From a virus, in the IMG/VR virus record IMGVR_UViG_3300031758_000085, positions 1 through 58,706 of that record: a stretch of DNA of 58,706 nt; one strand, given 5' to 3'. This document shows, piece after piece, positions 1-58,706 of the stretch (positions are counted from its first letter, which is position 1; every line of letters starts with the position of its first letter). The notes under the pieces were generated by a model that saw only the letters and a list, made by a program, of their open reading frames with translations, made no database searches and had not been told where the DNA came from. The position numbers were made by a program, and so were the translations under genes.

Positions 1-20
1 TGAAGGAGTGCCGTTTTAAT

Positions 21-254
21 ATGGGATATTTCAAAGACATTGCGATTGATATCGTTACGATGTATCGCGAAGATGGTATGAAGGAAGCAGAGATTGCGAA
101 GTCTCTTGGTCTTTCGCTGACGCAGGTTCATGATGTTCTTGCTGCTTATGAGAGTGGCGATATGGATTACAGCGAGACTGATGGTGATGTTGTTTCTTAT
201 GATGATCTGGTGTTTGATCCAGGTGATGTTGATTACAATGCGGAGCACTACTAA
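21..254 (+). CDS. Small protein with helix-turn-helix-like segment
   Basis: A 77-residue acidic protein. Residues 22-40 (EAEIAKSLGLSLTQVHDVL) read as a sigma-region-4-like helix-turn-helix; the remainder is rich in Asp, Tyr and Val. An AAGGAG ribosome site lies at 3-8, and the first three bases of the window may be the stop codon of an upstream gene. It overlaps the next ATG by one base (TAATG), so it is part of a translationally coupled early operon. A DNA-binding or transcription role is inferred only from the HTH-like segment; the acidic tail could equally suggest DNA mimicry. I do not recognise a named family. Confidence 0.7.
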   Translation: MGYFKDIAIDIVTMYREDGMKEAEIAKSLGLSLTQVHDVLAAYESGDMDYSETDGDVVSYDDLVFDPGDVDYNAEHY

Positions 255-478
255 TGACTGACATGGCAAGAATTGTTGAATTGAGCCGTCAACTCGAAGA
301 GTTGGGTTGCGCTGTTGTAATCTTTACAGAGGAAGAACTGCGTGGCGTTCGTGCTGATTATGTTCAAGATCGTTTGATCGAACTTGGTTGGGATGTCATT
401 GACACTCTTGCTCATGATATCGAGACAGAACGATTGGCTCCACCGACTGATGAGGATTGGAACTGGGCAATCAAATGA
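254..478 (+). CDS. Small acidic hypothetical protein
   Basis: A 74-residue protein of unknown function with alternating acidic and hydrophobic residues, probably a small alpha/beta domain: a helix around residues 5-18, a strand CAVVIF at 19-24, then a helix. No cysteine or metal motif is visible. It starts immediately after the upstream stop (TAATG) and its stop overlaps the ATG of the next tiny ORF (ATGA), so it sits inside a tightly coupled small-gene operon. I do not recognise the family. Confidence 0.6.
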   Translation: MTDMARIVELSRQLEELGCAVVIFTEEELRGVRADYVQDRLIELGWDVIDTLAHDIETERLAPPTDEDWNWAIK

Positions 479-585
479 ATGATCCACATTTGACATTCAT
501 CGTAGGCTTTCTTTTTGGTCTGATTGCAGGTATACTAGTCTGTATTCCTGCAAAACGAAAGGGGAGATACTATTATGATAAGTGA
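475..585 (+). CDS. 36-residue single-pass membrane peptide
   Basis: ATG at 475 overlaps the stop of the previous gene (ATGA) and the frame stays open to TGA at 583-585. The product has one hydrophobic stretch (residues 8-25, including FIVGFLFGLIAGILVCI) followed by a basic tail (KRKGRYYYDK), the pattern of a single-pass membrane peptide with a positive cytoplasmic end. It overlaps the next gene by 11 bases. Small membrane peptides of this kind are common in early regions of T4-like phages, but no function can be assigned. It is supported by the coupling and by filling the gap between two genes. Confidence 0.6.
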   Translation: MNDPHLTFIVGFLFGLIAGILVCIPAKRKGRYYYDK

Positions 586-796
586 ATATCGTCGTTCTAT
601 TCTTGCACCAAGGACAAGAGTTCCGTTTGATGCGAGCAATCGCAAACATATGCTTGATTTTGCAAGGTTTGTGAAATATAATAGTTGGAGAGAAGGTTGC
701 TCTTATTTCTTGGAAGATCCATACTCGGATATTCCTACGATGATTCGAGCCAAGATTGCTGATCATACTTTGTCTAAACTTGTGGAGAAAGTCTAA
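575..796 (+). CDS. Conserved hypothetical phage protein (LEDPYxDIPTMI motif)
   Basis: A 73-residue protein. Its second half contains CSYFLEDPYSDIPTMIRAKI, which matches a pattern I recall in many T4-like phage small proteins (a Trp/Cys segment, then LE-P-Y/W-x-D-[IV]-PTMI). Function is unknown. AGGGGAGA at 559-566 is a good ribosome site for this ATG. The stop overlaps the next ATG by one base (TAATG). No membrane segment or metal-binding cluster is seen. Confidence 0.7.
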   Translation: MISEYRRSILAPRTRVPFDASNRKHMLDFARFVKYNSWREGCSYFLEDPYSDIPTMIRAKIADHTLSKLVEKV

Positions 797-984
797 TGAG
801 TGAAGGTGATTTTGAAGTGATGCCGAGAGGCACAATGGAAGAGTTGCGTGTGTTGCGCAAGTTTGTAAATGAAATGATTGCACTAACTGCAATTCATGAC
901 ATGCCTGTGCCTTATGAAATGCGCGCAAAGATTAACGAAGTTAGTCGCTTCTATAACGAACATGTAGAAACTTATCCGCTATGA
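796..984 (+). CDS. Small hypothetical protein
   Basis: A 62-residue, mostly helical protein (central helix MEELRVLRKFVNEMIALTAI) with no recognisable motif. It is coupled to its neighbours by one-base and four-base overlaps. I do not recognise the family. Codon use and spacing match the surrounding operon, which is the main reason to accept it. Confidence 0.6.
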   Translation: MSEGDFEVMPRGTMEELRVLRKFVNEMIALTAIHDMPVPYEMRAKINEVSRFYNEHVETYPL

Positions 985-1301
985 TGATCTATTGCGCTGC
1001 GCGTTTCAAACCCAAAAAGAAACGCAAAGCAAAAGGTGAAGTTGCTCGAAAGTATCGGCGCTCGGAAGCAGTTTCTGGTGTGTTGAGTATTCCGAGTCTT
1101 TCATATGGACATCGTGTTGGTGCTGGCGATGCGCGAAAACTTGAGTCGCTGAACTCTGATCGTATCTTTACAGAAAAAAGAGAGAGCCTGAAATACACAG
1201 GCACTTTGGTGAAGGGTATTGCTACGATGCACAAGTCGAACGCAGTGCCAGTTATCAATGAAGAGCAGATGCAAGATATCTCGAGAATGCGACGCGGATG
1301 A
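981..1301 (+). CDS. Small basic hypothetical protein
   Basis: A 106-residue Lys/Arg-rich protein. The N-terminal third (RFKPKKKRKAKGEVARKYRR) is strongly basic and could bind nucleic acid; the rest has no recognised fold. Two adjacent ATG codons at 981 and 984 are possible starts, the first overlapping the upstream stop. The stop overlaps the ATG of the next ORF (ATGA at 1298). Function unknown. Confidence 0.6.
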   Translation: MMIYCAARFKPKKKRKAKGEVARKYRRSEAVSGVLSIPSLSYGHRVGAGDARKLESLNSDRIFTEKRESLKYTGTLVKGIATMHKSNAVPVINEEQMQDISRMRRG

Positions 1302-1465
1302 TCGGTCGTATTCTCTGTTTCTTTGGTCTGCATAAATGGGAAGGATTGTGGCGAGAAAGTCGTTGCAGTTACTATCCCTTTGACATCCTTGTAAACAAAA
1401 CTTGCAAACGATGCGGGAAAGTGGTTGTCCCGAAACAACCAAGTCGTCCATCTGATGAGGAATAA
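1298..1465 (+). CDS. 55-residue zinc-ribbon-like protein (DUF1660-like)
   Basis: ATG at 1298 overlaps the upstream stop (ATGA) and the ORF ends at TAA 1463-1465. The product has the layout of the small phage DUF1660 family as I recall it: a hydrophobic start with C7, then GLHKW at residues 10-14, and a C-terminal CKRCG (C36, C39) likely to close a zinc ribbon. An extra Cys is at residue 23. Its role is unknown; such proteins are often in phage early regions. The family call rests on the short motif pair only. Confidence 0.6.
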   Translation: MIGRILCFFGLHKWEGLWRESRCSYYPFDILVNKTCKRCGKVVVPKQPSRPSDEE

Positions 1466-1468
1466 TTT

Positions 1469-1678
1469 ATGAGTATTCGTTCAAAGGCTATTGTTGAAAC
1501 GCTGAAGTCACTTGCATTTGTGACTGTTGTTGGTGTTGGTTGGTATATTCTTCTTGAGATTCTTGGTCTCCGATTGGGATTGATTCTCATGCTTGTGAGC
1601 ATGATGGGTTGGTTTGCTTGGTTGATATATGATTATTATGTCAACAAGTTTACTGTCGAAGAAAAGTTCAAACTTTGA
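1469..1678 (+). CDS. Small two-helix membrane protein
   Basis: A 69-residue protein with two adjacent hydrophobic segments, about residues 13-33 and 37-54, separated by LRLG, with a charged C-terminal tail (NKFTVEEKFKL). This looks like a hairpin inner-membrane protein. It sits in the small-gene operon and its stop overlaps the TTG start of the next gene. Function is unknown; a holin role is unlikely because the lysis cassette is at 27-29 kb. Confidence 0.65.
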   Translation: MSIRSKAIVETLKSLAFVTVVGVGWYILLEILGLRLGLILMLVSMMGWFAWLIYDYYVNKFTVEEKFKL

Positions 1679-1860
1679 TCAGTCCCTGTAAAGGGATTTG
1701 CAAACTAGACACCCAACGTGAATATTGCGTTGGGTGTTTTCGCACAAAAGAAGAGATAACTGTTTGGACAAAGTTGCCTTTGTCAGAGCAGGAGCGTATA
1801 ATAGAAGAATGCAGGCAACGTGAATATATACAACGTGATTATCAAAATAATATTTTATAG
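1675..1860 (+). CDS. DUF1289-type four-cysteine protein
   Basis: A 61-residue protein with the DUF1289 pattern: SPCKGIC (C5, C9), then YCVGCFRT (C18, C21), EEI and a Trp at 31, then a helix. The four cysteines probably bind zinc; the family is found in many proteobacteria and its role is unknown. The start is a TTG that overlaps the upstream stop (TTGA at 1675-1678); it is chosen because the family motif begins two residues later and no ATG precedes it. A perfect 10-bp hairpin followed by TTTT lies inside codons 12-22. Confidence 0.7.
   Translation: MISPCKGICKLDTQREYCVGCFRTKEEITVWTKLPLSEQERIIEECRQREYIQRDYQNNIL
1709..1740 (+). terminator. Terminator-like hairpin inside the DUF1289 gene
   Basis: ACACCCAACG (1709-1718) pairs perfectly with CGTTGGGTGT (1728-1737) across a 9-base loop and is followed by TTTT (1737-1740). 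This is the shape of a factor-independent terminator or attenuator on the + strand. It lies inside an ORF encoding a recognisable protein, so if active it would attenuate rather than end the operon. Confidence 0.45.
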
Positions 1861-1867
1861 GTGACTT

Positions 1868-2296
1868 ATGTCAAGAATGATATTTGAATTTGAAGGTGAG
1901 ATTTCTAGAGGTTCTTTTTATGATCGAAACTCTACAAAGTCTGTTACTATGCAGTTGAATGATGATGATCTGAGCGTTCATGAAATTCTAAATGAGTTTC
2001 AAAACTTTCTTTCTGCTGCTGGCTATAAATTTGAAGAAGGTGCAGAGTTGATCATTTCCAGTAAGAATGATGATTGGAATGATTCTTGGAGCACTGGCTC
2101 ATGGAACGAAGAAGATGAAGTTAGAAGTAACCTTGATCTTGTTGATGCGCAGAAAAATTCAAAGTATAATTTCAGCGATGAAGAAGTCAACGCTGAAGTG
2201 ATTCGAATTCGCGACAGCACTCCAGGATTGAGCGAGGAAGCATATGAACTTGCCGCATATCACAATCTTGCCAAGAAAGCAGACGAAGGAGTGTAA
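1868..2296 (+). CDS. Acidic hypothetical protein
   Basis: A 142-residue, Asp/Glu-rich protein. Residues 70-90 (including NDDWNDSWSTGSWNEED) form a low-complexity acidic stretch. The N-terminal half looks like an alpha/beta domain with an FEFEGEI strand. No catalytic motif is visible and no family is recognised. It follows the DUF1289 gene by 7 bases and precedes a 30-residue basic ORF. Confidence 0.65.
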   Translation: MSRMIFEFEGEISRGSFYDRNSTKSVTMQLNDDDLSVHEILNEFQNFLSAAGYKFEEGAELIISSKNDDWNDSWSTGSWNEEDEVRSNLDLVDAQKNSKYNFSDEEVNAEVIRIRDSTPGLSEEAYELAAYHNLAKKADEGV

Positions 2297-2298
2297 TC

Positions 2299-2391
2299 AT
2301 GCCAGCCAAAACAGGAACAAAAGGTTTCGGAAAGGGTCGTGCTAAACTCGGTTCAAAGAAACGACAGGCTCGAAGAAAAAAGAAAAAGTAA
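2299..2391 (+). CDS. 30-residue highly basic peptide
   Basis: ATG at 2299 to TAA at 2389-2391. The product has Lys/Arg at about half its positions and ends KKRQARRKKKK, with glycines in the first half (KGFGKGRAKLG). It is preceded two bases after an acidic-protein stop by a purine-rich GAAGGAGTG sequence and fills the gap to the next gene, which supports translation. It looks like a nucleic-acid-binding tail with no folded domain. No family recognised. Confidence 0.5.
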   Translation: MPAKTGTKGFGKGRAKLGSKKRQARRKKKK

Positions 2392-2393
2392 TT

Positions 2394-2882
2394 ATGAAGA
2401 TCTCTATCGGTAAATATCCGAAGAAAGGTGAACAGAAAAAGTCTATTCGCATTGATTCATGGGATACATGGAACATGGCGCATACTCTTGCTGACATCAT
2501 TCATCCGATGCTCAGGCAGTTGCACAAAACCAATCATGGTGCACCATATACCGATGACGAAGATGTGCCTGAGCATCTTCGTTCTACCAACGCAAAACCA
2601 AAGAAGAACGAATGGGATACTGACTCCAATCACTTCAAGCGTTGGGACTGGATCATGAAAGAGATGATTTGGGCATTTGGCGAACTTGCCAAAGACCGTG
2701 ACCCAAATTTCTGTATCAAGAAAGGCAAACACAAGTGGGTCAAGAAGGAAGGTCAAGATTGGAGCGAGATGATAACTCTTGTTGAGCCAGTTTATGATAC
2801 CGAAAAAGCCAAAGCATACTATGCTCGCAAGAAAAATGCCTTTCGTTTGTTTGGCAAATACTATGAGAATCTTTGGGATTAA
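2394..2882 (+). CDS. Conserved phage protein (DxWDTWNMxHTLA motif)
   Basis: A 162-residue protein containing IDSWDTWNMAHTLADI (residues 20-35), then DEDVPEHLRS and a W/F-rich helix HFKRWDWIMKEMIWAF. This order of motifs recurs in small proteins of many phages as far as I recall, but the function is unknown. It is not a membrane protein. It is the last member of the early small-gene group before the glycan genes. The start ATG follows a TAATT spacer after the tiny basic ORF. Confidence 0.75.
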   Translation: MKISIGKYPKKGEQKKSIRIDSWDTWNMAHTLADIIHPMLRQLHKTNHGAPYTDDEDVPEHLRSTNAKPKKNEWDTDSNHFKRWDWIMKEMIWAFGELAKDRDPNFCIKKGKHKWVKKEGQDWSEMITLVEPVYDTEKAKAYYARKKNAFRLFGKYYENLWD

Positions 2883-2884
2883 TT

Positions 2885-3670
2885 ATGCAACCAGAAGTAA
2901 AAGTCCACGTTACTAGAAACGGAACTCAATATGCTTTGTTCGCTCAGACAGAAATTATTTCTGATGAGATTCGACGAAACCAATATTGGAACACCTACAA
3001 CTTAGAAATTGCAGATATAGTTTTAAGCGAAAATAAGGGCAACAGAGTTATTGATGTTGGTTCTGGTCTCGGTGGATTCACTGTGCCGCTCGCAATCAAA
3101 TACATGAAGAGTCATATCTTCGAGGCATTTGAGCCAGTTCCTGCCATCAATCAGCAATTGAATGCAAATGCGCTGCTGAATAGACTATACAATGTTCGTT
3201 GCTATAGATTTGGTGTTGCAGATCGAAATGAGGTCATTGATCATGCCATTTTCGATCTTGCTGCTGTGAATCATGGTGCATTTTCTTTTTTGATCGATAG
3301 TTATACAAATAGAAATATTCCAGTTCCAAATGAGATCGATGTTTACGAATTACGAACTCTAGATGATTTTAGATTTGGTAATGTTGCTCTAGTCAAGATC
3401 ACAGTTTCTGGAATGGAACTGGAAGTGCTTAAAGGTTCAGGAAAGATTATAGAGAATAATCAGACTCCTCCTCTCATGATTGAATGTTGGAATGATGACT
3501 GGTATAAAGAAAGAAAAGATGCTATGATTGAAGTTCTTCAGCAATACGGATACAAACAGGTATTGGTTCGAAGAGGATTCATTTATGCTTTCAACGACAT
3601 CAATTTGTCTAAGAAAGTTGAGCAGAGATTGAGCGAACAAGTTCCTGGCAGCAAGGTGATGTTCAAGTGA
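2885..3670 (+). CDS. FkbM-family SAM-dependent methyltransferase
   Basis: A 261-residue protein. Residues 55-70 (VIDVGSGLGGFTVPLA) are the SAM-binding glycine-rich motif I, and the C-terminal half has the FkbM pattern: a DDF segment, VALVKITVSGMELEVLKG and then PPLMIECW. FkbM enzymes O-methylate sugars or secondary metabolites. I start at ATG 2885 rather than an in-frame TTG at 2873, because 2885 follows the upstream stop by two bases. It opens a five-gene glycan-like cluster with the next genes and overlaps the glycosyltransferase start by four bases (GTGA). Probably modifies a surface glycan; the target is unknown. Confidence 0.85.
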   Translation: MQPEVKVHVTRNGTQYALFAQTEIISDEIRRNQYWNTYNLEIADIVLSENKGNRVIDVGSGLGGFTVPLAIKYMKSHIFEAFEPVPAINQQLNANALLNRLYNVRCYRFGVADRNEVIDHAIFDLAAVNHGAFSFLIDSYTNRNIPVPNEIDVYELRTLDDFRFGNVALVKITVSGMELEVLKGSGKIIENNQTPPLMIECWNDDWYKERKDAMIEVLQQYGYKQVLVRRGFIYAFNDINLSKKVEQRLSEQVPGSKVMFK

Positions 3671-4419
3671 AAGTCTCTGTCATCACACCAACCACAGGCA
3701 ACCCATATCTTGCAGAATGCATTGCATCTGTAAGAGCGCAAACATACCAAAATATCGAGCACATTGTAGTTGTTGATGGTAAAGAACGTTGGAATAAGGC
3801 AGACGAAATCTTATTGGCTTCTGAATTCCCAAATGGAATGAATGAACATGTCTGCATTTTACCCTACCCTACAGGCACTAATCGTTACAACGGTCACCGT
3901 GTGTATGGTGCTGCTACTTATTTCGCAGATGGCGATTATCATATTTGGTTAGATGATGACAATGTTCTAGAACCAACTCATATAGAAAGTCTCATAAAAA
4001 TTGTTCAAGAAAAGAAACTCGATTGGGCTTTTTCGTTTAGAAAGATTATAGATAAAGATAGCAATGTAATCTGTTTAGATGATTGTGAGAGTCTTGGTTT
4101 ATGGCATTCTATTCTCAGTCCACAAGATTTCTTTGTTGACGTCAATTGTTATTTTGTCAAGAAAGAAGTGGCAGTTGGCATGAGTCCAGTTTGGTATCGC
4201 AAATTTCGCGAGCCAGGTCAGATGGAAATCGATCGAGCCATTGCATCAATACTAATGGGAAAACAAAACAATCTAAAGTATGATTGCACTCGCGACTATA
4301 CAGTGAAATATCGAGTTGGTAATACAGGACTCTCCGTACAGGGAGAGTTTTTCCTTCGTGGAAACCAAGCGATGTTGCAATTGCATAATAACAAATTACC
4401 ATGGAAAAATCATGGCTAA
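3667..4419 (+). CDS. Family 2 glycosyltransferase
   Basis: A 250-residue GT-A-fold enzyme. VSVITPTTGN (residues 3-12) is the nucleotide-sugar-binding start typical of GT2. VVVDGK lies at 34-39, and WLDDDNV (D96-D98) carries the DxD-type metal-binding acidic motif. It starts with GTG overlapping the FkbM stop. Likely transfers a sugar to a glycan or lipid carrier in the cytoplasm; donor and acceptor cannot be told. The gene ends eight bases into the next ORF. A terminator-like hairpin lies near its 3' end (4329-4352). Confidence 0.88.
   Translation: MKVSVITPTTGNPYLAECIASVRAQTYQNIEHIVVVDGKERWNKADEILLASEFPNGMNEHVCILPYPTGTNRYNGHRVYGAATYFADGDYHIWLDDDNVLEPTHIESLIKIVQEKKLDWAFSFRKIIDKDSNVICLDDCESLGLWHSILSPQDFFVDVNCYFVKKEVAVGMSPVWYRKFREPGQMEIDRAIASILMGKQNNLKYDCTRDYTVKYRVGNTGLSVQGEFFLRGNQAMLQLHNNKLPWKNHG
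4329..4352 (+). terminator. Terminator-like hairpin near 3' end of glycosyltransferase gene
   Basis: ACTCTCC (4329-4335) pairs with GGAGAGT (4342-4348) around a 6-base loop and is followed by five T (4348-4352). Short, but GC-rich and followed by a U-tract. It is within the last 30 codons of the glycosyltransferase, so it might reduce transcription into the downstream methyltransferase genes, or be chance. Confidence 0.35.
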
Positions 4420-5053
4420 AACAATAAGCGATAAAATCCATGGAATTGGAACTGACATCTTTCAAGATCTAGATGTTCTAGAGAAAGATACTCAGGGATG
4501 GTCGAGCACAGGAGAGAGTTTCAGCGAAGCAATCAAAAAACTCAAACCTAAAACAATCATTGAAGTGGGAACTTGGAAAGGTGCCTCTGCCATAAACATG
4601 GCAAAACTTACTTTGGCTGAGGGTGTTCGAGATGTTGAACTTGAAGTTATTTGCGTTGACACATTTCTCGGTTCATATGAACACTATTGCACTATGGGAA
4701 CATTTGATCTTCTAGAAACTAGAAAAAATGGTCGTCCAAAAATCTATGATCAATTCTTATCAAACATTGTTCATGAGAAACTACAAGATGTGATCACGCC
4801 ATTTCCAGTCGACTCTGGTAATGGTGCTCTTGCGTTGAAGCATTGGGGTGTGCAAGCCGATTTGATTTATATTGATGCTGCTCATGACTACGAATATGTA
4901 AAGATCGATTTGTTTCGATATTCAGAAGTTTTGAGAGAGGGTGGATATATGATCATTGACGATTGGCACCACAACCCAATCAAGGTTGCTGCAAAAGAAG
5001 TATTTGGTGATAAGGTTGTAGACTTTCATGGGAAGGCTGCATGGATCAAGTAA
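4412..5053 (+). CDS. Class I SAM methyltransferase (Methyltransf_24-like)
   Basis: A 213-residue protein. IIEVGTWKGASA (residues 49-60) is a SAM-binding motif I, and around residue 150 LIYIDAAHDYEYVKIDL followed by GGYMIIDDW is the pattern of the Methyltransf_24 / cephalosporin hydroxylase-like group. I choose ATG 4412, which overlaps the upstream stop by eight bases; an upstream in-frame start would add about 30 residues lying wholly in the glycosyltransferase gene. Such enzymes are common in surface-polysaccharide clusters. Substrate unknown. Confidence 0.8.
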   Translation: MAKTISDKIHGIGTDIFQDLDVLEKDTQGWSSTGESFSEAIKKLKPKTIIEVGTWKGASAINMAKLTLAEGVRDVELEVICVDTFLGSYEHYCTMGTFDLLETRKNGRPKIYDQFLSNIVHEKLQDVITPFPVDSGNGALALKHWGVQADLIYIDAAHDYEYVKIDLFRYSEVLREGGYMIIDDWHHNPIKVAAKEVFGDKVVDFHGKAAWIK

Positions 5054-5832
5054 AAAAATATGTTGAGAGAGTTGAGTCTGCTCTCAAATGCGCTAATGAT
5101 AATCAGACAAAGTTGACAGAAAAGCAAATCAGTGAAGTCAAAGGATTATCTGGAAAAAAGATTCGAATTCTTCTAAATGAACTTGTGAAAGATGATACCA
5201 ACTATCTAGAGGTTGGCACATTTACAGGCTCTACATTTATCAATGCAATGTATGGCAACAAGCCAAAATCTGCATTCGTAGTTGATTCATTCTCGGCAAA
5301 AGATAGTTGGGAAATGGATATGAAAGTGGACGTTGAGTATTCTGGAATCAATGTCAAGAATGGACTATTTCTATATTTTCTAGACAACTGCGAAGATAAT
5401 GGCATCACAAACTTTACCTGCATACAAGGCGACTGTTTCGATCTTCTTCCGCCAGACAAGTTCGACATTCGTGATATCAACACGTATCTGTTCGATGCAG
5501 GACATACAAAAGAAGATCACACTCAAGCAATCACATACTATGTGAATTCTTTATCAGATGTATTCATTTATATTGTCGATGATTGGAATACAGAAGCGGT
5601 CCGCGAAGGAACTCGATTGGGATTTGAATCGGCATATGTCAAAGTTCATAAAGAATGGGAAATATTCGGCAACACTCAAAAAGTAAATGATGAAATTCAC
5701 TATGATCCAGATTGGTGGAATGGCTATTATATTGCTGTCTGCGAAAAGCCATATGGATTTGTATATCCTGAAGAAGAAATTGATATCAAGCCTTTGTGGA
5801 TAACAATTTCAGGAACTATTGGAGAAACATAA
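5041..5832 (+). CDS. Rossmann methyltransferase-like protein
   Basis: A 263-residue protein with NYLEVGTFTGST at residues 54-65, resembling SAM-binding motif I, and a later FDAGHTKEDHTQAI segment equivalent to the DAAHDY region of its upstream neighbour. A DDWN follows, as in that neighbour. The two genes are therefore probably distant paralogues. It overlaps the upstream gene by 13 bases. Methyltransferase activity is inferred from the fold; the substrate is unknown. Confidence 0.7.
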   Translation: MDQVKKYVERVESALKCANDNQTKLTEKQISEVKGLSGKKIRILLNELVKDDTNYLEVGTFTGSTFINAMYGNKPKSAFVVDSFSAKDSWEMDMKVDVEYSGINVKNGLFLYFLDNCEDNGITNFTCIQGDCFDLLPPDKFDIRDINTYLFDAGHTKEDHTQAITYYVNSLSDVFIYIVDDWNTEAVREGTRLGFESAYVKVHKEWEIFGNTQKVNDEIHYDPDWWNGYYIAVCEKPYGFVYPEEEIDIKPLWITISGTIGET

Positions 5833-6524
5833 TGAACCCATGTATCGCATCTATATTCATGAACAATATTGATCAAAAACTTGTTGCTCTACAGAAACAA
5901 GTTGTTGAGAAATATAATGTATCAAAGATTCCACACTATCATGTATACACAGAGGCACCTCCTGGCTATACAATGGATAAACTTGTTGATATGCTCGAAC
6001 AAAAAGGGCATGATGCAATTATGTTCTTGGACATTGATTGTTTGCCTCTGGAAAATAATGCACTCAATTACTTTTTCGAAAGAGCATATATGGGGAAGGT
6101 GATTGGCTCTGCACAGCGAAGCAATCATATACAGAATGATCAACATGTTTTCTGCGCACCACATAACGTAACATTCACTGTTGAAATGTATCGTAAACTT
6201 GGCAATCCTTCGTTTATGCCAAACTATCGTGGTGATGTTGCAGAAGAATTGACTTTTAGAGCCAGAGAGAGTAATATACCTATTGAGATCTTGATGCCGC
6301 TGCGTTATGATGCACCGCCAATTCGTATGGATTGGGAACCAAAGGATGCACCACCATACTGGGATCTTGCTGATGGTATGCCGAAGTATGGCATCGGCAC
6401 AACATTTGGTCTTACAAATAGAGATGGTACAACAATGGATTTGTTCTGGCATATGTACCAAAGTTTTCATCCAGGACAAAACGAAAGATTTACAAAGAAG
6501 TGTGAGGAATTACTCAATGGCTAA
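5832..6524 (+). CDS. Glycosyltransferase-like protein (GT-A fold, DxD)
   Basis: A 230-residue protein. IMFLDIDCLPL around residues 63-73 has a DID metal-binding motif, preceded by a helix (TMDKLVDMLEQKGHD) and followed by HVFCAPHNVTF and an aromatic-rich C-terminus. The arrangement is like small GT-A glycosyltransferases. Start ATG 5832 overlaps the upstream TAA by one base. It closes the glycan-like cluster (FkbM, GT2, two methyltransferase-like genes, this gene). Donor and acceptor unknown. Confidence 0.6.
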   Translation: MNPCIASIFMNNIDQKLVALQKQVVEKYNVSKIPHYHVYTEAPPGYTMDKLVDMLEQKGHDAIMFLDIDCLPLENNALNYFFERAYMGKVIGSAQRSNHIQNDQHVFCAPHNVTFTVEMYRKLGNPSFMPNYRGDVAEELTFRARESNIPIEILMPLRYDAPPIRMDWEPKDAPPYWDLADGMPKYGIGTTFGLTNRDGTTMDLFWHMYQSFHPGQNERFTKKCEELLNG

Positions 6525-6723
6525 TCGTAGTGACTTTTTTAGTGCAAAACTTCCACGCAGCATCAAGCGCATGCTTACAATGGGTCAAGTTTATAACTTT
6601 ACTGGTGATCAACATGCACGTGGTGATCTTCGTCGATCAATGATAAATGCTCACGCCAATCATGTTGGCTTCAAGATGAAGCGACATAATACTGAAAATC
6701 GTGATGCAGGTGATAGTGAATAA
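6517..6723 (+). CDS. Small basic hypothetical protein
   Basis: A 68-residue basic protein (MANRSDFFSAKLPRSIKRML at the start; DLRRSMINAHANHV later). Start ATG 6517 overlaps the upstream gene by eight bases and has GTGAGGAAT upstream as a ribosome site. The pattern is familiar from small conserved proteins next to gp43 in marine T4-like phages, but I cannot name it. Its stop overlaps the next start (TAATG). Confidence 0.65.
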   Translation: MANRSDFFSAKLPRSIKRMLTMGQVYNFTGDQHARGDLRRSMINAHANHVGFKMKRHNTENRDAGDSE

Positions 6724-6977
6724 TGCACTCTCTCAGAGAACTAAATGACTTTATGGTCTCTAAAGAAATAGAGATCAAAGAGTTTGGTGGTTGGTATATC
6801 AAAGTTGGCAAAGATACTTGGACAATGGCACATGATGTTTTTTATCGAAACGGATTGCCGCAAAGTCTGAGAGAAAAAGATTTATTTGATAATTACAAAA
6901 GGAAGAAACAAAATGTCGAACATCAAAGCACTGAAACTCGTAAGTGGCGAGGAATTAGTAGTAGAAATTACAAATGA
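6723..6977 (+). CDS. Small hypothetical protein overlapping the next gene
   Basis: An 84-residue protein beginning MHSLRELNDF. The first 60 residues look like a compact domain with FGGWYIKVGKDTWTMAHDVF; the basic tail lies in the 65-base overlap with the next gene and may be weakly constrained. The start is coupled to the upstream stop (TAATG). Function unknown. The long overlap is unusual for this otherwise tidy operon. Confidence 0.55.
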   Translation: MHSLRELNDFMVSKEIEIKEFGGWYIKVGKDTWTMAHDVFYRNGLPQSLREKDLFDNYKRKKQNVEHQSTETRKWRGISSRNYK

Positions 6978-7209
6978 AGAAGGGGATCTAATCACCTTCA
7001 AGAATCCTGTTGCTTGCGTAATGCAACGTCGACAGGATGGTCCTGCTCTTGGATTTATGCCTTGGATGCAAGCCGCTGATGGTCCTTTCACAATCAGTCG
7101 TGACAAGATTATTACTGCTGGTGATGTTGCCGAGGAAGTGAAAAACGGGTATAATCAGATCTTCGGTGCAGGAATTGTCGTTCCTCCCAAGGATTTGATT
7201 TTGGGGTAA
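6913..7209 (+). CDS. Small beta-rich protein, possibly Sm-like
   Basis: A 98-residue protein starting MSNIKALKLVSGEELVVEI. The alternation of strands with LVSGEELVVEI, then a Gly-Asp turn, then ITFKNPVA, resembles the strand order of an LSm/Hfq barrel. Similar proteins sit beside gp43 in marine T4-like phages as I recall. Start 6913 is chosen because AAAAGGAAG at 6898-6906 is a good ribosome site and the upstream extension lies in the previous gene. RNA binding is inference only. Confidence 0.6.
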   Translation: MSNIKALKLVSGEELVVEITNEEGDLITFKNPVACVMQRRQDGPALGFMPWMQAADGPFTISRDKIITAGDVAEEVKNGYNQIFGAGIVVPPKDLILG

Positions 7210-7210
7210 T

Positions 7211-9754
7211 ATGTCCGATTTTTATACTAACATCTGCGTCTCTGGAAAGTTTATTCTCTTCAGAGGCGTAGAGAATGATAGAAGGGTCAGACGGAAGGTT
7301 GAATTCCGTCCGACCTTTTTTCTTTCCAGCCAAGAAAAGTCTGAGTATACAACTCTTGCTGGTGAGTATGTGAAACCAATTCAGCCAGGAACAATTCCTG
7401 AGTGTCGTGAATTCTTAGAGAGGTACGAAAGTGTCGACAATTTTCCTGTTTTTGGGAATAATCGCTATGAGTATGCTTATATTGCTGATGAGTATCCTGA
7501 CGATATTCTTTGGGATGTCAGTAAAATACTTATTGCCTATCTTGATATCGAAGTTGGATCCGAAAACGGATTTCCAGAACCAAGAGATGCAAACGAATCA
7601 ATCACAGCAATCTCTATCAAAGTCAAGGGTAATTATTTTGTGTTTGGTTGCGGCGATTATAACAAGCATCGTGACGACGTGCACTATGCAAAGTGTCGCG
7701 ATGAGTCCGACCTTATACGAAGATTCCTCGACTTATGGACAAGATGGCATCCAGATGTAGTCACTGGTTGGAACGTCGAGCAATTCGATATTCCATATCT
7801 TACGAATCGTATCACCAAACTCTTTGGTGAAGATGAAGCCAAGAAACTTTCTCCTTGGAATCGTATCAGCAAACGCGATACTGTGATGATGAATCGTCCT
7901 GTGCAGTTCTATGATATTTCTGGAATTGCAATTCTTGATTACATTCAACTCTATCGCAAGTTTACTTATTCACAGCAAGAGTCGTACAGACTAGACAATA
8001 TTGCTCACGTTGAGTTGGGTGAAAAGAAATTAGATTACTCTGAATTCGAAACGCTGCACCAACTCTACAAGCACGACTATCAAAAATTCATTGAGTATAA
8101 CATCAAGGATGTCGAGTTGGTCGAGAAACTCGAAGACAAGATGAAGTTGATTGAGTTGGCGTTGACTCTTGCTTATGACAACAAAGTAAACTACGATGAT
8201 GTGTTCACGCAGGTTCGTATGTGGGACGCGATTGTCTACAATTACTTGTTGAAGAAAAAGATTGTCATCCCTCAAATGAAGAAGGGATCAAAGAGTTCGC
8301 AGTATGAAGGTGCTTATGTTAAGGATCCAATCCTTGGCATGCACGAATGGGTTGCGTCATTTGACTTGAACAGTCTGTATCCGCACTTGATCATGCAGTA
8401 TAACATTTCGATGGAGACTTTGATTGAACCAACGAAGTATACTGATAACATGCGTGGCTTTATTCAGAACTGTAATGCTAACGTTGAAAATCTACTCAAT
8501 CAAGAAGTTGACACTGCAATTCTAAAAGATCTTGGTGTAACTGTAACACCAAATGGTCAGCTGTTTCATGTGAACAAGGGTCAAGGTGTTCTGCCTGAGA
8601 TTATGGATAGCATGTACAAAGACCGCACACGCTATAAGAAGTTGGCAATTGAAGCCAAGAAGAAAATCGAAACTGTTCTTGAAGATAAGAATCAAGTGCA
8701 GTATCTCGAGAAACAAGTCGCGCGATATAATAATCTTCAGTTGGCAAAGAAAGTTACTCTGAACTCTGCTTACGGTGCACTTGGCAATCAATACTTCCGC
8801 TTCTTTGATATTCGTATCGCCGAGGGCATTACTACAGCAGGTCAGTTGTCTATTCGTTGGATTGAAAAGAAGATCAACGAGTATATGAACAAACTTCTCA
8901 AGACTCAAGATGAAGATTATGTGATTGCTTCGGATACCGATTCGATCTATCTGAATATGGGTCCATTGGTCAAGAAGTTGTATCCGAATGTTGATGACAC
9001 TAAAAAAGTTATCAAGTTTATGGATAAGGTTTGCGATGATAAGATTCAACCGTTCATTGATGCATCGTATGAAGAACTGAAAGAATATGTCAATGCGTAT
9101 CAGCAGCGCATGGAAATGAAGCGTGAGTCTCTTGCAGACAAAGCAATCTGGACTGCGAAGAAACGATATATTCTCAACGTGTATAACAGCGAAGGTGTGG
9201 CGTATGCCAAACCTAAACTCAAGATCATGGGTCTTGAGGCTGTCAAATCTTCTACACCGTCTGCTTGTCGCACGAAGATTAAAGAAGCAATCAATATTAT
9301 CATGACCCAAACTCAAGATGATTTGCATAAGTTCATTGATAAGTTTCGTGTAGAGTTCAGAAAATTGCCTGTTGAAGATATCTCATTCCCAAGATCGGTA
9401 AATGGTCTTGGTGAGTATGGTGATTCTGCAAGTATCTTCAAGAAGGGTACACCAATTCATGTCAAGGGTGCTCTCGTTTACAATCACTTCTTGCGTGAAC
9501 TGAATCTCACAAAACGATACCAGCAAATTCAAGAGGGTGAGAAGATCAAGTTTGTTTATCTCAAGCAACCAAATATCTTCAACAACAACACTCTTGCATT
9601 TTTGTCTGGTTTACCAAAGCAACTGGGTGCTGAGCAATATATTGATTATGACTTACAATTTGATAAGTCATTTCTTGAGCCTCTTGATATCATTTTATCT
9701 GCTATTGATTGGCAAAGTGAAAAGGTTGATTCACTAGATTGCTTTTTTGAATAA
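7211..9754 (+). CDS. 43: Family B DNA polymerase, T4 gp43 type
   Basis: The replicative DNA polymerase with 3'-5' proofreading, 847 residues (T4 gp43 is 898). The exonuclease domain has YLDIEVGSE with D112 and E114, the same numbers as the catalytic pair in T4. Polymerase motif A is FDLNSLYPHLI with D385; motif B is KVTLNSAYGALGNQYFRF; motif C is ASDTDSIY with D575 and D577; KKRY and KIMGLEAVKSS follow. All catalytic residues are present, so it is probably active. It works with a clamp and loader encoded elsewhere. A strong hairpin with a U-tract lies inside codons 25-37. uvsX follows after a promoter-bearing gap of 41 bases. Confidence 0.98.
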   Translation: MSDFYTNICVSGKFILFRGVENDRRVRRKVEFRPTFFLSSQEKSEYTTLAGEYVKPIQPGTIPECREFLERYESVDNFPVFGNNRYEYAYIADEYPDDILWDVSKILIAYLDIEVGSENGFPEPRDANESITAISIKVKGNYFVFGCGDYNKHRDDVHYAKCRDESDLIRRFLDLWTRWHPDVVTGWNVEQFDIPYLTNRITKLFGEDEAKKLSPWNRISKRDTVMMNRPVQFYDISGIAILDYIQLYRKFTYSQQESYRLDNIAHVELGEKKLDYSEFETLHQLYKHDYQKFIEYNIKDVELVEKLEDKMKLIELALTLAYDNKVNYDDVFTQVRMWDAIVYNYLLKKKIVIPQMKKGSKSSQYEGAYVKDPILGMHEWVASFDLNSLYPHLIMQYNISMETLIEPTKYTDNMRGFIQNCNANVENLLNQEVDTAILKDLGVTVTPNGQLFHVNKGQGVLPEIMDSMYKDRTRYKKLAIEAKKKIETVLEDKNQVQYLEKQVARYNNLQLAKKVTLNSAYGALGNQYFRFFDIRIAEGITTAGQLSIRWIEKKINEYMNKLLKTQDEDYVIASDTDSIYLNMGPLVKKLYPNVDDTKKVIKFMDKVCDDKIQPFIDASYEELKEYVNAYQQRMEMKRESLADKAIWTAKKRYILNVYNSEGVAYAKPKLKIMGLEAVKSSTPSACRTKIKEAINIIMTQTQDDLHKFIDKFRVEFRKLPVEDISFPRSVNGLGEYGDSASIFKKGTPIHVKGALVYNHFLRELNLTKRYQQIQEGEKIKFVYLKQPNIFNNNTLAFLSGLPKQLGAEQYIDYDLQFDKSFLEPLDIILSAIDWQSEKVDSLDCFFE
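7282..7321 (+). terminator. Terminator/attenuator-like hairpin within gp43 codons 25-37
   Basis: GGTCAGACGGAA (7285-7296) pairs with TTCCGTCCGACC (7304-7315) in 11 of 12 positions around a 7-base loop, with A-T pairs extending the base, and is followed by six T (7316-7321). By shape this is the strongest factor-independent terminator seen in the window. It lies about 75 bases inside the DNA polymerase coding sequence, where readthrough is required for the full gene, so premature termination or attenuation is the natural reading. Confidence 0.55.
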
Positions 9755-9767
9755 AATGTTTTATAAT
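9739..9767 (+). promoter_or_regulatory. Sigma70-like promoter upstream of uvsX
   Basis: TATAAT at 9762-9767 is a perfect -10 box. With a 17-base spacer the -35 position reads TTGCTT (9739-9744), matching the TTG of TTGACA. The gap between gp43 and uvsX (41 bases) contains this box and then the ribosome site GGAG near 9785. An early or middle promoter for recombination genes fits T4-like gene regulation; the -35 match is weak. Confidence 0.5.
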
Positions 9768-9795
9768 AGATTAGTCCCCAAACGGAGAAATACAC

Positions 9796-10854
9796 ATGAG
9801 TTTGCTTGAAAAACTAAAGAAGAATACGACAATCAAAGACACTGCGATTCTTGCCAAGTCTAAGTTCTTTGCTGCAAAGGATATGATTCAGACCAGCATT
9901 CCTGTAGTGAATGTTGCGTTCTCTGGTGATCTTGATGGAGGCTTCACTCCTGGTCTCACGATGTGGGCTGGTCCGAGTAAGCACTTCAAGACTGCATTCA
10001 GTCTCTTGATGGCAAAGGCATATCAAGACAAGTATCCTGACTCAGTTGTTCTGTTCTACGACTCTGAGTTCGGCACTCCACAAAACTATTTCACTTCGTT
10101 TGGTATTGATACCGATCGCGTTGTTCATACTCCGATTACGGACGTTGAGCAGTTGAAGTTTGATATTATGCAGCAGTTGAGTAACATCGAGCGCGGCGAG
10201 CGCGTGATGATTGTTATCGACTCTATCGGGAACTTGGCTTCGAAGAAAGAAGTTGAGGATGCGATGGATGGCAAGTCAGTCGCTGACATGAGTCGTGCAA
10301 AGCAAATTAAATCCCTGTTCCGTATGGTGACACCACACCTTACACTAAAGGACATTCCTATGGTCGTAGTAAATCACACCTACAAGGAAATAGGTTTGTA
10401 TCCCAAGGATATTGTTGGTGGCGGAACAGGTTCTTATTACTCGGCTGATAACATTTACATCCTTGGTCGTCAGCAAGAAAAAGAAGGCACTGATCTAATT
10501 GGTTATAACTTTATTATCAATGTAGAAAAATCTCGTTATGTTCGTGAGAAAGCCAAGATTCCAGTCACTGTTCGTTTCGATGGTGGCATTTCTAAGTACA
10601 GTGGTCTTCTTGACATGGCACTTGAGTCTGGTCATGTTACGAAGCCAAATGTAGGTTGGTATGCCAAAGTGAATACTGCAACTGGTGAAGTTGATAGTAA
10701 GAAGTGGCGTTTGGCTGATACTGAGTGCGCAGAGTTCTGGGATCCTATTCTTGCTGATGAAAAATTCAAAGAGTGGGTCTGTAGTAACTACCAGTTCAGT
10801 GCAGCAGTGGCTGGCAATTTGATTGATGAGGTTGTAGACGATGGTCATGAATAA
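9796..10854 (+). CDS. uvsX: UvsX recombinase (RecA-like)
   Basis: The phage strand-exchange protein for recombination-dependent replication and repair, 352 residues. Walker A is GPSKHFKT (residues 59-66), a form typical of UvsX rather than RecA. FYDSEFGTP follows with the catalytic Glu, and VMIVIDSIGNLASKKE is Walker B. GGGTGSYYSADNIYIL corresponds to the DNA-binding loop region. The C-terminus is acidic (DEVVDDGHE) as in T4. It is preceded by its own promoter-like box and a GGAG ribosome site. It overlaps the next ORF by 14 bases. Confidence 0.96.
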   Translation: MSLLEKLKKNTTIKDTAILAKSKFFAAKDMIQTSIPVVNVAFSGDLDGGFTPGLTMWAGPSKHFKTAFSLLMAKAYQDKYPDSVVLFYDSEFGTPQNYFTSFGIDTDRVVHTPITDVEQLKFDIMQQLSNIERGERVMIVIDSIGNLASKKEVEDAMDGKSVADMSRAKQIKSLFRMVTPHLTLKDIPMVVVNHTYKEIGLYPKDIVGGGTGSYYSADNIYILGRQQEKEGTDLIGYNFIINVEKSRYVREKAKIPVTVRFDGGISKYSGLLDMALESGHVTKPNVGWYAKVNTATGEVDSKKWRLADTECAEFWDPILADEKFKEWVCSNYQFSAAVAGNLIDEVVDDGHE

Positions 10855-11320
10855 AATTCAAGATCTTATTGCCAAATGTGAGTTTTGGTATGCTCGAAAG
10901 TTCATCACACTCGAAAAACATTATACGTTCTTTTTAGATTTAAATGGTCCACCTGGATCATTTGCGGTTAAATTATTAGGAAAGTATGATGGTGTAATTG
11001 TTGAGTACACTAATGTTACAGTTGGTGAAAATGGATTGTTGACTTTTGATTTTGATATTATATCGAATGTTAATAATTGTGATGTGAAGTCAAGAAGTTT
11101 TATTCGCTTTACTCAAAACGTAATGCGTAGTATGATTTATAATGCTATAAAAAATCTAGAGAAGGATTTTAATGAAAACGGAAAACTTGATCTTGTCGAA
11201 TCTGATTCGGAACGAGACTTATATGAGGAAGTCTCTGCCATTTCTGAAGAAGGAGTATCTGACCGAAAGCCACGAAAGAAAACTATTCGAGCAAATAAAG
11301 GAGTTCATCCTAAAGTATAA
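10841..11320 (+). CDS. Hypothetical protein between uvsX and gp41, overlapping gp41
   Basis: A 159-residue protein (or 157 from ATG 10847). The first 110 residues look like a folded alpha/beta domain (FFLDLNGPPGSFAVKLLGKY, then a Phe/Ile-rich core), and the last 50 are acidic and then basic (PRKKTIRANKG). Its last 149 bases overlap the start of gp41 in another frame. Composition is more AT-rich than uvsX. The position between two recombination/replication genes suggests an accessory replication role, but I recognise no family. The C-terminal part may be constrained mainly by gp41. Confidence 0.6.
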   Translation: MVMNKIQDLIAKCEFWYARKFITLEKHYTFFLDLNGPPGSFAVKLLGKYDGVIVEYTNVTVGENGLLTFDFDIISNVNNCDVKSRSFIRFTQNVMRSMIYNAIKNLEKDFNENGKLDLVESDSERDLYEEVSAISEEGVSDRKPRKKTIRANKGVHPKV

Positions 11321-12548
11321 CAGTCTTCCACCGATTGCGGCTCTTGAAATTTCTCTCAAAGAGTCTACGAAACTCACTGAAGTTGAGTTAAATAAGTCTC
11401 TTGACCTACTCAAGGAAGTATCAAGTGACAAGTCAGAACAAAAACTCGAATGGCTTCTTGACACTACAGAAAAGTTTTGCCAAGAAAAGGCAATCTATAA
11501 TGCTATCATGGATAGTATTCAGATCCTTGATGGCAAAGATGAAGCGAGGGGCAAAGGAAGCATTCCTGCTCTTTTGTCTGATGCTTTGGGGGTTAGTTTC
11601 GATCCTTCTATTGGTCACGACTTTTTGGATAATTACGCTGATCGGTATGATTTCTATCATCGTATCGAGAAACGAATCCCCTTCGATCTTGAATACTTCA
11701 ACAAAATTACTAAAGGAGGACTGCCGCAAAAGACCCTTAATATTGCTCTCGCAGGTACTGGCGTCGGCAAGTCTCTTTTTATGTGCCATGTGGCTGCTAG
11801 TTGCTTGGTTCAGAACTACAACGTTCTATACATTACTCTAGAAATGGCTGAAGAGAAGATCGCCGAGAGAATCGATGCGAATCTTCTGAATGTCTCTCTT
11901 GACGATCTCATGAACATGCCGAAAGATATGTATGAGAAGCGCATGGGTAAACTCAAGGAGAAGGTAAAGGGTAAGTTGATCATCAAAGAGTATCCAACTG
12001 CATCGGCGAATCCTGCTCACTTCCGCGCATTGATCAATGATCTTGCGTTGAAGAAAAACTTTCGTCCAGATATTATTTTCATCGACTATCTAAATATCTG
12101 TGCGTCGGCGAGAATCAAAGCAGGTGCGAATGTTAACTCCTACACCTATATCAAAGCGATTGCGGAAGAACTTCGTGGTCTTGCAGTGGAGAATAATGTT
12201 CCGATTGTTTCGGCAACTCAGACGACTCGATCTGGCTTTAGCAACTCGGATCCTGGGCTAGAAGATACTTCAGAATCGTTTGGTTTGCCAGCCACTGCTG
12301 ACTTTATGTTTGCACTGGTAAGCACTGAAGAACTGCAACAGTTAAATCAGATCCTTGTGAAGCAGTTGAAGAATCGTTATAATGATCCGAATCTTCATAA
12401 GAGATTCACAGTTGGTATTGATCGAGCCAAGATGAAGTTGTATGATCTTGAGCAGAAAGCCCAAGATGCTGTGATGCAAGAAGCAGAATCAAAGCCAGTC
12501 TTTGATCGTGGTCGTAGTACAGACAAGTTCAAGAATCTGAAGGTGTAA
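11172..12548 (+). CDS. 41: Replicative DNA helicase, T4 gp41 (DnaB) type
   Basis: The hexameric 5'-3' replicative helicase that works with the primase, 458 residues. The N-terminus (LILSNLIRNETYMRKSLPFL) is like T4 gp41. Walker A is AGTGVGKS (residues 194-201), LYITLEMAEEKIAERID is the DnaB H1a region, and IIFIDYLNI is Walker B. VPIVSATQTTRSGF carries the H4 Gln sensor. The start at 11172 has GAGAAGGA upstream and matches the family start, even though it lies 149 bases inside the previous ORF. Its stop overlaps the next ATG (TAATG). Confidence 0.95.
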   Translation: MKTENLILSNLIRNETYMRKSLPFLKKEYLTESHERKLFEQIKEFILKYNSLPPIAALEISLKESTKLTEVELNKSLDLLKEVSSDKSEQKLEWLLDTTEKFCQEKAIYNAIMDSIQILDGKDEARGKGSIPALLSDALGVSFDPSIGHDFLDNYADRYDFYHRIEKRIPFDLEYFNKITKGGLPQKTLNIALAGTGVGKSLFMCHVAASCLVQNYNVLYITLEMAEEKIAERIDANLLNVSLDDLMNMPKDMYEKRMGKLKEKVKGKLIIKEYPTASANPAHFRALINDLALKKNFRPDIIFIDYLNICASARIKAGANVNSYTYIKAIAEELRGLAVENNVPIVSATQTTRSGFSNSDPGLEDTSESFGLPATADFMFALVSTEELQQLNQILVKQLKNRYNDPNLHKRFTVGIDRAKMKLYDLEQKAQDAVMQEAESKPVFDRGRSTDKFKNLKV

Positions 12549-13165
12549 TGAAACTACAGAAGATTGAGAAGAAGGTTTATGCTCTTGCCGAAAATTGGGT
12601 CGGCGAGAAACATGTACCAACTATGATTCGTCAATTGAACAAAGCATTCAAACCTTTCATTGTTTGCTTTTCCTCTGGAAGATTTGAAGACGATTACTAT
12701 CCTGATCACAATGTAATTGTGAACGGACATTACTGTAATCGAATTTCTGATATTATCCCAGAACACATATACATTCAATTGAATTTCCCAAAGGATGTTC
12801 AGAAAGTATCCATAACTGAGAAGGGTGCTAAGAATTTGGCTGTAAAGGTTATTCGTGCAATTCACCATGAATACCGTCATAAACATCAGCAGAAACAGCG
12901 CCCATTTCTTTTGCAAAAAGAATACAAACCAAAACCTAAACAGAATAAAATGAAGGCTATGTATTATGGAAATCCTGATGAGTTAGATGCTCATGCATAT
13001 GAAACTCAGGCTGAGAAGTTCGATATAAATAAATTGCGTTCGGCTCATAAGATTGGCTGGAGAGAGTGTGAAGCCATCTTTATGTATCGAAAAACGTTTC
13101 GGACTCAAGACCCAAAGGTCTGGCAAAAGTTTCTCAAAAAGGTTTATAAGAATGCTTCAGCCTAA
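12548..13165 (+). CDS. Unknown protein with HExxH metal-binding motif
   Basis: A 205-residue protein. Residues 107-111 are HEYRH, the HExxH zinc motif, in a helix (KVIRAIHHEYRHKHQ), and a second acidic/His segment NPDELDAHAYETQAE follows about 50 residues later, as in gluzincin-type peptidases where a downstream Glu is the third ligand. The N-terminal 100 residues form a beta-rich lead-in with no visible membrane segment. It could be a small metallopeptidase of the SprT or ImmA/IrrE kind, possibly acting on host or phage proteins. The catalytic call is inference; the motif is seen. It overlaps the next gene by 14 bases. Confidence 0.6.
   Translation: MKLQKIEKKVYALAENWVGEKHVPTMIRQLNKAFKPFIVCFSSGRFEDDYYPDHNVIVNGHYCNRISDIIPEHIYIQLNFPKDVQKVSITEKGAKNLAVKVIRAIHHEYRHKHQQKQRPFLLQKEYKPKPKQNKMKAMYYGNPDELDAHAYETQAEKFDINKLRSAHKIGWRECEAIFMYRKTFRTQDPKVWQKFLKKVYKNASA
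13024..13031 (+). promoter_or_regulatory. T4-type late promoter box TATAAATA inside upstream gene
   Basis: An exact match to the T4 late -10 consensus TATAAATA, 121 bases upstream of the 381-residue gene at 13152 and within the coding sequence of the HExxH gene. T4-like late promoters need only this box and gp55-type sigma plus clamp. It could separate expression of the next gene from the replication operon. A single 8-mer can arise by chance in AT-rich DNA. Confidence 0.35.
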
Positions 13166-14297
13166 AGATATTCTTTCAAGTTATCCAAAGAAAGATGTTC
13201 CAATATTATGTTTACCTTCTCACCCAAATGTTAAATTTTGGATAATTCCAATCAGGGATTATGCTGACCTATTAGAAAAACAAGTTAAGAAATCATTTGC
13301 AAACACTCCAGCAAAAATGAAATATCTGAATATGTTGGTGGGTTATGCTTCTGGTGAAAAAGGAATTAAGGCAGATTCTCTTCAATCAGCATTGAAAGAT
13401 AGTAAATTCTCTCCTTCTGAGGTTGCAAAAGATTTTGGAGAACTTCTTGCCCCATTCTATGGATTAAGATATCTCGATAAATTCATGTCTAAAAATGGCG
13501 TGAAGGTTCAGAAAGGAACAATACGTCATGCTTATGGCGAACCTGGTAAAAAGTTGAATTCAATTTGTTTCCCAGATGCACAAAATTATCCTATATTTGA
13601 CTTCTTTGTTCAAAACGGATATTATTTTGGGTTTAGCGTAAAGGCAATGACAGGTGGATCCAATACATTATCACCAACTTATATTGCACAAAGAGTTAAT
13701 AAGTTAAAAGATTCTGCTCAAAAACAATTAAAAAAAGATTATCCAATTGAGTTTACAGTATTAAGTGTTCTAGCGGAACAAAAAACTTTTGCTGGTCCAG
13801 TAGTAGCATTTGGTAAAATTTTAGATATAAAAGGAAATCATTTCCCAGCAATATCTGAAATCAGAGAAATCTTTAAAAAAACAAATTTCGAAAAAGATTC
13901 TGAGATTATCGAGAAAAATAAAGAGAAACCTTTATCTGCTTTAAAGTTGAGCGATCGAACTGCATACAATAAATTTATGAACAAGTTTATCATCGATGCC
14001 ACAAAACAAGATGATAAAGAAAAATATAAGTCGGGAAAGAAAGAATATACTCCAGAAAATCTGGTATATGCGTTTATTAAGTATTTGGCTATGATAGATT
14101 ATGATCTTCAGCCAATGCTAAGAGAACTATTCCCAGATTTAAACATCATTAAAGTTGATATAGATAATAAGGGTGTGCCGAACTTTAAAATGGTGACTAT
14201 TATCGAAGCAAAAGATACCATTTTACAAGAATCGTTTGATTTGAGAAGTAAAGCGGCATTCAATAGAGTTAATGATAAACTAGGAATTCAATTATAA
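13152..14297 (+). CDS. Unknown protein, possibly a PD-(D/E)XK nuclease
   Basis: A 381-residue protein. IFDFFVQNGYYFGFSVKAMT contains D150 and, after two strand-like runs, S162-V163-K164, which fits the D...xxK core of PD-(D/E)XK nucleases and recalls the GFSIKS-type motif of some restriction enzymes. TGGSNTLSPTYIAQRVNKLK follows. No other domain is recognised. The gene is visibly more AT-rich than its neighbours and sits between replication and sugar genes, so it may be an acquired cargo gene. ATG 13152 overlaps the upstream gene by 14 bases; an upstream in-frame start would lie inside that gene. Confidence 0.55.
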   Translation: MLQPKDILSSYPKKDVPILCLPSHPNVKFWIIPIRDYADLLEKQVKKSFANTPAKMKYLNMLVGYASGEKGIKADSLQSALKDSKFSPSEVAKDFGELLAPFYGLRYLDKFMSKNGVKVQKGTIRHAYGEPGKKLNSICFPDAQNYPIFDFFVQNGYYFGFSVKAMTGGSNTLSPTYIAQRVNKLKDSAQKQLKKDYPIEFTVLSVLAEQKTFAGPVVAFGKILDIKGNHFPAISEIREIFKKTNFEKDSEIIEKNKEKPLSALKLSDRTAYNKFMNKFIIDATKQDDKEKYKSGKKEYTPENLVYAFIKYLAMIDYDLQPMLRELFPDLNIIKVDIDNKGVPNFKMVTIIEAKDTILQESFDLRSKAAFNRVNDKLGIQL

Positions 14298-14307
14298 TTG
14301 AGGCTTT

Positions 14308-15258
14308 ATGACGACATTTGTGACTGGTGGTTTGGGATTTATTGGATCTAATTTTGTCCATGCTCACCTAAAAAAGCATCCTTCTGATACAGTTGTTATT
14401 ATTGACAACTACTCGTACGCAGCAGATTCGAACAATATTCTTGGTCTTCATGAGGACTATCGTGTCATCGTGAAGCGTTGTGACATTCGCAATCTCCCTT
14501 TACTGGATCAAATTTATCACGATTATGAGCCAGACATTACCTTTCATTTTGCGGCTGAGTCTCATGTTGATAATTCTATTGCTGGTGATGACATTTTCCT
14601 CAGCACCAATATTGATGGCACTCACAACATTCTAAAATGTATTCGTAAGTTTGGTGGCAAACTCGTACATATCTCTACCGATGAAGTCTATGGATCACTC
14701 TCTCATGACGATCCACCATTCACCGAAAAGACTCCATACGATCCTCGCAATCCGTATTCTGCATCAAAGGCAGCAAGCGATCATTTAGTTCGCGCATATG
14801 TGAATACACATAAGATTGATGCAGTTGTGACTAATTGCTCAAATAACTACGGTCCGCGACAGCACAAAGAAAAGTTTATCCCAACAGTAATTCGTCATAT
14901 CAAGAACAATACACCAATTCCTGTTTATGGTACAGGTCAAAATGTTCGTGACTGGATCTTTGTCGACGATCATTGCGAGGCATTGCTCACGATCGGTGCA
15001 AACTTTAAGTCTGGTGAGCGTTATAATATCGGCGGTGGAGTTGAGATGAGCAACCTTCAAATGGTTACACTGATTCTCGATCTAATGGGCAAACCAGTTC
15101 ACATGTATCAGAACTGGATTAATTTTGTACCTGATCGTAAAGGTCACGATTTTAGGTACTCGATGGATGCGACTAAAATTGCACACGACTTGGGTTGGCA
15201 AGCGAAAACGAATATTAATGATGGCTTAATTAAAACTTTGGAGTGGTATAATGCGTAA
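14308..15258 (+). CDS. rmlB: dTDP-glucose 4,6-dehydratase
   Basis: Converts dTDP-glucose to dTDP-4-keto-6-deoxyglucose, 316 residues, extended SDR family. The NAD-binding GGLGFIGS is at residues 7-14, the active-site STDEVYG at 123-129 (Thr124-Asp125-Glu126 as in RmlB), and Y150xxxK154 in YSASK. NYGPRQHKEKFIPTVI follows as in RmlB. All catalytic residues are present. It opens a four-gene sugar operon and overlaps rmlA by eight bases. A role in making a deoxysugar for host surface or phage decoration is inferred. Confidence 0.93.
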   Translation: MTTFVTGGLGFIGSNFVHAHLKKHPSDTVVIIDNYSYAADSNNILGLHEDYRVIVKRCDIRNLPLLDQIYHDYEPDITFHFAAESHVDNSIAGDDIFLSTNIDGTHNILKCIRKFGGKLVHISTDEVYGSLSHDDPPFTEKTPYDPRNPYSASKAASDHLVRAYVNTHKIDAVVTNCSNNYGPRQHKEKFIPTVIRHIKNNTPIPVYGTGQNVRDWIFVDDHCEALLTIGANFKSGERYNIGGGVEMSNLQMVTLILDLMGKPVHMYQNWINFVPDRKGHDFRYSMDATKIAHDLGWQAKTNINDGLIKTLEWYNA

Positions 15259-16123
15259 AGGAATTATTTTATCTGGTGGACTAGGCTCACGTCTATACCC
15301 ATGCACAAAGGCGATATCTAAGCAGTTACTTCCTGTCTACGACAAACCATTGGTCTACTATCCAATCTCAACATTGATGATGGCGGGCATTCGAGATATT
15401 CTGATCATCACGTCACCCATTGATCGTGCACCATTTGAGAATCTAATTGGAAATGGTTCTCAGTGGGGATTGAGCATTTCTTATGCTACTCAATTGGAGC
15501 CAAAGGGTATCGCCGAATGTTTTCGTATTGCTGAGAAATGGATCGGTGAAGATGATGTCACGCTTATTCTTGGCGACAATATCTTCTATGGCAATGAACT
15601 TATCAATCGTTTCAATCGCGCAGCAAACAACCACAAGGGTTCTACCTTATTTGCATATCATGTTGCTGATCCAGAGAGATTTGGTGTGATTGAACAAGAC
15701 TCAAGTGGCAATCCAGTTAAGATTATTGAAAAACCAAAAGTTGCACCAAGCAATTATGCAGTCACTGGGCTTTACTTTTATGACAATAAAGTAGTAGACT
15801 ATGCATGGCAGATTCAGCCTTCTGCAAGAGGAGAGTTAGAGATCACTGATATTAATAATCTTTACATGGAAAACCATGATTGTACAATTGAATATCTAAA
15901 TCGTGGTATTGCATGGATTGATACTGGCACATTCGAATCTCTATCTGAGGCGTCAACTTTTGTTGGCTCAGTACAAAGAAGAACAGGCATGATGATTGCT
16001 TGCCCCGAAGAAATAGCGTATAATAATGCTTGGATCACAGAACACGAAGTTCGTCGTGCTGCTGAGAAGTACAGCAAGTCTGATTATGGTAAATATCTTG
16101 GTCAAATTTTGAGGATGAAATAA
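15251..16123 (+). CDS. rmlA: Glucose-1-phosphate thymidylyltransferase
   Basis: Makes dTDP-glucose from dTTP and glucose-1-phosphate, 290 residues, the usual length. The signature GGLGSRLYPCTKAISKQLLP begins at residue 9 with R14, and LILGDNIFYG carries the metal-binding Asp. VIEKPKVAPSNYAVTGLYFY and RGELEITDINNLY are typical RmlA segments. It overlaps rmlB by eight bases and the next gene by one base, so the product goes straight to RmlB. Confidence 0.94.
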   Translation: MRKGIILSGGLGSRLYPCTKAISKQLLPVYDKPLVYYPISTLMMAGIRDILIITSPIDRAPFENLIGNGSQWGLSISYATQLEPKGIAECFRIAEKWIGEDDVTLILGDNIFYGNELINRFNRAANNHKGSTLFAYHVADPERFGVIEQDSSGNPVKIIEKPKVAPSNYAVTGLYFYDNKVVDYAWQIQPSARGELEITDINNLYMENHDCTIEYLNRGIAWIDTGTFESLSEASTFVGSVQRRTGMMIACPEEIAYNNAWITEHEVRRAAEKYSKSDYGKYLGQILRMK

Positions 16124-17418
16124 TGAGTGACGTAAAACAAATGATTGAAGAATTGGTTGCCACTGTTGGCACACCGAAGTATGCTTACAATTGCAAAGAG
16201 TTTACTCCTGGCAAAGATACAGTCTTTTATTCTGGTCCATATTGGGACGAGAAAGAAGTCATTGCTGGCGTCACTGCATTCCTCACAGGCAAGTGGCTCG
16301 TCTCTGGTGAGCAGGTTGCAAAGTTTCAGTGGGCATTCGGTCACAAGTTTAATGTGAAGCATTGTCACATGGTGAACTCTGGGTCATCAGCCAACTTGAC
16401 TATGGTTGCTGCTCTTAAGAAGCACTTGGGTTGGAAGGATGGTGATCAAGTTATCGTATCACCCGTTGGATTCCCAACAACGATTGCTCCGTTGGTTCAG
16501 AATGGTCTTGCTCCAGTCTTTGTTGACATTGAAATGAAAACGCTCAACTTTGATCTTGATCAAGTTGAAAAGTGGATCACTGATAAGACCGTCGCTATTT
16601 TCGTTTCACCCGTTCTCGGCAATCCGCCACATATGGATCGCATCAAAGATATGTGCGAGCGACACGGCATTCGTTTGATTGGCGATAACTGCGATTCATT
16701 GGGCACAAAGTGGGATGGTAAACTTCTAACGGATTATTACTATGCGTGGACAACTTCTTTCTATCCTGCTCACCACATTTCGACAGGCGAAGGCGGGATG
16801 GTTTGCTCAAACGACGAGCAACTCATCAACACTGCTCGCAGCATTAGCTGGTGGGGTCGTGATTGTCGTTGCGTTGGTGCTGCTAACCTATTGGCTTGTG
16901 GAACATGTGGTAATCGCTTTGATAAATGGCTTGAAGGATATAATGGAATAATCGATCACAAGTATCTCTTCACGAACATGGGATATAATCTCAAACCACT
17001 TGATCTTCAAGGTGCGATTGGTATTGAGCAGTTGAAAAAGATTGATGAAATTGACGTCAAGCGTCGTGTGAACTTTGCGCGCATCAAGCATCTCTTTGAA
17101 AAGTATATCCCTGGTGTTCGTGTTGCTGAGAATCTTCTCTTGGCTGATCCGTCATGGTTCGGTGTTCCGTTGATCACTGATACACCTGAACTGAAGGAAA
17201 AACTACAAGCCTTCTGTGAAGAGAATAAAATTCAAACTCGCAATTACTTCGCTGGAAATATTCTATTGCATCCTGGCTACAAGCATCTTGATGATGCTAC
17301 CAAGTATCCAAACGCAAACAAGGCATTGAGCAATGTGTTCTTCGTCGGATGCCCACCGCACTACGGTGAAGAAGTGTTTGCCTATTATGAGAGTGTAATG
17401 CAAAAATGGGTATGCTAA
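16123..17418 (+). CDS. RfbH/SpnQ-type [2Fe-2S] PMP-dependent sugar 3-dehydrase
   Basis: A DegT/DnrJ-fold enzyme of 431 residues. In ordinary sugar aminotransferases a Lys binds PLP. Here the segment is SFYPAHHISTGEGG with His217-His218 at that site, as in RfbH (E1, Yersinia ascarylose) and SpnQ, which use PMP and remove the 3-hydroxyl by radical chemistry. The iron-sulfur cysteines are also visible: C190, C248 and C250 keep the C-x57-C-x1-C spacing I recall for E1, and C259/C262 (in TCGNRF) supply the fourth, with a few extra residues. It therefore probably deoxygenates C3 of a dTDP-4-keto-6-deoxy sugar made by RmlA/RmlB. No dedicated reductase partner (RfbI type) is seen here. Confidence 0.85.
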   Translation: MSDVKQMIEELVATVGTPKYAYNCKEFTPGKDTVFYSGPYWDEKEVIAGVTAFLTGKWLVSGEQVAKFQWAFGHKFNVKHCHMVNSGSSANLTMVAALKKHLGWKDGDQVIVSPVGFPTTIAPLVQNGLAPVFVDIEMKTLNFDLDQVEKWITDKTVAIFVSPVLGNPPHMDRIKDMCERHGIRLIGDNCDSLGTKWDGKLLTDYYYAWTTSFYPAHHISTGEGGMVCSNDEQLINTARSISWWGRDCRCVGAANLLACGTCGNRFDKWLEGYNGIIDHKYLFTNMGYNLKPLDLQGAIGIEQLKKIDEIDVKRRVNFARIKHLFEKYIPGVRVAENLLLADPSWFGVPLITDTPELKEKLQAFCEENKIQTRNYFAGNILLHPGYKHLDDATKYPNANKALSNVFFVGCPPHYGEEVFAYYESVMQKWVC

Positions 17419-18290
17419 ATGTTTTCGGAGGAAACGGATTCGTCGGATCGCAATTCTGCAATACAACGAAAAATGGGTATATCAAAAATTATCGAGAAAA
17501 TATCGGAGTATTTTCTCCCGACGTTGTTTACTTTATTAGTACTGTTGACAATTATAACGTACACGTCGATCCTAATTTGGATATTGACACTAATCTAACG
17601 ATTTTGATGAGAGTTCTGAACAATTATCGATTCTATATAGAGACGAACAAGAAAGATGGATGTTTCAACTTCATCAGTTCTTGGTTTGTCTATGGACAGG
17701 ACTCGGGTTTCGGAGAGGGTGCACGTGGCATTCCTGAAACAGATCCTTGTGATCCAAAGGGTTTTTATTCGATAACAAAACGATGCGCTGAGCAGTTGCT
17801 TATGTCTTATTGCGAGACATTCAATTTGAATTACCGCATTCTGAGATTAGCCAATGTCCTTGGTCCGAAAGATAAAAAAGTTTCTGCGAAGAAGAACGCA
17901 GTCCAATATCTATTGGGCGAACTCGCTGCAAACAAACGAGTCGACCTCTATGATAGTGGTTATTTTTATCGTGACTATATTGATGTTAGGGATTGCGCTC
18001 GAGCAATCGATTTGGTCGTCAACAAGGGCGAACTCAACTCAATCTACAACATCGGAAACGGAAAGGGAATAATCTTTCGTGATATTATTCGTTATGCTCG
18101 AGATGCAATGGACTCTGGCTCAGAGATTCGTACGATTGAACAGAAAGAGTTTCATAAGAAGGTTCAATCTTCTCGCTCTTTCTTTATGGATAATACCAAG
18201 TTAAAAGAGTTGGGATATCGTTCAGAGCATACGATCAACGAAACGATTGATACGATCATTCAAGATATCTTAATTAATCAAATTAACTAA
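17406..18290 (+). CDS. NAD(P)-dependent epimerase/reductase (extended SDR)
   Basis: A 294-residue extended SDR. The cofactor motif is shortened to FGGNGFVGS near the start, and YSITK supplies the catalytic Tyr-Lys pair. A Ser-rich ISSWFVYG strand precedes it as in sugar epimerases, and YRDYIDVRDCARAI is the usual C-terminal signature. It is the last gene of the sugar operon, overlapping the 3-dehydrase by 13 bases; ATG codons at 17406 and 17412 are both possible starts. It likely reduces the 4-keto group or epimerises the product. The exact sugar is unknown. Confidence 0.82.
   Translation: MGMLNVFGGNGFVGSQFCNTTKNGYIKNYRENIGVFSPDVVYFISTVDNYNVHVDPNLDIDTNLTILMRVLNNYRFYIETNKKDGCFNFISSWFVYGQDSGFGEGARGIPETDPCDPKGFYSITKRCAEQLLMSYCETFNLNYRILRLANVLGPKDKKVSAKKNAVQYLLGELAANKRVDLYDSGYFYRDYIDVRDCARAIDLVVNKGELNSIYNIGNGKGIIFRDIIRYARDAMDSGSEIRTIEQKEFHKKVQSSRSFFMDNTKLKELGYRSEHTINETIDTIIQDILINQIN
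17494..17517 (+). other. Perfect 9-bp inverted repeat in SDR gene
   Basis: GAGAAAATA (17494-17502) and TATTTTCTC (17509-17517) flank a 6-base loop, about 90 bases into the SDR coding sequence. The stem is AT-rich, so it is a weak RNA hairpin. No U-tract follows. Confidence 0.3.
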
Positions 18291-18293
18291 ATA
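18287..18293 (+). promoter_or_regulatory. Late-promoter-like CTAAATA box
   Basis: CTAAATA overlaps the stop codon of the SDR gene and lies 36 bases before the ATG at 18323. It resembles the T4-like late box (TATAAATA/NATAAATA). The 32-base gap then has GGAGAGAG as a ribosome site. It marks the switch from the sugar operon to virion-type genes, which fits late transcription. The same 7-mer recurs at 29910. Confidence 0.4.
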
Positions 18294-18322
18294 TACTTGT
18301 AATCCCACAGTGTGGAGAGAGT

Positions 18323-19465
18323 ATGTTTGGCTTCAAGCAGTATATTCCTTTATTATCAGAACAGAAAAAACCAGTTCGCGGAATACTACACCTCCCACAT
18401 CCTTCTGAAGCCGCTTTTAACACTCGTAAAGGCGCAGTCGGATCCACTCTCTCCAAGATTCAAGGTGTTATCAGTGGTCGCACTCCGATCACTCGAAAGA
18501 TCGACGATCGCATGTCCTTCCAGACTATTCGCACTCCAGAAGGTAAAGTCGGTGTGAAATATAAAGGTACTGGCGCGACCTATAATTTCTCAGCCGAAGA
18601 TATTAAAAAGCAACACAGCGAAAAGCCATACATCGCTGGACCACTAATGAATATTCTCAAGCACGTTCATAAAGTGCTTCCAAAGGGTCCAGGCGAGTAT
18701 CAAGGTGGTTATCTCAGTTCTCTTGAAGATCGCACCGAAGAAGATGGTAAAATCGGTCATAAGCCAAATACGATTCGCTATTCTGTAGATAAAAATTCTC
18801 CAGAAGGAAAGAAACTTGCAAAGGCTCCGTTGAGTATTGCATTGCACTCACGCATTGCTGAAGATGGCAGCACAACTCCAATCGGTGAAGGTGAGTTACA
18901 AGAACATCCAGATGTCCATCTGATGAGTCATCTTGTTTCTAGCGAAGAAAGAAAACTATCTCCAGACGCAAAAAGAAAAGCACTTGAGCATATTGCTGCA
19001 GCCAAGAAACTTGGGCAAAAGCATTCTCATGATCACCATGAAGGTCATGATGAAACTCTATTGCGTTATGCAAACTCAACCATTGATACTGGTGAAAAGC
19101 CAAACGCAAAGGGCTATATCAAATTCCTAGAAAAGCACCATCAGAAAAGAATAGATTCTGTAAAAACAGAAAAGGCTAAAAACCAAAAAGCAGAAGAAAG
19201 AAAAGCCTCGATCAATCATGTAAATGATAACCTAGATAAATTCGATAAGACATTTGATATGCATCATCATATTCAACAAGCAACATATGCTGTTGCTGAT
19301 GCATTATCCAAAACAGCCAGTGGTGGTTACTCTCACAAAATCGATGGAGAAGAAGCTGCTGGTGAAGGATTCGTTTCGGGTGGAATGAAGTTTGTTCCAA
19401 GAAAATTCACTGAAGCAAATCGTAAACGTTCAGCAGCACTGAAAGCGCAAAAGAGTCTAATATGA
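18323..19465 (+). CDS. DUF6267-like protein with capsid-targeting-like start
   Basis: A 380-residue protein. The start MFGFKQYIPLLSEQ resembles the T4 internal-protein capsid-targeting peptide (MKTYQEFIAE). The middle follows the order I recall for DUF6267 of marine T4-like phages: a KWDG-like motif (here KIDD, K59), then KVGVKYKG, then GEYQGGYLSS and KPNTIRYSV. That order resembles nucleotidyltransferase/ligase motifs, but the second Asp in place of Gly and the loss of GDL suggest it may be inactive. The C-terminus is a Lys-rich helix with a GGMKFVPRKF tail. Likely a virion-internal protein; function unknown. It overlaps the next gene by four bases. Confidence 0.65.
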   Translation: MFGFKQYIPLLSEQKKPVRGILHLPHPSEAAFNTRKGAVGSTLSKIQGVISGRTPITRKIDDRMSFQTIRTPEGKVGVKYKGTGATYNFSAEDIKKQHSEKPYIAGPLMNILKHVHKVLPKGPGEYQGGYLSSLEDRTEEDGKIGHKPNTIRYSVDKNSPEGKKLAKAPLSIALHSRIAEDGSTTPIGEGELQEHPDVHLMSHLVSSEERKLSPDAKRKALEHIAAAKKLGQKHSHDHHEGHDETLLRYANSTIDTGEKPNAKGYIKFLEKHHQKRIDSVKTEKAKNQKAEERKASINHVNDNLDKFDKTFDMHHHIQQATYAVADALSKTASGGYSHKIDGEEAAGEGFVSGGMKFVPRKFTEANRKRSAALKAQKSLI

Positions 19466-22194
19466 GTAAAGCAACATTTACCTTTGGAAGATTCAACCCA
19501 CCAACAGAAGTGGGTCATGGTAAATTGGTGAGCGCAGTTCAATCACATGCAGAAAAAACTGGCGGTCGTCATTACATCTTCCCATCACACTCTCAAGATT
19601 CCAAGAAAAATCCATTGACTCATGGTGACAAAGTTGGCGCAATGAATCGCATGTTTCCAAACGCAAATGTTGTTTCCTCTGGTAAAGTGCGCACAGCAAT
19701 TGATGCGATGAAGCATTTAGAGAAACAAGGACACAAAGAAGTTACAATGGTTGTTGGTTCTGATCGCGTTGATAACTTCCATTCTCTACTCAATAAATAT
19801 AGAACTAAAGAATTTCCAGGAATCAAAAAAGTGAACGTTGTATCAGCAGGTCATCGAGATCCAGACGCAGAAGGTGCTGAAGGTATGTCTGCTTCTAAAC
19901 TTCGTGGATTAGTTGCTGCTGGCAAGAAAAACGAATTTGTTTCACACTATAGCGATCCAAAATTGGGCGCACATATACATGATAAGGTAAAAGCAGGTAT
20001 GCAAATGGAATCAACAAACCCAGTCGGCATTTTTCTACTTGGTGGTCCAGGAAGCGGAAAGGATTATCTTCTCAAGAATATCTTTTCTCGTTTCGACCTA
20101 ACTGAGGTTCAAGCCGATCAAATTCTCAATGGTGCTGCTGCAGAACTATTCGAATCAAATAAAAATATCGTCATCAATGGCGCTAATGATGCTGAGAAGA
20201 TCGAACTAGTACAGAATATGCTCGAAGGCTACACCTTTGATTTTGTTCATGTATCTGTTACAAATAAAGTTTCTCGTTTGCGCAATGAACAGCGTGAACA
20301 ACCAATTACTGAATCAAAGCGTATTGACAAATATCTAAAAGCTGAGCAATTAGCAAAAGATGTTGAAGCATTTATTTTCAATAACTCAATCAATCTCAAC
20401 GAATCATCAGAGATGGAAAGATTGTTTTTCGGTTCTCAAATCGAAAAACTTCTAGAAAGAGTTGTTGAACTCGGACTTCACATTGAAGAAACTCCAGCAC
20501 CAAAATCGTTTTCAATTCTTCGCGAAAAGAAGTTTCCTACAGTTGCAAAAGATAAGGCATCAGGATTACCTAAGAAATATGTTCGTGGATTGAGTGCCTC
20601 AACAGCGAAAGCAAGAGCAGCTCATTGGAAAGAAAAATCAAAGTTATCTGACAGTGATCCGCGTGCATATGAGCCAGCTCCTGGCGATGCAACTGCAAAA
20701 ACGAAACCAAGCAAGCATACTCTCGCTGTTCGTAAGATGATGGATGAGGCTGAGCAACAAAAGGTTCGCCGCATTGCTCGTAGTGGCAACATCACTGCAG
20801 TGATGGACAAGCGTAAAGATACTGGGCGTGTCAACGAAGGTGCTTCTGATTCTTCTATCTCAGCAAAAGCGGAGAAGTCTGGTATCTCTGTCGGCACACT
20901 CCGTAAAGTTTATAATCGCGGAGTTGCTGCTTGGAATTCAGGACATCGTCCAGGAACAACACCACAACAGTGGGGTCATGCTCGTGTGAATTCTTATATC
21001 AACAAAGGTAAGACATATCATACAGCAGATAAAGATCTGCGTGAAGATGTAGAAGATCTAGATGCGCTATTTGAGATGCAATTGGTGGGTACAGACGAAT
21101 ATCGTAAGCATGCCATTGCTATGACGCCAGGACAGGGAGAAGTTGAAGATGCTTACAAATCTAAAAAGAATGCTATTCCAGAAGAAACCGATTGTGGATG
21201 CGAAAGCGATTGCGGCTGCGACGATAGCAATCAAAATGAATCGACTGGAGGAAGAGGTGAGCGAAGTGTTCCAAAGAGTTTTAGAGACCTCAGAACAGAA
21301 GCCAAAAAAGAAAAAGAAGAAGACACTCAAGTAACTGCAGTGTTTGATCCAAAATTAGGTGACTCTAAAAAGAAAGCATCAAATATCAAAACTCCACCAA
21401 GAAATATTGATTCAACAATGCAGGGACTTCCTGTTGCTTCTCGCTTCAATGCATATGAAGAAAAGAAGCCAGAGGATAAGTTTATGCCAACTCCTCGTCA
21501 GGTTCCAGCACCTCCAGGCGGTCATGCTGTTCCAAAAGGATATAAGCGAGTCAAAGACCATATCGCTGGTTGGAAACTTGTCAAAGAAGAAGATGCTCCA
21601 GAACTAACTCTTGAAGAGGCAGTTCAGTATCACCTCGAGAATAATATTTCGATCACAGAAAACGTTTTTCGTCCAGCATCTGAAATGTTCTTTGAAATGA
21701 TCAAAGAAGCCAAGCGTCTTTATAAAGAAGGAAAGTATACTCCTAAAGACGAATGGGAAAAAGACATGCTTCAAACAGATATTGGCGAAATCGCAGAGTT
21801 CGAGGGTCAAGCAGTCGTTCTTGATTATCCAATCGAAGAGGGTCTTGAGGAGTGCTGGACTGGTTACACTCAGAAGGGAATGAAAAAGAAAGGTGATAAG
21901 ATGGTCCCTAACTGCGTTCCGATGAGTGAAGCAGAAGATCCAACTGGTGGTAAGGGTATCGGCAAACCATTTCGCTCTGGTGGTGGTGGCGCTGTATATG
22001 TTCGTGTTGGAGACGGCATTCGCAAGATCAATTTTAGCCAATCTGGAATGACAAAGAAGTTCAACGATCCTGCAGCAACTCGCAGTTTCGTTGCTCGTCA
22101 TCACTGCTTGTCTAATAAAGATAAGACGTCAAGATCTTATTGGGCATGCCGTTGGCCAAGATTCTTTAGCAATTCAGGAAAAACATGGTGGTAG
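19462..22194 (+). CDS. Multidomain internal-protein candidate: nucleotidyltransferase + P-loop + small modules
   Basis: A 910-residue fusion. Residues 1-170 are a cytidylyltransferase-fold domain: FGRFNPPTEVGHGKL holds the HxGH-type motif (here E-V-G-H), GSDRVDNF is the substrate loop, and MSASKLR the C-terminal motif. Residues 190-320 are a P-loop domain with GGPGSGKD (K200). The rest is a chain of modules found as small proteins in other phages as I recall: KFPTVAKDKASGLPKKYVRG, the helical GTLRKVYNRGVAAW region, a Cys-rich CGCESDCGCDD patch, CWTGYTQKGMKKKGDKMVP and a basic C-terminus rich in Arg and Trp. The order recalls NadR (NMNAT plus kinase), but the kinase substrate cannot be told. 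It lies in the internal-protein block. Confidence 0.7.
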   Translation: MSKATFTFGRFNPPTEVGHGKLVSAVQSHAEKTGGRHYIFPSHSQDSKKNPLTHGDKVGAMNRMFPNANVVSSGKVRTAIDAMKHLEKQGHKEVTMVVGSDRVDNFHSLLNKYRTKEFPGIKKVNVVSAGHRDPDAEGAEGMSASKLRGLVAAGKKNEFVSHYSDPKLGAHIHDKVKAGMQMESTNPVGIFLLGGPGSGKDYLLKNIFSRFDLTEVQADQILNGAAAELFESNKNIVINGANDAEKIELVQNMLEGYTFDFVHVSVTNKVSRLRNEQREQPITESKRIDKYLKAEQLAKDVEAFIFNNSINLNESSEMERLFFGSQIEKLLERVVELGLHIEETPAPKSFSILREKKFPTVAKDKASGLPKKYVRGLSASTAKARAAHWKEKSKLSDSDPRAYEPAPGDATAKTKPSKHTLAVRKMMDEAEQQKVRRIARSGNITAVMDKRKDTGRVNEGASDSSISAKAEKSGISVGTLRKVYNRGVAAWNSGHRPGTTPQQWGHARVNSYINKGKTYHTADKDLREDVEDLDALFEMQLVGTDEYRKHAIAMTPGQGEVEDAYKSKKNAIPEETDCGCESDCGCDDSNQNESTGGRGERSVPKSFRDLRTEAKKEKEEDTQVTAVFDPKLGDSKKKASNIKTPPRNIDSTMQGLPVASRFNAYEEKKPEDKFMPTPRQVPAPPGGHAVPKGYKRVKDHIAGWKLVKEEDAPELTLEEAVQYHLENNISITENVFRPASEMFFEMIKEAKRLYKEGKYTPKDEWEKDMLQTDIGEIAEFEGQAVVLDYPIEEGLEECWTGYTQKGMKKKGDKMVPNCVPMSEAEDPTGGKGIGKPFRSGGGGAVYVRVGDGIRKINFSQSGMTKKFNDPAATRSFVARHHCLSNKDKTSRSYWACRWPRFFSNSGKTWW

Positions 22195-22463
22195 AAAATA
22201 AGCCATATGAGGATCAAAAACTAAATAATTGGTCCTTTATACGAACCTTCAAACATGATGTGTTGAATGAAGAGTTGGCTTGGCATCGTGATGAAAATGG
22301 TAGATTTATAGAAGTATTAGAGGGTAGTGGCTGGGAGATCCAGTTTGACGATAAGTTACCAGAAAAGTTATACAAGGGCGATAGGTTTTTTATTCCCGCA
22401 AAAACCTTTCATAGACTAAAACGTGGGACAACAGATCTTACAGTAAAGATCGAGGAATTCTAA
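22185..22463 (+). CDS. Small cupin-like protein
   Basis: A 92-residue protein with a compact cupin pattern: LAWHRDENGRFIEVLEGSGW followed by GDRFFIPAKTFHRLKRG. The His-rich strand, the Gly turn and the second His (in FHRL) match a small cupin barrel; metal binding is possible. Similar proteins occur in marine T4-like phages as I recall. It overlaps the 910-residue gene by ten bases and abuts the next gene. Enzymatic role unknown. Confidence 0.65.
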   Translation: MVVENKPYEDQKLNNWSFIRTFKHDVLNEELAWHRDENGRFIEVLEGSGWEIQFDDKLPEKLYKGDRFFIPAKTFHRLKRGTTDLTVKIEEF

Positions 22464-23924
22464 ATGGCAGACGTAAAAGTTCCAGCACTCTTGCACAAGA
22501 TGTCAAAGGCTGCACAAAAGGCTTGGTATAAGAAAAATAATATGGCGATGCCTGATGATGCTGGCGGCAGATCTGCTGCAGCAGCAAAACGTGTAAAAGT
22601 TGCACCAAGAAAAGAAATTGCTGTCGAACCAAATTCTGTTCGCGCCATCAATGCTGCAAAACAAAAGGCTTATATGGCAAAGGGCGGTCGTCAACCAATC
22701 GGTGCTGCTGGTTCTGGTGGGCATAGTTCTATGGCTGGATCAAATATGTCAACGGCAAAGGGTATCGTTGCTGGAATCAAAGCAGGATATAACCCAAAAG
22801 TTTCACTAGATCCATATGAGTCAGAGAAAGCAAAGAAAGTTGGTCCACGATCACTCAAACTCAAAAAAGAATCAGTTGATAAAGAAATGATTGGCGAAGT
22901 TAGTCGTATGATGGATAAAGTCATCAAGAAACCTTCCTCTGTTGATATCGCATCAGATGTCACAAAATTTCTAGAAAGAGGTGGAAAGGTTACTGTATAT
23001 AAGCCACAAAAAGCCAAATTTAGAGCAGGAACAGCATTGGCATCAAAACACGATACAACAGTTGCAAAAGCCGCAGGTGGCAAACATGTCATGAGAAATC
23101 AGATTGGTAAAAATCTTGGGTTGGCTCGTGCAGGATTACTAAACAAAATGCTCACACCAAGTAAAAAAGAAAAATTTGCCACTGAGTCAGTTGAACTCGA
23201 CGAAGTCACAAAGAAAGAAGCTGAAGCAGTTATCGGCGGTCCAGTCAAGGAGAAACCAAAAATGCCACCAGGAAAACAACCAGCAGGATATCGCTACGTT
23301 CGTTCACTTGCTCGCAAGGCTATGAAGGGTGGCGTCTCTGCAATTCATAAATCAATGGAAAAGACCATGCAAAAAGAAGATGTCAATGAGGCAGTCAAAG
23401 ATGCAGCAGACGTCGGCGAGTATGATTACGAAGGAGATATGGCAAAGTCTCAACTTCGTAGTATCATGGCAAACTCAAAGCGTATGCATGATATGCTCGA
23501 AGAAAATACAAATCTTCCTGAGTGGGTACAGAGCAAGATTACTCTTGCTGAAGATTACATTTCAACTGCATCAAATTATATGCAAGGTGAGATGAACGAA
23601 GAAGTCGAACAGATTGATGAGAAAATGAATTTGGCAAAAGCCAAGATGGGTGATGTTGTGAAAGACTTCTATAAATCAAAGGCACCTCAGTTCAAAGGAA
23701 AGAGCATGGCAAAGCGTCGTGAGATGGCTGTTGCCGCAAAACTTGGCGCTGAGCGAGAAGCAGGAATGCGCGAAGAAGTCGTAACAGAAGGTGAAGGCAC
23801 TGTTGCTGTAACTCCAAAGGAAAAGGCACTCGCTGCGCATCACGGCGATAAAACAAAAATCACATATGGTGATGTAATCAAGGCAAGACTCAAATCAGCC
23901 GCTGCAAAGAAGATGGGTAAGTAA
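22464..23924 (+). CDS. Modular basic internal-protein candidate (486 residues)
   Basis: A Lys/Ala/Met-rich protein built from small modules. An N-terminal Ala/Lys helix region is followed by a Gly-rich SAAGSGGHSSMAGS-type linker, then ESVELDEV, KEDVNEA and NEEVEQIDEK (residues 379-387) acidic breaks between basic segments. The module EYDYEGDMAKSQL...LPEWVQSKITLAEDYI, about residues 315-372, matches a small conserved phage protein I recall as free-standing elsewhere. The basic segments suggest DNA contact inside the head. The acidic motifs resemble T4 gp21 prohead-protease sites (L/I-x-E). No enzymatic motif is visible. Confidence 0.65.
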   Translation: MADVKVPALLHKMSKAAQKAWYKKNNMAMPDDAGGRSAAAAKRVKVAPRKEIAVEPNSVRAINAAKQKAYMAKGGRQPIGAAGSGGHSSMAGSNMSTAKGIVAGIKAGYNPKVSLDPYESEKAKKVGPRSLKLKKESVDKEMIGEVSRMMDKVIKKPSSVDIASDVTKFLERGGKVTVYKPQKAKFRAGTALASKHDTTVAKAAGGKHVMRNQIGKNLGLARAGLLNKMLTPSKKEKFATESVELDEVTKKEAEAVIGGPVKEKPKMPPGKQPAGYRYVRSLARKAMKGGVSAIHKSMEKTMQKEDVNEAVKDAADVGEYDYEGDMAKSQLRSIMANSKRMHDMLEENTNLPEWVQSKITLAEDYISTASNYMQGEMNEEVEQIDEKMNLAKAKMGDVVKDFYKSKAPQFKGKSMAKRREMAVAAKLGAEREAGMREEVVTEGEGTVAVTPKEKALAAHHGDKTKITYGDVIKARLKSAAAKKMGK

Positions 23925-23925
23925 T

Positions 23926-25806
23926 ATGAAACATGTAGTCGAACTCAAATACACCAATCCTTCTCACGAACATGTTTCTTTGCGACGTCGCGTTGAAACA
24001 GTCAATCGTGTTGTTGAGGCTCAAAGTGCTGACGAAGCCTTGAATCGTGCTGCAAATCAGCAGCGTTCACTTGGATTTCGTATTCAATCTGCAAACATTG
24101 TTGAGCAGAAAATTGAAGAATCAACAAGTGCATTGATTTCAGAAGAAACTGAACTTGAAGAAGGAAAGATTGCAAAAGCACTTGCCGTTGGTGCAATGGC
24201 GCTTGCTTCCATGGGCGCAAAGGCTCACACTGACACAACAAAGTCAGTGGCTCAACTTGCTCAAGAACGCCCAGCACTTGCACAGCGATTGCATGATATT
24301 GGTGCGTCAGGTCAAGTTCCAGCATCAGATAAGCGTGCTGCTGAATTGCAAAGAAAGCAGGATCAAGAAATGCCAGCCTCTGAGCGTCGTGCGAAAGAGT
24401 TGAAGAAAGAAGAAGTCGAATCAGTAAACGAAGACCAAGCCGCTGATTGGCAAAAAGTCCAGAGCATGGAAAAGGGTTCAATGACTGGCGGAAAAGATGC
24501 AATGAAAATGCATCTATCGTATTTGAAAGCAGTTCACGCTCACCAAAAGAAATACGGTTTGGATACAGCAAAAACTAAAAAGAAAATTGGCGATGTGAGC
24601 AGAAGTTTAGTTCAGATGGGCGAAGAAGCCGAACAGGTTGATGAAGCCCAAAAGAAACTCAAGCCATCTTACTGGAAAGCAGAGTGGCGTTTAGGCACAC
24701 AATCTGAAGTTGATAAAAACAACAAAAAGATCTTTGATAAACTTGCAAAAACTGATCCAGTCAAGGCTTCAGCATTCCATGATAATCTCATGAGAATGAA
24801 GAAGAAAGATGTGAAGGAAGAAGCCGAGCAGGTTGATGAAGCCAAGAAAACAAAGAAAGAGAAACTAAAAACACTTCTTTATCGCAACAGATCAAATGTA
24901 AGGAAATTCGGCAAGGGCGCAGGTCTTACCACTGCACAAAAAGCGGCAGCAAGAAGAGCCATCGCAAATGAAGAAGTCGAGCAAACAGACGAAGCTGTTC
25001 GTATTGTTGATGCTGAAAGAGGTTTGATTAGGAAATCAAATGTCAAAATCCGACCATGGTCGTTCTCGGCATCAGATGCCAGAGATCGTCTCGCTCAAGC
25101 AGCAAAAGAGCGTCGCAAAATCACAGGTGAGCCAGGTGTCAAAGGATTCAATAAAGATATTGGTTATGCCCCAATCAAACACATGGACACTGGATATGTT
25201 AGAGCGATAAAGAAAGAAGATGTCGAGCAGGTTGATGAAGCCAACATGCGTTTTGATCCAGAGGCTGCTGCTCGTCCAAAGTCATCTGATGTCAAGAACT
25301 TTTTGAATCGAGATAAGAATGCTCGTGCTGGTGCTGCTTCTAAGAAGTATATTCGTCGCATGACAAAACTCGGTGGTCTTGGTCCAAATCAGACTAAAAA
25401 AGACACTGAAAAACATATGAAAGATTATTTCGAAGAAGTTGAAATCTCAGAAGCATCAAAAGAAGGCAAATCTGTAATGTACGGTATGCGCGCTTCAATG
25501 AAAGCAATGGATCTACGACATGGCGTTGATTCAGACAAGCGTGATGCTGGATACAAGATGTCACCCGCTGTTCGTGCTGCTCAAGCCAAGTCTGATGCTC
25601 TTTCTAAGGTTGAAAAACCAGTGCAGGCAGGAACTCTTGCTGCTCTAAAACGAAGAGAGATGAAGAAAGAGGCAGTAGATCCAGGTTCTATGAAAGTGGT
25701 AAATAAGAAAGTAAAAGCTGCTGACAAAATGATCAAAGCAGCAAAAGGTAAAGTGAATAAAATTGATCTAAAACCAACTCTTGATCTAGACAGTTATAAG
25801 GATTGA
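23926..25806 (+). CDS. Modular basic internal-protein candidate (626 residues)
   Basis: A second long Lys/Arg/Ala-rich protein. Residues 1-65 form a small alpha/beta domain (VVELKYTNPSHEH, then SADEALNRAANQQRSLGF). After that, basic segments are separated by near-identical acidic motifs: EEAEQVDEA at 233-241 and 298-306, EEVEQTDEA at 349-357, EDVEQVDEA at 431-439 and EEVEISEA at 503-510. Each has a [VIT]-[DS]-E-A core like the T4 gp21 site. Several intervening segments (for example the DARDRLAQAAKERRKITGEP region) look like separate small proteins. Likely packaged and processed in the prohead; function unknown. Confidence 0.65.
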   Translation: MKHVVELKYTNPSHEHVSLRRRVETVNRVVEAQSADEALNRAANQQRSLGFRIQSANIVEQKIEESTSALISEETELEEGKIAKALAVGAMALASMGAKAHTDTTKSVAQLAQERPALAQRLHDIGASGQVPASDKRAAELQRKQDQEMPASERRAKELKKEEVESVNEDQAADWQKVQSMEKGSMTGGKDAMKMHLSYLKAVHAHQKKYGLDTAKTKKKIGDVSRSLVQMGEEAEQVDEAQKKLKPSYWKAEWRLGTQSEVDKNNKKIFDKLAKTDPVKASAFHDNLMRMKKKDVKEEAEQVDEAKKTKKEKLKTLLYRNRSNVRKFGKGAGLTTAQKAAARRAIANEEVEQTDEAVRIVDAERGLIRKSNVKIRPWSFSASDARDRLAQAAKERRKITGEPGVKGFNKDIGYAPIKHMDTGYVRAIKKEDVEQVDEANMRFDPEAAARPKSSDVKNFLNRDKNARAGAASKKYIRRMTKLGGLGPNQTKKDTEKHMKDYFEEVEISEASKEGKSVMYGMRASMKAMDLRHGVDSDKRDAGYKMSPAVRAAQAKSDALSKVEKPVQAGTLAALKRREMKKEAVDPGSMKVVNKKVKAADKMIKAAKGKVNKIDLKPTLDLDSYKD

Positions 25807-25809
25807 TCA

Positions 25810-26268
25810 ATGCTGAAGTTCAAACAATTTATAAACGAAAGTGTTGACGATACTATTGATACCGATAGTCGCAGACTCTCAGAAAATATGGAAGCATTCA
25901 ATGATGAGCTCGATAATCTCACATTGAAGCCATATCAAAATGCTCCTGTGTTTTTAGCGCAGTTGCGTGGTGTTTGTGAGCGTTATGGAATTCAGATTCC
26001 TCAATCAGCAACACCTGAATTCATGAATCTTGGTGCTGAGTTAGTATACTCTCTTGGCACTAGTGGGTTTCATCTTTACATTGTATACGATACGCATGAA
26101 GAAGATGGATTTGTTGATGGTTATGCGCAAGTCGTTTCAAGTGATGAATTGCAAGATTTGATGGGCATGTCTGTTGAGGACTTGGCTGGTGAGAGAGAAG
26201 CAATGCTTATTCCACCAAATACCTATCGCAAGAGAGATGATGACGCAGGCAATAGCGACGAATACTAA
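25810..26268 (+). CDS. Protein with capsid-targeting-like N-terminus
   Basis: A 152-residue protein starting MLKFKQFINES, very close in pattern to the T4 IPIII capsid-targeting peptide MKTYQEFIAE. The body is a beta-rich domain (PVFLAQLRGVCERYGIQIPQ, then AELVYSLGTSGFHLYIVYD) followed by an acidic tail. Similar proteins are seen in marine T4-like phages as I recall. It follows the modular genes with a three-base gap. Probably a virion-internal protein; function unknown. Confidence 0.6.
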   Translation: MLKFKQFINESVDDTIDTDSRRLSENMEAFNDELDNLTLKPYQNAPVFLAQLRGVCERYGIQIPQSATPEFMNLGAELVYSLGTSGFHLYIVYDTHEEDGFVDGYAQVVSSDELQDLMGMSVEDLAGEREAMLIPPNTYRKRDDDAGNSDEY

Positions 26269-26271
26269 TAT

Positions 26272-26661
26272 ATGTTTTTTGATGAATTGAATGAATCGAA
26301 TATTTTATTATATGCAGCCAAGTGCTATGATAAGCCAAACTGCATTGATAGTGAGTTCGATGAAGATTATAAAAAACTTCGTTATATAAAGCGATTACTG
26401 CATCGATATAGAATTACAGGAGAGTTGAAGGAAAGACTTATTCTTAATCATCTTGTAGTTGCTCAAAATGTTTTTGGCATTATACCGTGTACTAGAATGT
26501 TATTTTTATGTATTGATGAAAAAGATTATAGTGCTCTTAAAACGTTTCTCGTTTACACATCAGCGATGCCAAAGGTGATACAAGGGATAAGAGGTGAAGA
26601 CATAATCTCAAGTGATATTGAATTAGACAATAGAATTGTAAGTGTTCTAAGAGATCTTTAG
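26272..26661 (+). CDS. Conserved phage protein (DUF7207-like)
   Basis: A 129-residue helical protein. KYIKRLLHRYRITGELKERL-type and then ILNHLVVAQNVFGIIPCTRM, LKTFLVYTSAMP match a protein I recall as widespread in marine T4-like phages (DUF7207). The start MFFDELNES has a weaker resemblance to the capsid-targeting peptide of its neighbours. More AT-rich than surrounding genes. Function unknown; its constant place near head and tail genes suggests a late role. A 50-base gap with a TATAAT box follows. Confidence 0.65.
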   Translation: MFFDELNESNILLYAAKCYDKPNCIDSEFDEDYKKLRYIKRLLHRYRITGELKERLILNHLVVAQNVFGIIPCTRMLFLCIDEKDYSALKTFLVYTSAMPKVIQGIRGEDIISSDIELDNRIVSVLRDL

Positions 26662-26681
26662 TTCATAGCGGACATACTGAT

Positions 26682-26687
26682 TATAAT
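26682..26687 (+). promoter_or_regulatory. TATAAT box upstream of 26712 gene
   Basis: TATAAT sits in the 50-base gap before the 120-residue gene, within TTATAATAGA, the same 10-mer that precedes uvsX at 9761. No good -35 hexamer is seen at 16-18 bases upstream. It may be a promoter of the same class as the uvsX one. Confidence 0.35.
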
Positions 26688-26711
26688 AGAAAATAAAGAC
26701 AAAATCAAGTA

Positions 26712-27074
26712 ATGAAAAAGTTTAACGAATTCAATGAATCAATTGCAATGAGTGTCGGTAGTGGCGCTGTAGCAGGAATGCCAACAGCAACTCCAGCAGA
26801 GCAAACTCCAGTTGGTTTAGGTAAAAAGAAAAAGATGCTTCGTCGCATCACACCACATGATATGTTTGGTGGAATTCCAGTATTCAAAGTTCGTTCTGAA
26901 GACTATCAAAAGGCAGTCTTGGGAAAGAAAAAGTTCAAGCACTATACATCCTATGTCTCTGGTTCGTTGGGTGAGGATGTTCGTGATTTCGCCGCGCAAA
27001 ATCCATCTTCTGGAATAATTGTTCAAGATGAGATCACTGGCGCAATGTTTTTTCTGAAGCACGGGAAGAAATGA
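26712..27074 (+). CDS. Protein with capsid-targeting-like N-terminus (120 residues)
   Basis: Starts MKKFNEFNESIAMS, again like the T4 capsid-targeting peptide, followed by a Gly/Ala/Pro-rich linker and a basic GKKKKMLRRI patch. The C-terminal domain (PVFKVRSEDYQKAVLGKKKF ... NPSSGIIVQDEITGAMFFL) has a pattern I recall from small marine phage proteins. Probably virion-internal. The next gene starts two bases after its stop. Function unknown. Confidence 0.6.
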   Translation: MKKFNEFNESIAMSVGSGAVAGMPTATPAEQTPVGLGKKKKMLRRITPHDMFGGIPVFKVRSEDYQKAVLGKKKFKHYTSYVSGSLGEDVRDFAAQNPSSGIIVQDEITGAMFFLKHGKK

Positions 27075-27075
27075 A

Positions 27076-27324
27076 ATGAAAAAAATCGCTTTCTTACTTG
27101 CTTTGTCATTTACCCTACTTGGGTGTGAAGATACATATAGATATCCATGTCAAGATCCAGAGAATAAAGATAAAGCAGAATGCAATCGCCCAATATGCGA
27201 AGCCGATGGCATGTGTTATGATACATTAAATGGTTTGCCACCACAACCAGTTGTTGAGCAAACTCCAGTTGAAGAACCAGCAGCACCTGCTGCAGATTGT
27301 AATTGTGAAACTACAGGAGAATAA
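27076..27324 (+). CDS. Small lipoprotein, possible outer spanin
   Basis: An 82-residue secreted lipoprotein: MKKIAFLLALSFTLLGC is a signal peptide with lipobox L14-L15-G16-C17. The mature part has several cysteines and a Pro/Glu-rich tail. It stands just before a membrane protein and the endolysin, as outer-membrane spanins often do. The lipoprotein call is strong; the spanin role is inferred from position and size. Confidence 0.75.
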   Translation: MKKIAFLLALSFTLLGCEDTYRYPCQDPENKDKAECNRPICEADGMCYDTLNGLPPQPVVEQTPVEEPAAPAADCNCETTGE

Positions 27325-27326
27325 TT

Positions 27327-27737
27327 ATGTTTAAGGGTCCACGTTATACTGAATCAGAATTGATGGCTCGATTGAAATTCACGGTCGGTCTATCATTGGC
27401 ATTTACATTGACAGGAATTGTGTTTGTAGTTCTCTACTCACTTATCTTTGTCACACAGCCAATGCAGCAATCGCCAAATGACGCAAAGTTTTTTGAGTTA
27501 ATTACACCAATCGCAACATTTTTGACAGGTATCCTATCAGGTATCATGTTAGGTAAGAGTGAAAAACAAGATATGCCTGAAGCACCAAAGGCTCCAGAAC
27601 CACTCGAAATTACTCCTGCTGATCTAGTCCCAGAACCTCCAACAGAACTTGCACCATTAGTTGTTGCTGCTGCTGTCGGTGCTGCTGGAGCCACTGCTGT
27701 TGCTGCAGCAGACGATGAAGAAGATCATATTGCCTGA
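27327..27737 (+). CDS. Membrane protein, candidate holin or inner spanin
   Basis: A 136-residue protein with transmembrane segments at about residues 20-42 and 59-76 and a Pro/Ala/Glu-rich tail that ends in another Ala/Val-rich stretch. It lies between the lipoprotein and the endolysin with gaps of two and eight bases. Two close membrane helices fit a class II holin; the long periplasmic or cytoplasmic tail also allows an inner-spanin-like role. Position supports a lysis function; the exact part is inferred. Confidence 0.6.
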   Translation: MFKGPRYTESELMARLKFTVGLSLAFTLTGIVFVVLYSLIFVTQPMQQSPNDAKFFELITPIATFLTGILSGIMLGKSEKQDMPEAPKAPEPLEITPADLVPEPPTELAPLVVAAAVGAAGATAVAAADDEEDHIA

Positions 27738-27745
27738 GGTGATTT

Positions 27746-28918
27746 ATGAGTTTAGCGGCATTACAAAAGAAAATTGGAGTAACAGCTGACGGTGCATGGG
27801 GTCCAGGAACTCTACGCGCTGCAGCCGCTTACTATAAATTATCACCAACCAGAGCAGCACACTTCTTTGGGCAAACTGCTCATGAGACTGGTGGCTTTAA
27901 GGCGTTTACTGAGAATTTAAACTATGGAGCCAAAGGTCTCCGTGGTATTTTCGGTAAATATTTTCCAACAGATTCCATTGCTTTACAATATGAGCGCAAG
28001 CCAGAAAGAATCGCAAATAGAGTTTATGCATCACGCATGGGTAATGGACCAGAAGCATCAGGTGATGGTTGGAAGTATCGTGGTCGCGGTGCACTACAAT
28101 TGACAGGCAAGGACAACTATCTTGCTTTCTCAAAGTATTGCAATCGCCCAGATGTAATGACAAACCCAGATCTCGTTGCCACTGAGTTAGCATTCGAATC
28201 TGCAATGTTTTTCTTCGAACGAAACAAACTCTGGAGCATCTGTGATCAAGGAGTGAATGATGCTACGATATTATCCGTTAGTAAAAAAGTTAATGGTGGT
28301 ACTCACGGCTTGGAAGATCGCAAGACTAAGACGAAAACGTACTTCGCTCAGTTAAGCGCACCTGCTGGAGCAGCACCAAAAGTTGTAGCACCAGTACCAG
28401 CAAAAGCAGCAGCACCTGTGGCTCCTGCTGGTAAAGTTTCCCCTGAAATGCAACTCTCTGAACATTTCAATCTAAAGGAATTCACAAAATCGGAGACTGC
28501 GATTCGTAAGAGAATTGATAATACACCAAATGCTGAACATGCTCAAAACCTCAAAAACGTCTGCGAAAAAATTCTTGAACCCGTTCGTCGTCACTTTGGC
28601 AAGCCTGTTCGTATTAACAGTGGCTATCGTGGTCCCGCTCTTAATGCAGCCGTCGGCGGAAGCAGCAAGTCTCAGCATTGCAATGGAGAAGCCATAGACT
28701 TCGAAATCGATGGTTTACCAAATCCAGATCTAGCAAAGTGGGTTGCTGAGAATTGTGAATTTGATCAGATTATTCTAGAATTTTATGATCCAAAAGAAGG
28801 TCCAAACTCGGGTTGGGTCCATGCATCATATACTTCTAAAGGACCAAATAGAAAACAAAAACTCACTGCATTGACAGAAAAGGGCAAAACAGTTTACAAG
28901 CCAGGATTTATAGCGTAA
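27746..28918 (+). CDS. Two-domain endolysin: GH19 muramidase/chitinase-like + M15 peptidase
   Basis: A 390-residue peptidoglycan hydrolase. The N-terminus (LQKKIGVTADGAWGPGTL) is like a peptidoglycan-binding repeat; then the GH19 domain has TAHETGG with catalytic E47, LNYGAKGLRGIFGKYFP and WKYRGRGALQLTGKDNY. After an Ala/Pro linker (about residues 212-232) comes an M15 peptidase with zinc-site SQHCNGEAIDF (H311, D318) and WVHASY (H359). Both active sites look intact, so it could cut both glycan and peptide bonds. It is the last gene of the lysis cassette; the fibre genes begin three bases later. Confidence 0.92.
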   Translation: MSLAALQKKIGVTADGAWGPGTLRAAAAYYKLSPTRAAHFFGQTAHETGGFKAFTENLNYGAKGLRGIFGKYFPTDSIALQYERKPERIANRVYASRMGNGPEASGDGWKYRGRGALQLTGKDNYLAFSKYCNRPDVMTNPDLVATELAFESAMFFFERNKLWSICDQGVNDATILSVSKKVNGGTHGLEDRKTKTKTYFAQLSAPAGAAPKVVAPVPAKAAAPVAPAGKVSPEMQLSEHFNLKEFTKSETAIRKRIDNTPNAEHAQNLKNVCEKILEPVRRHFGKPVRINSGYRGPALNAAVGGSSKSQHCNGEAIDFEIDGLPNPDLAKWVAENCEFDQIILEFYDPKEGPNSGWVHASYTSKGPNRKQKLTALTEKGKTVYKPGFIA

Positions 28919-28921
28919 GAG

Positions 28922-29896
28922 ATGGCAACACTAACAGACATTCTTGGCAGTGAGATGCCACCAGGACCGCAAGGTCCACAAGGTCCTACTGGCGCAACTG
29001 GTCCACAAGGTCCTCAGGGACCGCAAGGTCCACAAGGTCCTCAAGGACCAGTCTTTGAACTCACCGTCCAAGAAATCTATGCCTCCAACAATACTGTTGG
29101 AAACACAATCGCCAATGTTAATCTTATTCAGTTCGATCTGGAATCTGCGTTTAATGCAGTTGATCAAACGAATAATACAGTTCGTATTGTTACGAGCTCG
29201 ACCTTCAAGTATTGGGAAGTTGATGATGTTCTAAGATTAACTGCGATTGGTCTCGATACGATCAACTTTAAGTCTGGAAATAATGTTGTAATTGAAGCCA
29301 ATGCTCAAACTGTTCCGCAGAGCATCACATTTAGTGTTCCGAATGTAGACCTGAAAGTCGCTAAATCGGGCGATACTCTTACAGGTAATCTAAACACTAC
29401 AAACGTGATCCCAACTTCGGATAACGTCCATTTCTTAGGTAATTCTACAAATCGATATAAAAAGATTCATCTTGGATCAGATGGTCTTCAGGTAGGCTCG
29501 GCAAATATCTACTTTGATGGGGTAAGTTTACAAACTACTGCTCCAATCGCATCAAATGTATCCTCTGTTGGTCCTTCTGTTACAGTTGCAAACACGGTTA
29601 CGACAACGTCGGATTCGGAGGTTGTTATTGATTCATTCCCTGCTGCTGATTTTATTACTGTAAAATATGTTATTCAAGCGAAAAGTGTTGAGGGAATTCA
29701 TTCCACAGAGTTATTCTGTATGCACGATGGCATGACGGTCTATACGACTGAATACGCCATTCTCATTACGAATTATACTCTCGGAGTGTTTTCTGTTGTT
29801 ATTGAAGGCGGGATTTGCAAATTGAAGTTTTTCCCAGATAACCCAGATAATAATTTAATCACAATTCGTTTCTTGAGACAAGCACTTTCCAGCTAA
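28922..29896 (+). CDS. Collagen-like tail fibre protein
   Basis: A 324-residue protein. After ten residues it has a Gly-Pro-Gln type collagen run (about residues 14-44), which should form a triple helix. It is followed by beta-rich segments (NNTVRIVTSS; KSGDTLTGNL, as in fibre tips) and a C-terminal TVTTTSDSEVVIDSFP domain shared with the next gene (TVTTAASGQVVLDIFP). Likely a trimeric tail fibre or its distal piece. It opens the 30-kb fibre region. A promoter-like CTAAATA follows in the 61-base gap. Confidence 0.8.
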   Translation: MATLTDILGSEMPPGPQGPQGPTGATGPQGPQGPQGPQGPQGPVFELTVQEIYASNNTVGNTIANVNLIQFDLESAFNAVDQTNNTVRIVTSSTFKYWEVDDVLRLTAIGLDTINFKSGNNVVIEANAQTVPQSITFSVPNVDLKVAKSGDTLTGNLNTTNVIPTSDNVHFLGNSTNRYKKIHLGSDGLQVGSANIYFDGVSLQTTAPIASNVSSVGPSVTVANTVTTTSDSEVVIDSFPAADFITVKYVIQAKSVEGIHSTELFCMHDGMTVYTTEYAILITNYTLGVFSVVIEGGICKLKFFPDNPDNNLITIRFLRQALSS

Positions 29897-29909
29897 AACG
29901 CAAATTTTA

Positions 29910-29916
29910 CTAAATA
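29910..29916 (+). promoter_or_regulatory. Late-promoter-like CTAAATA box
   Basis: CTAAATA(TA) at 29910, 42 bases before the ATG at 29958. A short imperfect hairpin (29923-29928 with 29936-29941) lies between, then GGAG as ribosome site. Same 7-mer as at 18287 and near-match to the T4 late box. Confidence 0.45.
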
Positions 29917-29957
29917 TAAAAGCCGATTCGTTCATAGTCGGCACCAGGAGATTCTAA

Positions 29958-32471
29958 ATGGCGACAATGAATAAAACATTTAGTGTTAAGACAGGTCTTG
30001 ACCTTGCTAATACTATAATTCTCGATTCGAATCGTAATATTTCGAACGTTAATATTGCCAACCTTCATACGATTAATGCGAATACAATCGTAACAACGGG
30101 TGGTCTAAACGTTATTGATCAAGCCAATACAGCTCGTGGAACTGCTAACGACGCTTATGCGCAAGCAAATACTGCTCGCGACACAGCAAACGACGCATAT
30201 GCTCAAGCGAATACTGCTCGTGGTACTGCGAATGATGCATATGCTCAGGCTAATTCTGGATACGCCCAAGCAAACGCTGCCCGCGATCAAGCCAATACTG
30301 GTTATGGTCAAGCAAATGCCGCTTATGGACAGGCTAATGCTGCTTACGGTCAAGCCAACGCTGCTTATGCCGAAGCCAATGTTTCTGCCAATACTGTTTC
30401 TGTTACAGTTGGTGGTCTGACTCTTAATAATAAGAAACTTTTCCTACAAAACACAAACTCAGTAACTCTCGAGTTGCTGGATGATGGTGTTAATGCAAAT
30501 CTTGTTATTCGTAGTAGCGGTGGTATTGCTTATGATCAAGCAAATGCTGCGCGCGAACAAGCCAATACTGCTCGCGACACTGCGAATGACGCATACGGTC
30601 AAGCAAATACTGCGCGCACCACTGGCAACAATGCGTATGCTCAAGCGAACACAGCACGTGATACCGCAAATGATGCATATGGCCAGGCAAATACAGCCCG
30701 CACGACTGCTAATGATGCATATGCCCAAGCAAATACCGCACGAGGCACTGCAAATGATGCGTATGCGCAAGCAAATGCTGGTTACGCTCAGGCAAATGCT
30801 GGTTATGGGCAAGCAAATGCCGCTTATGGGCAAGCAAATGCTGCTTATGGGCAAGCGAATGCAGCATACGGTGAAGCAAATCTAAAACTTAACCTAACTG
30901 GTGGTACAGTCTCTGGTGACCTTACCGTTCAAGGTAACTTGTATCTAACAGGTAATGCAACGTATATCAACGTTGCGACCGTGAGAGTTAATGACTCGAT
31001 TATCCAGCTATCAACGAATTCAACTTCTGACGCTGTTGATATTGGTTTCGTTGGTCACTACAGCGACGATGGTGGTACAACTAATCTTCATTCTGGCTTT
31101 ATTCGTCATGCCTCTGATAATGTATTCTACATCTTTGATGGTTATGCAACAGAACCAAGCAATAACGTAATTGATGTTGCTTCTGCAAATCTTGCATGGT
31201 TGCGCGCAAATGTAAATGCTGCATCTCTCTTGTTGCAAGGTAATACAGTTGCGACTCAAGCCAATCTAACGATTGCTAATGATCAAGCGAATGCTGCATA
31301 TCTCCAAGCGAATACTGCTCGCACTACTGGCAACGATGCATACGCTCAAGCCAATACAGCACGCGACACGGCAAATGGCGCATATGCTCAAGCCAATGGT
31401 GCGTACTCGCAAGCCAATGGTGCTTATGCTCAGGCAAATGGTGCATACAGTCAAGCAAACGGTGCCTTTGCACAGGCTAATGGTGCGTACAGTCAAGCCA
31501 ATGGTGCTTATGCTCAAGCCAACACCTCTGCAAACACGGTTCGTGTTTATGCAAACAGCGCTGGTGAGTTGTCGAATAAATTCCTAAACTTTATCAATAC
31601 TGCAAGTATTCAAGTCAGTGTTATCGATAATGCTGATGGAAATGCGAATATCTCCTTTAGTACGACTGGCGCTGCTGTTGCTGATGCTTATGCTCAAGCC
31701 AACGCTGCTTACGGTCAAGCGAATGCCGCATATGGACAAGCAAATACTGGCTATGGTCAGGCGAATGCTGCATACGGACAGGCTAACGCTGCGTATGGGC
31801 AAGCAAATGCGGCATACAGCCAAGCCAATGCAGCCTATGACGAAGCCAATACTAAAGTTGAGACAATTGTAACAGGTCTTGGTCTATCTAATACTGAAGT
31901 CACGACTGCAAATGTCAAGACAGTAACGATTACACCAAACATTGCATCTACGACAGTAATTGGTGTCACGAAACTCGTTGATTCGATTACTTCTACCGAT
32001 ACTGCAAACGCTGCGACTGCAAACTCAGTCAAGTGGATAAACGACGTCAAGGTCGATCGTGCTGGCGATACGATGACTGGCAAGTTGACTATCAACACTG
32101 CTGGTGAAGGTCTTGAAGTTGCAAATGCAAATGTAACGAATACCTTAACTGTTGAAGCATTGAAGGTTACAACTAACACTGTAACGACAGCTGCTTCGGG
32201 TCAAGTTGTGCTCGATATTTTCCCAACAACCGATCTTGCTTCTGCAAAATACTTTGTACAAGCCAATAGTGGTTCAACGTATCACACTACTGAAATTATC
32301 CTCGTTCATGAAGGCACAAATATTTGGATTACTGAATACGGTACAATTCAAACTGGTGCTTCATTGGGTACTTTCAATGCGGACATTGATAGTGGAAATG
32401 TGAGATTGTTGTTCAACGCTACACAATCAATTAATACAATCCGCGCTGTACGTTATGGCATAGTCCCATAA
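29958..32471 (+). CDS. Long tail fibre protein with 7-residue AYxQANx repeats
   Basis: An 837-residue fibre. The first 35 residues (NKTFSVKTGLDLANTI) match the next gene's start, so they probably form a shared attachment domain. Four blocks of heptads of the kind AYAQANT-ARDTAND follow, with Tyr/Arg at one position and Gln-Ala-Asn fixed. They should form a regular rod, coiled coil or beta-helix. Between blocks are beta domains (GLTLNNKKLFLQNTNSVTLE; LKLNLTGGTVSGDLTVQGNL) typical of fibres. The C-terminal domain is shared with the gene before. A phage tail rod function is likely; no enzyme motif. Confidence 0.85.
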   Translation: MATMNKTFSVKTGLDLANTIILDSNRNISNVNIANLHTINANTIVTTGGLNVIDQANTARGTANDAYAQANTARDTANDAYAQANTARGTANDAYAQANSGYAQANAARDQANTGYGQANAAYGQANAAYGQANAAYAEANVSANTVSVTVGGLTLNNKKLFLQNTNSVTLELLDDGVNANLVIRSSGGIAYDQANAAREQANTARDTANDAYGQANTARTTGNNAYAQANTARDTANDAYGQANTARTTANDAYAQANTARGTANDAYAQANAGYAQANAGYGQANAAYGQANAAYGQANAAYGEANLKLNLTGGTVSGDLTVQGNLYLTGNATYINVATVRVNDSIIQLSTNSTSDAVDIGFVGHYSDDGGTTNLHSGFIRHASDNVFYIFDGYATEPSNNVIDVASANLAWLRANVNAASLLLQGNTVATQANLTIANDQANAAYLQANTARTTGNDAYAQANTARDTANGAYAQANGAYSQANGAYAQANGAYSQANGAFAQANGAYSQANGAYAQANTSANTVRVYANSAGELSNKFLNFINTASIQVSVIDNADGNANISFSTTGAAVADAYAQANAAYGQANAAYGQANTGYGQANAAYGQANAAYGQANAAYSQANAAYDEANTKVETIVTGLGLSNTEVTTANVKTVTITPNIASTTVIGVTKLVDSITSTDTANAATANSVKWINDVKVDRAGDTMTGKLTINTAGEGLEVANANVTNTLTVEALKVTTNTVTTAASGQVVLDIFPTTDLASAKYFVQANSGSTYHTTEIILVHEGTNIWITEYGTIQTGASLGTFNADIDSGNVRLLFNATQSINTIRAVRYGIVP
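30118..31851 (+). repeat. Tandem 21-base (7-residue) repeats in fibre gene
   Basis: Four blocks (about 30118-30387, 30526-30879, 31279-31530 and 31675-31851) encode the heptad A-Y-x-Q-A-N-x and its A-R-x-x-A-N-D variant. Codon choice varies between copies, so DNA identity is only partial and protein sequence is the conserved level. Copy-number change by slippage would alter fibre length in steps. Confidence 0.85.
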
Positions 32472-32474
32472 ATA
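32468..32474 (+). promoter_or_regulatory. Late promoter box ATAAATA and structured leader
   Basis: ATAAATA is an exact match to the core of the T4-like late box, at the end of the upstream gene and about 100 bases before the ATG at 32575. Transcription from it would give a leader of about 90 bases in the otherwise gene-free 32472-32574 stretch. Confidence 0.5.
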
Positions 32475-32510
32475 TAGTTGGAAAGTAAATCCATTGGAGG
32501 ATAGTGAATC

Positions 32511-32560
32511 CGATGAGGTCTGAGTTGCGCATGTGAGTGCATGCGTGTATTTGCCCATCG
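32511..32560 (+). other. Possible folded leader RNA before collagen-like fibre gene
   Basis: In the 103-base gap 32472-32574, GCGCATG (32527-32533) pairs with CATGCGT (32540-32546) around 6 bases, and CGATG (32511-32515) pairs with CATCG (32556-32560) outside it, with GG/CC extending the outer stem. GGAGG at 32496-32500 is a ribosome-site-like sequence upstream of the fold; the bases just before the ATG at 32575 (TTTCTAACATAAT) have no clear ribosome site. A tiny ORF could start at GTG 32504. The fold is predicted by eye only. Confidence 0.35.
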
Positions 32561-32574
32561 TTTTCTAACATAAT

Positions 32575-35500
32575 ATGGCAAATACGACTAATAAGACCTT
32601 CAGCGTTAAACATGGTATTGATGTAGCCAATACCATTGTTGTCGATTCAAGTCGTAATATCACCAACGTTCAATCTGCGAATATCAGTGGCAACTTAACT
32701 GTTGGCTCTACAATATTCGCACAGAATATTATTCCATCTTCCAATAATGCATATAGCCTTGGATCAAACACGGCTGTTTGGAAAGATCTTCACGTTTCAA
32801 GCAACACCATTTACATCTATTACGGAAATGCAAATGGTTCTCCTCTTGTTGCAACTCTTGGTGCTGATGAAGCAGGTATGCTTACATGGGATGCTGCGCC
32901 CATTACAGATCTCACTGGTAACGTCTTTGCTCAAGCAAATAGCGGAACTACTATTCGCGCTAATACATTCAACTTTGTCAATACAGCTAACGTAACTGTT
33001 TCTGTCACAACAACAGCAAATGGTGTTGTTAACGTTGCATTCGAATCTCTTGCTGGAGGCGGTGGTGGTACTGGTCCACAAGGTCCTCAAGGACCAAGTG
33101 GCGTGGCTGGTCCGACTGGTCCATCAGGAACTGGTACAGGTAATCCTGGATCAACCAGAGATATCTTTATTGGTGATGGTAATACAACTAACTTCGTTTT
33201 AACTGTTCCACCAACAAGTGAAGAACACACTCTCGTTTTTGTTGGAACAATTTTGCAAGGAAATGCCGAATATAATATTGCAAATGCTAATATTGTGTTC
33301 ACGACTGCTCCTGCAAACAATGATGAAATTATTGTTTACACGATTGGTGACTCTGGTCCACAAGGACCAACTGGTCCATCTGGAGTAAATGGTGATGCTG
33401 GACCAACTGGTCCACAAGGTCCTCAAGGACCAAGTGGTGTAGCTGGTCCAACAGGTCCATCAGGAACTGGTACAGGTAATCCTGGTTCTACAAGAAATGA
33501 ATTTACTGGTGATGGAAATACAGCGGTATTTGCACTTACAGTTCCACCAACTAGTGAAGAACATACAATCGTTTTTGTTGATGGTATTGTTCAACCAAAC
33601 TCGTCTTACAATATTTCCAGTGCAAACGTAGTTTTCTCCACTGCACCAGATAGCAATACTCAAATTATTGTTTACACGATTGGTGATTCTGGTCCACAAG
33701 GTCCTCAAGGTGCTGCTGGCGCTGCTGGTCCAACAGGTCCTTCTGGTCCTTCTGGTCCATCTGGTCCGCAGGGTAATGATGGTCCGTCAGGTCCATCAGG
33801 TGCAGTTGGTCCTCAGGGTCCATCTGGTCCGCAAGGTCCACAGGGTCCACAAGGACCACAAGGTGTTCAAGGTGATATTGGTCCACAGGGACCGCAAGGA
33901 CCACAAGGTGTTGCTGGTCCGCAAGGACCAATTGGTCCTTCAGGCGTAAAAGGTGATACTGGTGATTTTGGTGGTGCAACATTTGATTATACTTACCTAA
34001 CAAGTACATCCAATACAGACCCTGGCGTTGCAAATCTTACGTTTAATAACGTAACATTATCTTCAGCAAATACATTGTTTATTGATTTCATTGATCAATC
34101 TACAGCAAATGTGTTTAATTATTTGCAAACGATTGACGATTCAACTTCCTCAATTAAGGGAACATTTAAAGTTGCAAACACTGCAAATGTTCTTGAATTT
34201 GCATTCTTTAATATCACAGGTTTGCATGCCGAACTTCCTAATTATTTCGCTGTTCCTATTGCTCACACATCAGGTGTAACCACACTATCAAACTCAACGA
34301 ATGTTATTATTACATTTGTTCGTACTGGTGATAAAGGTGACACTGGTCCACAAGGTCCTCAAGGTTCGCAAGGACCACAAGGTCCGCAAGGTCCACAGGG
34401 TGTTGTTGGTCCATCTGGTCCACAAGGTCCTCAAGGACCACAAGGACCACAGGGTCCTCAAGGATTTAATGGTGATCCAGGTCCGCAAGGTCCGCAAGGT
34501 GCTACAGGTAGCGCTGGACCGCAAGGTCCATCTGGTCCTGCTGGTCCGACTGGTCCATCAGGAACTGGCACTGGTAATCCTGGTTCTACTCGCAATGAAT
34601 TTACTGGTGATGGAAACACCGCAACATTCGTTCTGACTGTTCCGCCAACTAGTGAAGCACATACACTTGTCTTTGTTGATGGTGTGCTACAAGAGAATGT
34701 AGATTATAATATCGCTAGTGCAAATATTGTATTCACCGCAGCACCAGAAGATAATACATCAATTGTAGTCTATACAATCGGCGATTCGGGTCCTCAAGGT
34801 CCTCAAGGCGTCACTGGTCCTCAAGGTCCTCAAGGTCCTCAAGGCGTCACTGGTCCTCAAGGTCCTCAAGGTGTTGCTGGAGACGCAGGTCCGCAAGGAC
34901 CACAGGGTCCACAAGGATCAACTGGTGCTACTGGTCCACAAGGTCCACAAGGTGTTAGCGGATCAAGAACATATACTGTAACAAATAGTGGTGCAAGTGC
35001 ATACACAATTGATGGATCAAATAATCCAACTCTAAATTTATTGCGTGGGTTTACTTACACATTCAGTGTAAATGCAAGTGGGCATCCATTCTGGATTCAG
35101 TCTGTTTCTGGTGCGTACAGTTCTGGTAACATTTACAATACTGGTGTTACAAACAATGGCGCTCAAGTAGGCACAATCACATTCGATGTTCCTTATGACG
35201 CACCAAGCACATTATATTATGTCTGTCAGTACCACGCATCGATGGCTGGAACAATCAACATCAGCGATCTTGGTCCTGCTGGTCCACAAGGTCCAACAGG
35301 ACCTCAAGGTCCTCAGGGTCCACAAGGTCCAACAGGACCTCAAGGTCCACAAGGTGTAACTGGTGACACTGGTCCACAAGGACCACAGGGTGCTACTGGT
35401 AGCGCAGGTCCACAAGGACCACAGGGTCCAGCAACGACAGTCACCACAAACAGTGGATCAGTTCTTGTCTCTAGCAATATCAATTTCGTTAATACTGCAA

Positions 35501-36117
35501 CTGTCACTGTTTCAACTTCAAACAATTCTGGAATTATCAACGTTGCATTTACAAGTGTTGGTGGTGGCGGTGGTGGTGACGGCAACGCAAACGTCACTGT
35601 TTCTGCAACAGCCCCAACAGGTGGTCGTGCGAATCAAGACTTCTGGTGGAATAGTAACACTGGTTCATTGAAGATTTATTACAATGATGGCAACTCAACT
35701 CAGTGGGTTGATGCTGTTGTTCCAAGAATTGGTCCAACAGGTCCATCTGGTCCGACTGGCAATACAGAAATTTCAGTAACATCGAATACTGTCGTATCAA
35801 ATACGAATACATTTACATTGACGCAAAATGTGACTTCTATTGCATCTTTGGTTGTGTCAAAGAATGGCTTGGTTCTTACACCAAACATTCATTATCAAGT
35901 TACAAATAACATCGTCACTCTAAACACTGCAGCGCAAGTGAATGATGTTGTAACATTTACGCACTTTAGAAATCTATCGAATTTGATGGCAGTTGGTCCA
36001 CAGGGTCCACAAGGACCAACTGGCTCGACTGGACCAACAGGTCCATCTGGTCCAAGTGGCGCAGCAGGAATCGGAACAGGAAAAGCAATAGCAATGGCTA
36101 TTGTATTTGGAGGATAA
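32575..36117 (+). CDS. Large collagen-like tail fibre with cupredoxin-like domain
   Basis: An 1180-residue fibre. The start ([19 protein letters not shown]) matches the previous gene's. Many Gly-Pro-Gln/Ser collagen runs separate beta modules. One module of about 80 residues, beginning GNPGSTR and ending [12 protein letters not shown], occurs three times (near 33127, 33472 and 34564). A domain at residues 815-900 has [11 protein letters not shown] (H837) and [12 protein letters not shown] (C884, H887, M890): the His-Cys-His-Met ligand set of type 1 copper proteins, with amicyanin-like C-x2-H-x2-M spacing. The C-terminal part has more collagen repeats. Probably a long trimeric fibre; copper binding is inference. 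Confidence 0.85.
33691..33960 (+). repeat. Longest collagen-like GPQ/GPS repeat block
   Basis: About 90 residues of Gly-x-y triplets, mostly Gly-Pro-Gln, Gly-Pro-Ser and Gly-Val/Ala variants, encoded by repeated GGTCCACAA/GGTCCTCAA-like 9-mers. Similar shorter blocks lie at about 28958-29050, 33361-33456, 34333-34560, 34790-34965 and 35278-35430 and in the 40537 gene. Confidence 0.9.
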
Positions 36118-36118
36118 T

Positions 36119-36490
36119 ATGGCTAATCCTAATATAGTCAACGTGACGTCGATTTATGGAAAAACAGCTGGAGTCAATCTGACTTCAAATAGCATGACAA
36201 CGCTTGTAAATAATGGAGCAGCGTCATCTAAATCATTGAAGATCAATGTGCTCAATATGACAAACTATAGCGGAAACACTATTCTTGTTTCAGTGTCATA
36301 TTATACTGCTGCAAATCAGGGTGGAACTGAATATAAAATTGCTCATGAAGTCAGTGTTCCAACTGGTACGATATTGACAGTACTAGATAAAGGAACTGGA
36401 TATTATCTTGAAGAGGATTCATCATTGGCAGTCAAAGCAAATGTTGCAAATTCAATCTTTGCAACAGCAAGTTATGAGGAAATCAGCTAG
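36119..36490 (+). CDS. Small tail-associated beta protein
   Basis: A 123-residue protein starting MANPNIVNVTSIYGKT. Its beta-rich pattern (SLKINVLNMTNYSGNTILVS ... HEVSVPTGTILTVL) is one I recall from small proteins next to fibre genes of marine phages. It directly precedes a glycine-rich adhesin (two-base gap), as other small beta proteins do elsewhere in this window (38486 and 51325). The ATG at 36119 is chosen because GGAGGATAAT precedes it; an in-frame start at 36101 lies inside the fibre gene. Function unknown. Confidence 0.65.
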   Translation: MANPNIVNVTSIYGKTAGVNLTSNSMTTLVNNGAASSKSLKINVLNMTNYSGNTILVSVSYYTAANQGGTEYKIAHEVSVPTGTILTVLDKGTGYYLEEDSSLAVKANVANSIFATASYEEIS

Positions 36491-36492
36491 TC

Positions 36493-38205
36493 ATGACTAG
36501 AAGGTATAGAGGTGGCATCATTCGATCATCATTACCGCCAATTGGTGCGGGTAATGTTGTCGCAAGCGGCATTTATAGTGCTGCTGATGTTGCTCAATAT
36601 GTCGGATCTGGATTTTGGCCATTTGTGATAAGTGGTCGAACGATTGTTCTTACATTTACATCATCCAGTACATGGACTGCCCCAACTGGTGTCACTCAAG
36701 TTGAGTATTTGGTTGTTGCTGGTGGTGGTGCGGGTTCGCTTGCTGGCGGAGGTGCAGGTGGATTCAGAACGGGGACATCATATCCTGTAACTGCTGGAAA
36801 CACTTATACCATCACTGTTGGTGCTGGTGCTGCAGGCGCTGCAGCATTAAATAGAGGCGCAAATGGATCTTCATCAGTATTTGACACAATCACATCTGCT
36901 GGAGGTGGTGGTGCGGGTGGTTACAATTCACCTAACGCTGAAGGAAATGGTCACGCTGGAGGATCAGGCGGTGGCGGTGGTGCAAGATCAGGTATTTACA
37001 GTGGAACTGGTGGAGCAGGAAATACACCTACAGTAAGTCCATCTCAAGGAAATAGTGGTGGAAACGGTGCTGACGCAGGAAGCAGTTCTCCAGGTGGTGG
37101 TGGGGGTGGTGCAGGTGCTGTTGGTGGAAATGCAACCGCATCACCAAGAATTGCTGGAAATGGTGGTGTTGGAGCATCATCAACAATTTCTGGATCATCA
37201 GTAACTTATGCTGGTGGCGGAGGAGGCTCTTCTGCACCAGGAAATCCGAATGGAACTGGTGGAACAGGTGGTGGTGGTGCAGGTGTGTCTAGTGGAACTC
37301 CTAATTCTGGAACAACAAATTCAGGTGGCGGTGGTGGTGGTAACTGGAATGGTCCAACAGATAATGGTGGATCTGGCGGCTCTGGCATTGTAATTCTCAA
37401 ATACACTATGCCTGGAAGTGTGATATCATTTACTAATTCAGCCAGCTGGATTTGTCCAGAAGGTGTCACATCTGTTGACTATCTCGTTGTTGCTGGTGGT
37501 GGCGGTGGCGGTGCTGGTGGACCAGCATTTGGTGCTGGTGGAGGTGGAGGGGGCGGTGGTGCAGGCGGATTTAGAACTGGCACTGCATTATCTGTAACAC
37601 CAGGCACAGCATATACAGTCACTGTTGGCGCTGGTGGTTCTCAAAGCGCAAATGGAAATGATTCTGTTTTTTCAACGATTACAGCGACTAAGGGGGGTCG
37701 TGGAGGTATTCCAGATGGATCTACATCATCAGCATCAGGTGGATCGGGTGGTGGAGGAGGAGGTCTAAATTTAGCATTTACACAAAATGGTGCTGCTGGA
37801 AATACACCGAGTACATCACCATCACAAGGAAATAATGGTGGAAATGGATTTGGAAGTGATTCAGACGCTGACGTTCAATGTGGCGGTGGTGGTGGTGGTG
37901 CAAATGCGGTTGGTTCAAATGGTGCATCATCGGCAGGTGGAAATGGTGGCAATGGAACTGCATCTTCAATCACTGGCACTTCTGTAACTTATGCTGGTGG
38001 TGGTGGTGGTGGAAAAAGAACAAATGCTGGCTCTCCAAATACTGCAGGAACAGGTGGATCTGGTGGTGGTGGTAATGGCGCAAAAGCATCAACAGGAAGT
38101 GCTGGCACTGCTAATTTGGGTGGTGGTGGTGGTGGTGGAGGTGGAAACTCACCAACAAATGGTGGTGCTGGCGGTAGTGGTATAGTCATTCTCAAACTCA
38201 ATTAG
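36493..38205 (+). CDS. Glycine-rich adhesin, two-domain
   Basis: A 570-residue protein of two similar halves. Each half starts with a beta segment (VLTFTSSSTWTAPTGVTQVE; then SFTNSASWICPEGVTSVD), continues with long Gly-rich runs broken by FRTG-type strands, and closes with GSGIVILKY/L. Poly-Gly runs with this spacing recall the polyglycine type II sandwich of the phage S16 gp38 adhesin. Likely a receptor-binding tip. A 61-base stretch at the junction of the halves is identical to one in the 38820 gene. Both ends of the paralogue match in order. Confidence 0.75.
   Translation: MTRRYRGGIIRSSLPPIGAGNVVASGIYSAADVAQYVGSGFWPFVISGRTIVLTFTSSSTWTAPTGVTQVEYLVVAGGGAGSLAGGGAGGFRTGTSYPVTAGNTYTITVGAGAAGAAALNRGANGSSSVFDTITSAGGGGAGGYNSPNAEGNGHAGGSGGGGGARSGIYSGTGGAGNTPTVSPSQGNSGGNGADAGSSSPGGGGGGAGAVGGNATASPRIAGNGGVGASSTISGSSVTYAGGGGGSSAPGNPNGTGGTGGGGAGVSSGTPNSGTTNSGGGGGGNWNGPTDNGGSGGSGIVILKYTMPGSVISFTNSASWICPEGVTSVDYLVVAGGGGGGAGGPAFGAGGGGGGGGAGGFRTGTALSVTPGTAYTVTVGAGGSQSANGNDSVFSTITATKGGRGGIPDGSTSSASGGSGGGGGGLNLAFTQNGAAGNTPSTSPSQGNNGGNGFGSDSDADVQCGGGGGGANAVGSNGASSAGGNGGNGTASSITGTSVTYAGGGGGGKRTNAGSPNTAGTGGSGGGGNGAKASTGSAGTANLGGGGGGGGGNSPTNGGAGGSGIVILKLN
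37399..37459 (+). repeat. 61-bp exact direct repeat, copy 1
   Basis: Identical over 61 bases to 39732-39792 in the paralogous adhesin gene, starting AAATACACTATGCC and ending ATTTGTCCAG. It encodes the linker from the first to the second Gly-rich half (YTMPGSVISFTNSASW). The flanking sequences differ more, so this is a local recombination or gene-conversion tract. Confidence 0.85.
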
Positions 38206-38219
38206 TATAGAGAAAATAA

Positions 38220-38474
38220 ATGTCTGAACCAATTATTCGAACAACGCAAGTCGCAAATCTAGAAACAAATTTAGGTTCTGCTGCAAACACTGTGCGCATT
38301 TCGCAAAATAGTTCATCAACTCTTTCTGCAAAACAATTAAATTTTGTAAATACAACAAACGTCTCAATTACAGTGAGTGATTCTGGTGATGGAAATGCAA
38401 ATATTTCCTTCGAGGTTGCTGGTGGATCTTCTGGTCCATCTGAATCATTTCATCCATTCTTACTTGGTTTATAA
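38220..38474 (+). CDS. Small fibre-linked hypothetical protein
   Basis: An 84-residue protein. Its central part (STLSAKQLNFVNTTNVSITV, then DSGDGNANISFEV) matches segments inside the large fibre proteins of this window (for example LNFINTASIQVSVIDNADGN in the 29958 gene), so it is a stand-alone version of a fibre beta module. Its ATG overlaps an AATAAATG run. Probably a virion or fibre component; otherwise unknown. Confidence 0.6.
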   Translation: MSEPIIRTTQVANLETNLGSAANTVRISQNSSSTLSAKQLNFVNTTNVSITVSDSGDGNANISFEVAGGSSGPSESFHPFLLGL

Positions 38475-38485
38475 GGTATATTCGA

Positions 38486-38818
38486 ATGCCACAAACATAT
38501 AAAGTATTAGGTCAATCTGCTCCTGCAGCAAATACAACCGCAAATGTTTACACAGTTCCTGCTGCAACGCAAGCTGTTGTTTCTTCGATCATTGTGACGA
38601 ATAGAAACAATAATGCAAACGCAACATATAGAATTGCTGTTCAACCAGCTGGTGCTGCATTAGCCAATCAACATTATATTGCATATGATTCAACAGTGAC
38701 TGCACTCGATTCGATTGCACTATCACTCGGTGTCTCAATGGGCAACACGGATGTATTGTCTGTCTATTCAGCAAACGCCAATATTTCATTCAGCGTCTTT
38801 GGTGTAGAAATTACCTAA
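38486..38818 (+). CDS. Small beta-sandwich-like tail protein
   Basis: A 110-residue protein (MPQTYKVLGQSAPAANTTAN ... TVPAATQAVVSSIIVTNRNN). Similar in length, order and composition to the 51325 gene (MAQVFKLRAASLTTVNANVY), and both sit just before a glycine-rich adhesin. Such proteins are common in marine phage tail regions as I recall. Two-base gap to the adhesin. Function unknown; a partner or base for the adhesin is possible. Confidence 0.65.
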   Translation: MPQTYKVLGQSAPAANTTANVYTVPAATQAVVSSIIVTNRNNNANATYRIAVQPAGAALANQHYIAYDSTVTALDSIALSLGVSMGNTDVLSVYSANANISFSVFGVEIT

Positions 38819-38819
38819 T

Positions 38820-40520
38820 ATGGCAACGAAAGTCTTTTCATTAGCATCGCTCTCTGCTTTCGGATATTCTCCGACGGGCAGATACAATGCATTGAATCCA
38901 AGCAGGATTATAAATCCAGCATGGAATCTAACAAAAACTATTGTTTTGACATTCACATCATCAAGCACATGGACTGCTCCAACTGGTGTCACTTCTGTCG
39001 ACTATCTCGTTGTTGCTGGTGGTGGATCTGGTGGAACAGCCTATGGCGGCGGCGGAGGAGCAGGTGGCTTTAGAACAGGGACAGGTTTAGCAGTAACCGC
39101 TGGAAATACATACACAATTACAGTTGGCGCTGGTGGCGCAGCTAGAGGCGCAAGCCCATCATATTTTACTGGAGACCCAGGATCTGCTTCTCAATTCAGC
39201 GATATTGTTTCTGCTGGTGGTGGAGGTGGTGGAGCTATTCCGAATAACGGCGTCGGATTAAGTGGCGGATCTGGTGGCGGCGGTGGATATTATTCTGAAA
39301 TAGGCGGAACTACATCAGGCGGCGCAGGAAATACTCCTGCAACTTCACCATCACAAGGTAATAATGGTGGCAGCGGGGTCAATAATCCATTTTATGGTGG
39401 TGGCGGTGGTGGTGGCGCAGGGTCTAGTGGCGATAATTATATGCCTAGTGGACCAGCCGCTGGTGGTTCAGGAATAGCATCATCAATATCTGGATCATCT
39501 GTAACCTATGCTGGTGGTGGCGGTGGTGGCACATATACTGGTACTTCTCCTGCTGGTGGAGGTCCTGGCGGCACAGGCGGCGGTGGTCGTGGCGGATTTG
39601 TTCCTGGTGTCAGCAATGCTGGTGTTGCAGGAACAGTAAACACTGGCGGTGGTGGAGGCGGTGGCGGCGGTAGTGGTCAAGGCAACCAAAATGGTGGCAG
39701 CGGTGCTGGTGGTTCAGGAATTGTAATTTTAAAATACACTATGCCTGGAAGTGTGATATCATTTACTAATTCAGCCAGCTGGATTTGTCCAGCTGGTGTA
39801 ACATCTATAGACATTCTTGCTGTCGGTGGCGGTGGCGGTGGTGGAAGAGGCGGTGGCGGCGCAGGTGGTTTGGTTTACTCAACATCTGTTGCTGTAACAG
39901 CAGGAAACACATACACAATCACAATTGGTTCTGGTGCGGCTGGTGCATCTTCTGCTGGAGGAACACGAGGTTCTCGCGGAGGTAACACTACTATATCTGG
40001 CACAGGATTTACAACAATCACTGCAGTGGGTGGTGGTTCTGGCGGCGTCCATGGAGATGCAACAAACTCTACTGGTCAAGACGGTGGATCTGGTGGTGGC
40101 GGTGGACCATATGGTGGAAATCGTCCTGGCGGTGCTGGTGTTTATCCAGGAAGTTCATTTATTAGTTTGACAAGACAAGGATATAATGGTGGTGCAGGAC
40201 TTGAGAATGGAAATTTTCCATCTGGTGGTGGAGGTGGTGCAGGTGCTGTGGGTGCTGATGGTGCTGGTGCTGCGGGTGGTAATGGTGGAAATGGACTAGA
40301 ATATAGCATCACAGGCACTTCTGTAACATACGCTGGTGGTGGCGGTGGTGCAAGAGGATCAAGTGGTGGAACAACAGATGGTTCTGGTGGGACAGGCGGT
40401 GGTGGAACAGATGGTGCCAATGGAACTGCTAATCTTGGTGGCGGCGGCGGTGGGAAACTGTACAATGCTGGCAATGGTGGTAATGGTGGTTCTGGCATTG
40501 TAATTCTCAAACTTAATTAA
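38820..40520 (+). CDS. Glycine-rich adhesin, two-domain paralogue
   Basis: A 566-residue paralogue of the 36493 gene. VLTFTSSSTWTAPTGVTSVD and SFTNSASWICPAGVTSID begin the two halves, each followed by Gly-rich runs and closing GSGIVILKY/L. The 61-base direct repeat at 39732-39792 is identical to its paralogue. Gly-rich loops differ in length and sequence between the two genes, as expected for a receptor-binding surface. Likely an alternative tail tip. Confidence 0.75.
   Translation: MATKVFSLASLSAFGYSPTGRYNALNPSRIINPAWNLTKTIVLTFTSSSTWTAPTGVTSVDYLVVAGGGSGGTAYGGGGGAGGFRTGTGLAVTAGNTYTITVGAGGAARGASPSYFTGDPGSASQFSDIVSAGGGGGGAIPNNGVGLSGGSGGGGGYYSEIGGTTSGGAGNTPATSPSQGNNGGSGVNNPFYGGGGGGGAGSSGDNYMPSGPAAGGSGIASSISGSSVTYAGGGGGGTYTGTSPAGGGPGGTGGGGRGGFVPGVSNAGVAGTVNTGGGGGGGGGSGQGNQNGGSGAGGSGIVILKYTMPGSVISFTNSASWICPAGVTSIDILAVGGGGGGGRGGGGAGGLVYSTSVAVTAGNTYTITIGSGAAGASSAGGTRGSRGGNTTISGTGFTTITAVGGGSGGVHGDATNSTGQDGGSGGGGGPYGGNRPGGAGVYPGSSFISLTRQGYNGGAGLENGNFPSGGGGGAGAVGADGAGAAGGNGGNGLEYSITGTSVTYAGGGGGARGSSGGTTDGSGGTGGGGTDGANGTANLGGGGGGKLYNAGNGGNGGSGIVILKLN
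39732..39792 (+). repeat. 61-bp exact direct repeat, copy 2
   Basis: Same 61 bases as 37399-37459. Placed at the same point in the paralogous adhesin. Confidence 0.85.
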
Positions 40521-40536
40521 CAAAAATAAATAGCAT

Positions 40537-42210
40537 ATGGCAATTAATTTTCCAAATTCACCAAGTCTAAATGACACATATTCCTACGGTGGTAACACCT
40601 GGCAGTGGGATGGTGAGTCTTGGACGTCTTTAGGTCAAACACCAGATGCTGGTCCTCAAGGACCACAAGGACCATCAGGTCCAGCTGGTGCTGGTGCAGA
40701 TTTATACATCACTGCAAACAGCGCATCGAATACACTAACCAACACAATCAATTTTATTAATACAGCAACAGTAACAGTTGCCGTATCAAATACTAATGGA
40801 ATTACTAATGTAGCATTTACAAGTCTTGGCGGTGGAGGTGGTGGTGGATCGGGTACAGGTAATCCTGGATCCACGCGAGATATCTTTGTTGGTGATGGTA
40901 ATACATCCATCTATTCATTGAATGTGACGCCAACGAATGAAAATCACACATTAGTCTTTATTAATTACATTCTTCAAACGAATACATCTTACAACGTTGT
41001 AAATGCAAATATAGAATTCACATCACCACCACCAACCAATTCTGATATAATTGTTTACACAATTGGTGATTCAGGTCCGCAGGGTCCGCAAGGTGTTGTT
41101 GGTCCGCAAGGTCCTCAAGGAAACTTTGGTCCACAAGGTCCACAAGGTCCTTCTGGACCAACAGGTGCTGCTGGTATTGGTACTGGCAATCCAGGAGCAT
41201 TTCGAGATGTGTTCACTGGCGATGGAAATACAACAACATATGTTTTGAATGTATCGCCAACTAGTGCAAATCACACACTCATTTTCGTTGATGCTATTTT
41301 ACAATCTAATGCAGCATACACACTCGCTAATAACGATGAATTGATTTTTAATGTGGCACCAGATGCAAATACTAAGATTATTGCATATACTATTGGTGAT
41401 TCTGGACCTCAAGGTCCAACAGGTCCATCAGGATCTTCTGGATCGGTTGGACCTCAGGGACCACAAGGTCCACGCGGAAACCCATCAACATATGATATAT
41501 TCACTGGCGATGGCAATACTCTTAATTTTGTATTAAGCACCACACCAAATAATGCAAATGGTGTGCTTGTATTTGTTGATCGTGTTCTTCAAAGAAATGT
41601 TGATTATTCTGTTAATAATGCAACAATTGTTTTCGTTTCTGCTCCAGAAGCAAACTCAGTTGTTGATGCATATACAATTGAAGGCGCAGGACCACAGGGA
41701 CCACAAGGTCCTTCTGGTCCTGCAGGAACTGCAAATATTAGCGCAACCACCTCAAACACTCAGATTGTATTTAATCTTGATGGGTCGCCAAAAAGTGTAT
41801 CTAATCTAACCTTTAATTTAAATGGAAACGTATTTTCTGTTTCCTCTACGTTGACTGCAAATGTATCGAATAATAACGTTACTGTTGGTAATAGTGTTTA
41901 TGTAACTGGAGAAGTTAGTTGTAATAATCTAGTTGAAACATCAACAATTGCAATTAAAGAAAATATTAATCCGATTAATGATGCACTATCAGTTATTAAG
42001 CAGTTACTCGGTGTAACTTATAATAAGATAGACCATGAGAAATTAGAAGCAGGATTGATTGCAGAACAAGTAGCGACTGTTGCTCCAACACTGGTCTCTT
42101 ATGATGAAGATGGAAAACCAATTGGTGTATATTATACTAAAATTACTGCGTATTTGATTGAGGCTATAAAGCAGTTAGAAGAACAAGTTAAGAAATTAGA
42201 GAACAAATAA
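40537..42210 (+). CDS. Collagen-like fibre with C-terminal S74 chaperone domain
   Basis: A 557-residue fibre. A short N-terminal domain (SPSLNDTYSYGGNTWQWDGE) leads to collagen-like runs and three copies of the beta module of about 75 residues also seen in the 32575 gene (starting near 40855, 41179 and 41494, ending [11 protein letters not shown] or similar). The last 95 residues are a peptidase S74 intramolecular chaperone: TSTIAIKENINPINDAL carries the Ser469-x4-Lys474 dyad, followed by GLIAEQVATVAPTLV. Such domains trimerise the fibre and then cut themselves off. Self-cleavage is inferred from the intact dyad. Confidence 0.82.
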   Translation: MAINFPNSPSLNDTYSYGGNTWQWDGESWTSLGQTPDAGPQGPQGPSGPAGAGADLYITANSASNTLTNTINFINTATVTVAVSNTNGITNVAFTSLGGGGGGGSGTGNPGSTRDIFVGDGNTSIYSLNVTPTNENHTLVFINYILQTNTSYNVVNANIEFTSPPPTNSDIIVYTIGDSGPQGPQGVVGPQGPQGNFGPQGPQGPSGPTGAAGIGTGNPGAFRDVFTGDGNTTTYVLNVSPTSANHTLIFVDAILQSNAAYTLANNDELIFNVAPDANTKIIAYTIGDSGPQGPTGPSGSSGSVGPQGPQGPRGNPSTYDIFTGDGNTLNFVLSTTPNNANGVLVFVDRVLQRNVDYSVNNATIVFVSAPEANSVVDAYTIEGAGPQGPQGPSGPAGTANISATTSNTQIVFNLDGSPKSVSNLTFNLNGNVFSVSSTLTANVSNNNVTVGNSVYVTGEVSCNNLVETSTIAIKENINPINDALSVIKQLLGVTYNKIDHEKLEAGLIAEQVATVAPTLVSYDEDGKPIGVYYTKITAYLIEAIKQLEEQVKKLENK

Positions 42211-42211
42211 G

Positions 42212-43870
42212 ATGGCATTACTGAAAAATACAATCATTGATGGTCACCTTACTCCAGCAAACAATGAGTTGTTTGATATTGGAACTGCTAATGGTCGTTT
42301 TCGCGATATGTATCTCAGCGGTAGCACGATTAATTTAGGTGGTGCTAAACTCTCTATTGATGCAAATACAGGAACTGTTGCCATTGTTGGCAAACCAACT
42401 GCAAATACACCAAGTCCAAAGGCGTTGATTATTACTGCAGAAGGTAAGACTGCTACTTCGAATACAACGAATGGTGAAATCAATATTGCAGAAATTCAAA
42501 CTGCAGTTTCTTCGAATGTTGGGTTTGGAGGAGATATTGCTGACCTGAGTTCTGTTGATAAGTTTCCTCCAGAAATATTAAATTTTACACTTGATTCGCA
42601 TGGTATTGGTTCAACAGGATCATGGTCATGGTCTTGGCTTTCAAATGGAAATCCATATAATCGAACACTCACGTCAAATACTTTAGATCCAGCCATCACC
42701 ATTCACAAGAAAGGTAGATATGTCTGGACAAATAAAGCAAGTAATTTAAATGTGACCGCTGTTGCTAACGCAACTCATATTCACAATGCGTTTATTAAGT
42801 GGATTCCTGGCGCTGGTAATGGTAATCTAGTTGATGGTGTTGTTTATGGAAATACAACTATTAATGGGAATACTGTACAAACTTTAACCTGGAACATTCC
42901 AGAGACTTTCGGTGCAGTTTCTCCAACTCTCAATGCACCAAATGTGAACATTACATTTGAAGGAATGATGAGTCATCAAGGAAATGCAGCTGCCCCTGCG
43001 CACTGGCATGTCGATGAGAGCCACAACTTTAATGAAGAAGTGATTGTTTATCGCGGTGGAACTTATCGTTTTCAAGTAACTGGAAGCGAATCAAATCATC
43101 CACTGTATATTACGACAAGTAACGCAAACAGCTTTTCGTCTGGTGCGTATGTCGGTGAGTATACAACTGGCATTTCAAATAGTAGAGCAACTTCTGGGAA
43201 TACTCTCACTTGGATTGTCGCAAATAATGCTCCGAACACTCTCCATTATCAATGTGGGAATCACGCAGCAATGCGTGGTAATATTATCGTACGAGATTTA
43301 CAAGTTAATCTATCTGGAAATGGTATTCCAAAGGTATATTTGCAGCATCTTAAAAATGGAATGTATAATGAGATTATTATAGACGATCCAATTGCTGGCG
43401 ATCTCGCGATGTCTTTCCTTTGGAAAGACGAAATAACAGGTAAATGGATTCCAAAGAACTTTGTCGATTATGCAAATACAACCTCAGAGTTTATCAACTG
43501 GGTTGCGGGTCAGGCTGATGCTCGAATTGTAGCAAATAAACCAACCTTTGAGCGCCACTTTCATAAAACAGGGACGTTAACAGTCAGTGCTGGAACTCAA
43601 AAATGGTACGTTCCAGGAAACATAACTCTCACCTCTGTAAAGGCAAGATTAGAAACTGCTCCTGCAGGATCGAATGCACGATTTGTTATTGTGAAAAATG
43701 GTGCTAACTTTATCACCTTAAATATTACATCAACTCAATCATCCTCTGAAACCTATAACGTTGCTGCAAATATAAATAATGGAGACTATATAACTGTTGA
43801 TACTGCAGCTGCAGGATCAGGTGTCCCTGGAGCAGACCTTACTGTAACTTTCTTGTATACTAGGAACTAA
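42212..43870 (+). CDS. Virion protein with cupredoxin-like domain
   Basis: A 552-residue structural protein. The start (TIIDGHLTPANNELFDIGTA) resembles fibre modules; a beta domain with His-rich AHWHVDESHNFN follows. At residues 285-365 VYRGGTYRFQVTGSESNHP (H296), then LHYQCGNHAAMRG (C348, H351, M354) repeat the ligand pattern found in the 32575 fibre, with the same C-x2-H-x2-M spacing. The C-terminal domain (KTGTLTVSAGTQKWYVPGNI) looks like a fibre tip. Position suggests a tail or fibre component. Copper binding is inferred from ligands only. Confidence 0.7.
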   Translation: MALLKNTIIDGHLTPANNELFDIGTANGRFRDMYLSGSTINLGGAKLSIDANTGTVAIVGKPTANTPSPKALIITAEGKTATSNTTNGEINIAEIQTAVSSNVGFGGDIADLSSVDKFPPEILNFTLDSHGIGSTGSWSWSWLSNGNPYNRTLTSNTLDPAITIHKKGRYVWTNKASNLNVTAVANATHIHNAFIKWIPGAGNGNLVDGVVYGNTTINGNTVQTLTWNIPETFGAVSPTLNAPNVNITFEGMMSHQGNAAAPAHWHVDESHNFNEEVIVYRGGTYRFQVTGSESNHPLYITTSNANSFSSGAYVGEYTTGISNSRATSGNTLTWIVANNAPNTLHYQCGNHAAMRGNIIVRDLQVNLSGNGIPKVYLQHLKNGMYNEIIIDDPIAGDLAMSFLWKDEITGKWIPKNFVDYANTTSEFINWVAGQADARIVANKPTFERHFHKTGTLTVSAGTQKWYVPGNITLTSVKARLETAPAGSNARFVIVKNGANFITLNITSTQSSSETYNVAANINNGDYITVDTAAAGSGVPGADLTVTFLYTRN

Positions 43871-43872
43871 AC

Positions 43873-44067
43873 ATGGCAATTACAACTCGTTTTGTCGGCG
43901 GTGCTTTTGAAGCTCTAAATGATGATCAAGTCATCGTATATCAACCATTTAAACCTACTTCTACTGGTGATCAGCCAGCGTGGGCAGATGAAGCAGAAGC
44001 CATGGCGTGGTGGGAAACAGTAAAAACAATGAATGGTGTTACAGAAGAAACACCACCTGCAGAATAA
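43873..44067 (+). CDS. Small hypothetical protein
   Basis: A 64-residue acidic protein (ITTRFVGGAFEALNDDQVIV at the start; a Trp-rich AWADEAEAMAWWETV segment and a Pro/Glu tail). Two-base gap to the upstream gene. Possibly a tail fibre assembly factor by size and position, but no family is recognised. Confidence 0.55.
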   Translation: MAITTRFVGGAFEALNDDQVIVYQPFKPTSTGDQPAWADEAEAMAWWETVKTMNGVTEETPPAE

Positions 44068-44079
44068 GGAGTCATAGCA

Positions 44080-45792
44080 ATGCCAGAAATAGCAGTAAAC
44101 AGAACAAATACTAATATGTTCGCGCTCATTGAAGACGCGAATCTTTCTAGAAGCCGAATCTTCATCGAAGGTCAGGGTTATGACACCAACACACTTTCAC
44201 CCCTTTGGATGCAAAAGTATCATTTCAATCATAATGAATTGTATACCTTTACGAGCCCAGACAGTTTTGTAGACTTTGGTCCAATGGTTTTATCTAAAGG
44301 TGTTGATCAATCTTGGGGTAATGGTGATTCCCAACACTATGATACTGGCTTCATAGATACTCGCTGGCGTTCAATGGATTTTCCAAATTTTCCAGTAAGA
44401 AAAGGTTGGAAAACTGCTGGTGGAAAGTCTTATTATTCAATTCCTGGAAGAACCACCATTAACAGTGGTGACAATTATAACAATATTCACGTAGTTGCTG
44501 ATGATGCAACATTAGGAACATCTTATCAGTCAGGTAATTATGAAGGTGCACCAAGTCAATTCATATTTGAAGATGTGTCAAATAATAGAATGTGGGGATT
44601 TCACAGTAGTCGTCCAGAGTTTGATCGTGTAGTAACTTGGTCAGGTTATGAGGCGGGAACTCCTTCTGGTGTAACTCGTCCGCTAGACATGCAAAACTAT
44701 CGCTTTTTCTTTATGGGTCGTGACGATGCGGGATTCTTGTTTTTTGTTGCTGTTGAGCATGGCGGATTTAGCAGATATAACATTTATAAACTAAATGCAT
44801 CTTCAACTGCATCAACAACAGTCATAAGCAATAGTTACAGAAATTACAATACCAACTACATGAGAAGTTATCCAAGTAACATTCGTCGTGATAGTGCAAC
44901 TCGTCGTGTATTCTACAGTAGTCATTTTGAAGGAACGTATGTAGCATTGTCTCCAGTTCGTTACGTTTGGAATCCTGCTGATGGTTCTATTGCTGCAGCT
45001 AACTGCACAATGACTTATTCTGGTGCTGAAACATATGCAACTCATGCTGCAGCTTATACAACTGATGGTGCTGATGGATATCAACGTAATAGCTGGCGCA
45101 TGCAGCCATGGCAGTTTACTGTTGGCGGAACAAACTATATCACATTTTGGCTCGTAGACAAATCTGCTGCATTTGGTAGTGGTGCAAGTCGTTGGAGTAG
45201 TGCTGCAAAAAGAACCATGATGACATATTCAATTGGTTCTGGAACTGGTGATGATGTTCTAACCTTCCACAGTAAAGTTACATTCTCTAGCGTCAATGAT
45301 ATTCCAAGAGGATTGATGCCGATGAATGATGCTGGAACTCAAATGGCAGTTCCGATTACTGGAAGTTTAAAATTCTATACATTTAATTCAACTGATGGAT
45401 GGGTTGCAACTGGAACTTATCCTACTGAGTTTAGAATGATTGGATTGGATCAAACGAATCGTCTTTGGGGTTCAAGCCGCGAAAAGGGATATCATACGAT
45501 CCACGCAATTACGCCAACGTTACCAATTACAATTAGTGTATTGATGGCAAATACAAGTTATGTTTATACTGGAAATTCAATCTCTACAACTGCGAATGTC
45601 AATGCTTATAATAGCAATGGCGAACGTGTTGCAGCAAATGTATCTCTCTCTATTGATGGGAATGGAATGATTTTCACTGCAAGCAATAGTAAGAATACAA
45701 CAGTGACAACAAGTAACTCAACAAATACGCAGATTTCGATTACAATTTCTGGTGGTGGATTGAATAATATTATTGCCAGTGTCGACATCTAA
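44080..45792 (+). CDS. Large beta-rich virion protein with Ig-like C-terminus
   Basis: A 570-residue protein with repeated aromatic/Gly-Asp beta segments (RFFFMGRDDAGFLFFVAVE, YVALSPVRYVWNPADG, TNRLWGSSREKGYHTI). Their spacing would fit a propeller-like or beta-solenoid domain. The last 90 residues (YVYTGNSISTTANVNAYNSN ... INGNGMIF-type strands) resemble a bacterial Ig-like domain. It probably forms part of the baseplate or a fibre. No catalytic motif; the domain calls are tentative. Confidence 0.55.
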   Translation: MPEIAVNRTNTNMFALIEDANLSRSRIFIEGQGYDTNTLSPLWMQKYHFNHNELYTFTSPDSFVDFGPMVLSKGVDQSWGNGDSQHYDTGFIDTRWRSMDFPNFPVRKGWKTAGGKSYYSIPGRTTINSGDNYNNIHVVADDATLGTSYQSGNYEGAPSQFIFEDVSNNRMWGFHSSRPEFDRVVTWSGYEAGTPSGVTRPLDMQNYRFFFMGRDDAGFLFFVAVEHGGFSRYNIYKLNASSTASTTVISNSYRNYNTNYMRSYPSNIRRDSATRRVFYSSHFEGTYVALSPVRYVWNPADGSIAAANCTMTYSGAETYATHAAAYTTDGADGYQRNSWRMQPWQFTVGGTNYITFWLVDKSAAFGSGASRWSSAAKRTMMTYSIGSGTGDDVLTFHSKVTFSSVNDIPRGLMPMNDAGTQMAVPITGSLKFYTFNSTDGWVATGTYPTEFRMIGLDQTNRLWGSSREKGYHTIHAITPTLPITISVLMANTSYVYTGNSISTTANVNAYNSNGERVAANVSLSIDGNGMIFTASNSKNTTVTTSNSTNTQISITISGGGLNNIIASVDI

Positions 45793-46592
45793 TGGCATTA
45801 GTTGATACACGATTTAACTCATATCAGCCGAACCTAACTGTTTTTGCATCTAATAATGTAATTAAGTTAGGTTCGGTTGTCTCAATTGTTGTTAAATCTT
45901 CTGTATCTCCTGGTAGAACCAGTGTTCCGATTAACACCAAAACCATTATTGGTGTTAATTCTCCTATACCAGCTAATTTTGGATCGACTACAACTGTTGC
46001 TGTTTATGTAAACAGCACACCGCAAATACAAACAAGTAATGTGGTATATAAAACGTTTTCTGTCTCAGAAAGATTAGTTAATAGTGTAGAAGATAGCCCA
46101 AAATATGCAACATTTAATCCGCGAGTTACAACTCAAGTTCGAACTGAATCGTCTAAAGTGGCTGTGTATGTGAGACCTGTTGTTGTTGAAGAATCTAATC
46201 GAGTATTTGGTTATCGAATTCCATATAGAAATAATGATAAACTAGTTATAATCTCAGATCGAAACGTTGCGACTGACAGAAAACCGACAAATATTAATGA
46301 ACGATATGTATTTGTTCAAGATAGTAAAAATAACAGTCCACACACATCTCAACTTAAACTTGATAATAGTGTAATCAAACAAGTTGAAGTTCAAAGTAGA
46401 GCAGAACCTAAACGAACTCGAATTAATGAGCAAAGAAAAGCAGTTGTTATAAACACTCGCAGAGAACCAATTGCAATTGAGACAAAGATTCGACCAGTTA
46501 ATGTTATCGATGATTCCATCGCTGGATCAGGCGGTGGTGGTGGCGGTGGTGGTGCAGGTGGTGCAGGTGTATTGACAGAGTATTGGAGTTAA
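45792..46592 (+). CDS. Hypothetical virion protein with poly-Gly tail
   Basis: A 266-residue protein rich in Val, Asn, Ser and Arg, with a run of nine Gly near the end (SGGGGGGGGGAGGAG) and a final TEYWS. No family recognised. Charge pattern (many Arg/Lys with RTRINEQRKAVVINTRREP) differs from the neighbouring fibres. The start ATG overlaps the upstream stop by one base. Two strong inverted repeats lie in its first 170 bases. Confidence 0.55.
   Translation: MALVDTRFNSYQPNLTVFASNNVIKLGSVVSIVVKSSVSPGRTSVPINTKTIIGVNSPIPANFGSTTTVAVYVNSTPQIQTSNVVYKTFSVSERLVNSVEDSPKYATFNPRVTTQVRTESSKVAVYVRPVVVEESNRVFGYRIPYRNNDKLVIISDRNVATDRKPTNINERYVFVQDSKNNSPHTSQLKLDNSVIKQVEVQSRAEPKRTRINEQRKAVVINTRREPIAIETKIRPVNVIDDSIAGSGGGGGGGGAGGAGVLTEYWS
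45825..45879 (+). other. 15-bp inverted repeat inside coding sequence
   Basis: CAGCCGAACCTAACT (45825-45839) pairs with AGTTAGGTTCGGTTG (45865-45879) with one G-T pair, around a 25-base loop. It lies 34 bases into the 266-residue gene, near the ribosome's early path. No U-tract follows. A cruciform, protein site or translational control is possible. Confidence 0.5.
45930..45959 (+). other. 11-bp perfect inverted repeat inside coding sequence
   Basis: ATTAACACCAA (45930-45940) and TTGGTGTTAAT (45949-45959) flank an 8-base loop, 51 bases after the previous inverted repeat in the same gene. Perfect pairing, no mismatches. Confidence 0.5.
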
Positions 46593-46601
46593 TGAAATCA
46601 T

Positions 46602-49040
46602 ATGGCTGGCAAATTATCTGGAAATGCAATTGTTGATGGAAGTATTACCACAACGCAATTAGCATCAGATGTTTCTGATGTTATTGCGCAAGGTGGTGGT
46701 CCAAAAGTATTATCAATTGCATATGCTAATAATGCACTCGCTGCTGATAATACTGGAAATTCTGTAGTTATTGTTACAGGCACAGGTTTTAATCCTGGTG
46801 TTACAGTTTATGTTAATGGCGTGGTTTCTTCTACGGTTACACGCGCAAATGCCAATTCTCTTTCCTTTACTGTTCCTGCAAATACACAAGGTCCGACAGT
46901 CCCGTTTTATGTCGTGAATACTGACGGCGGCTCTGCAGTCTATTTCCCAGGAATTACAATATCTGGAACACCGACTTGGTTGACTGGTGCAAATCTTGGA
47001 ACTGTTTCTCCAAACACTAATGTTTCTCTTGCACCATTGTTTGCATATAATCCTGGAGATATAACCCCAATTTATGCAACTGGTGGCACAGTTGCAAATA
47101 TTAATAACTACACTATTCATACATTCACATCTACATCATCATTCAATGTTTCTTTTGGTGGCGGAGCAGTAGAGTATCTCGTTGTTGCTGCTGGTGGCGG
47201 TGGCGGTAATGACATGGGTGGCGGTGGTGGCGGTGGTGGTGTTCTTGCCAACACAGTCACAGTGACTGCTACAAATTATACAATCACAATTGGTGCAGGT
47301 GGTGCTGGTGGAACAGGATATGCATCAACTCCACCAGCTGGTGCGAATGGTGGAAATACATCATTTGGAAACACGATCATTGCAGTTGGTGGTGGTGGAG
47401 GCGGGTCAGGTCACAGAACTGATCCTCCATATGTTGGCGGTAATGCTGCTATTGGTGGTAGCGGTGGTGGTTCTGCTGCAAGATATCGTTACTCTGGCGC
47501 ACCACAATCATTGGGTGCAAATGCAATCGGTATTCCATCATGGCAACGAGGAACTCGTGGTGGTAATTCACCAGAAACGCAAGTCTCTGATCAATACTAC
47601 GCTGGTGGTGGCGGTGGTGCTGGTGGCAACACTTCACTGGCTGGAATGGCTAACGGTACAATCGACGCTGTGAGTGGAACTCGTGCTGGTCATGGTGGCG
47701 ATGGATATTCATCAAATATTTCTGGAACATCATATTACTATGCTGGTGGTGGCGGTGGCGGAAGTCATACTGCTGGTCAAGCTGGTAAAGGTGGTTATGG
47801 TGGTGGCGGTGGTGGTAGCACTTGGCCAGGTGGCACTGCAGGTATTGGTGGTCTTGGTGGTCTGTCAAATGGGTCAAATGGTGTTGCTGGTACTGGTGGT
47901 GCTGCTGGAGCAAACACTGGCGGTGGTGGTGGTGGTGGCGGTCACCAAGCTGTTGGTGGTGCTGGCGGTTCTGGTATTGTTTACATCAAGTATCCAAAAA
48001 ATGATACCATTGTGAGCAATCTTTCATATACACTTATTTCTGGTGCACTTCCTCCAGGATTAAATCTTGCATCAAATGGTGTAATAACTGGTAATATCAC
48101 AAACCCACCAAATGCATCAACAACATATAGTTTCACAGTACAGGCTGGTCCTGATCCAGAATTACAGTATACAGAAAAAACATTTAGTCTGACTGTAATT
48201 AATCCATCATTAAAAGCGAATGGTGGAACAATCACATATTCTGGTAATTATAAGATACACACGTTCACTTCTTCTGGATCATTTGTAGTTGATGCAAATC
48301 CAAACAGCCTCAACGTTGAATATTTGATTGTTGCTGCTGGTGGTGGCGGTGGTGGTTGGGGCGGCGGCGGTGGTGGTGGCGGTGTTGTCACAGGTTCTGG
48401 ATTTGTTCCAACTGCAAATACAACATACACTGTCACAATTGGTGCTGGTGGAGCGAGAGGAACATCATCATACACTAGTGGTGGAAATGGAGCAAATAGT
48501 TCAATCACAGGAATAACTCAAGCTGCTGGCGGTGGTGGTGGTGGATGGTATAATGCAAACGCAGGGCTTGCTGGAGGATCTGGTGGTGGCGGTGGCTTGG
48601 GCGAAAGCAGTGGTGGCGCAGGTGGCGCTGCAACTCCAGGACAAGGAAATGCTGGTGGAGCTGGTGGAACAAATATCAGCAGCTGGACTGGCGCAAGAGG
48701 CGGTGGCGGAGGGGGTGCAGGAGAGGCTGGATATAGTGGGGCTGCTCCACTAGTCGCAAATACAGGTCGCGGTGGAGCAGGATTAGTTTCTACAATCAGC
48801 GGAACGCCTTCTTACTATGCTGGTGGTGGTGGTGGACACGCTGGAAATTCACCACTATTATCAATTGGTGGTGCGGGCGGCGGTGGTGGCGGCGGAAGAT
48901 ATAATTCTGGATCTGGTACTGCTGGAACAGATGGAACTACAAATACTGGTGGTGGTGGTGGTGGTGCTTGGGGTGGTTCAGGAGAACTTTGTGGATTGGG
49001 TGGATCTGGCATAGTCATTGTTCGATATTTGATTACATAA
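46602..49040 (+). CDS. IPT + glycine-rich adhesin with docking-type N-terminus
   Basis: An 812-residue protein. The start KLSGNAIVDGSITTTQLASD belongs to a set of five genes sharing K-L-x-G-x-A-I and T-x-T-Q-L, probably a docking domain. Then an IPT/TIG-like fold (GPKVLSIAYANNALAADNTG; VVIVTGTGFNPGVTVYVNG), a Gly-rich region that looks like polyglycine, a He_PIG-type segment (ISGALPPGLNLASNGVITGN), and a second Gly-rich half with closing GSGIVIVRY. Likely an extended adhesin. The second half repeats the first. Confidence 0.7.
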   Translation: MAGKLSGNAIVDGSITTTQLASDVSDVIAQGGGPKVLSIAYANNALAADNTGNSVVIVTGTGFNPGVTVYVNGVVSSTVTRANANSLSFTVPANTQGPTVPFYVVNTDGGSAVYFPGITISGTPTWLTGANLGTVSPNTNVSLAPLFAYNPGDITPIYATGGTVANINNYTIHTFTSTSSFNVSFGGGAVEYLVVAAGGGGGNDMGGGGGGGGVLANTVTVTATNYTITIGAGGAGGTGYASTPPAGANGGNTSFGNTIIAVGGGGGGSGHRTDPPYVGGNAAIGGSGGGSAARYRYSGAPQSLGANAIGIPSWQRGTRGGNSPETQVSDQYYAGGGGGAGGNTSLAGMANGTIDAVSGTRAGHGGDGYSSNISGTSYYYAGGGGGGSHTAGQAGKGGYGGGGGGSTWPGGTAGIGGLGGLSNGSNGVAGTGGAAGANTGGGGGGGGHQAVGGAGGSGIVYIKYPKNDTIVSNLSYTLISGALPPGLNLASNGVITGNITNPPNASTTYSFTVQAGPDPELQYTEKTFSLTVINPSLKANGGTITYSGNYKIHTFTSSGSFVVDANPNSLNVEYLIVAAGGGGGGWGGGGGGGGVVTGSGFVPTANTTYTVTIGAGGARGTSSYTSGGNGANSSITGITQAAGGGGGGWYNANAGLAGGSGGGGGLGESSGGAGGAATPGQGNAGGAGGTNISSWTGARGGGGGGAGEAGYSGAAPLVANTGRGGAGLVSTISGTPSYYAGGGGGHAGNSPLLSIGGAGGGGGGGRYNSGSGTAGTDGTTNTGGGGGGAWGGSGELCGLGGSGIVIVRYLIT

Positions 49041-49041
49041 A

Positions 49042-50544
49042 ATGGCTGGTAAATTAGTTGGAACAGCAATTGTACCTGGATCCGTCACTGTAGCAAAACT
49101 TGCAAATGACGTAAGTGCTGTCATTCAAGCAGGTGGTGGACCAAAAGTTATTTCTGTTGGTTATCCTGGTGACGATACTGCTGCTAATTCTGTTGGTGCA
49201 CAAACAATCACTGTCACTGGAACAGGATTTAATCCAAATGTCAAAGTTTTTATTGGCTCCATTTCTGGCGGAACAGAAGCACCAACAGTTTCTAGAGCAA
49301 ATGCAAACTCACTCTCGTTTACAACTCCTGCGTTGACTCAGGGTCTTTATCAATTATATGTTGTGAATTCTGATGGTGGTGTTGGAACATTCCCAAGATT
49401 TCAAGTATCTGGCGATCCAGCATGGGTAACTTCATCATCATTAGGTCAATTTGTCGTTAGTGCTGGAATGAACAAACAACTTGAAGCGATATCCGACTCA
49501 ACAATCACATATACTCTGGCTAATGGAAGTTCACTACCAGCAGGAACAAGTCTTGCTTCTAATGGATTAATTAGTGGAACATTAACTTCTCCACCAGGAG
49601 CAGAGACAACTTACAATTTCTCTGTTGTCGCAACCGACCAAGAAAATCAAAATTCAGAAAGAGCATTCTCTTATACTGGAATTTTGTTCACATTCTCGAT
49701 TTCTCCTGCTGTAAATGGTCAAAGCAATATCGCTCTTACAACAGGCTCAACGCTTAATCTTACAACAAACGGTGCGTATACAATCACCCCTCTTGGCGAC
49801 TTCAGCGCCAATGTTCAAGTTTGGGGCGCGGGTGGTGGTGGATATGGTAGTGGAACTGGTGGTGGCGGTGGATACTCAACAGGAATAATTGCCTTTAAGA
49901 GTGGAGTTCAGTATAATGTAGTTGTTGGCTCTGCTGGCGCCAGCACTCCTTCTGGTCGTGCAGCATCTGGTGCTGGTGCTGGCTCTGGTATCGAATTTAA
50001 ATCAAACTCAACTGCAATTATTGTCGCTGGTGGTGGTGGCGGTTCTGCAGGTGGTGGTCCAGCAGAGGCTAGAGGCGGTGGTGGTGGAGGTGGCACAACT
50101 GGCCAAAACGCTCTCAGTGTGGGAGCAGGTGGTTATGGTGGAACACAATCCGCTGCTGGAGCGGGTGGTAATGGTGGTCGCCGCACTGGCGCTTCTGGAT
50201 CAGGAAGAAATGGTGGTGGTGGTAATACAGGTTCTCCAGCAGCCGCTGGTGGTGTTGGGTTTGGTAATGGTGGTATCGGTACATACAACGGTGGGGATCA
50301 GGGATCTGGTGGTGGCGGTGGTGGTTACTGGGGTGGCGGTGAAGGTGGCGGTGATGCTGGCGGCTTCGGTGGAGGCGGCGGTTCGGGGTACATAAATACT
50401 AACGTTGTCACGAGCGGAAATACGCAACAAGCGAATTATCGATGGAGTCCAAATACATCACCAAACTTCCTTTCTACGTTTGGTAATGGCGGTCTTGGTA
50501 CTGCATCAGGAAATAATGGAGCGATTATTATTACAGGACTTTGA
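49042..50544 (+). CDS. IPT + He_PIG + glycine-rich adhesin
   Basis: A 500-residue paralogue of the previous gene with one Gly-rich half. The start KLVGTAIVPGSVTVAKLAND has the docking motif. Then an IPT segment (ITVTGTGFNPNVKVFIGS), He_PIG (LANGSSLPAGTSLASNGLIS) and poly-Gly runs. One-base gap after the upstream stop. The last part ends GNNGAIIITGL. Likely an alternative receptor-binding protein. Confidence 0.7.
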   Translation: MAGKLVGTAIVPGSVTVAKLANDVSAVIQAGGGPKVISVGYPGDDTAANSVGAQTITVTGTGFNPNVKVFIGSISGGTEAPTVSRANANSLSFTTPALTQGLYQLYVVNSDGGVGTFPRFQVSGDPAWVTSSSLGQFVVSAGMNKQLEAISDSTITYTLANGSSLPAGTSLASNGLISGTLTSPPGAETTYNFSVVATDQENQNSERAFSYTGILFTFSISPAVNGQSNIALTTGSTLNLTTNGAYTITPLGDFSANVQVWGAGGGGYGSGTGGGGGYSTGIIAFKSGVQYNVVVGSAGASTPSGRAASGAGAGSGIEFKSNSTAIIVAGGGGGSAGGGPAEARGGGGGGGTTGQNALSVGAGGYGGTQSAAGAGGNGGRRTGASGSGRNGGGGNTGSPAAAGGVGFGNGGIGTYNGGDQGSGGGGGGYWGGGEGGGDAGGFGGGGGSGYINTNVVTSGNTQQANYRWSPNTSPNFLSTFGNGGLGTASGNNGAIIITGL

Positions 50545-50545
50545 T

Positions 50546-51118
50546 ATGAATGATTTTAATATGTTGATGCTTTTTCCTTGTAATGTTATGTTTAAAGAAG
50601 AAAGAGGTTTAATTACAGAAAATTTAATTTCTATTTCTAAAGAAATATTATTAAAAAATGCAGAAACACCATTTCATAGTAAATGTATAAGCACGGTTCG
50701 AACTAAAAGTGATATTTTAGAATTGTCAGAATTTTCAGGGATTAAGCAATTTCTTGGTAATCTTGTTTATGTTTATTGCGAACAAATGAAAATCGATTGT
50801 TCTAAATTGAGTATTTTAGATAGTTGGTTAAATCTATATGAAGAAGGTGGTTATCAAGATTTACATAATCATCATGATTCTATGATTTCTGGGGTATTTT
50901 GGCTGCAAAGTTCAGAAGAAAAAGATTTTGTTTTCCAAGCACCATGGCATTTTATGCAACCAAAACTTCCGAATTATACAGAATATAATTTAAATAACTG
51001 CCATAACGTAGAAATAAATAGCAATGTGGGTAGAGGAATGGTCTTTATGAGTCATATGTTGCACCGAACTCTACCGACTAAAACGGAAAGAATTAGTTTA
51101 AGTTTTAATGTAGGTTAA
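50546..51118 (+). CDS. 2-oxoglutarate/Fe(II) oxygenase-like protein (TIGR02466-like)
   Basis: A 190-residue protein. GGYQDLHNHHDSMISGVFWL gives the His-rich iron site (H107, H109, H110, D111) and S/G-V strand. A second part near the C-terminus, MSHMLHRTLPTKTERISLSF, supplies the distal His and the Arg-Ser for 2-oxoglutarate. The order matches TIGR02466. ATG 50546 follows the upstream stop by one base; an upstream in-frame start would lie in the adhesin. It is strikingly AT-rich compared with flanking fibre genes, suggesting separate acquisition. A hydroxylation role on a fibre or sugar is inferred. Confidence 0.72.
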   Translation: MNDFNMLMLFPCNVMFKEERGLITENLISISKEILLKNAETPFHSKCISTVRTKSDILELSEFSGIKQFLGNLVYVYCEQMKIDCSKLSILDSWLNLYEEGGYQDLHNHHDSMISGVFWLQSSEEKDFVFQAPWHFMQPKLPNYTEYNLNNCHNVEINSNVGRGMVFMSHMLHRTLPTKTERISLSFNVG

Positions 51119-51120
51119 AA

Positions 51121-51312
51121 ATGGCAATCAATCTATTACCTGGCGATGCAATTGCATCAAATACTATTACCGACACTCAGATGAACTCTGCAACATGGGC
51201 GCAAGTTTATGCTGCTCTTGCAACTGCAAATGCGGCTTATGCTCAAGCAAATAGCGCAACAACAGCAGCAGAAAGTGGTGTTTCTCTTGGTTTAGTGATT
51301 GCATTATCCTAA
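51121..51312 (+). CDS. Short protein with docking motif and AYAQAN heptad
   Basis: A 63-residue protein: MAINLLPGDAIASNTITDTQ is a docking-type start, followed by a short stretch with AAYAQANSATTAA, the heptad of the long fibre at 29958, and a hydrophobic end (GVSLGLVIALS). It looks like a docking domain with a minimal shaft. Function otherwise unknown. Confidence 0.55.
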   Translation: MAINLLPGDAIASNTITDTQMNSATWAQVYAALATANAAYAQANSATTAAESGVSLGLVIALS

Positions 51313-51324
51313 TCGGAGAATAAA

Positions 51325-51651
51325 ATGGCACAAGTATTTAAGTTACGAGCAGCTTCGCTTACTACAGTTAATGCAAACGTTTATGTTTGTCCTGCGAATG
51401 CAACATCCATTGTTATCATGGGACAAATTGCAAACAAAGATGGTGCTAACTCTGCCGACGTAACTATGTACGTTTATGATTCTAGTGAAGCAGCAGCAAA
51501 GGCTCTAGTATATACTGTTCCTGTTCCTGCAGATGCAGCAACAACCTTTTTGACAGGTAAATTAGTTTTAGAAGCAAATGATTATATTTTTGGAACTGCT
51601 TCTTCAAATAATCATCTAGATGTTACAGTAAGCATTTTGGAAATGACATGA
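51325..51651 (+). CDS. Small beta-sandwich-like tail protein
   Basis: A 108-residue protein (MAQVFKLRAASLTTVNANVY ... TSIVIMGQIANKDGAN) similar in layout to the 38486 gene and again just before a glycine-rich adhesin. It overlaps that adhesin by four bases (ATGA). Function unknown; a paired partner is suggested by recurrence. Confidence 0.65.
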   Translation: MAQVFKLRAASLTTVNANVYVCPANATSIVIMGQIANKDGANSADVTMYVYDSSEAAAKALVYTVPVPADAATTFLTGKLVLEANDYIFGTASSNNHLDVTVSILEMT

Positions 51652-53273
51652 CAACACGTTTTATTGGCGCAAGAAGAATTGCTAGTTCCACTGCAGCAAA
51701 CGTTGCAGGTATTTGGTCACTTGATGATATCACATTCTTTCGCACATATGGATACATCACAGATTCTACTGCAATAACTGTAGTGCAAAATTTTAATTCA
51801 TCATCTGTGTGGCGTTGCCCAGATGGTGTTACTACTGTCGAGTATCTAGTTCTTGCTGGCGGTGGTGGTGGTGGCGCAGGTGCATATCTTAACCCAGGAT
51901 TTGGTGCTGGCGGTGGTGGATTTAGAGTAGGGTCTGGATACGCAGTTACAGCAAATAATCTGTACACTATTACAATTGGTGCGGGTGGTGGAGGCGGGAG
52001 CATTGGATCATCATCATTTTTTGGTATCTCACCTGCAACTCCTGGTGGAATACAAACAGATGGTGGAGGCGCAGGTGCACCTGGTCCACAAAATGGTGGT
52101 TCTGGCGGCGCACCTGCTGGATTAGGAAATCTACCAAACGTTTATAGTCCAGCACAAGGATATAGTGCAACACCAGGCACAGGTCGTGGTGGTGGTGCTG
52201 GCGGTCCGAATGGACAAAATGCAATGTCATCAATCACTGGTACTGCGCGTGGATATGGTGCTGGTGGTGGCGGAACTCCACTAGATCCAAACGCAGGAAG
52301 TCAAGGTGGAATTTCTCCTGGCGGTGGAGCAGGATATCCAGGTGGTTCTGGTACTGCCAACTTTGGCGGAGGCGGAGGCGGCGGTGGGTATGGTCCGAAT
52401 GGTGGTTCAGCTGGTGGTTCTGGTGGTTCTGGAACTGTTATTCTCAGATATTCTATGTCAAGAACAGGCGTTGTTGCTTTTGTAAACACAAGTTCATTTA
52501 TTGGTCCGACTGGTATCACAAGTTGCGATTATTTTGTTGTTGCTGGCGGCGGTGGAGGCGGTTGGTATGGCGGTGGTGGCGGTGCTGGTGGTGTTAGATT
52601 CGGTTCTAATTACCCACTAACTGCTGGCAATGCTTATACAATTACTATTGGTGCTGGCGGAGCTGGAGGATATCCAGCAACACCATATGACACTGGTTCA
52701 GGTGCAAGTGGTACAAATAGTGTATTTGGGACTATTACCTCTGCTGGCGGTGGTGCTGGTGGAACACCTGGACAACCTGGAGGAACTCCAAACGATGCTC
52801 GTGGTCAAGGTGGTTCAGGTGGAAGCGGCGGTGGAAGAACAGCAGGTGGACCAACAGCCAGTGCAGGATCTGGAAATATTCCGTCAGTTTATCCATCACA
52901 AGGAAACAATGGTGGCAATGCGACTGGTGGACCAAATCCTGGTGGTGGAGGCGGTGGCGCTGGCGCTGTGGGTGGTAGCACAAGCCCAGCAACACCAACT
53001 GCAACAGGTAATGGTGGAATTGGCATTATTTGTCCATTTATTGCAGGTGGCACATTGTACAATGTGTACTTTGGTGGTGGTGGTGGTGGACACACAGGTG
53101 CTCTACCGAGAGCAATAGGAGGACCATCAGGTGGTGGAGATGGTGGAGCAGGACCAGCAGCACCAACAACAGCAGGAAATAATGCAATTGACAATCTTGG
53201 TGGCGGTGGCGGCGGTGGAAATCCCGCAGGTAGAGGGTCTTCTGGTATTGTAATTTTAAAATTTAATCCGTAA
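51648..53273 (+). CDS. Glycine-rich adhesin, two-domain
   Basis: A 541-residue paralogue of the 36493 and 38820 genes with two Gly-rich halves starting VVQNFNSSSVWRCPDGVTTV and VAFVNTSSFIGPTGITSCD and closing with GTVILRY and SSGIVILKF. Loops differ strongly from the other copies. It ends 15 bases before the next gene. Likely a receptor-binding tip. Confidence 0.75.
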   Translation: MTTRFIGARRIASSTAANVAGIWSLDDITFFRTYGYITDSTAITVVQNFNSSSVWRCPDGVTTVEYLVLAGGGGGGAGAYLNPGFGAGGGGFRVGSGYAVTANNLYTITIGAGGGGGSIGSSSFFGISPATPGGIQTDGGGAGAPGPQNGGSGGAPAGLGNLPNVYSPAQGYSATPGTGRGGGAGGPNGQNAMSSITGTARGYGAGGGGTPLDPNAGSQGGISPGGGAGYPGGSGTANFGGGGGGGGYGPNGGSAGGSGGSGTVILRYSMSRTGVVAFVNTSSFIGPTGITSCDYFVVAGGGGGGWYGGGGGAGGVRFGSNYPLTAGNAYTITIGAGGAGGYPATPYDTGSGASGTNSVFGTITSAGGGAGGTPGQPGGTPNDARGQGGSGGSGGGRTAGGPTASAGSGNIPSVYPSQGNNGGNATGGPNPGGGGGGAGAVGGSTSPATPTATGNGGIGIICPFIAGGTLYNVYFGGGGGGHTGALPRAIGGPSGGGDGGAGPAAPTTAGNNAIDNLGGGGGGGNPAGRGSSGIVILKFNP

Positions 53274-53288
53274 ACTTGGAGTGACTTT

Positions 53289-53570
53289 ATGAATGAAGAA
53301 GTAAAAATATATCAGTTATATGGAATCAACACAGCAATGCACCTACTTCGTCCAGGTGCTCGTTGGGAAATCAGCAATCGTGATATAACAATTTGGGAAG
53401 ACGAGAGACCGCAGCCAACGTGGGAAGAAATAGATGATACGATGGAAAAGATTAAGCAGTTTGAAGATTCAATAAATACAATCTGGACGAAAAAACAAAT
53501 TCAGGAAATCACAGGCGTTTTTGAGTCTGAAGATTTCGAAGAAGTGAACGAGTACAAATCTAAGGAGTAA
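53289..53570 (+). CDS. Tail-fibre-assembly-like small protein
   Basis: A 93-residue acidic protein (IYQLYGINTAMHLLRPGARW ... DERPQPTWEEIDDTMEKIKQ). Small proteins with LRPGA and RP-PT-W-E-I patterns are frequent after tail fibre genes in phages, where fibre chaperones are encoded, as I recall. Helical C-terminus. A chaperone role is inferred from context. Confidence 0.6.
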   Translation: MNEEVKIYQLYGINTAMHLLRPGARWEISNRDITIWEDERPQPTWEEIDDTMEKIKQFEDSINTIWTKKQIQEITGVFESEDFEEVNEYKSKE

Positions 53571-53576
53571 TGTAAT

Positions 53577-53945
53577 ATGGCACACTTTGCAGAGTTAGAT
53601 GAAAATAATGTTGTAAAGAGAGTTATTGTTGTCGGTAATGATGACACATCTGATGCGCACGGTGTTGAGAAAGAACACATCGGTGCAGCATTCTGTGAAC
53701 GTCTACTTGGCGGCACATGGAAGCAAACTTCTTACAACGGAAATATGCGCAAGCGTTATGCTGGTATCGGTTTTGCATACAATGCAGAACTCGATGCATT
53801 TGTTCCACCAAAACCATTTGTATCTTGGACGTTGAATAACACGACAGCGGATTGGGAAGCACCAGTTGCAAAGCCAGATGATGGGAAAGCATATATTTGG
53901 AACGAGTCAACTCTTTCTTGGGAAGAGGATTCTGTTCCAGCTTGA
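53577..53945 (+). CDS. Conserved marine-phage tail protein
   Basis: A 122-residue protein with MAHFAELDENNVVKRVIVVG at the start, then WKQTSYNGNMRKRYAGIGF and a Trp/Pro-rich end (VSWTLNNTTADWEAP). I recognise this pattern from marine T4-like phages, where it is a small protein next to fibre genes of unknown function, possibly a tail or fibre decoration. Good ribosome site (AAGGAG) upstream. Confidence 0.75.
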   Translation: MAHFAELDENNVVKRVIVVGNDDTSDAHGVEKEHIGAAFCERLLGGTWKQTSYNGNMRKRYAGIGFAYNAELDAFVPPKPFVSWTLNNTTADWEAPVAKPDDGKAYIWNESTLSWEEDSVPA

Positions 53946-53970
53946 TCTATTTTAATCATGGAGTTATATT

Positions 53971-54585
53971 ATGCAAATTATATCATTATTTCCGACTGCG
54001 GTTGGAATGTTTCATCTGGGTCGAGATTTAACTGAAAGTGAGAAAGGTGCTCTATTAGATCTTGAAATGAAGCCCAACATGGGCAATACAACAAGCGCGG
54101 ATAGATTTATTCTTCGAAAAGAAGAACTTAAAGATCTCCGCGCTTTTATTCAGACTTCCATTGATACCTATTTTCAGGAAGTTGTTGCGCCATCAAAAGA
54201 TGTAAATTTGTATATCACGCAGTCTTGGGTGAATTATAGTAAACCAGGGCAATGGCATCATGCACATGAGCATCCAAACTCATTTCTTTCTGGTGTTTTC
54301 TATGTGCAAACAGATAATTCAAAAGATCGAATTTACTTTGAAAAAAATCATTATGATCAGATTTCCTTTCCGACAGATAATTTCAATCTCTACAATTCAA
54401 AAACTTGGTGGTTAGAAGCCACTCAAGGAAGATTAGTGATTTTTCCTTCCTCGCTAAGACACTCAGTAAATGTAGTACAAGCCGAACAAACTCGTGTCAG
54501 TCTTTCGTTTAATACTTTTGCAAAAGGATTAATAGGTTCGGAAGAGAATCTAACTGCTCTCGAGGTGGGGCAGATCTATAACTAA
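53971..54585 (+). CDS. 2-oxoglutarate/Fe(II) oxygenase-like protein (TIGR02466)
   Basis: A 204-residue protein. QSWVNYSKPGQWHHAHEHPN continues to SFLSGVFYVQ, the TIGR02466 iron site (His-x-His-x-His) and strand, and later LVIFPSSLRHSV gives the distal His and TRVSLSFNTF the Arg. It is a second, more conserved relative of the 50546 gene; both sit among fibres. The substrate is unknown; collagen-like prolines are one candidate. Confidence 0.8.
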   Translation: MQIISLFPTAVGMFHLGRDLTESEKGALLDLEMKPNMGNTTSADRFILRKEELKDLRAFIQTSIDTYFQEVVAPSKDVNLYITQSWVNYSKPGQWHHAHEHPNSFLSGVFYVQTDNSKDRIYFEKNHYDQISFPTDNFNLYNSKTWWLEATQGRLVIFPSSLRHSVNVVQAEQTRVSLSFNTFAKGLIGSEENLTALEVGQIYN

Positions 54586-54589
54586 ATAA

Positions 54590-54691
54590 ATGGCAAGAAA
54601 ACTAAAAGGCGGTGCAGATGGTGATGCTTCTTTCGCCTCTTATGGTGGATCTGGCGGCTCTGGTATTATTATTACCAAACTTAACGGATAA
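54590..54691 (+). pseudogene. Remnant of a glycine-rich adhesin C-terminus
   Basis: A 33-codon ORF: MARKLKGGADGDASFASYGG and then SGGSGIIITKLNG. Its last 13 residues copy the closing GGSGIVILKLN of the glycine-rich adhesins, but no upstream adhesin body remains. It lies between an oxygenase gene and an IPT adhesin, with a CTAAATAAATG run over the start and no clear ribosome site. Best read as the tail end of a deleted adhesin, though a tiny expressed peptide cannot be excluded. Confidence 0.6.
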
Positions 54692-54703
54692 TCGGAAAAG
54701 AAA

Positions 54704-57271
54704 ATGGCAGAAAAATTACCAGGAACAGCAATTGTAGCAAATACGATTACAACAACGCAGTTGTCGACAATTGTGGTGAATCAGATCTCTGCGGGTGGTG
54801 GACCTCGCGTCTCTAGTTTGATCTATCCTGGAAATGACACAGCAGGTAACACTGTCGGTGGTCAAACTGTTTATATCAACGGTGCTGGTTTCGAAACAAA
54901 TAATGCCATTTATATCAACGGTAATGCCGTTCCTTCAAAGTCATTCATCAGCGCAAGCAATATTTCTTTCACAACACCAGCATTATCCGCAGGCATTTAT
55001 CCAGTTTATGTGATCAACACAGACTCTGGTGCAACTGCAATTTTTGTTCCAGGTTATATTTCTTCTGCTGAGCCTGCATGGGCGACTGCTGCTGGAAGTT
55101 TGAGTGAATCGCAAGATGAACTCAGCGCATGGAGTTATTCTCTATCTGCAACTGGTGATGCTCCAATCACTTATGCTCTTGCTGCTGGGAGTTCACTACC
55201 AACAGGAGTTTCTCTTGCTGCAAATGGATTGATCAGTGGAACAATCACATCTCCATCAGGCAATACAACAACCTATACATTTAGTGTTGTCGCAACCGAT
55301 GCACAGAATCAAGATTCTACAAGACAATTTACTGTTACAACATCAACAGGCGAAGGTGTGTTGTTTGCGAATAATGTTTTATTGATTCATGCTGACGGAA
55401 CGAATAATCAAAACAATCATACATTCTTGGATTCTTCGAATAATAACTTCACTATTACTAGAAACGGTAATGCAACTCAAGGAACATTTAGTCCATTTAG
55501 TCAAACTGGATGGAGTGGATATTTTGATGGAACTGGAGACTATCTAACTTATAGTCCTGGATCAACATTATCTTCTATAGGAACTGGACCATTAACAATT
55601 GAAGCATGGGTATATTACACAGGAAATCACTCTGGTTTTCATGATATTTTTGTAACCAGTACTAGTTTAGGAATGTTATTAGATGCAGGAAAACTTCGTT
55701 TTTATGGTTTTTCTGCAGCAACAGCTGCAACTAATCTAGTTCAAAATACATGGGTTCACGTGGCAGTTGTTCGACAATCTTCTAATGTGTTTGGTTTTAT
55801 TGGTGGAACAAAGGTTTTAGATACAACAACCAATGTAGGATTTAGTGGATCAACGGGATATATTGGTTCTTGGACTTCAGGCACTACTGAAAATTGGCCA
55901 GGATATATTTCTAATTTAAGAGTTTCAAATAGTGCAAGATATACAGCCAATTTCACACCATCAACAACACAATTTACTTCAGATGCCAATACGGCATTAC
56001 TTACACTGCAATCAAATCGATTTATAGACAATAGCAATAACAACTTCACAATCACACGCAATGGTGATACTTCTATTCAAGCATGGTCTCCATTTGCTCC
56101 AACTGCTGAGTATTCAACAGCAAATGTGGGTGGTGGTGGGTATTTTGATGGGACTGGAGATTATCTGTCAGTACCAGATAATGTCGCATTAGAATCATTT
56201 ACTGATTTTACTATTGAATTTTGGGTATATTTCAATTCTGTATCAGGCACACAAATTGTTGTTGATAAAGGATGGAATGCTGCAGCTATCAGTCCCTATC
56301 TGATTTTCCTGTCGTCAGGTAGTCTCATAGCATACGCTAGTTCTGGATCTACATGGGATGTTTTGAGCGGCAGTTCTTTTGGAACAATGGCAACAGGTCA
56401 ATGGTTTCATATTGCATTAACGAGAAGTGGAAGTTCGATACGATTATTCACGAATGGCAGTTTGATTACAACTGTCACTAACTCAACGACTTTAATGAAT
56501 AGTGCCTCTAATTTAGGTGTGGGCGCAGGACCATCTGCGGGAGTTAATCCTCTAAATGGATACCTGTCAGGTCTTCGAATTGTGAAAGGTACTGCTGTTT
56601 ATACTTCTGCGTTTACTCCACCAACAGCACCACCAACAAACATTGCTAATACATCTTTACTTCTCAACTTCACCAACGCTGGCATCTTCGACCAAACAGC
56701 GAAGAATGTAATTGAAACAGTCGGTGATGCCAAAGTTAGCACTGCGCAATTTAAGTATGGTACTGGTTCTATTTCGTTTGATGGTACTGGTGATTATATC
56801 AAGATAACCAAGAATGCAACTCTATTAAATTTTGGATCTGGCGATTTCACAGTTGAAACTTGGGTGCGCTTCAATACCGTTGGCGCAGATCAAGCAATAT
56901 TGGGATCTGATGGCACAACAGGAGCCTATGATATTCTTTACAGAACTGGTGTAGGTTTAGTTATCGGCAGATACAACACAGCATTCGATAGTAACTTTTC
57001 ATGGTCGCCAAGTATTAATACTTGGTATCACATTGCATGGTGCAGATCAGGAAGTTCACTAAGAGCATTTGTAGACGGCGTTCAAATTGGATCAACTGCA
57101 ACAAACACAAATGCATATAATGGTGGCACAAATTATTCTGTCATAGGCGCTTCAGATGCAAGTAATACTAGATCATTAAATGGATTCTTAGACGATCTTC
57201 GCATCACCAAAGGCTATGCTCGCTACACATCAAACTTCACAGCGCCAACTTCTGCGTTGAAGGACAAATAA
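54704..57271 (+). CDS. IPT + He_PIG + LamG-type adhesin
   Basis: An 855-residue protein. The start KLPGTAIVANTITTTQLSTI has the docking motif. Then an IPT segment (VYINGAGFETNNAIYING), He_PIG (AAGSSLPTGVSLAANGLISG), and three concanavalin/LamG-like modules, each starting near LFANNVLLIHADGT or FDGTGDYL and carrying WVHVAVVRQSS, WFHIALTRSGSS and WYHIAWCRSGSS. LamG folds bind sugars in other proteins. Likely a glycan-binding tail protein. No ribosome-site problem; GGAAAAGAAA precedes the ATG. Confidence 0.75.
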   Translation: MAEKLPGTAIVANTITTTQLSTIVVNQISAGGGPRVSSLIYPGNDTAGNTVGGQTVYINGAGFETNNAIYINGNAVPSKSFISASNISFTTPALSAGIYPVYVINTDSGATAIFVPGYISSAEPAWATAAGSLSESQDELSAWSYSLSATGDAPITYALAAGSSLPTGVSLAANGLISGTITSPSGNTTTYTFSVVATDAQNQDSTRQFTVTTSTGEGVLFANNVLLIHADGTNNQNNHTFLDSSNNNFTITRNGNATQGTFSPFSQTGWSGYFDGTGDYLTYSPGSTLSSIGTGPLTIEAWVYYTGNHSGFHDIFVTSTSLGMLLDAGKLRFYGFSAATAATNLVQNTWVHVAVVRQSSNVFGFIGGTKVLDTTTNVGFSGSTGYIGSWTSGTTENWPGYISNLRVSNSARYTANFTPSTTQFTSDANTALLTLQSNRFIDNSNNNFTITRNGDTSIQAWSPFAPTAEYSTANVGGGGYFDGTGDYLSVPDNVALESFTDFTIEFWVYFNSVSGTQIVVDKGWNAAAISPYLIFLSSGSLIAYASSGSTWDVLSGSSFGTMATGQWFHIALTRSGSSIRLFTNGSLITTVTNSTTLMNSASNLGVGAGPSAGVNPLNGYLSGLRIVKGTAVYTSAFTPPTAPPTNIANTSLLLNFTNAGIFDQTAKNVIETVGDAKVSTAQFKYGTGSISFDGTGDYIKITKNATLLNFGSGDFTVETWVRFNTVGADQAILGSDGTTGAYDILYRTGVGLVIGRYNTAFDSNFSWSPSINTWYHIAWCRSGSSLRAFVDGVQIGSTATNTNAYNGGTNYSVIGASDASNTRSLNGFLDDLRITKGYARYTSNFTAPTSALKDK

Positions 57272-58706
57272 TGAGTATCTATAAACTCCCTGGTTCTGCA
57301 ATTCAAGCGAATACGATTAGTGTAACCCAGTTACAAACAACTGTTGTGACTCAAATTCAATCTGGTGCTAGTGGTGGTCCGAAAGTCAAGAGCCTCATCT
57401 ATCCAAGCAATGACACTGCTGCAAACTCAACAGGTGGTCAAACTGTTTATATTACTGGTTCTGGTTTCGCTGCCAATGCACAAGTTCTTGTGAACGGTGC
57501 TGCTGTACCTTCTCAATCGTTTATCAGTGCAAGCAATATTTCTTTCACAACACCAGCACTTTCGACTGGAACCTATCCTGTTTATGTGATCAATCCAGAA
57601 GATGGTGGAACTGCGATTCTATATCCAGGATTATTAATTTCTGGTGAGCCAACATGGGTCACGTCAGCAGGAAGTTTAAGTGCATCGCAAGATGAGTTAA
57701 TTTCCTGGAGTTATTCTCTATCTGCCACAGGTGACACACCAATCACTTATGCGCTTGCAGCAGGAAATACCTTACCAACTGGAATTAGTCTTGCAGCAAA
57801 TGGGCTAATCAGTGGAACAGTCAGTTCACCAACTGGTAATGCAACAACATATACGTTTAGTGTGATTGCAACTGATGCTCAAAATCAAGACTCCACGAGA
57901 CAGTTTACTGTCACGACGTCAACTGGAGAAGGTGTATTATTCGCTAATAATGTTCTATTGATTCATGCTGACGGAACGAACAATCAAAACAACCACACAT
58001 TCTTAGATTCTAGCAATAATAATTTCACCATTACAAGAAATGGTAATGCAACTCAAGGTAGTTTCTCTCCGTTTAGTCAAACTGGATGGAGTGCATTTTT
58101 TGATGGTACTGGGGATTATTTAACAGTTGCCGACAATGCAGCTCTGCAAATGGGAAGTGGTGATTTTACTATTGAATTTTGGATGCAACCAACAAGTACT
58201 GGGGTAGCAACTGTATTTGGAAAGGGGTTTACTGCTTCAGGTGCTATTTTAATGCAAACACTTTCTACCAGTGGAAGAATAGAACTTTGGGTCAATGGTT
58301 CTTTAGTGATAACAGAATCTTCGGGAACATATTCTCCTAATAATTGGTATCATATAGCTGTAGTTAGAAGCGGTACATCACTTGTATTATACAGAAATGG
58401 AGTATCAACGGGCTCGGTTACAAATTCCGTGAACTTAAACAGTACCGCGTCTTTGGGAATAGGCGGCGATCCTACAAATTTAGGTTATACTTTTACAGGT
58501 TATATATCTAACTTCCGCATGGTAAAAGGGACTGCAGTTTATACATCAACATTCACTCCACCAACCGCCCTGCTCACAGCCATCGCCAACACCTCGCTGC
58601 TTACTTGCCAATCAAATCGTTTCAAAGATAATAGTAATAACAACTTCACTATCACTCGTAATGGTGATGTTTCTATTCAAGCATGGTCTCCATTTGCTCC
58701 AACAGC
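57271..58706 (+). CDS. IPT + He_PIG + LamG-type adhesin, paralogue, runs off the window
   Basis: ATG at 57271 overlaps the upstream stop by one base (TAATG), and the frame stays open to the last base with no stop, so the gene is cut at the window end after 478 codons. The start KLPGSAIQANTISVTQLQTT matches the previous gene's; the IPT, He_PIG and first LamG modules follow in the same order (IHADGTNNQNNHTFLDSSNN, WYHIAVVRSGTS). It is a tandem duplicate with a different LamG loop set. Function as for its neighbour. Confidence 0.8.
   Translation, partial: MSIYKLPGSAIQANTISVTQLQTTVVTQIQSGASGGPKVKSLIYPSNDTAANSTGGQTVYITGSGFAANAQVLVNGAAVPSQSFISASNISFTTPALSTGTYPVYVINPEDGGTAILYPGLLISGEPTWVTSAGSLSASQDELISWSYSLSATGDTPITYALAAGNTLPTGISLAANGLISGTVSSPTGNATTYTFSVIATDAQNQDSTRQFTVTTSTGEGVLFANNVLLIHADGTNNQNNHTFLDSSNNNFTITRNGNATQGSFSPFSQTGWSAFFDGTGDYLTVADNAALQMGSGDFTIEFWMQPTSTGVATVFGKGFTASGAILMQTLSTSGRIELWVNGSLVITESSGTYSPNNWYHIAVVRSGTSLVLYRNGVSTGSVTNSVNLNSTASLGIGGDPTNLGYTFTGYISNFRMVKGTAVYTSTFTPPTALLTAIANTSLLTCQSNRFKDNSNNNFTITRNGDVSIQAWSPFAPT

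Follow-up and report, generated by a model that had tools for sequence, protein, structure and literature searches.

The window, that is, the whole 58,706-base stretch analyzed here (one IMG/VR virus record, IMGVR_UViG_3300031758_000085), contains a conserved block of genes at 18323-27074 that is probably a variant form of the internal-protein system known from T4. Under this reading, an N-terminal capsid-targeting peptide (CTS) would bring block proteins, or relatives of them, into the prohead, as in T4, and a gp21-type protease would then cut after [LIVMF]-x-E and so remove the CTS. In the multimodule chains, the same cutting would separate small basic modules at their junctions, and the enzymes and basic modules would remain associated with the DNA in the head and pass into the host cell on infection. 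The modules would be exchangeable cassettes, each encoded either alone, with a CTS of its own, or within a chain, with a cut-type site just before it.

The open reading frames and N-termini reported in the preliminary description of this DNA were all present in the ORF list, in place and as given, and the block is real and conserved beyond this record. Among the 600 pattern matches listed for a DUF7207 query against IMG/VR, at least 592 encoded a relative, and 80 related loci from that search were retained for counting; a further 519 annotated phage records, mostly of cyanophages, matched DUF7207. Read from the sequences, the ORF order in the window goes from a polymerase-recombinase-helicase run to nucleotide-sugar genes to the block, and 3' of the block lie a small lipoprotein, a membrane protein, an endolysin-like protein, and many tail-fibre-like proteins. 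Family scans (Pfam and PHROGs) covered ten window proteins, and the other gene names come from reading the sequences. Directly 5' of the block, at 14308-18290, epimerase-like (nucleotide-sugar), nucleotidyltransferase-like, and aminotransferase-like genes stand in a run. A long protein at 29958-32471 carries many copies of an AYxQANxA-type repeat, and one of the fibre-like proteins that follow it, at 54704, has lectin-like Laminin_G_3 and TIG domains. The end of the block lies directly 5' of the DNA primase gene in S-WAM1, S-CREM2, and S-SCSM1; in Melnitz-3 the primase is likewise downstream, with about ten small genes intervening, and in T4 gene 61.1 adjoins primase gene 61. The features of the block are as follows, with an arrow marking each putative cut.

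18323..19465, + strand: DUF6267 protein (Pfam E 6.9e-31) with a predicted ligase-like fold and a family-conserved CTS-like leader
18359-18361, + strand: E codon of the putative processing site LLSE↓Q of the protein at 18323
19462..22194, + strand: multidomain chain with a nucleotidyltransferase (phrog_3041, 9.6e-66), a weak kinase-like region, a DUF5824 module (1.8e-19), a CW-GY module, and a C-terminal module
20836..20838, + strand: E codon of RVNE↓G, the junction ahead of DUF5824 (residues 470-527) of the protein at 19462
22185..22463, + strand: cupin-like protein within the block, without a CTS (Cupin_2, 3.7e-05, under the Pfam cut-off)
22464..23924, + strand: basic multimodule chain with four E-ending sites (E codons 23202-23204, 23388-23390, 23619-23621, and 23787-23789)
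23926..25806, + strand: basic multimodule chain with six E-ending sites (E codons 24430-24432, 24643-24645, 24838-24840, 24991-24993, 25237-25239, and 25450-25452)
25810..26268, + strand: 152-amino-acid protein with the strong CTS MLKFKQFINE↓S (E codon 25837-25839; matrix score 22.8), then a small folded domain
26272..26661, + strand: DUF7207 protein (6.4e-33), a conserved neighbor in the block
26712..27074, + strand: small basic protein beginning MKKFNEFNE↓SIAMSVGSGAVAG... (matrix score 5.2, family alignment)

One fixed pattern was used to look for a T4-type CTS, which opens 92 of the 1173 nonredundant proteins encoded by the window and 80 related contigs. When residues 2 to 16 were shuffled over 200 rounds, the mean was 3.0 and no round gave more than 10. 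Seven of these 92 are DUF7207 proteins and are probably false matches. At internal methionines the pattern occurred 9 times in 5497. The matches cluster around the block: counting from the eighth gene before DUF7207 to the second after it, 144 of 640 genes carry the pattern compared with 9 of 763 farther off, in a count in which genes were not de-replicated and DUF7207 itself (41 of 77) was excluded. A matrix was built from 80 of the peptides; F occupies the first aromatic position in 79, F, Y, or L stands three residues later, L, I, or V comes next in 78, and E is present in all 80, a composition that is partly set by the collecting pattern. The conserved positions are residues 4, 7, 8, and 10 in T4 numbering, the same residues of IPIII for which suppressor analysis indicated a role in targeting and processing (PMC9026906).

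When the matrix was trained without T4, the T4 proteins ipIII, ipII, and ipI ranked third, fourth, and fifth of 284 ORFs. The first place was taken by gp61.1 and the second by an ORF starting where nrdD starts, which we regard as spurious. The true internal protein Alt scored -3.7, and some true internal proteins therefore escape the matrix. The proteins around DUF7207 in phiM12 had no clear CTS when inspected by eye, so the CTS is not universal. Overall, the CTS is conserved and predictive of known internal proteins, and these counts support the earlier proposal of capsid targeting by a T4-like N-terminal peptide; its action as a targeting signal here would follow by analogy with T4. In the literature searched, "capsid targeting" and "cyanophage" occurred together only in one T4 review.

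Within the window, the only strong CTS is that of the protein at 25810. The scores at 26712 (5.2) and 18323 (3.4) lie below 6.6, the 99% point of the matrix score over shuffled N-termini, and the proteins at 22464, 23926, and 26272 and the window copy of 19462 do not carry the peptide by our definition. T4-like starts had originally been ascribed to four proteins, and that ascription stands firmly for 25810, stands through its family for 18323, is weak for 26712, and fails for 26272. The MFFDELNES of 26272 forms the N-terminus of the conserved DUF7207 family (about 120 amino acids) and falls outside the top ten matrix scores of the window. Its homologs are missing from two virion proteomes (gp159 of S-CREM2 was undetected, PMC10665884, and gp276 of S-SCSM1 is unmarked), and we rejected it as a targeted protein.

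The CTS of 25810 is shared by 13 of its 19 family members. Residues 1 to 12 had pLDDT values below 50 in its model, and a PDB fold search returned nothing at an E value of ≤1e-3. In the family of 26712, several relatives join a CTS to a peptide resembling the N-terminal arm of the capsid protein. The protein at 18323 was assigned to the CTS class on the support of its family, in which 18 of 26 relatives fit the pattern and an alignment of 23 sequences has F4 and L11 nearly invariant and E13 invariant. The mean pLDDT of its model is 90.7, with residues 1 to 20 near 35, and the leader thus appears to be conserved yet disordered.

A ligase-like protein and a nucleotidyltransferase had been proposed as members of the block, and both were recovered, at 18323 and 19462, respectively. 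For 18323, the best 50 matches in a structure comparison (VIA) were all ligases or ligation complexes, the top one with Z 9.1 and an rmsd of 3.5 over 177. Foldseek gave nothing at an E value of ≤1e-3, and its best match was T4 RNA ligase 1. The ligase motif reads K-I-D-D in the window protein and K-x-D-G in most relatives. PDB sequence searches with 18323 and 19462 returned no ligase and one adenylate kinase match (E 0.003). The predicted fold suggests that 18323 is a ligase-like protein. There was no DUF6267 protein among the virion proteins examined of S-CREM2 and S-SCSM1. The 910-amino-acid protein at 19462 has a kinase-like region that matches Zeta_toxin at E 0.0018, under the cut-off, and its window copy is without the CTS found in 12 of 34 family members. 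It contains the E-ending sites NLNE↓S and RVNE↓G and had been left out of the original motif count. For its nucleotidyltransferase, a part in NAD restoration was considered as a possibility.

The two long proteins are basic, as first described, with 93 K+R against 59 D+E in 22464 and 129 against 95 in 23926. Neither matched a Pfam or PHROGs family above the cut-off or contained a recognized enzyme domain, and tblastn with 23926 against annotated phages gave no match. The titles and abstracts searched held no description of such module chains, and the names DUF6267, DUF5824, DUF6321, and DUF7207 were absent from the literature searched. The four sites of 22464 and the six of 23926 comprise ELDE↓V, DVNE↓A, EQIDE↓K, VVTE↓G, SVNE↓D, EQVDE↓A (three times), EQTDE↓A, and EISE↓A. 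The preliminary description had counted at least nine acidic motifs here; ten E-ending sites are indeed present, but only seven of them fit its two formulas letter for letter, so that its count needs a looser pattern. The third residue before the cut (P3) is V in six sites, T in one, I in two, and L in one, and only 3 of the 10 therefore agree with the strict T4 rule, under which gp21 cleaves after L/I-x-E (PMC9026906).

Similar acidic tags recur in the relatives. Their core, [EQ][VILT][DNS]E, occurred 245 times in the nonredundant proteins of the loci and the window, against 82 expected; in the count by gene position, made without de-replication, proteins with at least two tags numbered 57 at offsets -7 to +1 of DUF7207 and 2 elsewhere. 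With the longer left half of the tag fixing the register, E occupied P1 in 77 of 80 cases and P3 was I in 43, V in 22, L in 9, T in 4, and M in 2; with the shorter form, E occupied P1 in 59 of 90. The residue after the tag E was A or L in 71 of 149, and 162 of 314 left-half matches were without [LIVTM]-x-E in register.

Single modules provide the strongest test of these sites. In all 39 distinct contexts of DUF6321 (28 internal and 11 N-terminal), an [LIVMF]-x-E ends 2 to 4 residues before the first tryptophan, compared with 9% when random positions of these proteins were taken. Since 13 of the 28 internal contexts are variants of one upstream sequence (EELYE↓SAAW), and the tryptophan register was chosen after the contexts had been viewed (an earlier register gave 14 of 29 against 27% at random), the p-value is not to be taken at face value. 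The sequence upstream of DUF6321 can be a CTS (EFMAE↓SPAW), a tag (TQIDE↓KSAAW), or something else, such as EELYE↓SAAW, and the same site ahead of the module can be supplied by a CTS or by an internal tag. Among 49 DUF6321 proteins, 14 are of at most 130 amino acids, 12 of them with a CTS, 19 exceed 200 amino acids, and the rest lie between. Junctions of the same type precede PSAYA in 10 of 10 cases (15% expected), CW-GY in 16 of 18 (22%), DUF5824 in 3 of 3 including the window protein at 19462 (33%), YEGDMA in 3 of 3 including that at 22464 (29%), and a fifth module in 1 of 2; the spacing window was set module by module, and each expectation refers to that window.

From these positions, the acidic tag appears to be one form of an [LIVMF]-x-E junction that stands ahead of shared modules. 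The cleavage motif first proposed is upheld insofar as gp21-type sites separate modules, but the motif is [LIVMF]-x-E rather than "DEA" as such. The statistics of position and residue argue that processing at module junctions is probable. In 11 of 11 relatives with the gene, L-[NTM]-E stands at the expected propeptide end of the capsid protein, a position set by homology. Peptidase_S77 was found in 11 of 15 records holding block relatives, and the four others are fragments of 63 to 80 kb, including the near-identical L002. No prohead protease (gp21) was noted in the incomplete 58.7-kb window record.

Published mass-spectrometric proteomes of two relatives allow the block to be followed into virions. 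Table 3 of the S-CREM2 report (PMC10665884) gives 52 of 219 proteins as detected, among them the block members gp154 (the nucleotidyltransferase, beginning MKNFSSFLTEA), gp155, gp156, and gp160, and not gp157, gp158, gp161, or the DUF7207 protein. Five of the seven S-CREM2 proteins that match the CTS pattern were detected, including the nucleotidyltransferase, a SAM hydrolase, and a kinase; the small terminase gp135 and gp199 were not. The kinase operon gp12-gp15 was detected in full, with a CTS at or near each N-terminus. Within it, gp12 (contig L087, 7704-10313, minus strand) is annotated as a Cas9-like nuclease and has LRFASFMAEA at residues 17 to 26; the corresponding proteins of related phages, which contain a comparable internal peptide, have no annotation beyond "hypothetical." In S-CRM01, whose virions have been reported to contain a kinase (PMC10665884), a CTS occurs on the homologous kinase and on its neighbors, including a nucleotidyltransferase-like gene. 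The kinase start fits the CTS less well in MA01, S-N03, and S-B68.

In the S-SCSM1 record we counted 47 coding sequences marked as virion proteins, where the published report states 45 (PMC9602691). Six block genes are so marked, and gp278, gp275 (the capsid-arm mimic), and gp274 are not. Only two of seven CTS pattern matches are marked, and a high-scoring CTS protein at 44215 is not. With the matrix threshold, the two phages pooled gave 4 of 6 against 94 of 504 (p 0.014). The tag proteins of S-CREM2 (one) and S-SCSM1 (two) are all virion proteins. A 69-amino-acid virion protein of S-SCSM1, gp279 (contig L115, 41626-41835), has a CTS-like stretch, RTFKEFLEYIE, at its end and not at its start. 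The proteome comparison covers these two phages; the stretch of the S-CREM1 record that was examined marks no virion proteins, and S-CBWM1 did not enter the comparison. The virion location foreseen for this class agrees with the presence of homologs of the nucleotidyltransferase and of the tag-bearing chains in the virions listed for both phages (PMC10665884, PMC9602691), and packaging of this protein class is well supported and very likely.

These detections admit other readings. Virion-reported proteins might be abundant late proteins carried over in CsCl, with the CTS-like starts meaning something else. The S-CREM2 authors raise carry-over in CsCl as a possibility (PMC10665884), and the proteins marked for the S-SCSM1 virion include RegA, a translation repressor (L115, 24558-24992), a possible sign of carry-over in that preparation. 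The same block was obtained from two independent phages, however, and the CTS recovers T4 internal proteins blind, and we regard carry-over as very improbable. A different case is that of the long tag chains being prohead-core components like gp22, gp67, and gp68, which would be cut, mostly expelled, and used to shape the head rather than serve as host cargo. In T4, the core proteins are broken down to several fragments and for the most part removed (PMC9026906), and because the scaffold itself (gp144) was detected in S-CREM2 virions, detection does not tell core from cargo. In one relative (L098, from the L018 record), the sites KEEALDE↓V and EEEQLNE↓V, which resemble tags, lie in the gene at the scaffold position, which looks as though modules had entered the scaffold as well. 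Yet the chains are basic and built of swapped modules, the same modules occur in stand-alone CTS-bearing proteins, the chains at 22464 and 23926 and the related L008 chain have no scaffold-family match in Pfam or PHROGs, and every record with gp23 has a separate scaffold gene beside it. A core role for the chains is thus unlikely.

The tags might also be linkers and recombination seams for module exchange that are never cut. Exchange itself is well represented: a 689-amino-acid protein of L008 contains segments of both window chains in changed order, three from 23926 (84 to 92% identity) and two from 22464 (86% and 56%), and module order was permuted in 7 of 27 protein pairs with at least two partial matches. 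Match ends lay within 8 amino acids of a tag in 30% of cases, against 15% at random, and tags have been lost at some places between close orthologs. The tags also have a codon bias of their own, with CAG for 65% of 66 Gln codons against 22% of 982 in the background, from which the tags would share descent at the DNA level; this fits a seam role beside cutting or instead of it. Against seams alone, module starts keep only a hydrophobic P3 and E at P1, the residues that gp21 reads, and a tag can be replaced by a CTS; a seam is, moreover, compatible with cutting. Uncut seams are accordingly a rather improbable account of the tags, and we retain processing at the junctions as the preferred reading.

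The system preferred here resembles T4 IPI, IPII, and IPIII (and Alt) in the aromatic residues at positions 4 and 7, the hydrophobic residue at 8, and the E at 10, as well as in the presumed gp21-type protease and the small basic proteins that would be packed with DNA, and differs in that the CTS is also found on enzymes and many small modules and that modules also occur in long chains with predicted L/I/V-x-E junctions (PMC9026906). The nucleotidyltransferase is homologous to the NMN adenylyltransferase-like virion proteins of S-CREM2, S-SCSM1, and S-CRM01, which were reported along with kinases; homologous kinase genes occur in S-CREM2 and S-CRM01 (PMC10665884, PMC9602691). No targeting signal is proposed in the available portions of those papers, whereas a CTS was found here on those proteins. 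Polyvalent proteins of phages and conjugative elements are likewise multidomain and predicted to be packed and injected, and some have been proposed to be processed, but they combine enzyme domains and use peptidase domains of their own, and the available text on them names no CTS, gp21-type junction, or cyanophage (PMC5512222). In phiKZ-like phages and SPN3US, many head-packed proteins are matured after E; the phiKZ rule is S/A-x-E as opposed to L/I-x-E, and module shuffling goes unmentioned in the portions of the source available (PMC9026906).

It is possible, and we put it forward tentatively, that the whole is a plug-in cargo system of environmental T4-like phages, in which swapped cassettes (small basic modules and enzymes) would be admitted by their own CTS or within a chain and freed by the head protease at a common [LIVMF]-x-E, with one particle delivering a large and fast-changing set of enzymes and small DNA-bound proteins, and that T4 would keep a relic of it, including gp61.1 as a packaged mimic of the capsid N-terminus. 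Cyanophage proteomics has found enzymes (NMN adenylyltransferase, kinases) in virions, with true packaging left undecided in the text available (PMC10665884, PMC9602691). A portable CTS would supply both a packaging mechanism and a way to predict cargo from sequence for many environmental phages, and, if the junctions are cut, chains whose exchangeable parts are matured within the head would be a new architecture.

The capsid mimicry was observed in the small proteins 3' of DUF7207, which can bear a peptide resembling the start of the mature major capsid protein. In S-CREM2, no protein matched the capsid arm better than gp160 (score 95; the next, 40). Among 11 contigs, the small protein ranked top and above 200 shuffles in 5 (for example, 95 versus 35 in L074), although two of these five exceeded the shuffles by 5 points or fewer, and in the other 6 another protein was on top and not above the shuffles. 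The window record has no capsid gene. In T4, gp61.1 (54 amino acids; contig L125, 18966-19130, minus strand), which a single paper in the literature searched names, and only in a gene table, aligns with gp23 gaplessly over 32 residues spanning the gp23 cut site. The score was 77, against a maximum of 36 in 1000 shuffles, and gp61.1 was the best T4 match after gp23 itself. As judged from its sequence, T4 gp61.1 thus appears to join a CTS to a mimic of the mature capsid N-terminus, followed by a basic tail, as block proteins of several relatives do, and differs from the block in being a single short protein. The likeness gives T4 gp61.1 a testable role.
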